Assembly: GCA_029582155.1 (NCBI GenBank)
Contig: CM055895.1
Coordinates: 6,692,544 to 6,756,543 of the forward strand
Source: Panopea generosa
Taxonomy: Eukaryota; Mollusca; Bivalvia; Adapedonta; Hiatellidae
Direction: 5' to 3'
Length of the DNA: 64,000 nt
The stretch's first letter is position 1. The number at the start of each line of letters is the position of its first letter. The notes under the pieces are model-generated. The model saw nothing but the letters and a program-made list of their open reading frames with translations, ran no database searches and was not told the DNA's origin. The position numbers were made by a program, and so were the translations under genes. Of this stretch, positions 1-64,000 are shown piece by piece.

Positions 1-2421
1 AAGAAGATCATCCTCTGGTAAGTCAACAGGCAAGTAGTTTACGGCCCTCTCGTCAATCTCTAAGTCAGATAATAGAATGTGATGTTCATGGACATTTAAG
101 GCACTGTTTTCTCTAGAGATCTGTTCACACTCTTTCTGTAATTGCGAAAAATGTTTACATTTATTTAGCTGGTGCAAATACTTTTTGAAATCTGTTTCTT
201 GCCCAGTAATGTCAACATCAACTCTTCTTTTTTTCTCTTCTTTACATGCATGGCTTTTCTCGTTGGTTCTTTTGAGATTAAGTGGTTTCTGGGTTTGCCC
301 ATCTACCTTTACTTTCCTTTCTGGACTTGGTAACTCGGTTTTTCTATCATTCAGGTGTGCTTTCTTTGTTGTGAAGTGTTCACAGTCTTCAGAGCATGTA
401 CAACTTAAATCCCTGTAGTAGATTCCACTGTCTTGAGTGTCCACCAACACTTGATGAAGCCTGAAAGTTCCCTGAATCGGCTTCAAACTAACTTTATCTA
501 ATGCCTCCTTTGCCTTTTGTATTTCATTGCCATTGACTACCCACAGTTTGGTGTTGCTATCTTTCATGTTCTCAACAAAGGCTTTTGCACAGTTAATGTC
601 ATAGCCATACTTTACTTTACGGTCTGCTTCCCGCTTCAAAGAGCCTCCGACGGCATCCGGTATGCCTTTACCATGGCCAGTTTCGAAAAATGACCATCTG
701 GTTTCCTTGAACCCGTACTGAAGTGGTATTTTCGTGAGCATGTAAAAATTTCCTTTCTGTCTGTACTGGGCGAAGGGTCCGTCACTGAAAAATTCAATAG
801 TGTCAATGTTTGTATGCCTTTGTTTAATATCAGTGAGGACTTTACGAAGATGACACCATCAGATACTGTACAAAATGTCTGACCTTTCTCTCCGTGAGTG
901 TAATAAACACCTGTTTGTAAAGTAATTTGCCTTTTTGAAGGCCTTTTTGAAGCACCGAAGTGCATACTCTGCACTTCCTCGCCTAACTTACAGCTGTAAT
1001 TTTCAGAAAAATCTATGTGTACTAAACACTGGTTTGGTTTTAGATGTTCACGTCGCTGCTTGAAATACCGATACTGTGATCTACAGTTGTATATATGTTT
1101 CATGTATTGGCAAAATTGTTTTTCAAATAAAGACACCAATTCGCCAATTGTTCCTGTACATGTTTCTTTAACAGTGATTGAAACATCCTTCTCTTTTGTT
1201 TTTTTTCCAGAATGTATGGGCCTTCTCTCTGTTTTGCGTTGCCACTGCTGCCATGATATGTTTTCACAACTGCTTTTGATAAGTGAAACCGACCTGGACT
1301 TTCCTTTGCAGTCCGTGCAAATTCCATTCATGCATTGTTTGTTCAATGTTGAGCATACACTCTCCTTGATAACATCTTCTGCACATTTTGGCAGTGTAGA
1401 AACTTTTGACAGCTCATTTAGCTTGAGCTGAATATTGTCACATATTTTGCACAAGCATGTTTTTCTGTCACTTTCAACGGGACACACAACCCAGAAGGGT
1501 CGTAATCTGCAAAACAATGAATAACTGATCTTGATATTCCTTCCTTCTGCAAGGAACTTTACATGGAGATTCTTAAGTGTATCCAAAAGAATTCTCTTTT
1601 GCTTTTTAATCTTCTTGTGTGTTTTTGTATTTTTCATACCACTGACAAGTCTTGAATTGTCGTTCCGTAGGTAAAAGGAAGTAATCTTCCTCTGAATTCG
1701 GATTGATAGACATGTTTTTTCTTTCTTTTTTTCTTCTGGAAACTCTTATACCCAACGCGGCAGTGCATAGTGAATGCACACCATATTTTCGCAGGACAGA
1801 ACCTGATAATAATGATGCAATTGTCCTTTTATTGCTTTTCTTTCCTTCTTTGTATTTTTGTCTTATTTGCTGTATGACGACATTGTTGATAAACAAATTT
1901 TGTTTTATCTTAGCAAACTTTTTGTCAGAAAAGTTCCTGCTCACATGTTTTAAGATGTTCTTTGTTTTGGTTCTTGGCGACTCGATCTCATGTTTTTCTT
2001 TTTCACGCAACCATCTTTTCTTGTATAATTCAAGTTTCTTCCTCATTTTGTTTATTTCCCGTTCTTTAGCTTTTAAATCTCTATAACATTTGGCCCTTTA
2101 GCGATTATAAGTTTTACATTCTTGTTTCTTTTGTCTACTATCTGGCTGCTGAGGTGCTAGTCTTTCTTGGGAAGGGGATGCAGGTGGAATTAACAGCTCA
2201 GCTTTACGCCTTTCCTTCTTTTTGCGCTTCTGAGTACGCCACAACTTTCTTTGATGTCTTCTTACTCTTTCTGTCATATCTTTAACTACTTTTCTTTTTC
2301 CTACTGCCTTTTCTGTCACATATTTCTGTCGTGACTTCAGCAAGTACTCTCTTCTTTTATTTTCATCCGCGTCCCGTCGCTCTCTGAACTTCCGCTGTCG
2401 TTCAGCGTTAAACATCCCCAT
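1..2421 (-). pseudogene. Decayed member of a multi-copy 'HIDFSENY' protein family
   Basis: Reading down the minus strand, three broken frames join into one protein. It starts at 2421 with a basic, Arg/Glu-rich segment (NAERQRKFRERRDADENKRR), continues through a lysine-rich region, then DTLKNLH, LRPFWVV, a Cys-rich stretch (CLCKIC), the block VHIDFSENYSCK near 1010, and FFETGHGKG near 690, and runs into the window edge. I know this order of blocks from uncharacterised proteins present in many copies in fish, cnidarian and mollusc genomes. The biochemical function is unknown to me; copy number suggests a mobile or domesticated origin, which is inference. Lesions: an in-frame TAA at 2098-2100, a frameshift near 1683, and a frameshift with probable small deletion near 841-865. 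The frame downstream of about 855 stays open to base 1, so the C-terminus lies outside the window. A TTTCCAG just upstream of 2421 could be a splice acceptor. Confidence 0.72.
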
Positions 2422-2738
2422 CCTGGAAATTCAAAATTCGAAAGCATTTCTTAATACCTTCCTACAGGCTTTTGTAACTGCTTTTTGCAATACTTATTTA
2501 CTACATAGACTCCTAAATGACATGTCATGTCTTTGTGTTTTTGTTTAGGATGGGTGCGAGTGTGTGTTTGCGGTAGTGTGTTAGGGTTTGCATAATTTGA
2601 TGCATAACTGTGTGTTGGTCATGTTTGTGTATTGACATACTGCAGTATTTACCTTTATCTTATTTTTTATCATAGCTTTTGAAAAATACCTGTTCTGCAA
2701 TTAAATGTTCATTATTAGCTAAATGTTACGGCACGCTT

Positions 2739-3338
2739 TCCTTGATGTAACAGTTGCTAAAAATAACTGAGTCAGTAGCAAATATATAGTGTAATGATCT
2801 TTAGTAAAAGCTTTTAAAACGTTCGCCTAGCTACTTTAGTTATGCTTCTTTGTCAATGCCCCTTGAATTTGCTTCGTAATGTTATAAATTCACACTTTAC
2901 ATCGTTTAATTCCTTGATGTAACATAATTATTCCATGATGTAACAAAATTATAATAAAACATATGCTACCTCACTTTTACCGCAAATATGTATTATGATG
3001 ACAGCATATCTTTACAAAAGTAGTTTTGAAAACACAACCATGATTTGCTAAATATTGATATACATTTCAAACATTATTGGTCATTTTTTCCATGATATAA
3101 CGGTTTTCCATCCTTGATGTAACAGTGTTTGGCCAAAAGGATATAATGCCACATGTTCTGTTCGTTTGATGCTATTAACATCCTAGATTAATGTGATACA
3201 TGTACACTTTCAAACATGTATACAATAAAAAAGCTCTTTCACTGTAGCAACAAACTTTATGAATCACGATTGTTCAAATGTTCCTATATGTAACAAGATT
3301 CAATCCTTGATGTAACATTTTCGCTGTTACATCAAGGA
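2739..3338. repeat. Interspersed 14-mer TCCTTGATGTAACA cluster
   Basis: TCCTTGATGTAACA occurs exactly at 2739-2752, 2911-2924, 3111-3124 and 3304-3317. Near matches lie at 2932-2945 (TCCATGATGTAACA), 3089-3102 and 3282-3295, and an exact inverted copy at 3325-3338. The spacers are unrelated AT-rich sequence of variable length, so this is not a tandem array. No gene is recognised in this stretch. Confidence 0.8.
3304..3338. repeat. Perfect 14-bp inverted repeat (hairpin)
   Basis: TCCTTGATGTAACA (3304-3317) is followed by a 7-nt loop (ttttcgc) and its exact complement TGTTACATCAAGGA (3325-3338). It is built from the same 14-mer that is scattered upstream. Confidence 0.85.
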
Positions 3339-4482
3339 GTGTTACGTCATTGATGTATTTCAGGATAATTACCTCTAAATCTCATGACAATTTCATAAAC
3401 CACGGAAACCCATGACATTTGTAGTACACATCTAATACACAAATCTTATGCAAAATGCAGAATAACAAATGCTGCATTGAATAATAATATAATGATTGGT
3501 ACATCATGGAAGTGTTTGATTTGTACGCACCTACCTGGAGAATGGTAATCTCTGGCAAAATAGTCTTCACAGGAGCAACAATCTTCTGCTGTCTGCCATT
3601 TTTAATGAAATGCGTACTCTTCAATGTGGAGGTTTCCCTCCTTGGAATGCTAAGGGAAGTAACCATGTATTTGACTTGTAAAGGAAAGTGTTACATCACT
3701 GAAGAAGGTTCTGGGTACAATGAACATTAGCAAAAAAAGTTGTTAGGAAACAGAAAATGCAGAATGTAATGGTTGATATATAGACCAAAATGTTTTTGTT
3801 CACTAATATTGCACAGAGAGAGCTAGAAATTAAAGAAATATCATAGTGAAATAAAATGCAAAATAAAAATTCTGTTTTAGGGATATTTGCAAAAGCAGAC
3901 TTTGGCATAAAGAATCCATGATATTATGAATTTCTGAGCATCTCTCACAATTTTTGTCCATGATCCATGCATGCTGAAATCCTCTTCTTCACTTAAGATG
4001 GTAAACAGTGTCCTTTTTATGGAAAATCATTAAAAAAATCACTGGGACGTGATCTTGTTACAAAAATATATATTGACTCATGGGATAGCATGCTCCCAGA
4101 CCCCCTACACTGCACGTGCCTACACATCTAACTTAAACCAGCTACGCCCTTGATTATATTGAACTATATACTGGATACAAATATATACAGATTTTCAGCA
4201 AAAAATATTTTATTTATGTATGTTTTTCTGAAGTTTAATAAAATAAATGTGATTTCGACCTGTCACGTTAGACTATGTGATGAAAATGCATCCATAGTTT
4301 CCAGCTGGTACCGCGTGGAGGTGTGACTAGGTCTTATTGCTATAAAACGTTTTATGACAACCATTTACCAGCCTTTTTTGGGGGAGTTCGTTGAGAGTAG
4401 TTCGTTGTTTTGTCAATAACATATGCTTTTTCTTCTGTTGCATTTTGTTGTTGTTTTTATTCTATTTTCAAAGTTTATTTAT
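3339..4482. other. No gene recognised
   Basis: AT-rich sequence. A short minus-strand open stretch (3666 to 3535) ends at a donor-like CTCCAG|GTAGGT, but it matches no family I know and has no matching partner exon. A partial copy of the upstream 14-mer (TGTTACATCACTGA) lies at 3689-3702. Confidence 0.4.
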
Positions 4483-5418
4483 TTATTTAGAAGCCGTTTT
4501 TAAGTCTGCTCTGCTCTGCAAAAGATCGTTTTGAGTATTCCGCTGACACATCCAGGCCATACATTGATCCGCACTTCTTAAGCTGCCGGTCTGATAGCAT
4601 TCCCAAATGGAGAAGAGTTTCCTTTGTATGGAGCGTGATCTCTTCCGCTGTAGTCGTATAAGTTTTCTCTCTGAGACAAATTTTACCTGTAACGGCAAAA
4701 GGCTGGCTTCCTGGTGCAAAAGTACCAATAGAAAGTAGAATGGGGGCTTGCCGTCGGCGGCTTTCTTATTCATTCTTCGGTGCCACCCCTCGACATCTTA
4801 TTGGTTTTGATAGAGCATCCGTAGATACACCAGTTCTCTACTAGATAGACCGTACTCTCCAACCACGTAGACTGTACGTAACCTGTTAGCTCTGTCAGTC
4901 TTGGGTCATCTGCTACCGTTTCTTGAAGTGTGCTAAAGGTTTCTGGAATATACTCTTTCGGTAAAAATGATAGGTCCAGTTTTCTTACAAACCTGTAGAC
5001 GTCATCTCTCTGTGTATATGCCACCTGAAAATCAGAAATAATACTAATATACAATATAATTACCGTGACTGTACCATAAATAAATATAATACAATGTGTG
5101 TAGCATCATACGGTTTTAAATTAAGATAATAAATAACGAGGAAAATCAAAAGACAATCAAATGAGCTGAAACACTTATTATTTAGCATGCTGGCACAGGA
5201 CTAGTTTGCTAACACAAAACGATGTAATTATACACGCACCTTCAAACCTAGTACTTGTACTTTTTCCATACTGCCTGGCCCCAATGAAATGTTCAGCCCT
5301 GTAACGCTGGATTATCAAACACTGGTCTAAGAATCTGCCAGAGTCTAGTTTCGAAATCGGCCACAAATCGTTCTACAGTTGATGCGTATATCATTATATT
5401 CTTGAGCTTTTTCAAAAC
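4483..5418 (-). pseudogene. Decayed MULE-type transposase C-terminal region, two exons
   Basis: Two minus-strand exons are visible. Exon A runs 5418 to 5240, after the acceptor TTTTATTCAG and before the donor GTGCGT; it encodes VERFVADFETRLWQ, then LQG, a stop, and TFHWGQAVW. Exon B begins at 5024 after CTGATTTTCAG and encodes AYTQRDDVYRFVRKLDL, TWLESTVY, IKTNK, then DVEGWHRRMNKKA and LVPLQ-like sequence to a stop at 4483. The HWGQAVW and EGWH-R-N blocks are typical of the MULE transposase domain family common in invertebrates. Lesions: TGA replacing the residue before TFHW, a one-base frameshift just after W in exon A, and a one-base frameshift between IKTNK and DVEGWH (about 4790). The N-terminal part was not found. 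It may be a retained host-like gene copy or a transposon relic; it is clearly broken. Confidence 0.75.
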
Positions 5419-6837
5419 CTGAATAAAACAAAATAACTGAACCGTAATGAGTGAATAAGTATACAATAAATCACTGTTTATTATTTTTTAAGTTTGAAAT
5501 ATCTTTTAAGTTTGAGCAAATAAGTATATATCAAATCACTGTTATTTTTTAAGTTTGAAATATCTGTGAATGTATACTTGTAGTTTTAATTCACCTTCTT
5601 GTAGTCTATTTTACGTCATCTTGACATCAAGATATAGACGAGAGGAACTTGTTTAGAGTGTTCACCAGACTTCACAAAACCATGATGAAGGTTAAGCGGC
5701 GTTCGAACAATCTTGAAAGTCCCATCGATGTATCAGACTTTTGTTTCTTTCGATAGTAACTCCAACTGTGTGTCTATCGCAAATAGAAGATGGCGCTGAT
5801 CGTCAACTGTTATGTCAGCACGATGAAAGTTTTCAGACAGAAATCCCAACAAGATAAAAATTATCATTCATAATTGATATTTCATCGCAACAAAATTGGC
5901 ATCAATGGGAATATTGCAATGATTTATGTTGGTACGAACCTCGCTGGTACAATAAGTGCGAAGGTTCGAATTACTAGGTCGGTATCGTAGTTACTTCCTA
6001 CAAACTCAATGCATTTTTGGACACGCCAGTACGAAATTCAGTAGTTTGAAGAAATCAATCGTCCGAAATGGTTATTTGGTCCTTACTCTCCTTTGCATCG
6101 TTCGTATATAACTATGTCATATTCTCACTGAGGGTGATTTAAACGAAGAGGAAATCGTCCGTTGACTTGGGAGAGTATTTGGTCCTCAGAAGGACATTTT
6201 AACAGTGTTGTGACTCGATACTACGGAAAAAGGTGTTTCCAGACCTGACTTCTGATCATCAAGTGTAGCGGACACAATTACAATGGCAATTATAGTACAT
6301 GTTAATATAGGTTAATTAATGGTGACCGGCTTAGCACTTTTACTCTTTAATTGAATTTATTAATTATTTACTTATATAATTTTCATTATTCACGAAAATA
6401 AACCGTGATCGGCAGTTAATTCATAATCTTATGACCCTCCGAAGTTGTACCACCAAAAGTAACACACACACTGGCTCATGTAAACACTGTTAAAACACAT
6501 AAACTATATTTATTGCTACGTCACACAGGATATATATTTCCAAAAAACGCTAAAATAACTGCTTTGAATTTCAGAAAGTGGCCTTTGACCTTTTCTTTTT
6601 TTTAGATCCGGCGCTGAGTCGGGGAAATTCCAGCATTTTAGATGCGCGATTCTCCTGGCCTCGCTAATCATGTTTGACTCTATTAACGATTGGGCTATTT
6701 ATATGAGCACTTAAATCAATGCACTTGTAACTTTTTCTGTAGACTAAGAACAAAATCAGTTTTGATTTCAACATGTTTCTTGTTGTTTCATTTTACATCG
6801 AAAGCCGCTCCAAGGTGTAAATATCGACTGAACATTG
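5419..6837. other. No gene recognised
   Basis: AT-rich non-coding sequence. No ORF of note, no clear tandem repeat, and no exon with recognisable homology on either strand. Confidence 0.4.
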
Positions 6838-7162
6838 AATAATGGTACATTTATGATTTATTGAATATTGATTGAATGTTTAGCGTCATTTTATGCCATC
6901 GAGGGCTAACAGACGATCAGTCGACCTAACTACTGTTTCCTGGGAGCCTGAAAGGTTAACCAGTACACCAGTACATCAGTACACCCAATCTCCGCAAGTA
7001 ACTGATAGCGTTCCTACTTGAATCAGAGGTGAAAGACGAATAATAAATGAGACAAATGTAGTATATCAACAATTACGGAGACTGTTGGCAGGCGAAGATT
7101 CGAACTCACGACCCCTGGATTGATAGTCAAACGCTTTACCGACTGAGCTTATCGGCCCGGTG
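6838..7162 (-). mobile_element. tRNA-derived SINE, copy 1
   Basis: The minus strand begins at about 7162 with a tRNA-like head: D-arm-like GCTCAGTCGGTAAAGCG, a TATCAATCCAG anticodon-arm-like stretch and a T-arm-like GTGAGTTCGAAT. A body of about 250 bp follows, with the shared blocks TTGCGGAGATTGGGTGT and TAGCGTCATTTTATGCCATC-like sequence, and an AATC-type tail. Three more copies are in the window (15.8, 33.5 and 47.3 kb). Confidence 0.75.
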
Positions 7163-7734
7163 TACTTTTATGAATAATTATGTATTGTGCTTATGTTTAA
7201 AATATTTCTGACCGTTATTTTAGCAATATCACCATATAATCACTAATATAGTGTCCGAGATTAATCTGATACCACCTTTACCTAAAAAATCAATTAGTTA
7301 AGTTAATTTCTAAAAATATGGTTTGCGACCATTTATTGGGGGAAAATCGCATCTGTACGTCCGCCCATCTCGTGAATATAAACAGGTCATTTTTTATAAT
7401 TGTATACTTGCTGAATACTTCATTATACTACCAATTCAAATAGGCGTTTCACATGTTTTCTCATAAAATAATTATATAGGTGAAAAGAAGACTTATTTTT
7501 AAATTTTTGGATAACACATTTCCATCATGGATTTCCGACGGAAGGAAGTTGAATGTTACGATTCTTCGTCATTTATTTATTCGCATGCTTTCAATATATC
7601 GGTTGATAATTCATTTCGTTATCAGTAAAATATTGTCATTTCTACACCAATGTTAAACTTCAAATACTGCTTATTCAACGGGTATAGTATGAACAAGTAT
7701 TAATACAAGACATCATTATACCTATATTTTTCAG
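7163..7734. other. No gene recognised; probable intron of the transporter gene
   Basis: AT-rich sequence ending in a polypyrimidine acceptor (ctatatttttcag) at 7734, directly before the first recognised transporter exon. The earlier exons expected for the first membrane segments were not found in the window. Confidence 0.4.
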
Positions 7735-8738
7735 GTGTTGGTATTTCTTTAATTTGCATAGGCGGTACGGTAGCATTGGGCAGAACCTTTACCGGTTCCC
7801 AAAAGTTGCTGGTCCTGGCTTTACAGAATACTGGATGCAGTATTGGTGTGATTGTCTACCCATACTTGTTGGACTGGTTATTAAATATGTATGGATTACA
7901 TGGAACATTTCTTCTTCTTGGTGGATTATATCTTAACTCATTCGTACTAGTTGTGTTATTTGTTTTTGATGACGGCTTGTCTACAAACAGTTTAAACAAA
8001 TTTAATTCAAAAGAAGAAAGAAAAACACCCAAAATGGAAGATTGCTATCTACGGAATAGTTGTGCACCGGCACGAGCAGTTCCTTTAGCTGTTGAAAAGC
8101 AATTCACGAACATCTCTGTCGCAGAAAGTGCCCAAAATATGATTACACATGCAAACGTTAAAAACAATATTTCGAAAGATTGCACTACACCGACACAAAC
8201 AGCTCCTTTACCTGTCAAAGAGTATGAAAATAAAATGATTGAAAATACAAACGTCAATAAAGCTTTATCACCGAAAGGCCAAGGAGGTATATTTAACCGG
8301 TCTTCATACTCATGCTTGCAGGAACGGCATTGACAGTTGGCTCTGTAAATGGTATGTTGGTGTTCATGGTAGACGTATATGTCTGGAAAGGTTTTACGTT
8401 GCGGGACGGTCTCGATTCCTATATACCGTTCAGCATTTGCAATATAATCTCTCAGATTTTACCTGCACTTGTTAAACAAAAACGAGGCGTTAGCTCACTT
8501 CTTGTGCCAATTATGTGCTGTGCATGTGGCTTCACTGGACACATGTTACTATTACTTTCATGTAAACACAGCTTATTATTGCTTGGAAATGCTTTACTCG
8601 GATTTGCGGTAGGAGGGGTGGTGTCAGGGTTTGCAGTTATTGCTGCAAAACTACTACATACTGGACGACTGGGCGTTGGAACAGGTCTTATGTTTACAGC
8701 GATCGGCATTCTGTCGTCGACATTTGGATCATTATTTG
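7735..8738 (+). CDS. Monocarboxylate-transporter-like protein (SLC16 family), large internal exon, with frameshift
   Basis: The exon opens in phase 1 after TTTTTCAG and ends in phase 1 at ATTTG|GTAAGT (8738). It encodes GVGISLICIGG, GRTFTGSQKLLVLALQNTG and membrane segments, then a long polar loop (about 7960-8290, typical of the central cytoplasmic loop of these 12-TM carriers), then PVFILMLAGTAL and further membrane segments ending SSTFGSLF. Family members carry lactate, pyruvate and related monocarboxylates, or other organic solutes, across the plasma membrane; the substrate here cannot be assigned. The frame changes between 8297 and 8330. The exon is 1004 nt, one short of the multiple of three required by equal phases, so one base is missing near AACCGGTC. 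That is either an assembly error or an inactivating lesion. The last exon is at 10833-10999. Confidence 0.75.
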
Positions 8739-8857
8739 GTAAGTTAATTTTAACAAATCCGCAAACTAATCAAACACCAGACAAAGGAAAAAGCATGAAC
8801 TTATGCGTTGTTTGGCTCAATCTTCAAGTTTCCAATTTTATCTTCAACGCGTAGGTT

Positions 8858-10720
8858 AGGTTACTGCAATGTAATAATGTCTTTTATTCTAACTTTCACG
8901 AACAGGTTAGGTTACTGCAATCTAACAATGTCTTCTATTCTAACTTTCAGGCACAGATTAGGTAACTGCAATGTCATATTGTCTTCTATTCTAACTTTCA
9001 CGCACAGGTTATGTTACTGCAATGTCATAATGTCTTCTATTCTAACTTTCTCGCACAGGTTATGTTACTGCAATGTCATAATGTCTTCTATTCTAACTTT
9101 CACGCACAGGTTAGGTAACTGCAATGTAATAATGTCTTTTATTCTAACTTTCACGCACATGTTAGTTATCGTAATGTCATTATGTCTTCTATTCTAACTT
9201 TCACGCACAGGTTAGGACACTGCAATGTCATATTGTCTTTTATTCTAACTTTCACGCACAGGTTAGGTAACTTCAATGTCATATTGTCTTCTATTCCAAC
9301 TTTCACACACAGGTTTGGTAACTGCGATGTAATTATGTCTTCTGTTCCAACTTTCACGCACAGGTTAGGCTACTGCAATGTAAAAGTGTCTTCTAGTCTA
9401 TCTTTTACGCACAGGTAAGTTAACTGCAATTTAATTATGTCTTCTATTCTAACGTTCACGCACAGGTTAGGTAACTGCAATGTAAAACATATAGTTTCTT
9501 CTATTCTAACTTCCACGCACAGGTTAGGTAACTGCAATGTAATATTGTCTTTTATTCCGACTTCCACGCGCAGGTTAGGTAACTGCAATGTAATAATGTC
9601 TTCTATTCTAACTTCCACACACAGGTTAGGTAACTGCAATGTAATAATGTATTCTATTCTAACTTCCGAACACAGGTTAGGTAACTGCAATGTAATACTG
9701 TCTTCCATTCTAACTTCCACGCACAGGTTAGGTATCTGCAATGTATTATTGCCTTTTATTCTGACTTCCAAACACAGGTTAAGTTACAACTGCAATGTAA
9801 TATTATCTTCTATTCTAACTCCCTCGCAAAAGTTAGGTAACTGCAATGTAATAATTTGTTTTATTCTAACTTCCACACACAGGTTAGGTAACTGCAATGT
9901 GATATTGTCTTCCATTTTAACTTTCACGCACAGGTTATGTAACTGCAATGTAATATTGTCTTTATTCTGACTTCCACGCACATGTTAGGAAACTACAATG
10001 TAATATTGTCTTCTATTCTAACTTCCACAATCTGGTTAGATAACTGCATTGCAATAATTTCTATTTTAAACTAACCGTCGTAGATATTCATGTAATATTT
10101 CCTTCTATTCTCACTTCCACGCGTAGGTAATAAAGTAATATGTTCGTATATTCTAGCTCCCACGCGTAGGTAATAAAGAAAGAATTTCGTCTATTCTAAC
10201 TGCCACGCGTAGGTAAAAATGTAATATTTTCCTCTATTCTAATTTTAACGCACAGGTAATATTGTAATAGTTTCTCCTTTACAAACTCAAACCCGTAGGT
10301 CATAATGTAATATTTCGTCTATGCTAACTTCCACACGAAGGTAATAATCTAATATTTTCGTCTATTCTAACTTCCATGCGTAGGTAAAAATGTAATATTT
10401 TCCTCTATTCTAATTTTCACGCACAGGTAATAATGTAATATTTTCTTCTATTCGAACTCACACCTGTAGGTCATAATGTAATATTTCGTCTATTCTTATT
10501 TCCACACTAGGTAGTAATGTAATATTTCCGTCTAATCTAACTTCCACGCGTAAGGAATTAGGTTATATTTTTGTCTATTCTAACTTCCACGCGTAGGTAA
10601 CAATGTTAAGTTTTCGTCTATTCTAAATATCTCGCATAGATAATAATGAAATATTTTCCTCTAGTCTAAATTTCACGCATAGGTAATAATGTAATACTTT
10701 CTTCTATTCCAACTTCAAAC
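8858..10720. repeat. Intronic minisatellite, about 51-bp unit, splice-site-like
   Basis: The intron 8739-10832 is largely filled by tandem units. The first part (to about 10070) has units of about 51 bp: TTCTATTCTAAC, then a pyrimidine-rich TTTCACGCACAG, then GTTAGGTAACTGCAATGT. The second part (10080-10720) has a shorter, more diverged version with CGTAGGTAATAATGTAATATT. Each unit resembles a branch point, an acceptor and a donor in a row. Because 51 is a multiple of three, long frames stay open on both strands; these are not genes. Confidence 0.9.
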
Positions 10721-10832
10721 TGTGATATTTCACTTATGTGTTTTTGTTAAAAGTTTGTTATTTGTTTGAAACTATTACCTATACTTTGTGTTAGATACCA
10801 TACTTCAGATAAGTGATTTTTATTTGTTTAAG

Positions 10833-10999
10833 GTGTTTTAAGGGATTTGACAGGATCTTACAAGATCGTTCAAATTATTCCAACTGTGGCGCAAACTCTG
10901 GCTGTCATCTTAATGATTTTAGCACTGGTTTCACGAAGGAAATACCTACGGAACAAAGAGGATAAAAGAGAAGTTATATTTATCACAACCAAACTGTAA
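10833..10999 (+). CDS. Monocarboxylate-transporter-like protein, terminal exon
   Basis: After the acceptor TTTGTTTAAG the exon opens in phase 1, matching the phase of the upstream donor at 8738, so that the split Gly codon gives FGGVLRDLTGSYK. The D-TGSY block before the last membrane segment is typical of MCT carriers. A hydrophobic helix (VAQTLAVILMILALV) and a basic cytoplasmic tail (SRRKYLRNKEDKRE) follow, ending at TAA 10997-10999. This exon is intact. Together with 7735-8738 it gives roughly the C-terminal two thirds of the carrier. Confidence 0.8.
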
Positions 11000-11156
11000 A
11001 AAGAGATATAGTGACTATTTCATTCCCGTTAAATCACAAGCACCTGTTAGCTGATTTATATATCAAATTCTTAATTTTGTATTGTTAAAAACATGTGTAA
11101 TTGTTCTGGGATAGTTTTACAATATAAATGTATTCAGAAAAATATATTTAATATAT

Positions 11157-11960
11157 GTGAAAAGTTCACGGAAACAGCGAGATATTTCACGGAATACGTT
11201 AAGTATTGTTGTTATCTCACGGAATAAGAGGAGTGTTGTAAATAGCTTACGGAAAAGGCGGAGCATTGGAAATAATTCAAGGGATAAGAGGAGTATTGTA
11301 ATGATTTCACGGAATAAGCGGAGTATTGGAAATAATTCAAGGGCTAAGCGGAGTATTGTAAATAGCTTACGGAATAAGCGGAGTATTGTTATAATTTCAC
11401 GGAATAAGCGGAGTATTGTAATTCTCTCACGGAATTAGCGGGGTATGGGGTATTGTAATGATTTCACAGAATAAGCGGAGTATTGTGAATAATTCAAGGG
11501 ATAAGCGGAGTATTGTAAATAGCTTACGGAATAAGCGGAGTATTGTAATAATTTCACGAAATAAGCAGAGTATTGTAATTCTCTCACGCAATTAGTGGGG
11601 TATGGGGTATTGTAATGATTTCACGGAATAAGCGGAGTATTGTTACGACGGTTCAAGGAATAGTGAAATATTGTAATTATTTCACGGAATAAGGGGAATA
11701 TTATAATTATCTCACGGAATAAACGTAGTATTGTAAATTGTTCAAGAAATAGGCGGAGTATTGTAAATAGTTCACGGAATAAGCGGTGTATTGTAATTTG
11801 CTTACGGAATAAGCAGACTATTGTAATTATCTTACGGAATAAGCAGACTATTGTAATTATCTTATGGAATAAGCGGAGTTTTGTTATAGTTTAAGGAATA
11901 AGCGAGGTATTGTAATTATCTCACGGAATAAACAGAGTACTGTAAATTGCCGACGAAATA
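11157..11960. repeat. Minisatellite, about 30-bp unit
   Basis: Tandem copies of a roughly 30-bp unit around CACGGAATAAGCGGAGTATT followed by GTAATNATTT, with scattered variants. It starts about 160 bp after the transporter stop codon. The open frame at 11157-11438, with a repeated SRNKRSIV motif, is a by-product of the period. Confidence 0.9.
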
Positions 11961-13227
11961 TCTAGATAAACAATAACTTCTGTTGAGAGAGTTCACGTTT
12001 TATCCAGTGCCATACGATCAGGCAGAATGTAGTTAAATATTCATTAGGGTAATTCGCCTTACAAGTCGAACAGGTTATGTTTTTTCTTTAACACTTACAA
12101 AACGTCTGCCATGCCAGACTGTAAGTAACATGCGGATATCATAGCGTGTTATCCATGTTAGCTTTGCAAGAATTATTTACGCAGTATCTCGGATATAATG
12201 TATGAAACTGCTAAAAATAGTCGAAACCCATTTTCGCCTCTGAGACGAACACATTCGCCCTTAACTCGAACGCGTTCGCCCTTAACTCGAATATGTTTGA
12301 CCATGAGTGATCTGCTATATCTAAGGTCTGTGGTCGACTGGTTAAGGTGTCCAACTATCGATCCAGAAGTCCCAGGAGGGATGCTTATTAGCGACATTCA
12401 GAGTAGGTAAAACATAAAATTCATATCTTAGATGTGCAACATGTGTCATAATTAAAGAAATATACACATATGTTTTACTTTACTTATCATCTGTTTTCAG
12501 CTCTTTAGCAAATGGTACAACTATCCATTTACTTACCTTGAATGAGCAGTAGGGGGTTTATTTGCAAATTTACCAGAGAACATGGGAATACTTCAACACA
12601 ATGACTATATTAAACTTAGACCATTCTTTAATACACGTGTTTCAAATAATCAGACAGTTTCATTCAGTTGCATTACTGTTGTTTCGCCAGCTTTTGTACT
12701 CTTTTCTGCTTTTGCATTTTCTTTTAATTCTTTGTTCACAAGTCTTTATTTTTTTTTCTCTTCTGCTTCTGCAGCCCGTGTGGTTCCGGCTAAGAATAGA
12801 ATCACTGTCGATCTCTGCAGAGGGGTAAGAATCCTCCGAATGGGTGTCATGTTCATTTTATCATTTTTTGTTATGTTCACTATTGTGGTTAAATTATCAA
12901 CCCCTGTGTGGTTCCAGAGAGCCATGAGTGATGGCAAGACTAGGATCACTGTGGCTTATGCATGTCGTGAGAAGCGACAAATTGAATAATACGATAGAAT
13001 TTGCTGAAACTCTGCAGTTCTGCAGGTATCAAGGTTCATTCTGCATATTCATTTGTTGATGTATTTTTTTTAATATGTATGTTAATTTGTTGTTTTTGTA
13101 CATGTAGAGTGAACCTGGAATCTTCCTTCCTGTTGGCGTCGAATAACTTATAATGTGTTGGTACGCCGTAAAACCCTATTCATTCATTCTGCTTCTGCAC
13201 TCTTTTTCTCTTTTTCCATTTTTCCGT
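11961..13227. other. No gene recognised; repeat remnants
   Basis: Holds three tandem copies of a short CGAAC-type motif (TTCGCCCTTAACTCGAA) near 12240-12290 and a possible tRNA-like SINE remnant near 12320-12380 (GTGGTCGACTGGTTAAGGTG). Two near-copies of a GTGTGGTTCC...GGATCACTGT segment lie at about 12779 and 12904, and the repeat-end-like CGTAAAACCCTATTCATTC at about 13168. The open frames are Phe/Leu-rich and unconvincing. Confidence 0.45.
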
Positions 13228-13725
13228 TCATTTTTCATCCGAAGATATCACGAAATACTCAGATTTTCTTTTTAATGATTTGCCATTACTGTCAAATGTT
13301 TGTGTTTGAAATGTTAATAAGGGGTAAGATGGATATTTTGTTGTTGTTAGATTTTGAATACTTTGGGACTTCTTCCATGTATTGTACATAGAATCATGGA
13401 AAGATGTTCCATAATTGTATGTAAGCACATATGGTGATTTCATTTGGTCCATTAGTGCGGACTCAACAACACTGAGTGCCATCTCATCACTACATTCGCT
13501 GACAGGTGCATCGTTTCCAATCGAATGCTTCTCAGGTAGTTGAGTTTCCTGATCTGTCAAACATTGATCTAATAATTCGAGCATGCCGGATTCATTTATC
13601 GTTATGGGTGAATCAACTACCTGTGATGCATTATCAGAAAGGGTACATACGTCGACGGATACAGCGATCTCTTGAGAGCCTATTGGATTTACTGGGGCTT
13701 TTAAAGGGACATTGAAGTCATGCAT
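13228..13725 (-). CDS. Hypothetical protein, 165 aa, unrecognised
   Basis: A single uninterrupted minus-strand frame from ATG at 13725 to TGA at 13228-13230. The composition is protein-like and not repeat-derived: an acidic, Ser/Glu-rich N-terminal half (MLELLDQCLTDQETQLPE, SECSDEMALSVVESALMD), an aromatic middle (YVLTYNYGTSFHDSMYNTW) and a basic C-terminus (GKSLKRKSEYFV). No signal peptide or membrane helix is seen, and I recognise no domain. The ATG at 13721 is a possible alternative start. It could be a small single-exon gene, one exon of a larger gene, or a fragment of a mobile-element protein. Confidence 0.4.
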   Translation of the reverse strand: MHDFNVPLKAPVNPIGSQEIAVSVDVCTLSDNASQVVDSPITINESGMLELLDQCLTDQETQLPEKHSIGNDAPVSECSDEMALSVVESALMDQMKSPYVLTYNYGTSFHDSMYNTWKKSQSIQNLTTTKYPSYPLLTFQTQTFDSNGKSLKRKSEYFVISSDEK

Positions 13726-13843
13726 ATTTTACCGGGTGCGGAATTTTATCCTTAACCCCTCCAAGTGTTCATCCTACCCTACTGTGGCGTTGGAACGATT
13801 TATGACGTGACGTATTAAAACATATGACGTGATATATTAAATT

Positions 13844-13970
13844 TGACCGGGGTTAGATATTTCTTTCTTGCACACCGGATAAGGATATATGCATGTTAAC
13901 CGGAGTTAGATATTTCTTTCTTGCTCACTGGATACGGATATCTGCATTTTTACAGGGATTAGATGTTTCT
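13844..13970. repeat. Short tandem repeat, about 60-bp unit, three copies
   Basis: Three diverged copies of a unit with GTTAGATATTTCTTTCTTGC followed by CACCGGATAAGGATATATGC. The copies begin near 13848, 13905 and 13957 (the last is partial). Confidence 0.7.
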
Positions 13971-14488
13971 ATCTCGCCCTGGGGCCGAGATAAAATTCTC
14001 GCGCTGTGACGTTGGAACCATCAAGATGACGAAACGTATATAATATATGACGTTAATCATATAAATAAACGTCTTAAAAGCAATCGTTGTAAAATCTATA
14101 ATGATAAATTAAATTAAAATAATTATTCACTGTGTTTGGTACGCAAGAAAAAGAATCATTCATAGCTTTTCCGGTTCGGATAGAAAATTCCATGTAACTT
14201 CTAACCGGCTTAGATGTTGTTCTACGTTCTCGTTCCTGGGTACCAGTCATTGTCTTCTTACATAATTTTTATTTTAGAATGAAGCACATGAAAGACAAAC
14301 ATTGATTGGCAGACATAAACACGAGCGCGTGCGCGTTAGCACTGTTTGTTTCAAAATTAGTATTTCGCGCGCTCCTCGTAAGTTTTCATTGAATTAAATG
14401 GATTTGTCAGTGTTCATCACTGAAGTTAAGATTGCGATCATCATGTTATTACATGTGGCAGCAAATCAACGTGACCTGATACTATGGA

Positions 14489-15059
14489 CCACAGGAGCTT
14501 GGGGAGTGGATAATAACGTTTGATGGGGATGGGGGTCCACTGGTGTATATAAAAAGACAAGGAAAGAAACAAACGTTGACCCCTTCCCCGATCAAAATTA
14601 AAATTTCTAAGTCAATAGGCCATCAATTTTAACAAACCCGGTCTCGTTCTATCGCTGAATGATTTATCTTCAAGATCGATCCGGTAAGTAAAGCAAAAAC
14701 GAAATTTAAATGTAAATGTTTGGCATTAACAGCATATTTTTTGTCCACCAACAGTTATGGCAATGGAAGTAGCATGTTCGGATGTTCTCGGCTTTATTTT
14801 TTTTTCAAATTGGCCAATTCTGAAAGCGTAAGCGTCTCCGTGACTTGGAACGGAAGACGTTTAAAATACAGCAAATTTTAACCAACCAGACACGACCCCG
14901 TATTTGCTCCATACGATAATGACGTCATATCCGTTGCCGTAAATGTTGAGAATAAAAAATACGCCGTTTTTTTGGGAACTCAGTACGGGTCAACGTTTGT
15001 TTCTTTCCTTGTCTCTTTATATACGCCAGACGACCCCCACCCCATCAAACGCTATTAAT
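14489..15059. mobile_element. MITE-like inverted-repeat element
   Basis: About 72 bp at 14512-14583 (AATAACGTTTGATGGGGATG...AACGTTGACCCC) reappear as a near-perfect inverted copy at 14987-15059. Between the arms is non-coding sequence. A second partial copy at 21695-21873 matches 14489-14670 in direct orientation, so the family extends leftwards to about 14489. A separate direct repeat (CAAGAAAAAGAATCATTCAT) flanks the unit at about 14145 and 15083. No target-site duplication was established. Confidence 0.6.
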
Positions 15060-15122
15060 AATAATTCGATGTGTTCGGTATGCAAGAAAAAGAATCATTC
15101 ATGGCTTGTTCGGTTCAGAATG

Positions 15123-15800
15123 AAAATTTCGTCCCTTGGGATAACTTTTCACGCGAACAAGGCTCGCCTAACCAGTAATCCCTCGGGACGGAATTTTCTA
15201 TCCGAACCCCAAACCCATGTAAGATTCTTATTTTCAGTCCCTTGGGATAACTGTTTTTTGATGGAACGAGGCACTTAACCAGTTATTGTTCAATCAGAAT
15301 TGTTCACTTGTATAAGTATGTCCTTGTTAGAGGATTGCAACACAGGCATTCAAAATTGGGCTCACTGTGTCAAATCACTCTGATAACTACGGATTTTCTT
15401 ATAGGATCTACATGTATATGGATTAATTCAGCAGCGGTTGAATTAAAATGTTTTCATTTAATATTTAAGCAAAAAGTTTTTGAAGTATTTAAGCAAAGTT
15501 GGTGAAATGGCATATCAATCAGCGGCAAACTTATGTTATACAAGCATTCTTAACAGTTGTTTGAAATCGTAATTTGCCTTAATGTATTACCTTCTAAATT
15601 GAGAATACCTTTAACGAGGCCAATGTTATCCTCACCTTAGCTTACTTATCAACATATAATATAGATATAGACATAAAAGTATTTATTTTCAAGTTTAAAC
15701 TCACACGAAAGTTTTATAGTTTAAATTTATAGTCTACATTTTGAATTTTTTTTTTTTATAAATGTCAAATTAAATCATGTTTTGTATGTTTGATCTAAGT
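15123..15800. other. No gene recognised
   Basis: AT-rich sequence with no recognised exon, RNA gene or repeat apart from a short duplicated GTCCCTTGGGATAACT motif near 15133 and 15238. Confidence 0.4.
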
Positions 15801-15802
15801 CG

Positions 15803-16125
15803 GGTCCGATTAATTCAGTCGGTAATGCGCCTGACTATCAATCCAGGGGTTGTGAGTTCGAATTCCCGCCCGACAACAGTCTCCGTGATGATTAATATAC
15901 GACATTGTGTCTTATTATCATTCGTCTCTCACTGTTGATTCAAGTGGGAAAGTTATCAGTTACTTGCGGAGATTGGGTGTGCTTGAGTACTGGTTAACCT
16001 TTCAGGATTTCAGGAAACCGTGGTTAGGTTAAATGATCGCCTAATAGACGTCGATGGCATAAAATTGACACTAAATATCAATCAATCAGTCAATCAATCA
16101 ATCATTCAATCAATCAATCAATGTT
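15803..16125 (+). mobile_element. tRNA-derived SINE, copy 2 (best preserved)
   Basis: Head: AATTCAGTCGGTAATGCG (D-arm-like), TGACTATCAATCCAGG (anticodon-arm-like) and GTGAGTTCGAATTCCCGCC (T-arm-like, B-box GGTTCGAAT type). Body: ACTTGCGGAGATTGGGTGTG and AATAGACGTCGATGGCATAA. The tail is a run of AATC repeats at about 16078-16120. An active tRNA gene is unlikely because the acceptor stem does not close and the head is fused to a repeated body. Confidence 0.8.
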
Positions 16126-17440
16126 ATGTTGGATCTATAAATTCTATGAATTATATATATATTCCATTGCATGTGTTATATAATATATCTTTAATGTGAC
16201 ATTTTGATTGCCAATAACATAAGTCTCAATACAATCTGTATTCTGTATCCGTTATTATTTCTGCGTTGTTCGCGTATTCTACATTAGTGTTACTCTTTCT
16301 AACTGTTATATAATACAATAACAGTTTTGCTATGAAAATACAAGTTTATACGGATTGGAACACAATTCTTATTCGTATTTTTGTGATGTTTCTCATTACT
16401 AGTTGTTTGTTTTGGCATTTTAATTCTAGAGCCAAACGGTAGGGAAATCACCGTTTGTGGTTTGTAAATCATAACATGTAACATATCATATGGCTGAATG
16501 GTTTCTTATATACAGCTGTACACAAAGATAGAAAAAGCTGATTTGATGCGAAACTCTCGTCATATATGCACTGACGAAGTGACATTAGGTGGTTTTTAAT
16601 CGGCATTTGATCGTGTGAAACTATTTAAAAGCCTTGTTAATACTTATATTAGTATTACATGTCAGTGTTTGATATTTCATATGATGTTACTACTTATGAT
16701 TTAGAGAATAGTTCTAGACCTGGTTGACCCGGTATAATTTTATATAATACACGTACCTATCGAATTATGAGTAGTACATTATATACTCATAGTTCAACGA
16801 GTAATAAAGATTGGCTGTCAACTGGATTATTACGAGGGGTTTTCAATAAATATTGGCAAACGTTCAATGTGGCAATACAAAAGTATATATCTTCTGCCTA
16901 TCAATACAACTCTGTTGTTAAAGCCAAATGATAAGGAAAACATTCATTTAATGTTTTAAAATATTTTACGCGTTCGACAACTTGAATACATATAGAATGT
17001 AAAGCAGTTAATGTATCATTATGCACACTTAAGTATGGATAAATACCATTTTGATTAATGATCATGAAACCAAAAACACAGCGAACCCATGATAATCAAA
17101 TACAACTTGAAAATTCCATATCTATTTTATCTAAATATAGAACACCACCAACAACAAAAATGGTGAACAAAAATAAAGTCCCTTTTAAAAAAATCGGTTT
17201 TAAAGATGTCGTTGTAAGCTAAAAAAAATGGTATATATTTAGTTAGTTTATATAAAAAATAATAAAAAAAGGCATAAAATTAAAAGTTTGCTCTAGCATC
17301 ACATTTATCAGGTGGGGGTGGCCGTGAAGTAGTTTATCAGACAGTAGTTTAAGGAATCAAATATTTAAAAAGGGTAGTTACTTTTAATCCCAATGTTACT
17401 TGCAGCTGCCCATCAACAGATCGCTGTTATCACATTCGTG
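16126..17440. other. No gene recognised
   Basis: AT-rich intergenic sequence with no convincing ORF, exon or repeat that I can name. Confidence 0.4.
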
Positions 17441-17444
17441 CGGT

Positions 17445-18200
17445 CGAACAACTTTGGTGGTTCATTTTCATTCTGATGTGGTCACTATACATTATGCCAT
17501 GGTTACTTTTCATTTTGATATGGTCGATATACATTATCCCATGGTTACTTTTCATTCTGATGTAGTCAGATTATATTATGCCATGGTTACTTTTCATTCT
17601 GATGTGGTCACTATACATTATGCCATGGTTACTTTTCATTTTGATATGGTCGATATACATTATGCCATGGTTACTTTTCATTCTGATGTAGTCAGAATAT
17701 ATTATGACATGGTTACTTTTCATTTTGATATGGTTAATATACATTATGCCATGGTTACTTTTCATTCTGATGTGGTCAACTTTTCATTCTGATGTGGTCA
17801 CTATACATTATGCCATGGTTACTATTCATTCTGATGTGGTTACTTTAAGTTATGCCATGGTTACTTTTCATTCTGATGTGGTCACTATACATTATGCCAT
17901 GGTTACTTTTCATTCTGATGTGGTTACTATACATTATGCCATGGTTACTTTTCATTCTGATGTGGTCACTATACATTATGCCATGGTTACTATTCATTCT
18001 GATGTGGTTACTATAAGTTATGCCATGGTTACTTTTCATTCTGATGTGGTTACTATACATTATGCCATGGTTACTTTTCATTCTGATGTAGTCAGATTAT
18101 ATTATGCCATGGTTACTTTTCATTCTGATGTGGTTACTATACATTATGATATGGTTGTTTTTCATTCTAATATAGTCCGATGTCATTCTGATGTGGACAC
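17445..18200. repeat. Minisatellite, about 42-bp unit
   Basis: Tandem copies of TTTTCATTCTGATGTGGTCA followed by CTATACATTATGCCATGGTTAC. Frames stay open on both strands because 42 is a multiple of three; the apparent 130- and 166-residue proteins are artefacts. Confidence 0.92.
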
Positions 18201-19080
18201 TTGAAAGTGAAACCATCAAAGTCGTGTTTGGCGTTTCATAGGTATGCCAACATTTTTTTTAATTTTAACCACCAACTGCTTGTTCATTTATTTACCCCGT
18301 AGAAGGTGTGAGAAGATCGGGTGGACGATCCTCCATTACGTGTTACTTAATTATATGTTTATATGTCTCTGTCAATACACCTTACAAAAAACATAATTTA
18401 CTTAAAACATAGGAATGACATAAAAATAGGAAGACAAAAGCCAAACATATGGGATTGTATAGCTTGTATGTGCTCATCAACATGTGCACAGAATAGTCAA
18501 AGAAGACATTTCTTTCACTCATGAATACATACAAATAATTGATAATTCGACATAGTCAACATTGTTATCAGCTTTCTTTGGTACCAAAATTATTAAATTC
18601 AGACAAAGGTTCAAAGAGTAATTAAAGAAATACTATAGGTGTCACCCGAATTTCAGTCGTGTGCATTGAACTGATAATTAGCCTGCCAGTGTCTGTTAGT
18701 CACTGACTATGCAAATAGATCCATGCAAATGACATAGCCCTGTCCCACAATAGATAAGTTCGCGATTAACTGGAATAGTATCCTTTAAACTATACAACAG
18801 ACCACTAAACATAGTGTAGTAAGTTTGTCACCCCCCCCCTCCCCCCCCCCCACCTCCACCATCAAACACATTCTCCCCTCTGGACCCTTCAGTTAGCACA
18901 CTATCCACCGACAGATCGGTTTTTGTTTTCGCGTTGGTTTTTGAAAACGTGTGATTGCACTCAGCTTTTTGTATTTTTATTTTAAGTACGCGGACATCCG
19001 CATTTGTGCATCGGTATATCTTAACGTTACATCCGTATATATCATCGTTACCGTTATTATTGTTAAAATAAACATATTGG
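18201..19080. other. No gene recognised; poly-C tract
   Basis: Non-coding sequence containing a C-rich run at about 18832-18858 (two blocks of nine or more C separated by a T), then AT-rich sequence up to the next minisatellite. Confidence 0.5.
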
Positions 19081-19081
19081 T

Positions 19082-20735
19082 GCACCGATATAATAACGTT
19101 GCACTTGTATAATAACGGTGCACATGCATCTGTACCGCTGTACCTGTATAATAACGCTGCACCTGCATCTGTACCGGTGCGCCTGTATAATAACGGTGCA
19201 CCTGCATCTTTATCGGTGCACCTCTATGATAACGGTGCACCTGTATAATAACGGTGCACCTGCATCTTTACCGGTGCACCTGTATAATAACGGTGCACCT
19301 GTATAATAACGCTGCACCTGCATCTGTACCGGTGCACCTGTATAATAACGGTGCACCTGCATCTTTACCGGTGCACCTGTATAATAACGGTGCACCTGCA
19401 TCTTTACCGGTGCACCTCTATAATAACGGTGCACTTGTATAATAACGGTGCACCTGCATCTTTACCGGTGCACCTCTATAATAACGGTGCACCTGTATAA
19501 TAACGCTGCACCTGCATCTGTACCGGTGCACCTGTATAATAACGGTGCACCTGCATCTTTATCGGTGCACCTCTATAATAACGGTGCACCTGTATAATAA
19601 CGGTGCACCTGCATCTTTACCGGTGCACCTGTATAATAACGGTGCACCTGTATAATAACGCTGCACCTGCATCTGTACCGGTGCACCTGTATAATAACGC
19701 TGCACCTGCATCTTTACCGGTGCACCTGTAAAATAACGGTGCACCTGCATCTTTACCGGTGCACCTCTATAATAACGGTGCTCCTGTATAATAACGGTGC
19801 ACCTGTATAATAACGGTGCACCTGCATCTTTACCGGTGTACCTCTATAATAACGGTGCTCCTGTATAATAACGGTGTAACTGCATTTGTACCGGTGCACC
19901 CGTATAATAACAATGCACCTGTTTAATAACGGTGCATCTGCATCTGTACCGGTGCACCTATATAATAACGGTGCACCTGCATCTGTACCGGTGCACCTAT
20001 ATAATAACGGTGCACCTGTACCTGAACCGGTGAACCTGCATCTGTACCGATGCACCTCTATAATAACGGTGCACCTGTATAATAACGATGCACCTGTATC
20101 TGTACCGGTGAACCTGTATAATAACGGTGCACCTGCATCTGTACCGGTGCACCTGTATTATAACAATGCACATGTATAATAACGGTGCATCTGCATCTGT
20201 ACCGGTGCATCTGTATAATAACGGTGTACCTGTATCTGTACCGGTGCACCTGTATAATAACGGTACACCTGCATCTGTACCGATGCATCTGTATAATAAC
20301 GGTACACCTGTATCTGTACCGATGCACCTGTAAAATAACAATGCACCTGTATAATAACAGTGAACCTGCATCTGTACCGATGCACCTGTAAAATAACAAT
20401 GCACCTGTATGATAACAGTTAACCTGCATCTGTACCGATGCACCTGTAAAATAACAATGCGCCTGTATAATAACAGTGAACCTGCATCTGTACCAATGCA
20501 CCTGTATAATAACAATGTACCTGTACAATAACGGTGCACCTGCATATGTACCGGTACACCTGTATAATAACAATGTACCTGTATAATAACGGTGCACCTG
20601 CATATGTACCGATGCACCTGTATAATAACAAGGTACCTGTATAATAACGGTGCACCTGCATCTGTACCGATGCACCTGTATAATAACAATATACCTGTAC
20701 AATAACGGTGCACCTGCACATGTACCGGTGCTTTT
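19082..20735. repeat. Minisatellite, 39-bp dimeric unit with GGTGCACC dyad
   Basis: Each 39-bp unit consists of a 19-bp half (GGTGCACCTGTATAATAAC) and a 20-bp half (GGTGCACCTGCATCTGTACC). Both halves open with the self-complementary GGTGCACC. Homogeneous copies occupy 19.1-19.9 kb; towards 20.7 kb the dyad decays to GATGCACC, AATGCACC and GTGAACC. The long frames on both strands are artefacts. Confidence 0.93.
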
Positions 20736-20789
20736 TACCCTGATCATACACCATATACGTGTTCGGGACCACCTATAATGGTTATTGTA

Positions 20790-21460
20790 AACATAGATCT
20801 AGTTCAGTATCTAAAATATAGCATGTGATATAAATGAATAAATCAATCTGAGTGCTAACCTATCACTGACAAGCAACAGTTTATACGAGCCAATCATAGT
20901 GTATCAGGAAGTGGGCTAAACAAATACAGTTGTTTGATTACATACGCTGATAACCTCTGTCAAGATTACATAAGAGCACCGTGTAAGACATATATATATA
21001 TATATTCTGCCAAAACAATAATAAAAAAACCCCAACTCAAACGGTACTTTTATATAACACGGTAATGTATTGGGGGAAATAACCGTTTCTTTTTTTTTTA
21101 AATAAGCACTTCCTGTAATACGACCATTAATGGCAACACGTGTATATCTTCTTTGTATTGATATATGGATCGTTAAATGGGACTTCCCCCAGTATCGACT
21201 ATAATGACATTCAAGTCGATAATCTGAACAGTCGCTTATCGGTTTTACACTACAGGTAAGACACTTTTAATTTAATTTGTGAAATAAATTTTGTTTTGTT
21301 ATATAGATGTATTTATAGTGTATAACATATAGGTGTATTTATGGCGTATACTAAATTATATTGATGTATTTATAGGGTGTAATATTTGATGTATATATTG
21401 TTAATCTCGCATAAAGAATCATATATCTATTGTAACGCTGCTTTTATGTGAGCTACGGGT
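20790..21460 (+). promoter_or_regulatory. 5' flank, candidate first exon and start of intron 1 of the Toll-like receptor; also present inverted at 62.7-60.6 kb
   Basis: This stretch precedes the receptor gene. It contains the NF-kappaB-like site (21179-21188) and a candidate non-coding exon ending at TACAG|GTAAGA (21255/21256). Intron 1 would run to TTTTTCAG at 22186, 20 nt before the ATG. Blocks of it recur inverted near the right end of the window: AGTATCTAAAATATAGCATG, TATACGAGCCAATCA and TGTATTGGGGGAAAT. The exon assignment is inferred from splice signals only. Confidence 0.5.
21179..21188 (+). promoter_or_regulatory. NF-kappaB-like site GGGACTTCCC
   Basis: A 10-base match to the kappaB consensus GGGRNWYYCC. 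It lies about 70 bases before the candidate 5' exon donor and about 1 kb before the receptor ATG. NF-kappaB acts downstream of Toll receptors, so autoregulation is plausible but not shown. Confidence 0.4.
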
Positions 21461-21694
21461 GGTGATTTAAAATTAATGAGACTGATTCTATTGTGGTCAG
21501 GATATTTGGAATATCAAACTGAAACAAAGACAAAATGAAGTCCAATCTTTATTCAGCAACTTTACCAAATATCAACTCGTTTGTATTGAAATTGATAAAC
21601 TCACGCAGTTTTACACTAAGTATATTACGTCGGAGCGGGCCAGCGAGATGCTGACACAAGACGTTGAGCGACGTTAACTTCCGACTACCTTTAG

Positions 21695-21873
21695 CCACAG
21701 GAGCTTGGGGAGTGGATAATAACGTTTGACGGGGTTGGGGGTTCTCCGGCGTATAAAAAGAGACAAGGAAAGAAACAAACGTTGACCCCTTCCCTGGTCA
21801 AAATTAGAATTTCTAAGTCAATAGGCAATCAATTTTAACAAACCCTTCTCGTTCTATAGCTGAATGATTTATT
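21695..21873 (+). mobile_element. Partial copy of the 14.5-kb MITE-like element in receptor intron 1
   Basis: Matches 14489-14670 almost throughout: CACAGGAGCTTGGGGAGTGG, then AAGAAACAAACGTTGACCCC, then AATTTCTAAGTCAATAGGC. It ends at a poly-C run (about 21877-21896) and lacks the opposite inverted arm. Confidence 0.7.
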
Positions 21874-21904
21874 CAGCCCCCCCCCCCCCCCCCCCCACAC
21901 ACAC

Positions 21905-21997
21905 TCACTATATCCGAGAGATTGCGAACATTACATTGAATAATAGGTCGATTCTCGGCGCAGGTCAATATCAATAACAATCTCTCGGATATAGTGA
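21905..21997. repeat. Perfect 20-bp inverted repeat in receptor intron 1
   Basis: TCACTATATCCGAGAGATTG (21905-21924) and its exact complement (21978-21997) are separated by 53 bases. It sits immediately after a poly-C/CA tract and about 190 bases before the coding exon. It may be the termini of a tiny insertion or a structured RNA element. Confidence 0.8.
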
Positions 21998-22206
21998 GGA
22001 AAAAAAACAAACCGCACCAAGCGTGATGGGACGTGCTGTCCTAAATTACGAAAGTGAATACAACAAATTGAATTTATTTGGTGACAAAGGTACGTCAATG
22101 CATTGTATTGTTCATATCCGTACACTAACCCTTATATACTTACACTAAAATAACCTCATGTCAACTTTAGCTTTGTTCTTTTTCAGGTACCTTCCGATAA
22201 TTCACG

Positions 22207-24874
22207 ATGTTAAAACAAACACTCGTATGCATAGTGTATATGCTGTTCAACATCAAAGGTGCTTACACGAATGGATGTAGCGGTAACGGTAGTTATACTT
22301 ACACGTTTACGAACATCACAATTGTCGACAATACGACTTTAATGGAGTGTCTAAATGCCAGCCGTGTCAACATATCACATAACAGAATCAACATACTGAG
22401 TAATGCCACGTTTAAAATGCATTATAATATTCACGTCCTTGACCTTAGTTTTAATGACATCGCTGATATTCCATCTGGCATGATGGGCACAATGCGATCT
22501 TTACAGGAACTATATATTACCGATAATAAACTCACAGCTTTGCCTCCGACTTTTTTTTATAACAAAAACAACCTCAAAGTGGTGGACATTTCTAACAATA
22601 ACATCAGTTATCTTCCCTTATCGATTTTCAACTACAGCATTTCTCAACTTGAACAAGTTATTATACGTAATAACAGCTTGACATATGTGGAACCGTGGGC
22701 AAACTTCAACCACCAGATCAAGTACATTGATGTGAGATATAATGATATCTCCAGTTTCACCAACAACGCCAACTGGACGTATCATGGCGCATCAATATAT
22801 GACGAGGTACGCCTATAAGAATTGTATTGAATAGTGTTGTAATATACTATCTATTATGGTTGGTCAATGTCGTCGACTATTGTCCGTAAGGGTTTACCTG
22901 GCACTTGTTAATCTTCGCTCATATGTTCGGGGCGTTTAAACGCCTTCTCTGTATGCGATATAATGCCGATTTAATAGTGTATTGGTATCGGTTTATTTAC
23001 AGTAATATGATACTGATAACATATTTACGTTCGGACACCGACAATTAATTTACGGATATACACCGGGAATATTCATGAATGCCAGGTAAATTCTAACGCA
23101 CAATATCAGCCATTATTGTTATTCTCAAGTTCTTTACAATAGGTTTCTAGCAAATATTATAACGGATGGTCCATGGCGTATCTGCGGCTGCCATCGCAAC
23201 CTTGTAATAGTCGTTCTCGTCTACCGTTATCTCTGCCGATCAATGTGTTGAGGTGTAAGCCACCCGATTTTTGTTCTTTACTTTGCATTAAAGAGGTGAA
23301 ACTTACATTTTATTGTTTGTCAACCTCTGCACTACCAAAATATGATGAAAAAAGTAGGGGTCATTTATCACGTAAGAGATTTTTTTTTCTGTTCAGTGAC
23401 AAATAAAGAAGACTTCATATTTTTTAACTCTATTTTGATTGTATATTTACAGGCGCTGACAGATTTACGGCACAACTCGTTCTACTACTGGAACGACACG
23501 TTCTTCATGCAGTACAAAGATCCATCACGTGATGTCGATATAGATACTATAATGTTGGAGATCGCTATGGATGTGCGGGAAAACAACTGGATGTGTGATT
23601 GTAAGTTCCACCACTTTGCTCTAAGGATTACTGAGTCCATGTACAAATGGAGCAACAGTGAATTACTTAACATTAAATGTTACGATCCGCCCAAACTTCG
23701 TGGCAAACGTGTATTTTTTGATATTCCACTTCAGCAATTTGTCTGTAATCTGACGGACAATTGTCCTGACGGATGTCTTTGCCAGGAGAGACCGCATGAT
23801 CAAGTTCTAAATATCGACTGCAGAGGGCAAAATTTGACTACGTTTCCGGACGTTGTTCCTAGCAGTAAATATGAAAAGATAACTATGCAATTAGATGACA
23901 ACAATATAGCCAGATTAAAGAACGTTAGCTATGCACATTCGATATACAGTTTGACGATGTCAAATAATGTACTTTCCTCTATCGACGGTCCTCTGATTGA
24001 AAACATAGCAAGTAAGGAAAAAGCCAGTATCGATTTCAGAAACAATGAATTGACTAGAATCCCCAAAGAGGTTCAGAATGTGAAATACCAGAACACAAAC
24101 TTCACAGGAAACAACCTCGTCTGTGACTGCGAAATGCTTTGGATGAAAGATTGGATAAATCTGGCACCACGGTATGAAGACAGAAATCTAAAATGCACAT
24201 TTGAAGGAAACTTTTATAAGATTCTTGATTTCGATGACAGCATTTTGAAATGTAGCGAGGTTGGTAGTATAGTTCTAATCGTTGTGCTAACAGTCGTGCT
24301 GTTTATCGTTATTGTTTTACTCGTTACCGCCAAGAGATGTCCATATGAAACCAAAGTTTTTCTGTACAAAATTTTCCGAATTCATCCGGCCGATAAATAT
24401 GTCGTCGATGGAAGCACTGACAAAGAATATGATATGTTTGTGTCGTTTGATGAAGATGATCCTTATGTCCGGCAATGGGTGAGACGAGTTCTTGTCAAGC
24501 AGTTAGAAGAAAAGAAACCCCATTATTCGCTAAGTATCGCTATACGAGATAGAAAAGCTGGTGCAGAAGCAGATGCCCGATCAGATTTGATTGAAAACAG
24601 CAGACGACTAATGATAATTCTATCAAAAGGTTACGCAAATCGAAGATGGTGTGATTACGATGCGTGCCAAGCTGAACTATTGGAAGACAATCAAGGACGT
24701 GTTGTATACGTTCTGTATGACACTGACGCCGAGGTACTGGTACAGAAAGAACCGTGGATGTCAAAAATTAAAGACAGGAAGGTTTTTACACTTGGCGAGA
24801 GAATGTTCTGGTCAAAGATACGATATGAACTCCCATCAAAACCTGTACGGTCAAACAAGCGTGCAATAATATGA
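22207..24874 (+). CDS. Toll-like receptor, protostome (multiple-cysteine-cluster) type, two coding exons
   Basis: CDS joins 22207-22806 and 23453-24874; the intron (GTACGC...TTTACAG) is phase 0, giving 673 aa. Acceptor TTTTTCAG at 22186 precedes the first ATG. In order: signal peptide (1-22), leucine-rich repeats (about 60-200, for example LDLSFNDIADIP), a first LRR C-terminal cap (NNWMCDCKF, about 244), an LRR N-terminal cap (CPDGCLCQ, about 302), more repeats, a second C-terminal cap (NNLVCDCEMLW, about 420), one membrane helix (about 470-495) and a TIR domain (about 525-660) with YDMFVSFDEDD, the BB-loop region RDRKAGAEAD and the box-3-like MFWSKIRYELP. The cap-repeat-cap ectodomain is the Drosophila Toll-like layout. 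It should be a surface or endosomal pattern-recognition or cytokine receptor signalling through TIR adaptors. The ectodomain is short for the family. The BB-loop proline is replaced by alanine. A polyadenylation signal AATAAA lies at 25033-25038. Confidence 0.93.
23265..23405 (-). repeat. Dispersed repeat fragment in the receptor coding intron
   Basis: The reverse complement (ATGACCCCTACTTTTTTCAT, then GTGCAGAGGTTGACAAACAA) matches copies at about 49420-49540, 59980-60070 and 63450-63500 (the last in this orientation). It is part of a dispersed element of about 370 bp. Confidence 0.7.
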
Positions 24875-25454
24875 ATAGCTTGATCCAATTATTATCATAT
24901 CTCTGGATTATAATATGTGTTTGATGTGAACACATGTCTGTGTTCGTACCACAAGTAGTTTGAGGTGAATGGTCATAATACGTATCTATTGTATGAGATT
25001 AATGTTCGCTGAACAAAAGAGTCTAAAAAGTAAATAAATATGCGTGCAGTCTGACTTACTTGTGATAGTCTCTCAGCATAATTAGCCGGGCTTTATGCGA
25101 AATGCATACCCCTGTGTGTGGCGTCGTAATCAAGTTTTGCAGTGTTGATCATCACCGCAATGATCGTACGCGACAGGGACTACTTTTTACTCCTCGAATG
25201 CCATTTTTTCATGTATTTAATATAAGCAAACAGAAACAAATCAAACAATAAAAAAAAATTAGGGCATTTTATTGGCATTTTTTTTTTAAAAAAGTTGCAT
25301 AAAATTAACCGAACGGTACAACGATATCAATCCAGTTTGGAGTCTTTGACCACCTACCCGACAGAGACTACTTTTCATTTGCCGAATGTCATTTTTCATG
25401 TCGCTTATATATGCGACAAATACAAATATATTGTGTACATTGTTTTATGTATTT

Positions 25455-26345
25455 TTAGCTCGCCGGGACGAAGTCCAAGGAGAGCTATTGCCATGACCCC
25501 GGTATCGTCGTCGGTGTCGTCGTCGTCTTGAGACACCCAGGTTAAACTTTTGCGTTTAATCCAAAAGAAATATTTTGCCTTTTTTTATTGCTATTTCTTG
25601 TACTGTATTTTTTTTAATATATAACTCGAATTGTTAAACCGTTTGGAATACCTGGTAGAAATAAAAGTTGGTATAATAATTCTTTTATTTGTGATATTAA
25701 AGGCTGGGTTTTCGGGGGGAAAAATGTCGTTACTTGGTGAAAAGTCAAATGTATGAATTGAAAATTGAAAAAAATAAGTTTTGTTTGTCTTGATCATTTA
25801 TTCTACATATATAATTATATCTTATTCTTCTTGCTATTTTTGTTTTTTGATTAATTTAGAACTATATCATGTTAAAAATAAGGTTAAAATCAATCATTTT
25901 GGTGGAAATCTTCTATATAATTGTAATGACATAAGAAAAACTCCCTATTTATATAGCTTGTATAATATGCATTGTTTTTTGTGTTTTTTATTTGTTTCAT
26001 GTTATACATACTTACAAAATATATATAAAACATGCATGTCAATTATTTGTACGGTTTGTTGGGGGATGGCCCACCCCGACCCCCACATACCTATTACGGG
26101 GTGATTAAATGGGTCACCATATTTTTGGTGACTGAAATTAAAAAAAAACTTTTGTGTTTAAGATTAAGATATCTATGCATCACTCATTGGATGTGAATGA
26201 AACTTCGCATGTGTGTTCACCATCATCAATTGAACACACACAGACAAGTACCATAACTCTGGATTGCATTTTTGCACAGTTATGGCCCTTTTTGGACTTA
26301 GATACCATGGGGCGAGCTTAGTTGTCTTCTGACAACTCTTGTTTT
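25455..26345 (+). repeat. Dispersed repeat starting TTTAGCTCGCCGGGACGAAG
   Basis: It begins with TTAGCTCGCCGGGACGAAGT and GAGAGCTATTGCCATGACCC, followed by a TCGTCGTCGGTGTCGTCGTC stretch. It ends with a CATGGGGCGAGCTTAGTTG block and TCTTCTGACAACTCTTG. I know this arrangement as a common dispersed sequence in bivalve genomes. The interior (25560-26090) is AT-rich and has no clear coding content. Confidence 0.5.
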
Positions 26346-27430
26346 TTTATAATATTGCATAAAATAAACCAAACGCTACAATTGTACCAATCAAATTAGG
26401 AAAGCATATGAAGTTTTTTTTTTTTAAATCCAGCTATTAGTATTTTTTTTTAATTCTAGTATAATAGGCAATTTAACCGTTGATAATAACTTTTGTACAA
26501 TGAACAAGTTGGCCGCTTTTAAAGTAGCCAATGATAAGGTCTTACAAAGGAGGTGGAAATTAAAATGAATGAAGGTGTAAGCTAGGGTTTGTACGAAATA
26601 TGCTTGTTGAATGGTGTAAAGTGCAATATTTGAGTGAATGTAGGAAAGCTGAAAAAAACATAAACAACTGCGCACCGGGTACTAAAAAGTGAGTTATACC
26701 TATACCCGATTCGGTTCCAGCTGATCTGGTCAAATTCCGGCTACAGGGAAAATGCAAATGTGGTTTGTTAAATAGTTATTATGGTGTTTAATTGCACAAA
26801 TCTAAATCATTATGTATTTCCATTTACATATCCAATTAGAAAATATCTGGGAAAATGTCTTGAGACTTACCTTATACATTTTCAAACTAATTTACGGTAA
26901 TGTTCTATGAAATTGACTATTGTGAAAATCTATTTTTTTAAATAAATTTGTGGATATATTAATAAAAAACAGTTTAAATAAATGTATTTTTGTGCAAAAT
27001 GGGCGATATGTCTGATTCTTACTACTTGCTACACGCCGCACCGGTAAAACCATGCAGATTCAACCGCTTTGCTGTTAAAAGAACTATATGTCCTTTGTAT
27101 CAGTAAAAAAATAACTGCAGCTTCTTGGGGTTTGTTATTATGTTCATTGTTATGGGTTCAGTATGTCATACTCTTTGAAACAATTGATTACAAACGGGGT
27201 TATTTGAAATTGATTTACAACTCAGCAGAAATTTGTAAATCAACAACATATTATTGTTGAACCTTCATGTCAATAACAAATGACTTATCGTTTATGCATG
27301 AATCTAAGGTTATTTTCAACGCATTTGAGGTTATATATGGCATACTAGTAACCAGTTTTATTGGTGGAGGAAGATCTTAGAATGAATCTGGGTAGAATCA
27401 CCGTACTTCCGTAAGTAACTGGCAAATATC
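26346..27430. other. No gene recognised
   Basis: AT-rich sequence with no exon, RNA gene or tandem repeat that I can support. Confidence 0.4.
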
Positions 27431-27431
27431 T

Positions 27432-27535
27432 CACATAAAGATTTTGGAGCGAGCGGGACTCGAACCTACAACCTTAGCCGTAAAATGTAAGCTATCTCGA
27501 GAAGGCGTCTTAGATCATTTTGCCACGGAAGTATG
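27432..27535 (-). mobile_element. tRNA-Leu/Ser-like SINE remnant
   Basis: The minus strand reads a D-arm-like AATGATCTAAGACGCC, a stretch long enough for an extra arm, and a T-arm-like GTAGGTTCGAGTCCCGCTCG. The acceptor stem is not intact, so a functional tRNA gene is unlikely. Assignment to Leu or Ser rests only on the long variable region. Confidence 0.4.
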
Positions 27536-27554
27536 GAACGCCAAACACGACTTT

Positions 27555-29318
27555 GATTGTTCATTGTCATTCTGATGTGGTTACTTATCATTCGGCAGTG
27601 GTTATATGTCATTTGGCAATGTTTACTTGTCATTCGACAGTGATAACACATCGTTAGGCAGTGATAACGTGTACTTTGGCAGTGGTTACATGTCATTCGG
27701 AAGTGTTTACTTGTCATTCGACAATGATAACACATCGTTAGGCCATGGTAACGTGTTATTCGGCTGTGGTTACTTGTCATTCGGCAGTGGTACATGTCAT
27801 TCGGCAGTGGTTACTTGTCATTCGGCATTGGTTACATGCCATTCGGCAGTAGCTACATATCATTATGCAGTGGTTACCTGTCATTCGGCAGTGGTACCTT
27901 GTCATTCGGCAATGTTTACTTGACATTCGACAGTGATAACACTTCATTCAGCAGTGTCTACGTGTCATTCGGCAGTGGTTACACATCATTCGGCAGTGGC
28001 TACATATTATTCGGCATTGGCTTCGTGTCATTGGGCAGTGGCTACTTGTTACTCGGCAGTGGTTACTTGTTATTCAGCAGTGGTTACACATCATTCGGCA
28101 GTGGCTACGTATCATTCGGTAGTGGTTACTTGTTACTCGGCAGTGGTAACATTTCATTCGACAGTGGCTTAGTGTCATTTGACAGTGGTTAAAATGTTAC
28201 TCGTAAGTGGTAACACACCATTCGGCAGTGGCTACGTGTCCTTCGGTAGTGGTTTCTTGTTATTCGGCAGTGGTTATTTGTTATTCGGCAGTAGTTACAC
28301 ATCATTTGACAGTGGCTACGTGTCATTCGGCAGTGGTTACTTGTCATTCTACAGTGTTTACATATCATTCTGCAGTGGTTACACATCATTCGGCAGTGGT
28401 TATATGTAATTCTGCAGTGGTAACTTGTCATTTTGCAGTGGTTACACATCATTCGGCAGTGGTTATATGTAATTCTGCAGTGGTAACTTGTCATTCTGCA
28501 GTGGTTACACATCATTCGGCAGTGGTTTTATGTCATTCTGCAGTGGTAACAAGTTATTTGGCAGGGTTACACATCATTCGACAGTGATAATTTGTCATTC
28601 GCCAGTGGTTACACATCATTCGGCAGTGGTTACACATCATTCGGTAGTGGTTACTTGTCATTCGGTGGTGGTTACACATCATTCGACAGTAATAACTTGT
28701 CATTCGCCAGTGATTACACATCATTCGGCAATGGTTACTTGTCATTCGGCAGTGGTTACACATCATTCGGCAGTGGTTACTTGTCATTCGGCAGTGGTTA
28801 CACATCATTCAACAGTGATAACTTGTCATTCGCCAGTGGTTACACATCATTCGGCAGTGGTTACACATCATTCGACAGTGATTACTTGTCATTCGCCAGT
28901 GGTTGCATGCCACTCGGCAGTGGTTAATTGCTATTCGGCTATAGTTACTTGGCATTCATTAGGTAGTTGTTACACATCATTCGGCAGTGGTTACTTATTA
29001 TTTGGCAGTGGTAACATATCATTCGGCAGTGGTTACTTGTCATTCGGCAGTGGTTACATGGCATTCGGTAGTGGTAACCCATCATTCGACAGTGGCTACA
29101 TGGCATTCGGCAGTGGTTACCTATCATTCGGCAGTGATAACTTGTCATTCGGCAGTGGTTACATGTCATTCGGCAGTGGTTACTTATCATTCGGCAGTGG
29201 TTACTTATCATTCGGCAGCGATTACATGGTATTCGGCAGTGGTCACATGGCATTCGACAGTGGTTATCCATCATTCGGCAGTGGTTACCAAGCATTTGGC
29301 AGTGGTTACTTAATTGAC
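27555..29318. repeat. Minisatellite, 21-bp unit
   Basis: More than 70 tandem copies of a 21-bp unit built on TCATTCGGCAGTGGTTACA and variants (TTG or ACA at the junction). As seven codons it gives SFGSGYT or HSAVVTH in two plus frames and NHCRMTS-like repeats on the minus strand. All the long frames here are by-products. Confidence 0.93.
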
Positions 29319-29329
29319 ATTAATTAGGA

Positions 29330-29934
29330 TATTGCTGTCTAAATTATCCTTACTGTTAATATTTGCTGTTTCTATCCGTGGCACTCGGAATAGTTATGTT
29401 TACAGAATTTACAAAATACTGATTTTTTTTTTAATCGGGACACGTATCCTGTAATTAAGTTTGAAAAAAGATACAAATTACATATATATCGATCGGTTCG
29501 TGCACATTTTGAAATTATATTACATTTGTACTGGGAATTCCACAGTGATTATTTAACATAGCGCTACAAGTATTTACACGGCAAAGTCAAATGATGAAAT
29601 CAGTGATGTTTGTTGGTTTTCTTTTGCAATTTTGTGCTGTTATTAATCATAATCTCTAATTAAAAATCTGTCTCAAAATTGTAACAAAATATCCTCAAAT
29701 ATGTGTCAAAATTGCACCATATTGACGTCTGTATATTCATTTCTTTCGGGAGAGATGTTGTTTTCATCGTATTCCTTAATTAAATTTCTGTCTCAAAATA
29801 GTAATAATATGTCCTCAAATATGTGTAAGATTGCACCACGCCTCATGGTCAAACGTATTCGAGGAGATGTGTTATTTTTAATCATATTTCCAAATCAAAA
29901 TTATGTCTCAAAATCGTAATAAAATGTCATATTC
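29330..29934. other. No gene recognised
   Basis: AT-rich sequence. A segment around TAATTAAATTTCTGTCTCAAAA repeats about three times between 29655 and 29930 with a period near 120 bp. Confidence 0.45.
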
Positions 29935-30430
29935 ATCAAGGACTTGTATAAAAGGATAGGAAACTTACATCTCCTGACTAAATGTTGATGATTTCAACAG
30001 CACACGAAGGATTCATGCAAATTAATCATTCATAATTCACAGGCAACTGATTTCTTGTACAAAAACTGTAAGATGTATGTAATCTCAAATGTTTCAGTAA
30101 ACATGTTTCGATCACGCAAAATGCTCTTGAATCAAAGATATTGAGGTTTGAAGAAAAAATTATCGTATTGTAAATTATTTAAGCTGCAGTATACAAATTT
30201 TGTAATCACAACTACTTCAACAATTTTAAACACAAATTCCGGGAATGGTATTGTTTTAATGAAAATTTCATTCTGCAGTGTAAGAATTTTGATCTGTGTT
30301 CCTGAGATGAATGGTAGTTAAGATAATTGAAAACGAGATATTGTGAGATTTTGCGTGAATACGCGAGGGTTAACAAAATATCAATCAATTGCCTTTCCTT
30401 CTCTATATAATTCTGTGTATTCATATATAT
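29935..30430 (+). repeat. Dispersed repeat, also at 47.6-48.05 kb
   Basis: Shares CTCCTGACTAAATGTTGATG, GGGAATGGTATTGTTTT, TTCCTGAGATGAATGG and AACGAGATATTG in order with 47615-48055. Length is about 450-490 bp. No coding content is recognised. Confidence 0.75.
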
Positions 30431-30814
30431 TGAATATTTAGTCAGAACACCAATCCTACTGCAGTTTCGTCACCGTGTACCTTCTGTACAGTAAGTTTCA
30501 TTTGAATCAGCTTATAACTGTCAGAAGAGTTGTGTCCGCCGCAGGTTGTTGTGAAAGTGCATTTTAATAAGAAAGAGTCATAAATTTAGAAATTAAGTAC
30601 TTCTGTATACCACTTAAAAAGGCTCAAACCAGGAGCATTGCTATTAAACATGCAGTAATCGGACTTGATAAATCCCCTTTAAGGCAGTGCCTTATTTCAT
30701 GGCCTGTATGCAGATTAATGCGGCACGTTTGTAGGATTTACCAACGTCAGAGCGTTTAATGATTTGGATATCGTAAATCATAGCTGTTGGAATGCTTGTT
30801 TGTTGTTGATTTTG

Positions 30815-30823
30815 TCATATTAC
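30815..30823. other. Target-site duplication (left), TCATATTAC
   Basis: The nonamer TCATATTAC immediately precedes the GGGTCC terminus of the 12-kb element. The same nonamer immediately follows the opposite terminus at 43064-43072. Confidence 0.8.
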
Positions 30824-31808
30824 GGGTCCTACTAAATGCCACTAAGGACCACTAAGGACTACTAAGGACCACTAAGGACCACTAAGGAGTTCAAAGGGGG
30901 CACTAAGGACCACTATGGGGTTCAAAGGGGGCACTAAGGACCACTGAGGGGTTCAAAGGGAGCACTAAGGACTACTAAGGGGTTTCATATTAAGATTAAG
31001 ATTGTCAGTTAGCTGCAATGGACACATTTTAAGTGATTTAAATGATGACTCGGCATTAATAACCTGGATACAGATGAGTTTCTTCTATTAAACATGCTTG
31101 GTGTATAGTACCATCACATTGGCCCTTTGTTTAAAGTCCCATATGACAATTGTTAGTATATTTAATTGGCCAGCCCTGGGAGTCAAACCCGCAACCCCGA
31201 GACTAAAAGTCTGAGAACCACTAAGGACTACTAAGGAGTCACTAAGGACCACTAAGGAGTTCAAAGGGGGCACTAAGGACCACTAAGGGGTTCAAAGGGG
31301 GCACTAAGGGGTTCAAAGGGAGCACTAAGGACTACTAAGGGGTTTCATATTAAGATTAAGATTGTCAGTTAGCTACAATGGACACATTTTAAGTGATTTA
31401 AATGATGACTCGGCATTAATAACCTGGATACAGATGAGTTTTTTCTATTAAACATGCTTGGTGTATAGTACCATCATATTGGCCCTTTGTTTAAAGTCCC
31501 ATATGACAATTGTTAGTATATTTAGTTGGCCAGCCCTGGGAGTCAAACCCGCAACCCCGAGACTAAAAGTCTAAGAACCACTAAGGACTACTAAGGAGCC
31601 ACTAAGGACCACTAAGGAGTTCAAAGGGGGCACTAAGGACCACTAAGGGGTTCAAAGGGGGCACTAAGGACCACTAAGGGGTTCAAAGGGAGCACTAAGG
31701 ACCACTAAGGGGTTCAAAGGGAGCACTAAGGACTACTAAGGGGTTTCATATTAAGATTAAGATAGCTACAATGGACACATTTTAAGTGATTTAAATGATG
31801 ACTCAGCA
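30824..31808 (+). repeat. Left arm of the foldback element: ACTAAGG arrays plus SINE-like units
   Basis: Runs of CACTAAGGACTACTAAGG and GTTCAAAGGGGGCACTAAGG alternate with a non-array unit that runs from TTTCATATTAAGATTAAGAT to GCAACCCCGAGACTAAAAGT. Full units lie at about 30983-31215 and 31342-31575; a third (from about 31743) is split by the nested TTAA element. Confidence 0.85.
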
Positions 31809-32097
31809 TTAAAGGGGAACGCAACCCTGTGTATAAAACAGGATAATATGAATAGCTATGAGTTCAGCTTTCTATTAATAGTATTATTATGCATAAATTC
31901 GAGTCCATAAAGATATATCAGCTCGTTTTGTAACGGTCATTTTCGCACATCGACTTTATGGTGGAAGTCGCCATATTGGATACCTGCGTGACGTCATAAC
32001 TGCACTTCCGTTTAAAACATAATTGATTTATACGCTACAGCAGATGTAGAAACGTGCAATTATAGTCACCGGCAAAAGTACTCGCAAGACTAATAAA

Positions 32098-32369
32098 ATG
32101 GATTTTAGTAACGGAGAAGGACTTTTTGCCTACAACTTTGAACCAGAATTTTCAGAAGCAGAGTTAAATGAATTAGAAGACGAGAGAAATAGTGAGACGG
32201 CACAGTTGTTCACACACGTGAAAGATTTTTGCAGCTGCAAAAACAGTGTAATGATGCTTTCGTCTGACGAAAATACGTGCTGCAGATGCAATTTCACACT
32301 ATTGGAAATTCAGAAGATTTAGAATGTATCACAGAAATAATACAGAGATGTGACAGCAATGTCTTATGA
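32098..32369 (+). pseudogene. Fragment resembling the Cys-rich cytoplasmic (ballast) domain of P2X7
   Basis: The ATG at 32098 opens MDFSNGEGLFAYNFEPEFSE, then an acidic helix-like stretch (AELNELEDERNSE), then DFCSCKNSVMMLSSDENTCC. The order FEPE-S-EEL, C-C-x-M, E-x-CC is that of P2X7 intracellular-domain-like proteins, which are zinc-binding and expanded in molluscs and fish. The third cysteine of the first cluster is Ser here. The frame stops at 32322, but the next family block (ECITE) follows at once in another frame (32317-32369), so a frameshift has broken the gene. The remainder of the domain was not found. A SINE lies further down in the same element. I regard this as a decayed passenger of the TTAA element. 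Confidence 0.55.
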
Positions 32370-33537
32370 AGTTTTCACCCAAAAAGATGATAACTGTTAA
32401 ACAGTCACACCGATCATGAACCAGAGATCAAACCCGAAACCCATCAATCACAACTCTGACATCTTATCATGTAGCCTGACATTGATGATTGAATTTTTCA
32501 AAATAGTAAAATTACCCTTAGCTTGATAAAAAAAAGTAATTATTGCCGTCAGTGTTGATGTAGATCCAGACGAGCCTGCACATTCATGCTGTACTATCAG
32601 GGTTTATACTGTTTGCTACTCAGTCAATACATTATCAAAAAAAAACACTAATTAGACCAAGAATGGAATTAAGGGAAAATGTTTTGTTACATATATTTAC
32701 CTGTCTAAGAGAGAATAAGAAATAATATTATATCTCTTTTCTTATCGTGTTTAGCTGGTGCGGCCATTGTTGCGTACTGAGAAATGGCTGATAAAATTTT
32801 GATTTCATATCCTTTTTAGTAAATTTAGATGAAGCATGAATGAGTTGGGTTTTTTTTGTGTTGTTTTACGTAACTGGCACTGTCTTTTGGTTATTCAAAT
32901 GGTGTTACTACCCAATTTGATATATGATGATTATCTATTCTACCAGTTCTCTGAACATATATGAATGTGTCTCCTTATAGGGAGTGTCATATGGAATATA
33001 ATGTCTACAGGCATATTGCACAAAGTGTATGTTACTGTCCAGCTACTGGCACCCTGCTGAGCTTTCATAATTCACCAACACCACATTCACACCATGTGGT
33101 AATGAGAAATACCCTGCCACATTGTGCATATTGTACCCTAATAAGCGTGATCACCCCAGGTTTAATGACCCCAGGGTTTATGACAGGATGTTATATCACA
33201 CAGTATTATGCCTTATTACTAATTTAAACATTTTCAGTTAATTAGGGTTTCAATATTAATGCAAACTTACAAGTAAAAAAATTAAGTTATATGATTTTAT
33301 GAATATTTTTCATAAATTGTATACCAGAACACTATTTTAACAGTAAAAAAAACTTTTCATGTATTAATGAATAAATAAAGGAACAAAGGTTTTACTTTAT
33401 CTTTTTTCATTGCGAAGTTCAGGTAGTTCAAATGTCTATTCAAGAATAATGACCTAGTTGACTGTGAAAAAGCCATATATCAATAAACTAAATTGCCTAT
33501 TGATTATAAAATTAATAAAATGAGTTTATGAACAATT
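32370..33537. other. Interior of the TTAA element, no gene recognised
   Basis: AT-rich sequence. An open frame at 32961-33227 contains YRHIA, faintly like the YR-x-AYR block of P2X7-like proteins, but the rest does not fit and it is not called. Confidence 0.35.
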
Positions 33538-33828
33538 AATGGTTGACTGAATATTTAGCATCATTTTTTGTCATCGAGGGTTTACTGTTCAGATGTTCAG
33601 TTAACCTAACCACTGTTTCCTGCAAAGGTTAACCAGTACTCGAGCACACCCAACAACCGCAAGTAACTGATAATTTTACCACTCGAATCAGCCGTGAGAG
33701 ACAAATGATTTTAAGACACAATGTTGTATGTCAGTCATCACAGAGACTGTCGCCGGGTTGGGATTCGAACTCGAAACACCAGGATTGATAGTTAGACACG
33801 TAACTGACTGAGCTAATCGGGCCTGTCA
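33538..33828 (-). mobile_element. tRNA-derived SINE, copy 3, inside the TTAA element
   Basis: Same family as 15.8 kb, reversed: T-arm-like GGATTCGAACTCGAAAC, GGATTGATAG, TGACTGAGCTAATCGGGCC, and the body blocks TGTCATCGAGGGTTTAC and CGCAAGTAACTGATA. This gives a triple nesting: SINE in TTAA element in foldback element. Confidence 0.75.
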
Positions 33829-34764
33829 CAATTAATTGGCCTTAATTTGTATTTTAATAATAACTTTTAGATACCATGTCGTTTTCACACCTTATGTTTT
33901 GGCATTAACCTCTTGTTTTTATTGTTAATTGGATTATCACACCTGTTCAAACAGACTGCAATTATAATATTGTGAAAGTTTGCTATATCAATTTCGCAAT
34001 ATTTTGGAAGAGTATATAAAATTACAAATTAAATTTTAGAAATCAGCTGAGCTATATGTTATTAGCACATTTTTAAGAGCTTCCCACTGGATAATATACA
34101 CTAAGTTTATATGTATGTCGCATATGGTCATCTTCGTACTGAAATCATCAGAAATTGTATCCTAGGGTAGTAGTACGCCAAGGCATTGGAACGCTTCATT
34201 CTACAATCTTAAGTCCTACCCCAAAGTATAAAGGTGTTTTGCGCGTGATGTCACCAGAAGCTTGACACTGAGGCAATGTGAAATCACATATTAGGAAAAA
34301 TAAAAACAACGCTGCCCACAAAACATATCGCATTACTCCACTCACTTATTCCGCTGAAGAAAACAATATTTATGGTTAAATCCTTCAATTCAGAATAGTT
34401 TTCGCGTTTAATTGTCTTCCTTCGATGTTCACTAATGTACTGTTTATCTATCTATCAATTGTTTACGTGAATTAGTGTATATACAAAAGAGTATCAGTAG
34501 AGAGCAGTCACTAACGACACAATACAATTTGCGCGATAACTAGAACGGAAGTGCAGTTATGACGTCACCGAATACCTCCATCACAAAAGAGCTACAAAAT
34601 GGCGGCGCCCATAGCATTTAGGAAACGCTTGAAATCATGATATTTAATGTCATTTTTCTCATTTGATAAATTTCGTACAATTAAAATTTGTTGATTTTTG
34701 TGTTATTTACATGTCTATTTAACGATAAATAGCCATTTATATTCTGACGTGCGGTACCCTTTAA

Positions 34765-36240
34765 TCACCTGGATACAGATGAGTGTCTTCTATTGCATGC
34801 TTGGTGTATAGTACCATCACATGGGCCCTTTGTTTAAAGTCCCATATGACAGTTGTTAGTATATTTAGTTGGCCAGCCCTGGGAGTCAAACCCGCAACCC
34901 CGAGACTAAAAGTTTCGTGCTCTATAGACCGAACTGATGGGACTGTTCCTATTACAGACAAAAAAAAGGCACAAGGTACTGCAAAGGGTCACTAAGGGAT
35001 TAAAAGGGGACACTAAGTACTACTAAAGGGGTTCAAAGGAGTCACTAAGGACTACTAAGGAGTCTCTAAGGGGTTAACAGCTGGTACTAAGGACTACTAA
35101 GAAATTTTAGGGGGTAAAAAGCAGGCACGATAAAGTCTCTAAGGAGTAAAAGGGGGGCACTAAGGACTACTAAGGGGTTCGAAGAGGAGAGGCCATTAAG
35201 GACTACTAAGGAGTCTCTAAGGGGTTAAAAGGGGACACTAAGGAGTCTCTAAGGGATTAAAAGGGGCCACTAAGGAGTCTCTAATGGATTAAAAGGGGCC
35301 ACTACGGACTAATAAGGTGTCTCTAAGGGGTTAAAAGGGGCCATTAAGGACTAATAAGGGGTCTCTCAGGGGTTAAAAGGGGACACTAAGGAGTCTCTAA
35401 GGGATTAAAAGGGGCCACTAAGGACTACTAAGGAGTCTCTAAGGAATTAAAAGAGGCCACTAAGGACTACTAAGGGGTTCAAAGAGGCCACTAAGGACTA
35501 CTAAGGGGGCGCTAAGGAGTCTGTAAGCGGTTAAAGGCGGCACTAAGGAATACTAAGGAGTCTCTAAGGGGGTGCTAAGGAGTCTGTAAGGGGTTAAAGG
35601 GGGCACTAAGGACTACTAACGAGTCTCTTAGGGGGCACTTAGGAATCTGTAAGGGGTTTAAAGGGGACACTAAGGACTACTAACAAGTCTCTTAGAGGTT
35701 AAAATGGGGGGCACTAAGGAGTTAAAAGGGGTACTAAGGACTACTAAGGGGTTCAAAGAGGCCACTAAGGACTACTAAGTAGTCTATATGGGGTTAAAAG
35801 GGGGCAATAAGGAGTTAAAAGGGGCACTAAGGGATTCAAAGAGGCCACTAAGGACTACTAAGGAGTCTGTATGGGGTTAAAAGGGGGCACTAAGGAGTTG
35901 AAAGTGGGCACTAAGGACCACTTAGGAATTCAAAAGGAGCACCATCACATGGGCCCTTGGTTTAAAATCCCATCCAAATGATTGTTAATATTTTAAGTTG
36001 GCCAGCCCCGGGAGTAAAACCCGCAACCCCGAGACTAGAAATCTCATGCTCTATATACTCGGCTATTGGGACTGTTCTTATTACAGACAACAAAAAATCA
36101 ATAGGTACTGCAAAGGGGTCACTAAGGAGCCGCTAAGGGGTTAAAAGTGACACTAAGGGGTTCAAATGGGTCACTTAGGACAACTAAAGAGTCACTTAGG
36201 CATTTAAAGGGTTATTTAGGACTACTAAGGGGTCACTAAC
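34765..36240 (+). repeat. Continuation of the left foldback arm: array of CACTAAGGAGTCTCTAAGGG type
   Basis: Begins with the second half of the split SINE-like unit, including the fullest tRNA-Lys-like head (34870-34970). The reverse complement reads a D-arm-like CAGTTCGGTCTATAGAGCAC, an anticodon-arm-like ACTTTTAGTCTC and a T-arm-like GTTGCGGGTTTGACTCCC. An irregular array of TAAGGGGTTAAAAGGGG, CACTAAGGAGTCTCTAAGG and related words follows. A further SINE-like copy is at about 35940-36095. Confidence 0.85.
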
Positions 36241-36640
36241 AAAACGATCTGAGTAATAGTGACTGAACTTCATAAACTTAAAATTATATTATGTTATACA
36301 ATCAATGCATATGGCTAAGTTATTTAAGTTTCCATACATCTCCGTGAAAAATCATCGAACCGGAACAAAAAGATATTATGCAAATCTCCACTTGGTAGTG
36401 AAGCATCCTAGCAAGTAAATTCCAACCAGAGGTTGTAGAGAAATAGCCCGGACAAGAATTTGGTGTCGCACGCACGGACGAAGCGGCAACTATATGCTTC
36501 CCACCTTGGGGGGAGCATAAAAAAGTCTGGCCTTATTAAAATGTACATTTTTCTATGTAAAGCATACCAATTTCAATTAAATTACATTCATTCTTATTTT
36601 TCTGGGAGCCCATGTTGTTCAAACTAAAAATAGAATCACT
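36241..36640. other. Interior of the foldback element, dispersed repeat fragment
   Basis: Contains ATTATGCAAATCTCCACTTG, AGAGAAATAGCCCGG and CACCTTGGGGGGAGCATAAA, a combination I associate with bivalve dispersed repeats. No gene. Confidence 0.4.
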
Positions 36641-36654
36641 CTCAATCTCTTCAG

Positions 36655-37735
36655 AAGGACTTAATTAAGGTGTGATATGGGTCAGTGCTCTCAATATACA
36701 AGAATAACTGATAAAACAGTAGCAATCAGAAACTGTGCATTCACACTCCAGGGGTCAGATGTCACTATTGTGAAATCATGAAATCATTTTTAGTGCAGCA
36801 TTCTTCCTTTATAAAGTAGTGACTTAATTAAGGTGAGATATGGGTCAGTGCTCTCAATATACCAGAATAACTTATAAAACAGTAGCAATCAGAAACTGTG
36901 CATTCACACTCCAGGGTCAGATGTCACTATTGTGAAATCATGAAATCATTTTTAGTGCAGCATTCTTCCTTTATAAGGTAGTGACTTAATTAAGGTGAGA
37001 TATGGGTCAGTGCTCTCAATATACCAGAATAACTTATAAAACAGTCGCAGCCAGAAACTGTGTATTCACACTCCAGGGGTCATGTGGCACTATTGTGAAA
37101 TCATTTTTAGTGCAGCATTCTTCCTTTATAAGGTAGTGACTTAATTAAGGTGTGATATGGGTCAGTGCTCTCAATATACCAGAATAACTGATAAAACAGT
37201 AGCAGTCAGAAACTGGGTATTCACACTCCAGGGGTCAGGTGTCACTATTGTGAAATCATTTTTAGTACAGTATTCTTCCTTTATAAGGTAGTGACTTAAT
37301 TAAGGTGAGATATGGGTCAGTGCTCTCAATATACCAGAATAACTGATAAAACAGTAGCAATCAGAAACTGTGTATTCACATTCCAGGGGTCATGTGTCAC
37401 TATTGTGAAATCATTTTTAGTGCAGCATTCTTCCTTTATAAGGTAGTGACTTAATTAAGGTGTGATATGGGTCAGTGCTCTCAATATACCAGAATAACTG
37501 ATAAAACAGTAGCAGTCAGAAACTGTGTATTCACACTCCAGGGGTCAGGTGTCACTATTGTGAAATCATTTTTAGTGCAGTGTTCTTCTTTTATAAGGTA
37601 GTGACTTAATTAAGGTGTGATATGGGTCAGTGCTCTCAATATACCAGAATAGCTGATAAAACAGTAGCAGTCAGAAACTGTGTATTCACACTCCAGGGGT
37701 CAGGTGTCACTATTGTAAAATAATGAAATCATTAT
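36655..37735. repeat. Tandem repeat, about 155-165-bp unit, seven copies
   Basis: Each copy starts near GACTTAATTAAGGTGAGATA and holds GGGTCAGTGCTCTCAATATA, AAACAGTAGCAATCAGAAAC, CACTCCAGGGGTCA and ATTCTTCCTTTATAAGGTAG. Copies start near 36657, 36821, 36983, 37136, 37291, 37446 and 37601. A diverged single copy is at 38855-38955. Confidence 0.9.
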
Positions 37736-39780
37736 TTTGTGTGTATAAGTTTTTATTTATCCTCGCACTTTGAACAAGTCATTTTGGCGAGCAGGATAGG
37801 ATGATTATTAAAAATTAAAATATGATTACACATTTCTGTGATGATTAATGTGTGATGAATGGAGATGATTCACATAATAAGTCGTGTCTATATTCAACTT
37901 TGAAGTTTGTTATTAACTGAGTTGTTTAATACTACAACTATTTTATATTTTTGGATTCGGTGCTTACTAATTACTAACATTGTTTATACTCATGATATTT
38001 TTAAATTTGTAGATTGACGACCAAAGTGTAGATTAATCGACTAAGAATATTATTATTTCTTTTTGTATTTACCGATTGCAGCCATATATTACTTATTAGT
38101 GCATGTAATTGATTAATTTAAATAAGGTGCACATATGGTTGTTCACCAATATTTTAAGTTGAACAACGCTGCTCATAGCGCAAATTGCTTTGCTTATAAC
38201 GTCAGCGATATTCAACCTAACTATAAACCTTAGATAAAAATTTAATTCCATCCAAGGTGTTATCTGAACACATTAATTGTGTGTGGTTACAATGGTAAAA
38301 TATATGTACTTATCTTATGTAACCATGTATCCAGCGTACCACCAATAATTGTCAATAGTAAACCATCAACAAACTATGGTGTGCCGTAAAACCGTAAAAC
38401 CCAAATCATCGTGTTTGATGGTATAAATGAACTGACCTAAATGGTTTGGCTGCAATGGAATTTATGGGATGTGTCTTATTTTTGTACATATTTTAAATGT
38501 CACAGCTACTTATCATGCTATTTGTTTATATTTGTAGTATCAGCTGAAGAGGGTATTACCCATCAGCATATCGCACTTTATTTAAAAGCTGACCAGTCAC
38601 TGTTAATCGTACCATTCTGCATCAATAATGGTAAAGAATGGTTTAAGAGTGTGTTAAAATAAATTGACGTTAAACTGTGAAATGTGTATAATAGGGCACC
38701 CAGCAGCTCGCGCATACCTTAAAAGTGCCAATAATAAAAAATATTTTAAGAAATCAGATATCATCTCAGATCAGATCTGAAATGAACTGATTAACAGTAA
38801 CTGGTCCCAAATATTTAAAATAAAAAATAGTCTTGTGTAACTCTATACTGAATACAGTGCTCTCAATACACCAGTATAACTGTTAAAACAGTAGCAGTTG
38901 GTAGTTGGTAACTGTATTTACACTCCAGGGGGTCACTATTGTGAAATCATTTTGTATGTATGTACAAGTATTTCTTTACCCTCGCTCTTTGAACTAAGTC
39001 ATTTTGGCAAGCCGAATGAGATGATTATTTAAAAATATAAGATGATTATTTAAAGTTGATGATGATGATTACCATTTGATTGTTTACTTTGGAGTTTAAG
39101 TATTTATTATTTTATTATGTATATAGTAGTTTAGTTTCAATTGCTAATATTTAAGAAGAATTGGTATGAGACTTTCTTTGATGACTAAAAATTGACGATT
39201 TATTGTTAAGACTTGAATTATTTTACTCTGCCTTGTGCAGCCAAATGAGGAGTTAAACAGTGTTGTTTAGTGTTATTATGGTAGTTTACTATATGTAATA
39301 CCTATATCTTAGGCCAGACAATTTTTCTTAAAGGGCAAATAAATTTGCTAATGGTATCAAAAGTATCCCTTTGCACACTAATTGTGCTTAGTTGTTATGG
39401 TAAAATTTTATTTGTAAGACAGTATCGCTAGCAACCATGTATACCACATACAAACAGTAATTGTCAATATAAGATATCAACAAACTAGAGTATGCCGTAA
39501 AACCCGTAACAATATTATTTTTGTTGCTGGTATTGTAGGTGACTTCAGGGTTTTCATTTTAAAATAAAACAACAGATTGAAAGAGAAAAACAACAGACTA
39601 GGCCGAGTTTAAGGGGGCGAATGTTCGATGTTTCTGGAAAAACAATCGATCTAAACCTGATTTTAACTGATGTTTCAATCGGCGATCAGTTAAAAATGAA
39701 AACCCTGTGACTTAAAATGAATGTGGCTGCACAGGTATCTAAATTTAAGTGAACGGGGTTTAATATATTAGTCTGTTTGA
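37736..39780. repeat. Duplicated unit of about 700 bp inside the foldback element
   Basis: 37736-38400 and 38955-39510 are diverged direct copies. Both carry CTTTGAAC(A/T)AAGTCATTTTGGC, a GATGATTATT block, and TGCCGTAAAACC near their ends. Between them, 38441-38662 holds a 73-residue open frame of unclear meaning. No transposase motif is seen. Confidence 0.6.
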
Positions 39781-39794
39781 GAGTAAGTAAGTGT

Positions 39795-42700
39795 CACTTT
39801 GAACTCCTTAGAGGCTCCTTAGTGGTCCTGAGTGACCCCTTTGAACCCCTTAGTAGTCCTTAGTGCATGTTTGAACTCCTCAGATGCTTCTTAGTGGTCC
39901 TTAGTGGCACTTTGAACTCATAAGTGTCTCCTTTGTACCCCTCTGAACACCTAAGAGGCTCCTTTGAGGTCCTTAGTGGCACTTTGAACTTATAAGTGGC
40001 TCCTAAGTGTCCCTTTGAACACATAAAAGGCTCCTTTGAGGTCCTAAGTGCCATTTAGAACTCATTCATGGCTCCTTAGTGCCCCTTTGAACTCCTTAGT
40101 GGTCCTTAGTGACACTTTGAACTCATTCGTGGCTCCTTAGTGCCCATTTGAACTCCTTATAGGCTCCTAAATAGTCCTGAGTGGCATTTTGAACTCATTA
40201 GAGGCTCCTTAGTGTCCATCTGAACTCCTTAGAGGCTCCTTAGTAGTCCTTAGTGGCACTTTGAACTCATTAGTGGCTCCTTAGTGTCCATCTGAACTCC
40301 TTAGAGGCTCCTTAGTAGTCCTTAGTGGCACTTTGAACTCATTAGTGACTCCTTAGTGCCCAATTGAACTCCTTAGAGGCTCCTTAGTAGTCCTTAGTGG
40401 CACTTTGAACTCATTTTTGAACTCCTTAGTGCCCATTTGAACTCCTTAGAGGCTCCTAAGTAGTCCTTAGTGGCACTTTGAACTCATTTTTGAACTCCTT
40501 AGTGGCTCCTTAGTGCCCATTTGAAGTGCCCATTTAAACTCCTTAGAGGCTCCTAAGTAGTCCTTAGTGGCACTTTGAACTCATTTTTGAACTCCTTAGT
40601 GGCTCCTTAGTGCCCATTTGAACTCCTTAGAGGCTCCTAAGTAGTCCTTAGTGGCACTTTGAACTCATTTTGAACTCCTTAGTGGCTCCTTAGTGCCCAT
40701 TTGAACTCCTTAGAGGCTCCTAAGTAGTCCTTAGTGGCACTTTGAACTCATTTTGAACTCCTTAGTGGCTCCTTAGTGCCCATTTGAACTCCTTAGAGGC
40801 TCCTAAGTAGTCCTTAGTGGCACTTTGAACTCATTTTTGAACTCCTTAGTGGCTCCTTAGTGCCCATTTGAACTCCTTAGAGGCTCCTAAGTAGTCCTTA
40901 GTGGCACTTTGAACTCATTTTTGAACTCCTTAGTGGCTCCTTAGTGCCCATTTGAACTCCTTAGAGGCTCCTAAGTAGTCCTTAGTGGCACTTTGAACTC
41001 ATTTTGAACTCCTTAGTGGCTCCTTAGTGCCCATTTGAACTCCTTAGAGGCTCCTTAGTAGTCCTTAGTTGCACTTTGTACTCATAAGTGGCTCCTAAGT
41101 GTCCCTTTAAACTCCTTAGAGGGTCTGTAGCTGTCCCTAATGGCATGTTGAACTCATTAGTGGCACTTTGAACTTCTAAGAGGCTCCTTAGTGGCACTTT
41201 GAACTCCTAAGTTGCTCCTTAATGCCCCTTTAAACTCCTTAGAAGAGGCTCCTTAGTGGCACTATGAACTCCTAAGTGGCTCCTTAATGCCCCTTTCAAC
41301 TCCTTAGAAGAGGCTCCTTAGTGGCACTATGGACTCCTAAGTGGCTCCTTACTGCCCCTTTGAACTCCTTAGAGGCTCCTTAGTGCCCCCTGTAACTCCT
41401 TAGTGATCCTTAGTGTCCCCTTTGAAGCTGTTAGTAGTCCTTAGTGCCGCTTTGAACTCCTTAGTGGTCCTAAGTGCCCCCTTTGAAGCTGTTAGTAGTC
41501 CTTAGTGCCGCTTTGAACTCCTTAGTGGTCCTTAGTGCCCCCTTTGAACCCCTTAGTGGTCCTTAGTGCCCCCTTTGAACTCCTTAGTGGTCCTTAGTGG
41601 CTCCTTAGTAGTCCTTAGTAGTCTTAAGACTTTTAGTCTCGGGGTTGCGGGTTCGACTCCCAGGGCTGGCCAACTAAATATACTAACAATTGTCATATGG
41701 GACTTTAAACAAAGGGCCAATGTGATGGTACTATACACCAAGCATGTTTAATAGAAGAAACTCATCTGTATCCAGGTGATTAATGCCGAGTCATCATTTA
41801 AATCACTTAAAATGTGTCCATTGTAGCTAACTGACAATCTTAATCTTAATATGAAACCCCTTAGTAGTCCTTAGTGCTCCCTTTGAACCCCTTAGTGGTC
41901 CTTAGTGCTCCCTTTGAACCCCTTAGTGGTCCTTAGTGCCCCCTTTGAACTTCTTAGTGTTCCTTAGTGGCTCCTTAGTAGTCCTTAGTAGTCCTAAGAC
42001 TTTTAGTCTCGGGGTTGGGGGTTTGACTCCCAGGGCTGGCCAACTAAATATACTAACAATTGTCATATGGGACTTTAAACAAAGGGCCCATGTGATGGTA
42101 CTATACACCAAGCATGCTTAATAGAAGAAACTCATCTGTATCCAGGTTATTAATGCCGAGTCATCATTTAAATCACTTAAAATGTGTCCATTGTAGCTAA
42201 CTGACAATCTTAATCTTAATATGAAACCCCTTAGTAGTCCTTAGTGCTCCCTTTGAACCCCTTAGTGGTCCTTAGTGCCCCCTTTGAACTCCTTAGTGGT
42301 CCTTAGTGGCTCCTTAGTAGTCCTTAGTGGTTCTTAGACTTTTAGTCTCGGGGTTGCAGGTTTGACTCCCAGGGCTGGCCAACTTAATATACTAACAATT
42401 GTCATATGGGACTTTAAACAAAGGGCCAATGTGATGGTACTATACACCAAGCATGTTTAATAGAAGAAACTCATCTGTATCCAGGTTATTAATGCCGAGT
42501 CATCATTTAAATCACTTAAAATGTGTCCATTGTAGCTAACTGACAATCTTAATCTTAATATGAAACCCCTTAGTAGTCCTTATTGCTCCCTTTGAACCCC
42601 TTAGTGGTCCTTAGTGCCCCCTTTGAATCCCTTAGTGGTCCTTAGTGCCCCCTTTGAACTCCTTAGTGGTCCTTAGTGGCTCCTTAGTAGTCCTTAGTGG

Positions 42701-43063
42701 TTCTTAGACTTTTAGTCTCGGGGTTGCAGGTTTGACTCCCAGGGCTGTCCAACTTAATATACTAACAATTGTCATATGGGACTTTAAACAAAGGGCCAAT
42801 GTGATGGTACTATACACCAAGCATGCTTAATAGAAGAAACTCATCTGTATCCAGGTTATTAATGCCGAGTCATCATTTAAATCACTTAAAATGTGTCCAT
42901 TGTAGCTAACTGACTATCTTAATCTTAATATGAAACCCCTTAGTAGTCCTTAGTGCCCCCTTTGAACCCCTTAGTGGTCCTTAGTGCCCCCTTTGAACTC
43001 CTTAGTGGTCCTTAGTGGTCCTTAGTAGTCCTTAGTGGTCCTTAGTGGCATTTAGTAGGACCC
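39795..43063 (-). repeat. Right arm of the foldback element: inverted arrays plus four SINE-like units
   Basis: The inner part (39795-41620) is an array of CTTAGTGGCTCCTTAGTGCC and TTTGAACTCCTTAGAGGCTC; within 40410-41040 a higher-order unit of about 85-90 bp is repeated about seven times. The outer part has four near-identical units starting at the tRNA-Lys-like ACTTTTAGTCTCGGGGTTGC at about 41632, 42000, 42340 and 42709, separated by CCCCTTAGTGGTCCTTAGTG arrays. It ends CATTTAGTAGGACCC at 43063. Confidence 0.88.
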
Positions 43064-43072
43064 TCATATTAC
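43064..43072. other. Target-site duplication (right), TCATATTAC
   Basis: An exact copy of the nonamer at 30815-30823, abutting the ...AGGACCC end of the element. Confidence 0.8.
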
Positions 43073-43083
43073 TGTTCAGTAAT

Positions 43084-43680
43084 GATGCCATTCTTTACAT
43101 GGTTGAAAATTTTTTAGACTGGCACTATTAGGTATGACCAGTATATATTCTGTTAAATATCTATATAGTATTCTATATATATATATAAAATATATTTTGT
43201 CACTAGCCCTTTTGTTGTCACTAGCCCTACATATATACCGTACGTTGACGCAGTCACACTTGACCAAAAAAGATGTGAATGGACATTTTTACTTATTTAA
43301 AATAAATTGCGATTGTCTAGTGGTTATATACTGCGTATAGATCTTTATTTTTTTTCTTCCATTACTTCCAGCATTTCATTTTCTGATTATTATGGTGTGT
43401 TTTTTTTTTACTTTTTATAGACTTCTACAGAATATATATACAGTATACCTAATACCGCGATATACCTATTACCGCGAATGCCCGTATAAAAACAGTCTGG
43501 GAAGACATGCACAAAGCTCCAACTTCCTTTAGCGTCGGCATTTGTTTACATTTCGTATCGGCAACTGTTTATTACTCAGCATACTTGAGTAACCTTATTG
43601 CTGTTTATTATTGACGCCATTCTTTACATGGTTGAAAAAAAATTTGGACTCGCAGTATTAGGTATGACCAGTATATATGC
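43084..43680. repeat. Direct repeat pair, about 70 bp, 530 bp apart
   Basis: GCCATTCTTTACATGGTTGA...TTAGGTATGACCAGTATATA occurs at about 43087-43150 and again at about 43617-43678. Between them is AT-rich sequence with GTCACTAGCCCTTTTGTT repeated in tandem. It lies just right of the foldback element. No coding content. Confidence 0.65.
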
Positions 43681-44149
43681 ATAATTATAGCAAACGAAGA
43701 GAATATATTAAAAATTAATTTTATATATATTTTTACAACACAGAATATTTTTCAAATGATATTTCGATTAATGCACACTTCTAAAATATTTTTTAAAGGA
43801 GTTCTATTTAATTATAGTTTAATTGTAACAATTCTACTTATTTAATGAAAATGTGTTTGTTAATTGTGTGAAGTTTGTTGTTTGTTTGGTGTTTTACATG
43901 CTAATTAATAATGAGTGAAAGATGACACTCAAATCAAGCATGGCACACGCTGCAAACTTATTGATTTGACATCATTCTTATGCTCAATTAACATGATGTG
44001 TGATTTCAGTCATGTGTGACTTAGACATCATTTTGTAAAGAAATATCATAAATAATAAATGTATATAAAGATATCCTGATATCCTATTGTGTATCCTTTG
44101 TATAACTATTTAGTTTACCTCACAACCATAATCTTATATAAGGGGCGAA

Positions 44150-44330
44150 TCTTCCAAAATAATCCAGAATTTGATATGATTCTCCCTATGCATGGTATCG
44201 ACTGCTTCAAATCCCCATTAAAGGGTTGCATGCTTGCACATTACCTTGCCCAAATTAGTTTGCAAGCCCAAGGAATCCCAAGCCTAGAAGTCTCATGCTC
44301 TACTGAGCTAGTGGTGCTGTCATATACTTA
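44150..44330 (-). mobile_element. Diverged tRNA-like SINE remnant
   Basis: Resembles the tRNA-Lys-like units of the foldback arms on the minus strand (TAGCTCAGTAGAGCATGAGA, TTCTAGGCTTGGG) but is considerably diverged. Confidence 0.45.
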
Positions 44331-44435
44331 GTACTGGTGCTACCCAGGAAGACCTTGAAAGTGATTTGTCTAAGTTGTGGTAAAATAAATAAGTTTAAAA
44401 CAACGTTTGTGTTGCTTGTCTTTCCAGATGTAAAA

Positions 44436-47400
44436 ATGGATAAGCCAGGAGACATTTACCATGAAAAACAAAAACTGCAGTTGTGTGCCATGCACATGCT
44501 GAACAATCTCTTCCAGAAAAAAGAAACATTCACAAAGAAGGACATGGATGACATATGCACAAGGTAAATTATAAATTTAATCCTAACTGCAGTTCTTCAC
44601 ATCACTTTATTTTCCTTTACCCTTCCTTCCCTTGGATCATCAAAAACTTCATACAGAGTTTCATTGCTGTAAACGATGGTGTGAAAATATTTTTTTGGCA
44701 AAAAGGTGAAGGTCACAGTTCCTGTGCCTTGCATATACATTTAAAGTTTCAATTGTTTGCGGCGATTTTTGCATAGTTGACATCCAAGAAACAAATTGCT
44801 TTTTTTTTATACCTTTCTATTTCGATGGTTGACACAATGCAAAACCCCACCCTGTATCATCATTGGCAATGGTCATCAAATGGAAACATGTTGATCTGTC
44901 TAAACATCATGACTTCAAAGAGTTTTAGCTGCCAATTAGTCAGTTGAAGCAGTTTTCAATTACCATGTTGCTAATTCCTAGATTTTCATCAAAATTTTTT
45001 ATTCAAAATAGGGGTTTAGGTGCAATTTTATTTTTCAGATTTCAAAACGGAATTCTCGTTTTAGGCATGAAATGAAAGAAAACCAGTTTGAAGATCAAAA
45101 AGTTTAAGATGCAGGGCTGTTTTAGCATTACGGTTTTCGTTAGAGGTGTAGCGATGGATTGGGATTCACCTTTCTGCCAATGTGTGTATCGGGTGTTAAC
45201 CCTTTACTCCATAGATACTCGTTTTCCCGCACCAATCACAGAAAGCCTTTGAAAACAGTGCAGGGAGAGTTCAGATTGCTCGTAACGAGCAATCTGAACA
45301 CTTCCTGCACTGTTTTCCACTCTGTCAGTTAATATAAACAATATTCACTGAATAATTCAAAAGCCTTCTATATAAGAAGTATCCAAAGGCGTCTATATGA
45401 AGTAAAGGGTTAAACGAAACTTCCAATAGATCACAATGCAATGCATTCTTTAGACCTAAATGCATCGATACGATTATCAGATATCGTGCATTGCAATTCC
45501 ATAAACAAAAAAGAATGGGGTTTTAGAAAAGGCAAGACGAATTTTTGGATATAAACTGGCTAAACATGAAACGAATATTATGGACAGCATCTCCTTTCCA
45601 TCAGGTACTATCCCACTATGTTTATTTCATCAATCGCAGTTATGCCGTGTAATAAGTTCTGTTGTTCTCTGTTAATAAATATACTTTTAAGTTGCATACG
45701 AGCATAGTTATAACATACCAGTACACCTAATTAAACAATCATGGTGATTGCATAAGATGCAGTTTAAAAATCAGTATTGTGATACGCATTGCATCGCGAC
45801 TTAAATATTGCAAAACACATCGCCATCTATTTTCACAGGCAATTTGTATCATGATACATATCGTGAAAAGGTTGTATTGCGATACACATCGCAGATAAAA
45901 AATGCCAATGCACAGCCCTAGTTTTTGTTGTCAAAAAAGAAGAAAAAATCCCGGAATTAGTTAAACATGGCTTTACAATTATTTAATTGAGAATAGGTAA
46001 AAAAAAAAATTTTCAATGTCCCATGAACTTAAGTGATATTTGCAAGGGTTGGAGGAAATCACAATATTCAAATAGATGAAGCTTAATTTTTCTTCAAATG
46101 TTTAGATATCTTTCTTGTATAATAATTATTGTTTACCTATTCCTTTAGTTACTTTACAGTTGGCGACGTAGGTGCACCAGGAAGCGTACACTACACTTCT
46201 CAATCATAACAGCTTAGACCACAGGTTCTAGAGACAGTAGAAATTCTATATACCTATATATAGTGTACTCAAGTCTTTATTATACTATATATAGGGATAT
46301 TGAATATATATCGTCACTAGCCACTGTAGGTCCAATATTCTGATTTTTCGATCAATGAAATTGGAGGCCATAGATTACCTGTAATGTGTTGAAAATGTGA
46401 AACTATTTACAATGATCCTCATACCAAACAGAAGATCTTACATGAGTGCTTATAAATTTATTATTGAATTTATTATAAATTCAATAATAAAATGAGCATG
46501 AATGACACACCTCAGGAAAATTTTACATTAACATTTATTTCACAAATCACCTCTATTGGGAACAAGAACAAAATTGTGCATAATAGTTTCCCTGATTCAT
46601 CATATGACGTAACATCTCAAAATAACATCATTCAACCATGACAAATCAGTGTTATTTATTTATTCGGGCAAGTCGGAAAGTACTTCGACAATTAATGTGT
46701 GAGTGCCGAGTTGTACGGAAAACATTGAGGTTAACACTAGGTTAATATAACAAATTATGTTATGGGTAAATTATGCAGGCTTCTCCCACAAGCCATTTAA
46801 GCACAGGGGCACCCCAGCGCTTGACTATCAGAAATGGTATTCCCCTAGCGCTTGAATTATTTAAAAAAAATTGCAAAAGCTTACTTTCCTCTTAGTTGTT
46901 ATATTTCTTTGCATATCTTTTCTCATTTAAATGCTTAAAATGAAACATACTAAATACATTGACTTTAACTGATTAATGCAAGTTTTACTAATAAAATATA
47001 TTTCAATGAGTGCCTTACAATGCGCTTGAAAATGTGTTGAAGGTGTTGACGCGCTCTTACCCCAGCACTTGCATTCTTTCCTGTGGAGAACCCAGTTATG
47101 TGATAATACGTTATATTACAGTTTGACTCCAGGGCAGTTCCTCAACCCCCACAGAAGTATGCTCGGTTTTGGCAACTACGATGTAAACGTCATCATGGCA
47201 GCTCTACAGATGAAGGACTTAAGTACAGTATGGTTTGACAAGAGGAAGTAAGTTTCAACCACAAATAGTTGGATGATAAAATAATTTCAATAAAATTGGA
47301 TTTGATTGTTTGTTTGAATATTTAGCATAATTTTTATGCTGCTTTGGGCTATTAACAAACAATCAGGTAATTCGGCACTCTTTCTTGGGATTCTGGAAGG

Positions 47401-50400
47401 TTACCAGTATATGTACTCAAACACATCTATCTCCACAAGTAACTGATGGCTTGAATCAATTGTGAAAGACAAATGACAACAAGACACAGTGTCATATATC
47501 ATTTATCACAGAGACTGTGGCCAGGCTAAGATTCAAACTTAAGACATGTTACCGATTGTGCTAACTGGGCCCCGTCAATTGATAACAATAACATGTCACT
47601 GTAATATGATTGGTTACATCAAGGACCTATATGGAGAAAGGTAGGAAACTTGCATCTCCTGACTAAATGTTGATGATATTATAATTCATACTTCACTGGC
47701 AACTGATATCTTGTACATAAAATGTAAGTTATAAATGTAATTCCAAATGTTTTAAATGTTTTGATCAGGCAAAATGATCATGAATTAAAACTATTGAGGT
47801 TTAAAGTAAAATTTCTCTTAGTTTTTATTTTGGTTGGAGTATACACATTTCAAACCATAAGTACTTCAAGAATTTTAAACACAAATTGCTGGGAATGGTA
47901 TTGTTTTGATGAGAATTTCATTTTGCCATGTAAGAGTTTTGATTTGTGTTCCTGAGATGAATGGAAGTTAAGATAATTAAAAACGAGATATTGCGAGATT
48001 TTGCATGAATATGCGAGCATTCACAATATATCAATCCTGTCCTTTTCTTTATAATTCCTAAATTACATGCAGGATTTTAATATTTAGACCGCGTACATGT
48101 TAGATTTAGACTGTGTATATGTAAATTTAGACTGTGTACATGTTAGATTTAGACTGTGTACATGTTAGATTTAGACTGTGTACATGTTAGATTTAGACTG
48201 TGTACATGTAGATTAAGACTGTGTACATGTTAGATTTAGACTGTGTACATGTTAGATTTAGACTGTGTACATGTAGATTTAGACTGTGTACATGTTAGAT
48301 TTAGACTGTGTACATGTTAGATTTAGACTGTGTACATGTAGATTTAGACTCTGTACATGATAGATTTAGACTGTGTACATGTTAGATTAAGACTGTGTAC
48401 ATGTTAGATTTAGACTGTGTACATGTTAGATTTAGACTGTGTACATGTAAGATTTAGACTGTGTACATGTAGATTTAGACTGTGTACATGATAGATTTAG
48501 ACTGTGTACATGTTAGATTTAGACTGTGTACATGTAGATTTAGACTGTGTACATGTTAGATTTAGACTGAACATGTTAGATTAAGACTGTGTACATGTAG
48601 ATTTAGACTGTGTACATGTTAGATTTAGACTGTGTACATGTTAGATTTAGACTGTGTACATGTAGATTTAGACTCTGTACATGATAGCTTTAGACTGTGT
48701 ACATGTTAGATTTAGACTGTGTACATGTTAGATTTAGACTGTGTACATGTTAGATTTAGACTATGTACATGTTAGATTTAGACTGTGTACATGTAGATTT
48801 AGACTGTGTACATGATAAATTTAGACTGTGTACATGATAGATTTAGACTGTGTACATATTAGATTTAGACTGTGTACATGATAGATTTAGACTGTGTACA
48901 TGATAGATTTAGACAGTGTACATGTTAGATTTAGACTGTGTACATGATAGATTTAGACTGTGTACATGATAGATTTAGACTGTGTACATGTAGATTTAGA
49001 CTGTGTACATGTTAGATTTAGACTGTGTACATGTTAGATTTAGACTGTGTACATGTTAGATTTAGACTGTGTACATGTAGATTTAGACTCTGTACATGAT
49101 AGATTTAGACTGTGTACATGTTAAATTTAGACTCTGTACAGGCATAGTACCTACATTGCAAAAATGAAGTGCTTCTGTGGGGTAGTCGCATAAGGGTGGT
49201 TATATATAATCCTCATTTCTTCTTTAAAAATGCATTTTCCTTATTTTAATGCTCATTTTTTTTATTTGAATGGGATTATTGATGTATTTTGAACATTTTG
49301 CTAGCATTGTGTTGTTTGAATTGTGAATTTAGAAAAACAATTGATGCTTGGAAATTGGGGTATGAATTCATGATTTCAGAAGTCTACTTTCATTTTGTCA
49401 CCAGTGTACACACTGGGCATAAAAAAATCTCTTAAATGACACATGACCCCTACTTTTCTCATCATATTTTGATAGTGCAGAGGTTGACAAACAGTAAAAT
49501 GTAGGTTTCACTTCTTTCATTTGGGATTCTCTATGAATGACAAGCCTTCAAACTAATATTATTTACTATAGAATAAAGAACAAAAATCAATGGTGGGTTT
49601 ACACCTACATGTAGAATTAGGCTGTGTACATGTTAGATTTAGACTGTGTACATATAGATTTAGACTATGTACATGTAGATTTAGACTGTGTACATGTTAG
49701 ATTTAGACTGTGTACATGTTAGCTTTATACTGTGTACATGTAGATTTAGCCTGTGTACATGTAGATTTAGACTGTGCACATGTTAGATTTAGACTTTGTA
49801 CATGCAGGTTTAGACTGTGCACATGTATATTTAGGCTGTGTACATGTTAGATTTAGATAGTGCACATGTAGATTTAGACTGTGTATATGTTATATTTAGA
49901 CTGTGTACATGTAGATTTAGACTGTGTACATGTAGATTTAGACTGTGTACATGTAGATTTAGACTGTATACATGTTAGACTTTGACTGTGTACATGTTCG
50001 ATATAGACTGTGTATATGTTATATTTAGACTGTGTACATGTAGATTTAGACTGTGTTCATGTAGATTTAGACTGTATACATGTTAGACTTTGACTGTGTA
50101 CATGTTCGATATAGACTGTGTATATGTTATATTTAGACTGTGTGCATGTTAGATTTAGACTGTGTACATGTAGATTTAGACTTTGTATTTGTTATATTTA
50201 GACTGTGTACATGTTAGATTTAGACTGTACATGCTAGAGTTATACTGTGTACAAATAGATTGCTCTGTGTCAAGAAAGATGGTATTTCTGTAACAAATAC
50301 TTATTTATGTGGAAACTTCAAACCTTTAAATGAGACTGATTAAAAGTTACCGTTAAACACTTTCAAAACAATGCCAATGTGAACATGACAGATTTGAAAC

Positions 50401-50823
50401 AAGAGGAAGGACTTCCTCTTACTGTTTTACAATTTTTGGTTACTCTGTACCAAAAGGATGCTTTTATTCTTTTTTATTTTCTAACGTTGAATTGCGATGT
50501 TTAATAAGAAAATGTTTTTTTTTTTCAGAAATGTTGAAAACATAAATTTACAGATGGTAATGGGGCTTATTTTGAATGTTCCAGTCGACTTTGGTATTGG
50601 ATTTATCAAGTTACCACTCAACAGAAAACATTGGTTTGTCATTCGGGAGATTGACAATAAGTACTATAACCTTGACTCAAAGTTGTCTGCCCCTGAAATG
50701 CTTGGAACTGAAGGTGATGTTTTGAATTATGTGAAAAAACTAATGAGTTTCGAAGGCAGGGAGCTGTTGTTGGTAATGGAGCCAAATGTTGAAAAGACAG
50801 GTTCATGGATAAAGAATTCATAG
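44436..50823 (+). CDS. Josephin-domain deubiquitinase (JOSD1/JOSD2-like), three coding exons
   Basis: CDS joins 44436-44563, 47122-47247 and 50529-50823 (549 nt, 182 aa), all with GT-AG introns and matching phases. The ATG lies 8 nt after an acceptor (CTTTCCAG, 44427), so a non-coding exon lies upstream. The protein is essentially one Josephin domain: IYHEKQKLQLCAMHMLNN with the nucleophile Cys17, LNPHRSMLGFGNYDVNVIMA, LPLNRKHWFVI with catalytic His119, and YYNLDSKL with Asp134 at the third catalytic position, then KTGSWIKNS to the stop. Human JOSD2 is 188 aa with the same block order. The family are cysteine proteases that remove ubiquitin; JOSD1 acts at membranes. Choosing JOSD1 or JOSD2 is not safe here. 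All catalytic residues are present and no lesion is seen. AATAAA lies at 50874-50879. Confidence 0.93.
44564..47121. other. Josephin gene intron 1, no further gene
   Basis: 2558 bp, GTAAAT...TTACAG. Contains an inverted pair around 45262-45318 (GAAAACAGTGCAGG ... CCTGCACTGTTTTC, with GATTGCTCGTAACGAGCAATC at the centre) and several TATC-rich stretches, including an ACCTATATATAGTG palindrome-rich segment at 46245-46310. Confidence 0.6.
45255..45318. repeat. Compound inverted repeat in Josephin intron 1
   Basis: The centre CAGATTGCTCGTAACGAGCA with its continuation is a near-perfect palindrome (45271-45298). Outside it GAAAACAGTGCAGG (45252-45265) pairs with CCTGCACTGTTTTC (45304-45317). This makes one extended hairpin of about 30 bp per arm with few mismatches. 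Confidence 0.75.
47305..47575 (-). mobile_element. tRNA-derived SINE, copy 4, in Josephin intron 2
   Basis: The same family as the copies at 7, 15.8 and 33.5 kb, more diverged: TTGAATATTTAGCATAATTT tail side, CTCCACAAGTAACTGATGGC body, and CCGATTGTGCTAACTGGGCC head. The anticodon-arm part is partly deleted. Confidence 0.7.
47615..48055 (+). repeat. Dispersed repeat, second copy of 29935-30430
   Basis: The same ordered blocks as the copy at 30 kb (CTCCTGACTAAATGTTGATG to AACGAGATATTGCGAGATTT). It directly precedes the 22-bp minisatellite. Confidence 0.75.
48077..49140. repeat. Intronic minisatellite, 21/22-bp unit, left block
   Basis: About 49 tandem copies of AGATTTAGACTGTGTACATG plus T or TT. 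Units with one T (21 bp) and two T (22 bp) alternate irregularly. TGTACA at the centre of each unit is self-complementary. Lies in Josephin intron 2. Confidence 0.93.
49145..49612. mobile_element. Dispersed element inserted in the minisatellite
   Basis: Splits the 21/22-bp array. Contains TTGATGTATTTTGAACATTT, GACCCCTACTTTTCTCATCA, GCAGAGGTTGACAAACAGTA and ATCAATGGTGGGTTTACA, in the same order as 59815-60175. No coding content. Confidence 0.75.
49617..50260. repeat. Intronic minisatellite, 21/22-bp unit, right block
   Basis: The same unit as 48077-49140 but markedly more diverged (TGTATATGTTATATTTAGAC, TTAGACTTTGACTGTG variants). The copy near 49985-50030 is itself duplicated near 50090-50135. 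Confidence 0.9.
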
Positions 50824-50929
50824 CAGAGTGCACTGGTTTAACATAAACTTTACTGTATAACGAAATATACACCAATAAAGAAGCATTTGGGCACAAGACA
50901 TAACAGAAATATCGGCACAGGTGCATGTG

Positions 50930-52500
50930 TGTATTCAAGATCAAGCCATGTATGTTTACATGTGCATAATGAAGATCAAGTCATATGTGTGTACATGCAA
51001 GGCTGTCATTAGAAGCTGGGGGCCAGATTTCTCCCCCTGGCTATTCTTACTTGAACACTTGGCTATATTCAACTGAGTTTCTTCCATTTGTTTTTAGGAG
51101 GACCCCAAGACTCCCCTTCTGCTTTTTCCTTTCACACTTCTACTTCAAAACTTGATGAAAACCCTGAACATGTGTATAATGAAGATCAAGTCATATGTGT
51201 GCACATGTGTATAATAAAGATCAAGTCATATGTGTACATGTGCATAATGAAGATCAAGTCATATGTGTACATGTGCATAATGAAGATCAAGTCATGTGTA
51301 TATGTGTATAATGAAGATCAAGCCATATGTGTGCACATGTGTATAATGAAGATCAAGTCATATGTGTGTGTGCATGTGCAGAATGAAGATCAAGTCATAT
51401 GTGCGTGTACATGTGTATAATGAAGATCAAATCATATGTGTGTACATGTGTATAATGAAGATCAAGTCATATGTGTGTACATGTGAAAAATGAAAATCAA
51501 GTCATATGTGTGTGTACATGTGCATAATGAAGATCAAGTCATATGTATGTACATGTGCATAATGAAGATCAAGTCATATGTGTACATGTGAATAATGAAG
51601 ATCAAGTCATATGTGTACATGTGAATAATGAAGATAAGGTCAGGTCATATGTGTACATGTGCATAATGAAGATCAAGTCATATGTGTACATGTGCATAAT
51701 AAAGATCAAGTCACAGTGTACATATGAATAATGAATATCAAGTTATGTGTGTACATGTGCATAATGAATATCACGTCATGTGTACACGTGTATAATGAAG
51801 ATCAAGTCATATGTGTGTATACATGTACATAATGAAGATGAAATCATATAAATGTACATGTGCAAAATGAAGATTAATTCATTTGTGTGTGTACATGTGC
51901 ATAATGAAGATCAAGTCATATGTGTACATGTACACAATGAAGATCAAGTCACAGTGTACATGTGAATAATGATTATCAAGTCATGTGTGTACATGTGCAT
52001 AATGAAGATCAAGTCATGTGTGCCGTGTGCATAATGAAGATCAAGTCATGTGTGTACATGTGCATAATGGAGATCAAGTCATGTTTGCATACACATGCAT
52101 AATGGAGATCAAGTCATATGTACATGAGCATAATGGAGATCAAGTCATATGTACATGTGCATAATGGAGATCAAGTCATATGTACATGTGCATAATGAAG
52201 ATCAAGTCATATGTACATGTGCATAATGAAGATCAAGTCATAAGTACATGTGCATAATGGAGATCAAGTCATGTTTGCATACACATGCATAATGGAGATC
52301 AAGTCATGTGTACATGTGCATAATGGAGATCAAGTCATGTTTGCATACACATGCATAATGGAGATCAAGTCATATGTACATGAGCATAATGGAGATCAAG
52401 TCATATGTACATGTGCATAATGGAGATCAAGTCATATGTACATGTGCATAATGAAGATCAAGTCATATGTACATGTGCATAATGGAAATCAAGATAATGA
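50930..52500. repeat. Minisatellite, about 33-bp unit, 3' of the Josephin gene
   Basis: Tandem copies of ACATGTGCATAATGAAGATC followed by AAGTCATATGTGT. It begins about 50 bp after the AATAAA, is interrupted at 51000-51165 by other sequence, and shortens to a GGAGATCAAGTCATATGT type towards 52.5 kb. Open frames inside (51088-51731) are artefacts. Confidence 0.92.
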
Positions 52501-52619
52501 AAGTAAAGGCTTGTGATATATTAGTACAGACAAATCTAGAATTGGCTAAAAAATACCAATATACCATGCTTATTAATATTTATTTAAAATGCTAAAATAA
52601 TAGATTGAAAAGGGTTTTC

Positions 52620-53060
52620 CTAACTTGGGCTACAAGCTAAGGTTAGTCTTAAATAGATTTCCCTCTTAAATTGGCAGCATTGTTTGAAATGAGTCATGTG
52701 ATTTCAATTTGATTTCAGCTTGATCTGTTATACAGGTTTACACGTAGTAATAATTGTTTTATCTTAAAAAGAGTCGGAATGACGATGCAAAATCGTCACA
52801 CAGTTTTTTAAGTGTTGTCTATTTTTAGATTGGAAATTTCATTTCAAGTTTACCACTCCATTAATTTTGTCACGCTTTTGTGGATTTGTCATACTAAACT
52901 ATTTGGTTTATATTTATTAATAATAATGATATGCTTTTTAGCCATTTTGGTAATTATATTATTTTTTAAGACATTTATAGTATTTTATCCTGATACACTC
53001 CCTTTAAGAGCTTTTGTTCAAGTGAAAAAGTTCAAAGTGTTTAAAAACAGAAAGTAATGT
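52620..53060 (+). repeat. Dispersed repeat, also at 62.8-63.4 kb
   Basis: Shares AAATAGATTTCC, GAGTCATGTGATTTCAATTT, TTACACGTAGTAA, ATTTCATTTCAAGTTTACCA and CTCCCTTTAAGAGC-like ends, in order, with 62820-63405. Short hydrophobic frames occur at the same place in both copies but differ in sequence and length. Confidence 0.7.
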
Positions 53061-54265
53061 AGTAACAGTATTGCTATATGTGACACTTTTAGAAATTGAA
53101 AAACATGCATGCACATTTTTAGATTGACTTTTCCAAGAATGAAGAGAACTATTCTACTCACCTGGGTGTCGGCATCTTACCTTGGTTAAAGATTTACGTG
53201 CAAGTCCCTTTCTCAGTAACCATTTTATGTATTAACTTCAAATTTTACACAAGACTTCCCAGTCATCAAACCTACTACAATAACTAAGTTATATAGCTCT
53301 TGCATAAATATAATGTCCTTGTGCGACTTAATCTGGTTTTGTGTGCAAGTACCATCAAGTCCATATCACAACCACCACTCAATGTACAGTGAAAGGAAAA
53401 AGAAAGTATACATACCTATAAACGTCGATAGGTCAAGGAACAATAAATGTATTGCATATAAATTTTGTATATTTATATTTCATCATATTGTTGAATAAAA
53501 AAACAAACATTTAATTCATTTCAAAGCAAAACAATAAGAAAAAATCAGTTCATTGTCCATCACATGAATAAACTTAGCCAATAATGAAATAATTTTAAAA
53601 ACCAAAATGTATACTTTCTTTTTCCTTTCGGTGTATTTGATTGAAACTTTGTAGTCATGAAACCAACTAAATCAATCAAAAGGGATAACACTTGGCAGAC
53701 TTTTTGCAAATTATGGCTTTGGTTTGACTTAGAAATTCTATAACTTAGCATCCATTGTATGTATTGGATTGAAACTTCATACAAGATTTTGCCATTATAA
53801 GACCTACTCAATTTAGTTAGTTAGATAACTCTTGTTTGCTTTGATTTGTCATCAGCCTCATCAAATTTGTACTGTTGTGACAAGTATTTGAATACTCAAG
53901 CACGCAGTCGTATCGACAGCTCTTGTTAGATTATTCTGAGCAGTTATGGCCCTTGTTTTACTTAAAATTTCTGATAAAACCATTTGCATGTCAAATTAAT
54001 GAAATCAGTAACCAACAACATGGGCATGGAATAAAGCTGTACCCATGTCATGTGACCATTACACAACTTGTGCAGAGGAAATGTTGTCGTATATACATAT
54101 ATATATATTATATTATATTATCTCATTCATTGTCATCTTGATGTCCGGCTATTAATACATACTTAACACGCTTCCGAGATTCATGCAGATTGGCGGCCAT
54201 CATAAGATTTCTGGTGAACCATTTGTATGTAAGCTAGAAGTTCAAGAACTACTCATAGTATGCCT
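53061..54265. other. No gene recognised; diffuse dispersed-repeat sequence
   Basis: AT-rich sequence with recurring phrases such as TTGAAACTTCATACAAGATT and GCAGTTATGGCCCTTGTTTT, typical of old dispersed repeats. No exon seen. Confidence 0.4.
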
Positions 54266-54269
54266 GATT

Positions 54270-55035
54270 ATCCCCCTGCCACCGTTCGTAGAGCGGAGCG
54301 AGGGGTATAGAAATGGGCTGTGTCTGTCCGTCCGTGCATAAGTGGGTCCCCTACACTGTATCTCCTTCAGTTGTGATTGGAATTTTAAATAAGACGATGT
54401 GTCAAAGGTCAAGGTCATAACTCAAGGTCAAGTGTTTGAAAATCAAATGTATACACTGTGTTTCCTCTTATACGAACAGTATTTTCTTAAGATGTGATTG
54501 GATTTTCAATTCAGTTCAAATTTGTTCAGGTATATAAGATCATTATACATCATATATATCATGAAGATGATAAAATAACAGTAATAAATCAAGAAAATAA
54601 ATAAGTAAAATAATTATAGTTATACTCTAAAAATTAAAGATCTTATAACCTGGGATAACCCATTAAAGCAACAAACTGGCTTATTTCCAACAGGGTCCCT
54701 TCCCTTAAAATTATGATATTTTTTTTTAAAAAATTAAAAAATATGATACACATGAAATGTTAAGAATGTAGACATTTGATATAAACTTGTTAAAATGTAA
54801 CAAAACAAAAAACATTAAATTATCTTATACCCTGAATGATACATATAAGCGGTTCACATTACAAGAAATATTTTCAACATATACTTAAAAATTGGAATAT
54901 TAAATAACTTAGCACAAATATTCACTAGGACACGACGATGTGTCATGCGAATGACTTGGGTCTGTTCGTCAAAGGTCTAGGTCATAGCTCAAGGTCAAGT
55001 ATTTGGAAATCCAATGTATACACTGTTTCCTCTTA
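54270..55035 (+). repeat. Dispersed repeat with AGGTCA half-sites
   Basis: Starts CCCCCTGCCACCGTTCGTAG, then GTCTGTCCGTCCGTGC, then GATGTGTCAAAGGTCAAGGT and AACTCAAGGTCAAGTGTTTG. An AT-rich insert (about 54530-54890) separates a second copy of the AAGGTC block at 54970-55010. Confidence 0.65.
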
Positions 55036-55639
55036 GTTTAAACAGTATTTTATTCACATAAGTACATATATTTAGAATACATTTAACAATGAAGCAATAA
55101 AGTCATACATCTAACACATTATGTGGAAAGGATACAGAAAAAAGCTTTTGAAGTGTGTGAATCTGCTTCCGTGGCAGTTATTTTACTTTCCAATATAGAC
55201 TTTATCATATTGTTCCGTACTAATTTCATTTTGGCAAAATATGCATTAAATAAGAAAACACAACACAATAGTTTATTTAGAATAGTTCAAGTAATAAAGA
55301 ATATTTATGGAAGAGAATAAAAGAAGAGACTTCTCTGGTTATTTTCCTTTATCGGTTCATTCTGATACAGGGGATAGGTGTTTTGCATGTTCGTATTTAT
55401 TTATACTATACAATACATTAAATAGTAATTACTTTAGATTTCTAGGATCATATAGAGATGCGACAACCTCATATTTGTGTATATAAACATAACATCGAAT
55501 GTGATAAAATCTAGGTCTATTCATTTGTGTAAGATATTCGAAACGTTTGGTTTTTGTGATGTAATTTTGCACTGCCATGAAAATCAAGTTGTTGTCAGTT
55601 AGTGAAAGAGTTTCCTTTTCATACAGAAGGTCGTTTAAG
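55036..55639. other. No gene recognised
   Basis: AT-rich sequence. The short open frame at 55123-55320 has no recognisable motif. Part of this may be the 3' region of the adjacent LINE fragment. Confidence 0.35.
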
Positions 55640-56632
55640 GAAGGTTCAAGTCAATTTTATTTCGGTCATCATACTTTGTCTATAATGGCGAAATAGTCTG
55701 CAACTAAATAAATAATGATACGTATTCTCAATTTCACCACAAAGGCAGTTTGGATTTGTTACTATGTTTTTAGTAAATAAATTTGATTCAGACTACTGCA
55801 GTTAGTACGGAGTATATTTGGGCAGTTCGGTTACTTACATAATAGTGATTGGGAACATTTTGTTTATTAGCATTAATATTTGCTTTGAATATATTAAGAG
55901 AGGTTGACTCTCTTATATTTTGTGGAAGACTGTTCCAGTCACGTACAGAAGAGGGTATGAATGAATTAGAGCATAATTGTGTATTACATGAGAAAGTCCT
56001 AAGGTCATGTGCATTTTGAAGGTTAAAGTTATTAAGATTCCCAACATTTTCAGGGATAAGAGAACATAGGTACGAAGGAGATAGATTATTATACATTTTA
56101 TAATAACGAATTAATTTGTGTTTGTATCTTCTAGTCTTTAAGGATTCCCAGCCGGTCTCTCGGTAGAGAGCTGATATTGAAACAAGTTTTGTTGCACCAG
56201 TTACTGTTCTTGCTGCTTCTACATGGATTTTTTCGATTTCTTTAGCTTCATATGTAGTGCAATTGTCCCATACAATGTTTGCATATTCTAGAATTGGACT
56301 TATGAATGTAATATATATAATCTCGAAGTGATTTTCTGTCTAATTGGAATTTTAATAGCCGCATAATATTTATTCTCTTCCATGCCTTATCTTTTATTAA
56401 TTGTATGTGTTCATGCCATGTTCCATTTATAGAAAAAGAAAGACCTAGATGTTTATGCGTAGTAACTTCTTGTATAATATCATTATTCATTATGACGTTC
56501 GGGTGTATCGGTTTATTGATTTTACGGGTAATAACCATGGATTCTGTTTTGTTTGGATTGACTGGACAAGCCATTTATCAGCCCACATATGAATTTTTCT
56601 GAGATCAGAATTTAATAAAGTAGCCTCTTGTC
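55640..56632 (-). pseudogene. 5'-truncated non-LTR retrotransposon (LINE), reverse transcriptase C-terminal part
   Basis: The minus strand from 56632 reads EATLLNSDLRKIHMWADKWL, then NPNKTESMVITRK, THKHLGLSFSINGTWHEHI, IKDKAWKRINIMRLLKF, LDRKSL, an IVWDNCT-type block, and finally LSPSYLCSLIPENVG and VRDWNSLPQNIRE to a stop at 55788. This is the thumb and C-terminal region of Jockey/CR1-like LINE polymerases, as commonly annotated in bivalves. Two frameshifts are visible, near 56570 (after DKWLV) and near 56335 (after LDRKSL). The 5' break falls at a CTTGTCCGGACC motif shared with the surrounding repeat array, so the fragment sits inside that array. Dead copy. Confidence 0.85.
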
Positions 56633-57990
56633 CGGACCGTGTCTTTTTTAGTTGCGATTGGAATATTAAATAACATGGCACACATGTTCATTAGGACAAT
56701 ACAATGTGTTATGCGAATGACTTTTCGTCAAAGGGTCGGTTCATCAAAGGTCATGTTCATAGCTCAAGGTCAGGTGTTTGAAAATCCAATGTATACATTG
56801 TGTTTTGTCCTGTCCGGACCGTAGCTTCTTTAGTTGTGATTGCATTTTTAAATAACTTGGCACAAATGTTCACTAGGAAAAGACGACTGACTTGGGTCGG
56901 TTCGTCAAAGGTCAAGGTTACAGCTCTGTTCGTCCGTCTGCTGCTGTCTGGACCTTATCTTTTTTAGTTGCAATTGTAATTTTAAATAACTTGACACAAA
57001 CGTTCACTAGGACAAGACGATGTGTCATGCGACTGACTTGGGTCTGTTCGTCGCAGGTCAAGGTCACAGCTCCACCTGTCCTTCTGCTGCTGTCCGGACC
57101 TTATTTTCTTTAGATGTTATTGGATTTTAAACAAGTCGACACAAATGTGTACTAGGACAAGTTTGATGTGTCATGCGAATGACTTGGATCTGTTCTTCAA
57201 AGGTCAAGGTCACAGCTCCGTCCGTCCACTGCTGTCCCGACCGTATATTCTTTAGTTGTGATTGGATTGAAGACATGTGTGATGCGAATTTGGGTTTGTT
57301 CGTCAAAGATAGTTTTTGTCTTGGGGTTAGAACTTACATATCTATAGTTTGATTTAGAACATCACACCAATGCTCACTGGGACAAGACGATGTGTCGATA
57401 AGGGAAGGTAAAGAAAAGACTAGGAAAAAACGACTGACTTGGGTCGGTTCATCAAAGGTCAAGGTTACAGCTCTGTTCGTCCGTCTGCTGCTGTCCGGAC
57501 CTTATCTTTTTTAGTTGCAATTGTAATTTTAAATAACTTGACACAAACGTTCACTAGGACAAGACGATGTGTCATGCGACTGACTTGGGTCTGTTCGTCG
57601 CAGGTCAAGGTCACAGCTCCATCTGTCCTTCCGCTGCTGTCCGGACCTTATTTTCTTTAGATGTTATTGGATTTTAAACAACTCGGCACAAATGTGTACT
57701 AGGACAAGTTTGATGTGTCATGCGAATGACTTGGGTCTGTTCTTCAAAGGTCAAGGTCACAGCTCCGTCCGTCCACTGCTGTCCGGACCGTATATTCTTT
57801 AGTTGTAATTGGATTTTTAAATAAATTGGCAAAAATGCTCACCAGCCCAAGACATGTGTGATGCGAATTTGGGTTTGTTCGTCAAAGATAGTTTTTGTCT
57901 TGGGTTAGAACTTACATATCTATAGTTCGATTTAGAACATCACATCAATGCTCACTGGGACAATACGATGTGTCGATAAGGGAAGGTAAC
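56633..57990 (+). repeat. Tandem and segmental repeat block (GTCCGGACC / AGGTCA type)
   Basis: A unit of about 125-130 bp (GTCCGGACCTTATCTTTTTT, ACTAGGACAAGACGATGTGT, GTTCGTCAAAGGTCAAGGTC) repeats about nine times. A higher-level duplication of about 550-580 bp copies 56878-57412 to 57427-57988 with high identity, including a shared GATAGTTTTTGTCTTGG...GATAAGGGAAGGTAA segment. Confidence 0.85.
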
Positions 57991-58540
57991 TGATGATATT
58001 TGTTGGAAATGTCCACCAATTTGAGGTTATTTTTCTTACGAATATATATATATATACTGTATATATCTGATAATATAAAATAATTATACAGTTCACTGTA
58101 CAATATCGATTTCTTATGTACAGTCACGTGGTACAAATGCTCGAAGCTCATTGGAATAGCTATTTTAGGCGGATAATTATGCCATTTTATCGCGCTTTGT
58201 CTGATACGTATGGCATCAAGTTTTATTGACTCAGGAATTGAACTACCTCACATATATAGACATACGATATGTAATTTTAGTTGTGCCAGTTGTTAACCAC
58301 AGTTATTCCGTAGTAACTGGCTAACTATTTTACCTGAGCTGTGTCGGAACAAACGATGCGGGTTACACGACTATAAGTGAGCATTAGACAGTGCGTCTGA
58401 CTCCTATTTATAAATGGTAACATGTTCCTCATTATAGTACACAACCTATATGTTACAGTACCATTCTTTACATTTTACATTACAAAAGTCGAGGAATTGA
58501 ATGAAATAAAAGTCAACCACTTTGACCGTTATAAATGTGA
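57991..58540. other. No gene recognised
   Basis: AT-rich sequence with a short TA microsatellite near 58040; no exon or repeat identified. Confidence 0.4.
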
Positions 58541-58544
58541 ATCT

Positions 58545-59690
58545 TCGCGACCTAGGTATAGTACAGGAAATGCTTTCGTCCGTCCGTCCGATGTTTCGCG
58601 TCCGGCCTGTAACTTTGTCATGCATAGATGGATTTTATAAACACTTTCTACACATGATCAACATAACATGATGACGTGTTGCGCGTAACACTCAGACTCC
58701 AACTTAAAGGTCAAGGTCACAGTTTTACTTTGTTTGACAACACTTTCAGACTGTTTGAGATTTCGTGTCCGGTCTGTAACTTTGTCACCTATGGATATAT
58801 TTCGAAAACACTTGGCTCATTTCATCAGTATGACATGATGACGTGTTGCGCGTAAGACCCACACCCGTACATCAAATATTAAGGTCACACTTTCAATTTG
58901 TTTGAAAACACTTTGAATCTGTGCGAGGTTTCGCGTCCGGTATGTAACTTTGTCATACATGAATGATTTCAAAAACACTTGGCTCAATTGATCAACATGA
59001 TATGATGATGAAATGCCGAATGTAAGATGCAGAACATATCCTCAAAGGTCAAGGTCACATTTTCAATTTGTTTAATATTTCGTGTCTTGTTTGTAACTTT
59101 GTCTAATATGGAGGGATTCAACTTGGCTCAATTGATCAACATGACATGACGGCATGTCGCACATAAGACCGAGACCCGTACCTCAAAGGTCAAGGTCACA
59201 CATTAAGTTTGACAACACTTTAGTGTGTTTGAGATTTCAAGTCCTGTCTGTAACGTTCTCATACATGGATGGATTTCAAAAATACTTGCCTCAATTGATC
59301 AACATAACATGACGACTTGTCGCATGCAAGACCCTCAAGTGTCGAGGATACTTTGAGTTTGTTTGACAACACTTTGAGTCTGTTTGAGAATTCAAGTCCG
59401 GTCTGTAACGTTGATATACACGGATGGATTTAAAATACTTGGCTATATTAATCAACATGACATGACGACATGTCGCTTGTAAGACCCAGAACTTTACCCC
59501 AAAGATCAAAGTCACACTTTCAGTTTGTTTGATATTTCATGGAGGAATTATAACATATCTTGACACAAGCGATTAGCTTGCCATGCTGCTGTGTCACCTG
59601 TATTAACCTGTAGAAATACCATGACAGATTTCAAGGTCAAGTTCACACTTTAATGTAAAAAATCATGAAATTGCGTATCTAGTCTGAAAC
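58545..59690 (+). repeat. Tandem repeat, about 160-bp unit, TTTCGTGTCCGGTCTGTAAC type
   Basis: About seven diverged copies carrying TGTCCGGTCTGTAACTTTGT, ATGGATGGATTTCAAAAACA, GATCAACATAACATGA, CGTGTTGCGCGTAAGACCCA and CTCAAAGGTCAAGGTCACA. The same unit resumes at 63490-64000. Confidence 0.88.
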
Positions 59691-59789
59691 GTCAGTACAT
59701 AACTCGTGATATTCAATGATACATTTAAATCACTACCTACTATAAAATATCGTTTTTTTTTCACAGACCATTTGAGGGAGGGTGGTTGG

Positions 59790-60178
59790 GGAGTGCATGT
59801 GGCACTTACCAGTGACATTGCTTGTGTTTTTATTTGAATGGCAGTATTGATGTATTTTGGACATTTTGAAAGCATTTTTATGTTTGAATTGTAAATTAAG
59901 GGGAGGGAGGAATTGATGCATGGAAATTAGGGTATGCACGCATGATTTACTTTCACTTTGTCAACAGTGTACACACTGAACAGAAACAAATCTCTAATAT
60001 GCTACACGACCCCTTCATATCTCATCATATATTGGTATTGCAGAGGTTGACAAACAATGAAATATAGGTTTCACTCATTTCATTTCGGCCTGTCTATAAA
60101 TGACCTGCCTTCAATTTTTTTTATTATTTACTATAGAATAAAAAACAAAATTCAATGGTGGGTTTACATCTGTATATA
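59790..60178 (+). mobile_element. Dispersed element, second copy of 49145-49612
   Basis: The same blocks in the same order as the insertion in the Josephin intron: TTGATGTATTTTGGACATTT, TTGCAGAGGTTGACAAACAA and TTCAATGGTGGGTTTACATC. Confidence 0.75.
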
Positions 60179-60639
60179 ACAAGGCGTGTATTTTTTAACA
60201 TAACATGCATTCGTCCGATTATTTAACACATATAGGACGACATTTTTCCCAAAATACCTTAAGTAACTGTTATAAAATTGTGACACTACGTCATCCTATT
60301 TTTAGATCTATACCTACTGTAATAAGGATTTTAACGGACACTAAAATTAGACAGTAGTAATACAAACAATACGTATTGGACAAGTCTAACAAGGAACAGA
60401 AATATGGTAACCCAATATATATATGTATTGTAATTTCAGAGCATATATGAAAATATTGTATTTTGTGTGCTTTTTATTGTTCGATATGTTAAAAAGTAGA
60501 GAATTATTGCCCATTAAGTAACATTCTCTAAAATAATTAACTTGGCTTACACAAATGCAAAATTGCTGCGTTGTAATAGATATACGGTTATTAATACGAT
60601 GTTCACAATATATACGTATATATTATATATATAAATCTA

Positions 60640-60846
60640 TACATTTATGTATTACACACTATAAATACATCAATATAGTATAAATTATAAATACAACTAT
60701 ATAGTATACACTATAAATACAACTATTTATTATACACTATAAATACACCTATATATTATATACTATTAATGCACCTATATAGTATACATTATAAATACAC
60801 CATAAATACAAATATATATTATACACTATAAATACACCTATATATT

Positions 60847-60896
<50 letters not shown>

Positions 60897-62395
60897 TTAT
60901 GGAGATAATCATTTGTGAATAACCAAGACACAAATTTACAGACCAGACTACGGCGAGTGCGCCTAGCTACAATGCAAACCATAGATACAATATCAAGGCC
61001 TCTGCCAAACCAATAAATTTGGTGTCGACCATGACTTTTATACTATGGAATTATATGCAACACATCTGGACAGGGTGGACAAATTTACATACATGAACTG
61101 ATAGCTTTATTTGAGTAGGATCCAGTTAAGGATTCATGGCTACTCACATGCTATATAAAGGACATATTTATAAACCCGTTGGATCATATAGATACAGTGA
61201 ATTCATATATATTTAATTTCATAAAAGGAGATAATTAAATTCACGATTACGGAATTTACGATTTTTGGATATATATTATAAATACACCTATATATTATAT
61301 ACCATTAAGATATTTATATATGATATATAATAAACACACCTATATGTTATACACTTTTAATACACATATATGTTGTACACAATCAATAAACCTATATATT
61401 ATACACCATAAAAACACCTTTTATTATACAACATAAATTCACTTATATATTATACACCATAAATTCACCTATATATTTTATACTTTAAATACACCTATAT
61501 ATTATATACAATAAATACACCTATATATTATACACATTAAATAAACCTATATGTTATATACTATAAATTCACATATATATTATGTACCATAAATACACCT
61601 ATATATTATATACCATAAATTCACCTTTATATTATACACCATAAATACACATATACATTATACACCATAAATTCACCTTTATATTTTACATTTTAAATTC
61701 ACCTATATATTATACACTATAAATACACCTATATATTATATCAGATAAATACACCTATACATTATACACTATAAATACACCTATATGTTATACACTATAA
61801 ATTCACCTATATATTATACACATAAATACACATATATATTATACACCATAAAATCACTTTTATATTTTACATTATAAATTCACCTATATATTATATACTA
61901 TAAATACACCCATATATTATATCCAATGAATACACCTATACATTATACACTATAAATACACATATATGTTATGCAATATAAATACACCTATATTTTATAC
62001 ACCATAAATTCACCTATAATAAACCATAAATTCATCTATATATATTATAAATACACTTAATATTATATACCATAAATCCACATTTATACTAAACACCACA
62101 AATTCACCAATAAATTATACACCATAAATTCACCAATATATTATACACCTTAAATACCCCTACATATTACAAACCATAAACACACTTACATATTATATAC
62201 CATAAATACACATTTATACTATACACCACAAATTCACCAATATATTATACACCATAAATTCACCAATATAATATACACCATAAATTCACCAATATATTAT
62301 ACACCTTATATACACCTATATATCATATACCATAAATACACCTATATAATATTCACTATTAATACACTTTGTTATGCACTATAAATATATGCCCC
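60640..62395. repeat. AT-rich minisatellite, about 27-bp unit
   Basis: Tandem copies of CACCTATATATTATACACTA followed by TAAATA, with many variants. A TA run lies at about 60849-60894. The array is interrupted by unrelated sequence at about 60897-61255. Confidence 0.9.
60897..61255. other. Non-repetitive island inside the minisatellite
   Basis: About 360 bp of higher-complexity sequence (TACGGCGAGTGCGCCTAGCT, AACCAATAAATTTGGTGTCG, GGACAGGGTGGACAAATTTA) flanked by the 27-bp array on both sides. No ORF, tRNA feature or terminal repeat was identified. Confidence 0.6.
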
Positions 62396-62799
62396 AGAGC
62401 CATATTAAGGCTTTTATATCGCAGTAACAGGAAGAGTTGAAATCTTAACCTAGTTTTGAAAAGAAACGATGATTTCCCCCCAATACATAACTGTGTTATA
62501 TTGAAATAAAGATTGAATTTTTCAACAGAATGTATATATGACTTGCACGATGTTCTTGTATAATCTTGACAGAGCTTATCAAATACCACAAATGGCGTGT
62601 GTTGTTCAACAACTGTATTTGTTTAGTCCACTTTCTGATACAATGTGATTGGCTCGTATAAAGTGATTGGTAAGCACACAAACCGATTTATTCGTTTATA
62701 TCACATGTTATATTTTAGATACTTTACTATTAATCAGGATTTTTCAAACTTTTAAAATTGACTAAAATCATATTTTTCCAATGAACCATGCCTATTTCA

Positions 62800-63410
62800 T
62801 GGTATTTCCAAACTTGGTCTACACTAAAATAGATTTCCGCTCAAAAGTGCAACATATATTGCGGCGTATTAAATGAGTCACGTGATTTCATTTTGATTTC
62901 AATTTGATCCGTTTTACACAGGAGCGGATTCAGGATTTCCGTTTAGAGGGGCGCACACACAATCTGAACAGGCACGCAGACATGTTTTTTTTTCCAGTAG
63001 AAATAGAGTGAATCTTAATAAAATATAGGAGTGTTGTGTGGTTGTGTGTGTGTGTGTGTGTGGGGGGGTTGTTTTTTTAGGGGGTGGGGGATACGTACGC
63101 CGTTTTTTGTTGAAGAGTAGATCCGCCATCGATACAGACTTACACGTAGTAAACATTGTTTCATATCAGAAAGACGGATGACGTCAAGCAGTATTAAGTG
63201 CTGGTTATTTTAAGAATGGGGATTTCATTTCAAGTTTACCACTCCAATTTAAATATCGATTTATTTCTTTTTGTTGGATTTGACATATCAAACATTTTCG
63301 GATTTTATTTATTAATGATAATGCGATACTTTTTATCAATTTTAATAATTATTTTATTTTTAAGATATTTACATCGTTGCTATATTCCCTTTAAGCGTTG
63401 ATTTTTGTTC
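62800..63410 (+). repeat. Dispersed repeat, second copy of 52620-53060
   Basis: The same ordered blocks as at 52.6 kb. It differs by an extra 62915-63130 segment with a TG microsatellite and G-rich run (63037-63090). Confidence 0.7.
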
Positions 63411-63429
63411 TTTATTCTATAGTAAATAA

Positions 63430-64000
63430 TAAAAGTTTGAATGTTTGCACTACCAATATATGATGAGAAAAGTAGGGGTCATGTGTCATATAAGAGATCT
63501 TTTATCACAATTTGAGTTTGTTTGACACCACTTTGAGTCTGTGTGAGGTTTCGAGGTTTTATAAATACTTGTTATAAATGATCAACATAACATGACGACG
63601 TGATGCACTTAATACCCAAACTCCCACTTCAAAGTCAAGGTCACAATTTAACTTTGTTTGACAACACTTTCAGTCATTTTGACATTTCTTGTCCGGTCTG
63701 TCATCTATGGATAAATTTTATAAACACTTGGCTAATCAAAATGACATAATTAAGTGCCGCATGTAAGACCCAGAACCTTTCCTCAAAGATCAAGGTCACA
63801 CTTTCAATTTGTTTTATATTGTGAGTCTGGTCTGTGACTTTACCTTTAACTTGGCTGAATTTATCAAGATGACATGACGACGTGTCATAAGTAAGACTTA
63901 GACCCATACCTCAAAAGTCAAGGTCACACTTTTAGTATGTATGACAACACTTTGAATCTGTTTGAGATTTCAAGTCCGTCCTTTAACTTTATCATACATG
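63430..64000 (+). repeat. Tandem repeat block continuing the 58.5-kb family to the window edge
   Basis: Opens with the dispersed-repeat phrase TGATGAGAAAAGTAGGGGTC (63461), then about three copies of the unit seen at 58.5-59.7 kb (TGATCAACATAACATGACGA, AGTCAAGGTCACA, TTTGACAACACTTT). It is cut by the end of the window. Confidence 0.8.

Follow-up and report, generated by a model that had tools for sequence, protein, structure and literature searches.

Tandem-repeat foldback TIRs with 8–10-bp duplications are in print for the transposons Muta1, Tm1 and Tetris. Muta1 of Aedes aegypti is an active Mutator-like element (MULE), termed a type 2 foldback, that transposes in yeast. It has an 8–9-bp duplication, tandem subterminal repeats in its TIR (9 copies of a 12-bp repeat) and non-autonomous derivatives with varied internal sequence. 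Tm1 of Meloidogyne (Mutator/Foldback) has 9-bp duplications on most copies and composite TIRs, in which the number of short repeats is variable and unequal between the two ends. Tetris of Drosophila virilis is a non-autonomous foldback with 8–10-bp duplications and with ~220-bp tandem units in its TIRs that feed satellite arrays. Rehavkus (Rehavkus-1_TC of Tribolium), which serves as an outgroup to the MULEs, is listed as a group with a 9-bp duplication and a minisatellite; the element measures 9.5 kb, and its inverted termini carry a 164-bp satellite, mostly as 5 and 8 monomers. Drosophila FB elements (FB4/FB-NOF) have end sequences at least 97% alike and mirrored blocks of 27–31-bp repeats around a variable middle, with the block number unequal between the arms.

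The locus analyzed here lies in a 64,000-nucleotide stretch of the genome of the bivalve Panopea generosa (the window), and resembles these systems in its build. The analysis itself pointed to a heterodont bivalve as the host. Elements of this kind are known from flies, beetles, mosquitoes and nematodes. The original prediction that no described element has this build therefore fails, since a 9-bp duplication combined with tandem-repeat TIRs has been published for Muta1, Tm1, Tetris, Rehavkus and the Drosophila FB type. There are differences as well. The TIRs of Muta1 measure 145 bp, compared to kilobases here, and autonomous Muta1 is 3,198 bp long; the arms of Tm1 are short (1–9 units of a ~14-bp motif), and a member encoding a Phantom-type transposase is known. 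Tetris has a different unit, and the accessible text describes no module of minisatellite plus tRNA-like sequence. The corresponding text on Rehavkus mentions no tRNA-like segment, and lists one ORF, TIRs of 26–400 bp and hosts from Arthropoda and Annelida. In FB elements the blocks are separated by single CTC motifs instead of 228-bp tRNA-like segments, and the likeness is one of described structure. The present element has a tRNA-like piece built into its repeat stacks and a second transposon nested in one arm. Mollusca do appear among the listed hosts of MULEs in general, and titles and abstract openings in the open-licence literature yielded no paper on a satellite-armed foldback transposon in molluscs; the locus extends this type of transposon to a bivalve.

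The element comprises 12,240 bp (positions 30824–43063 of the window) and is flanked by two identical copies of the 9-bp target-site duplication TCATATTAC, at 30815–30823 and 43064–43072 (both on the forward strand, 9/9 identical), each adjoining a terminus. The two termini show exact inverted identity over 92 bp. The sequence GGGTCCTACTAAATGCC occurs twice in the window, once per strand and at the element ends only, and the terminal 17-mer of the element is likewise found at its two ends only. The predicted exact inverted ends with an abutting 9-bp repeat are thus borne out, and the duplication and the inverted tandem-repeat arms support a 12.24-kb foldback-type mobile-element insertion. An ordinary satellite array, inverted by palindromic rearrangement or by an assembly join and accompanied by a chance 9-bp match, could be envisaged, as tandem arrays are common in the window (112 TRF rows, overlapping rows counted) and the assembly may misrepresent the copy number of satellites. 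Exact inverted 24-mers are not rare in the window either, with 158 position pairs not wholly inside the element, so that the weight rests on the 9-bp duplication and the shared unique terminus. However, given the base composition, two specified sites would share a 9-mer by chance with an expectation of ~8e-6; for pairs of positions drawn at random from the window, which is rich in repeats, the figure is 7.7e-5. The flanking sequence outside the duplication differs between the two sides, the terminal 17-mer is confined to the two ends, and no similar satellite was detected elsewhere in the window (BLAST, 1e-5). We therefore reject a rearranged or misjoined satellite array as highly improbable. 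As a candidate degenerate satellite unit the terminal 17-mer was weak, as its alignment to the satellite did not exceed the chance level (a score as high was reached in 104 of 2000 shuffles). Neither the terminal 17-mer nor a 20-mer of the satellite was found among the viral contigs searched, and the satellite 20-mer gave no stretch among the genome contigs searched.

Both arms consist of an ACTAAGG minisatellite in mutually inverted orientation, for which TRF reported units of 10, 21 and 31 bp and higher-order units, or modules, of 339–370 bp. This agrees with the anticipated satellite arms with repeated ~350-bp units in opposite orientation. The outer left arm (30824–31812, forward strand) contains the terminal sequence, the minisatellite with its 10/21/31-bp units and a 360-bp higher-order unit, modules L1 and L2, and the first third of L3. 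It is 91.5–94.5% identical to the inverted outer right arm (30842–31812 pairs with 42707–41780 at 91.5%, and 30872–31745 with 42337–41455 at 94.5%). The inner left arm (34765–36240, forward strand) holds the rest of L3 with a longer tRNA-like segment, diverged satellite and an old module, L4 (~35938–36187). On the reverse strand, the inner right arm (39797–41490) consists of diverged satellite with periods of 31, 72 and 83 bp, and the outer right arm (41491–43063) of modules R4–R1 and the terminal sequence. There are three outer modules on the left versus four on the right; inverted tandem-repeat arms of unequal repeat number, together with a target-site duplication, are as expected for a foldback element.

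Outer modules are 96–99% alike overall, and, when computed with borders of 31813–34760 for the nested element, their mean identity is 97.52% within arms (9 pairs) and 97.50% between arms (12 pairs), whereas the inner arrays of the two arms are only ~66–74% identical. The expectation that the outermost parts of the arms are near-identical while the inner arrays differ is confirmed by these values, which fit an end homogenisation of the outer modules; the same signal would arise if all outer modules had been amplified recently, ahead of the last jump. A CTCTAAGG variant was counted 8 and 14 times in the two inner arrays and not at all in either outer array, and, as it is common to both, it appears that the arrays were passed on in their inverted form as a TIR. 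Counting against this, other variants are specific to one arm, with TTAAAAG (13 left, 0 right) and GAGTCTCTAAGG (6 left, 0 right) in the left inner array and GAGCCTCTAAGG (0 left, 13 right) in the right, so that each inner array has amplified separately. In this element a transposon arm serves as a nursery of satellite DNA. The difference between the highly similar outer modules and the inner arrays with their arm-specific variants, as well as the presence of other repeats in the centre (a 155-bp array), would also suit a composite unit, either an old foldback core to which new outer ends were added later or a pair of shorter foldback elements mobilised jointly. We regard such an origin as improbable, as the arms are collinear, with outer modules followed by older satellite that shares CTCTAAGG, and no internal copy of GGGTCCTACTAAATGCC is present.

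Each module carries a degenerate tRNA-Lys-like segment, the segments being 228 bp. In each of the four modules tested (of 8), the score against a tRNA-Lys query was reached by none of 1000 shuffles. ARAGORN called no tRNA in the modules when run on the whole window, Rfam, applied to two stretches with a cut-off of E ≤ 10, gave no tRNA match, and a scan of the window at the Rfam gathering cut-offs returned no matches. Of the proposed "tRNA-Lys-like SINE head", the resemblance to tRNA-Lys stands for these four modules, but is not matched by a tRNA call from ARAGORN or Rfam. Conceivably, though we consider it rather unlikely, the arms have grown by amplification of a composite of the 10/21/31-bp minisatellite and a SINE segment of tRNA origin that the element had captured, with every copy facing outward. 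The TIR would then contain many RNA polymerase III-type B-boxes, and conversion between the arms would keep the outer modules alike. Once captured, the tRNA-like segment may have come under selection, for instance as a boundary or replication-pausing element favouring arm exchange.

The centre of the element (36241–39796) contains a 155-bp tandem array (36658–37721, 6.8 copies) and a partial copy thereof (38855–39080). A six-frame Pfam scan with X at stops covered positions 31745–39800. There was no match in 31745–36640, and 36641–39800 gave only matches below the curated cut-off (best PF24573, E 2.7e-4). No transposase, including a MULE DDE transposase, was found in 31745–39800, ruling out this part of the interior as the source of the mobilising transposase, and the superfamily is therefore deduced from architecture and duplication length. 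The duplication of 9 bp falls within the 8–11 bp of MULEs, and MULEs of this build have been published, which supports the predicted MULE-like mobilisation as the likeliest source. The element is probably a non-autonomous foldback DNA transposon of the bivalve, whose mobilisation would depend on a Mutator-like (Rehavkus/Phantom-type) DDE transposase supplied in trans from another locus of the genome. Such a transposase would recognize the terminal sequence, with the repeated subterminal satellite possibly serving as multiple binding sites, and would excise the 12.2-kb unit and insert it with a 9-bp stagger. Module number would be altered by slippage and unequal exchange, and pairing between the arms (in a hairpin or by sister-chromatid conversion) may maintain the similarity of the outer modules; the inner arrays no longer take part in the exchange and would drift. 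Counting against the superfamily call, the foldback form is convergent: Galileo is a foldback with a P-type transposase, Drosophila FB has been described as "P element-related" in one paper, and the Tetris paper names exceptions to Mutator membership. Together with the lack of a transposase in the stretch scanned, this leaves some room for the same foldback anatomy having been mobilised by a transposase of a different DDE superfamily (P/Galileo-like, hAT, Merlin or unknown) that left a 9-bp duplication here. We judge this to be considerably less likely, as exactly 9 bp is a length given for many MULE groups. hAT and P elements duplicate 8 bp and Galileo 7 bp, neither of which fits.

The left arm is split within module L3 by a nested Kolobok-type element of 2,948 bp (31813–34760), itself carrying a nested SINE-like repeat, which the original prediction had overlooked. 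It is flanked by TTAA duplications at 31809–31812 and 34761–34764 (forward strand), and its ends, AGGGGAACGCA and AGGGTACCGCA, are alike at 9 of 11 positions. The Kolobok superfamily is defined by a TTAA duplication and 5'-RR ... YY-3' termini, which here read AGGGG... and ...ACCCT. A perfect 25-bp subterminal inverted repeat is present (31988–32012 and 34544–34568). Locally, the first 60 bp and the inverted last 60 bp align best in a subterminal stretch of 15 bp and not at the termini, which means that the TIR is short. In the right arm, the empty site is retained in module R4, uninterrupted at 41772–41792. This counterpart, the ends and the TTAA duplication rule out that 31813–34760 belongs to the arm proper or is a host gene captured by it. 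The two arms thereby provide an internal control: the module that is split in the left arm survives in its pre-insertion state in the right, and the order of events can be read without a second genome.

The nested element contains a broken coding piece (32095–32319, forward strand) resembling KolX (P2X7 cytoplasmic ballast, PF20478-type). When read through, it matches P0013 (E 4e-12, 49% identity, 78% of the query), which in turn matches PF20478 (E 1.2e-6), and the KolX assignment is made because of this match, not the frame in the window. That frame gave only DUF835 in Pfam, an unrelated match below the cut-off (E 0.042–0.066). Against PDB sequences there was no P2X7 match, the best being WD repeat protein 3 (E 0.85, 0.79 and 0.016), taken as spurious; 27 stretches in the genome contigs and one in the viral contigs fitted the pattern of the piece, none of them confirmed. 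With regard to the Kol0 lineage, which combines a KolX/P2X7-ballast protein with a DDE transposase, the broken KolX-like piece is present and the Pfam scan of 31745–36640 showed no transposase. The SINE-like repeat within the Kolobok-type element (33541–33827) is flanked by a duplication, ACAATTAAT, at 33532–33540 and 33828–33836, and similar copies (71–78%) are located at 15803–16088, 6850–7161 and 47413–47539 of the window.

The element ends at GGGTCCTACTAAATGCC, which occurs once per strand in the window (30824–30840 and 43047–43063), and the 9-bp sequence TCATATTAC adjoins the outer edge of both termini. The predicted inverted ends with a perfect 9-bp duplication are thus present, and the length without the duplication, 12,240 bp, agrees with the expected 12.24 kb. 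Over 92 bp the two termini match exactly, and they remain alike beyond this up to the first module (3 substitutions in 128 aligned positions), the left terminus being approximately one 31-bp unit longer than the right ahead of that module. Exact inverted 24-mers not wholly within the element are found at 158 position pairs in the window; it is the duplication and the unique terminus, not inverted 24-mers per se, that distinguish this pair of ends. Outside the duplication the left and right flanks differ, and the element is therefore an insertion and not the product of a palindromic join.

The first 8 bases of the duplication (30815–30822) are also present in all seven outer modules, and the 8-mer occurs at four further places in the window. 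This match is probably due to chance, and possibly reflects a target preference. The right flank (43067–43198) has a 74% paralogue at 43596–43733, with the similarity beginning within the 9-bp duplication; no counterpart of the left flank was seen beside this paralogue. The left flank (30324–30441) is 77% similar to a stretch at 47974–48087, which adjoins the start of another tandem array.

Both arms are inverted arrays of an ACTAAGG-based minisatellite with periods of 10, 21, and 31 bp, organized in higher-order units of 339–370 bp, as anticipated for kilobase satellite arms with units of about 350 bp in opposite orientation. Each unit (modules L1–L4 on the left, R1–R4 on the right) comprises minisatellite and a segment of approximately 228 bp, which in the reverse direction, outward from the element, resembles the anticodon and T arms of tRNA-Lys. 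In four of the eight modules (L1, L3, L4, and R2), alignment to a tRNA-Lys sequence scored 39–49 versus 13–16 on the opposite strand, and none of 1000 shuffles per module reached the score. The alignment extends further into the tRNA 5′ half in the inner L3 and L4 than in the outer L1 and R2. The tRNA-Lys-like head of the original prediction is hence retained as a similarity and not as a called tRNA: since neither ARAGORN (whole window) nor Rfam (E ≤ 10, two stretches) called a tRNA, the segment would at best be a degenerate tRNA derivative. No further copies of it were found in the window outside the element at E 1e-5.

Among the seven outer modules (L1–L3 and R1–R4), mean identity is 97.52% within arms (9 pairs) and 97.50% between arms (12 pairs), whereas the inner arrays of the left and right arm are approximately 66–74% identical, bearing out the predicted contrast between outer and inner arm. 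The closest pair, R1/R2 (98.7%), has variants in common, as would follow from a recent tandem duplication; one variant links L3 with R3 and a second links it with R4, as would fit the position of L3 in an inherited TIR. The variant CTCTAAGG is present in 8 + 14 copies in the inner arrays versus 0 + 0 in the outer arrays, and other inner variants are specific to the left arm (TTAAAAG, 13 versus 0 copies; GAGTCTCTAAGG, 6 versus 0) or the right (GAGCCTCTAAGG, 0 versus 13). Because of this combination of common and arm-specific variants, the inner arrays seem to be the two halves of a single old TIR, each amplified separately since. The outer ends appear to have stayed alike while the inner parts drifted; amplification of the outer modules shortly before the last jump, instead of upkeep, would look similar.

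Module L3 breaks at 31812 and picks up again at 34765. The intervening 2,948-bp insert (31813–34760) starts with AGGGGAACGCA, ends with the inverse of AGGGTACCGCA, and is bordered by TTAA on either side. Joining the left-arm flanks computationally across it yields GACTCAGCATTAATCACCTGG, and the right arm keeps GACTCGGCATTAATCACCTGG uninterrupted at 41772–41792, so that the empty site is preserved in the right arm. TTAA with 5′-RR...YY-3′ ends is described as the Kolobok signature (PMC9587614; PMC6004289), and the insert is accordingly classed as a nested Kolobok-type element. The insert also holds a perfect 25-bp subterminal inverted repeat (31988–32012/34544–34568) containing TGACGTCA, and a broken coding piece (32095–32319). 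Two proteins in the databases, one from jgi and one from ena, match this piece, at 97% (query coverage 99%) and at 94% (query coverage 65%). Read through with X at breaks, this piece matches the database protein P0013 (49% identity over 78%, E 4e-12), which in turn matches Pfam P2RX7_C (1.2e-6, 29 bits; cut-off 23.5). The Kol0 lineage is reported to encode KolX, with a P2X7 ballast fold (PMC9587614). The piece may therefore be termed KolX-like, although its own frame gave a single sub-threshold, unrelated Pfam match and a comparison with the PDB gave no P2X7 match. Within the insert, a SINE-like repeat (33541–33827) is flanked on both sides by its own 9-bp duplication, ACAATTAAT, so that three levels of nesting are present at the locus. 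Three relatives of this repeat (71–78%) lie elsewhere in the window (6850–7161, 15803–16088, and 47413–47539).

Six-frame translations of 31745–39800, with X at stops, were compared with Pfam. There was no match at E ≤ 1 in 31745–36640 and no transposase in 36641–39800, where all matches were below the curated cut-off; over the stretch scanned, the element is non-autonomous. In the centre (36241–39796), a 155-bp unit is repeated 6.8 times in tandem (36658–37721), and a partial copy at 38855–39080 is similarly flanked on its downstream side. This arrangement is reminiscent of the satellite-bearing Helentron derivatives of oysters.

On its tested anatomy the element is a foldback element, and its build is already known, contrary to the statement that no such element had been described. 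Muta1 of Aedes, an active MULE called a type 2 foldback, combines 8–9-bp duplications with tandem subterminal repeats, and 10 of 12 Aedes long-TIR MULE families are listed with short subterminal tandem repeats (PMC5225508). Comparable features are described for Tm1 (9-bp duplications, composite repeat TIRs, and a Phantom-type transposase; PMC3169594), for Tetris (8–10-bp duplications, with satellite arrays seeded by the 220-bp units of its TIRs; PMC4079207), and for Rehavkus (9-bp duplications and minisatellite, PMC6446971; inverted termini holding a 164-bp satellite, PMC10218199). Drosophila FB, at two inversion breakpoints, has ends at least 97% identical and mirrored blocks of 27–31-bp repeats (PMC7642927). 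MULE and Kolobok elements are reported from bivalve genomes (PMC10294476), with mollusc MULEs given TIRs of 48 bp, 296 bp, or none (PMC6446971). Duplication length and architecture suggest that the element was probably mobilized by a MULE. Mobilization by a rival superfamily seems unlikely. FB is labeled P element-related (PMC7642927), whereas the Tetris study places most foldback elements in Mutator, with exceptions (PMC4079207). The label and the arm-specific inner variants count somewhat against the MULE reading and in favor of its rival. Galileo shows that foldback form by itself is no proof of a MULE, and also that extra transposase binding sites can lie in TIR tandem repeats (PMC3688188).

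Elsewhere in the window, Toll-like receptor gene pieces (22201–24874) include an ORF (23300–24874) of which residues 330–524 match an unnamed protein best (70%). The top named match is in Ruditapes philippinarum (64%), ahead of those in Mactra antiquata (59%) and Dreissena polymorpha (52%), which points to a heterodont bivalve as the probable host. Other long minisatellite arrays are located at 8853–10716, 19079–20731, 27565–29309, 48082–50261, 51168–52493, and 61278–62367; several contain long open frames, which are probably a product of the repeat period.
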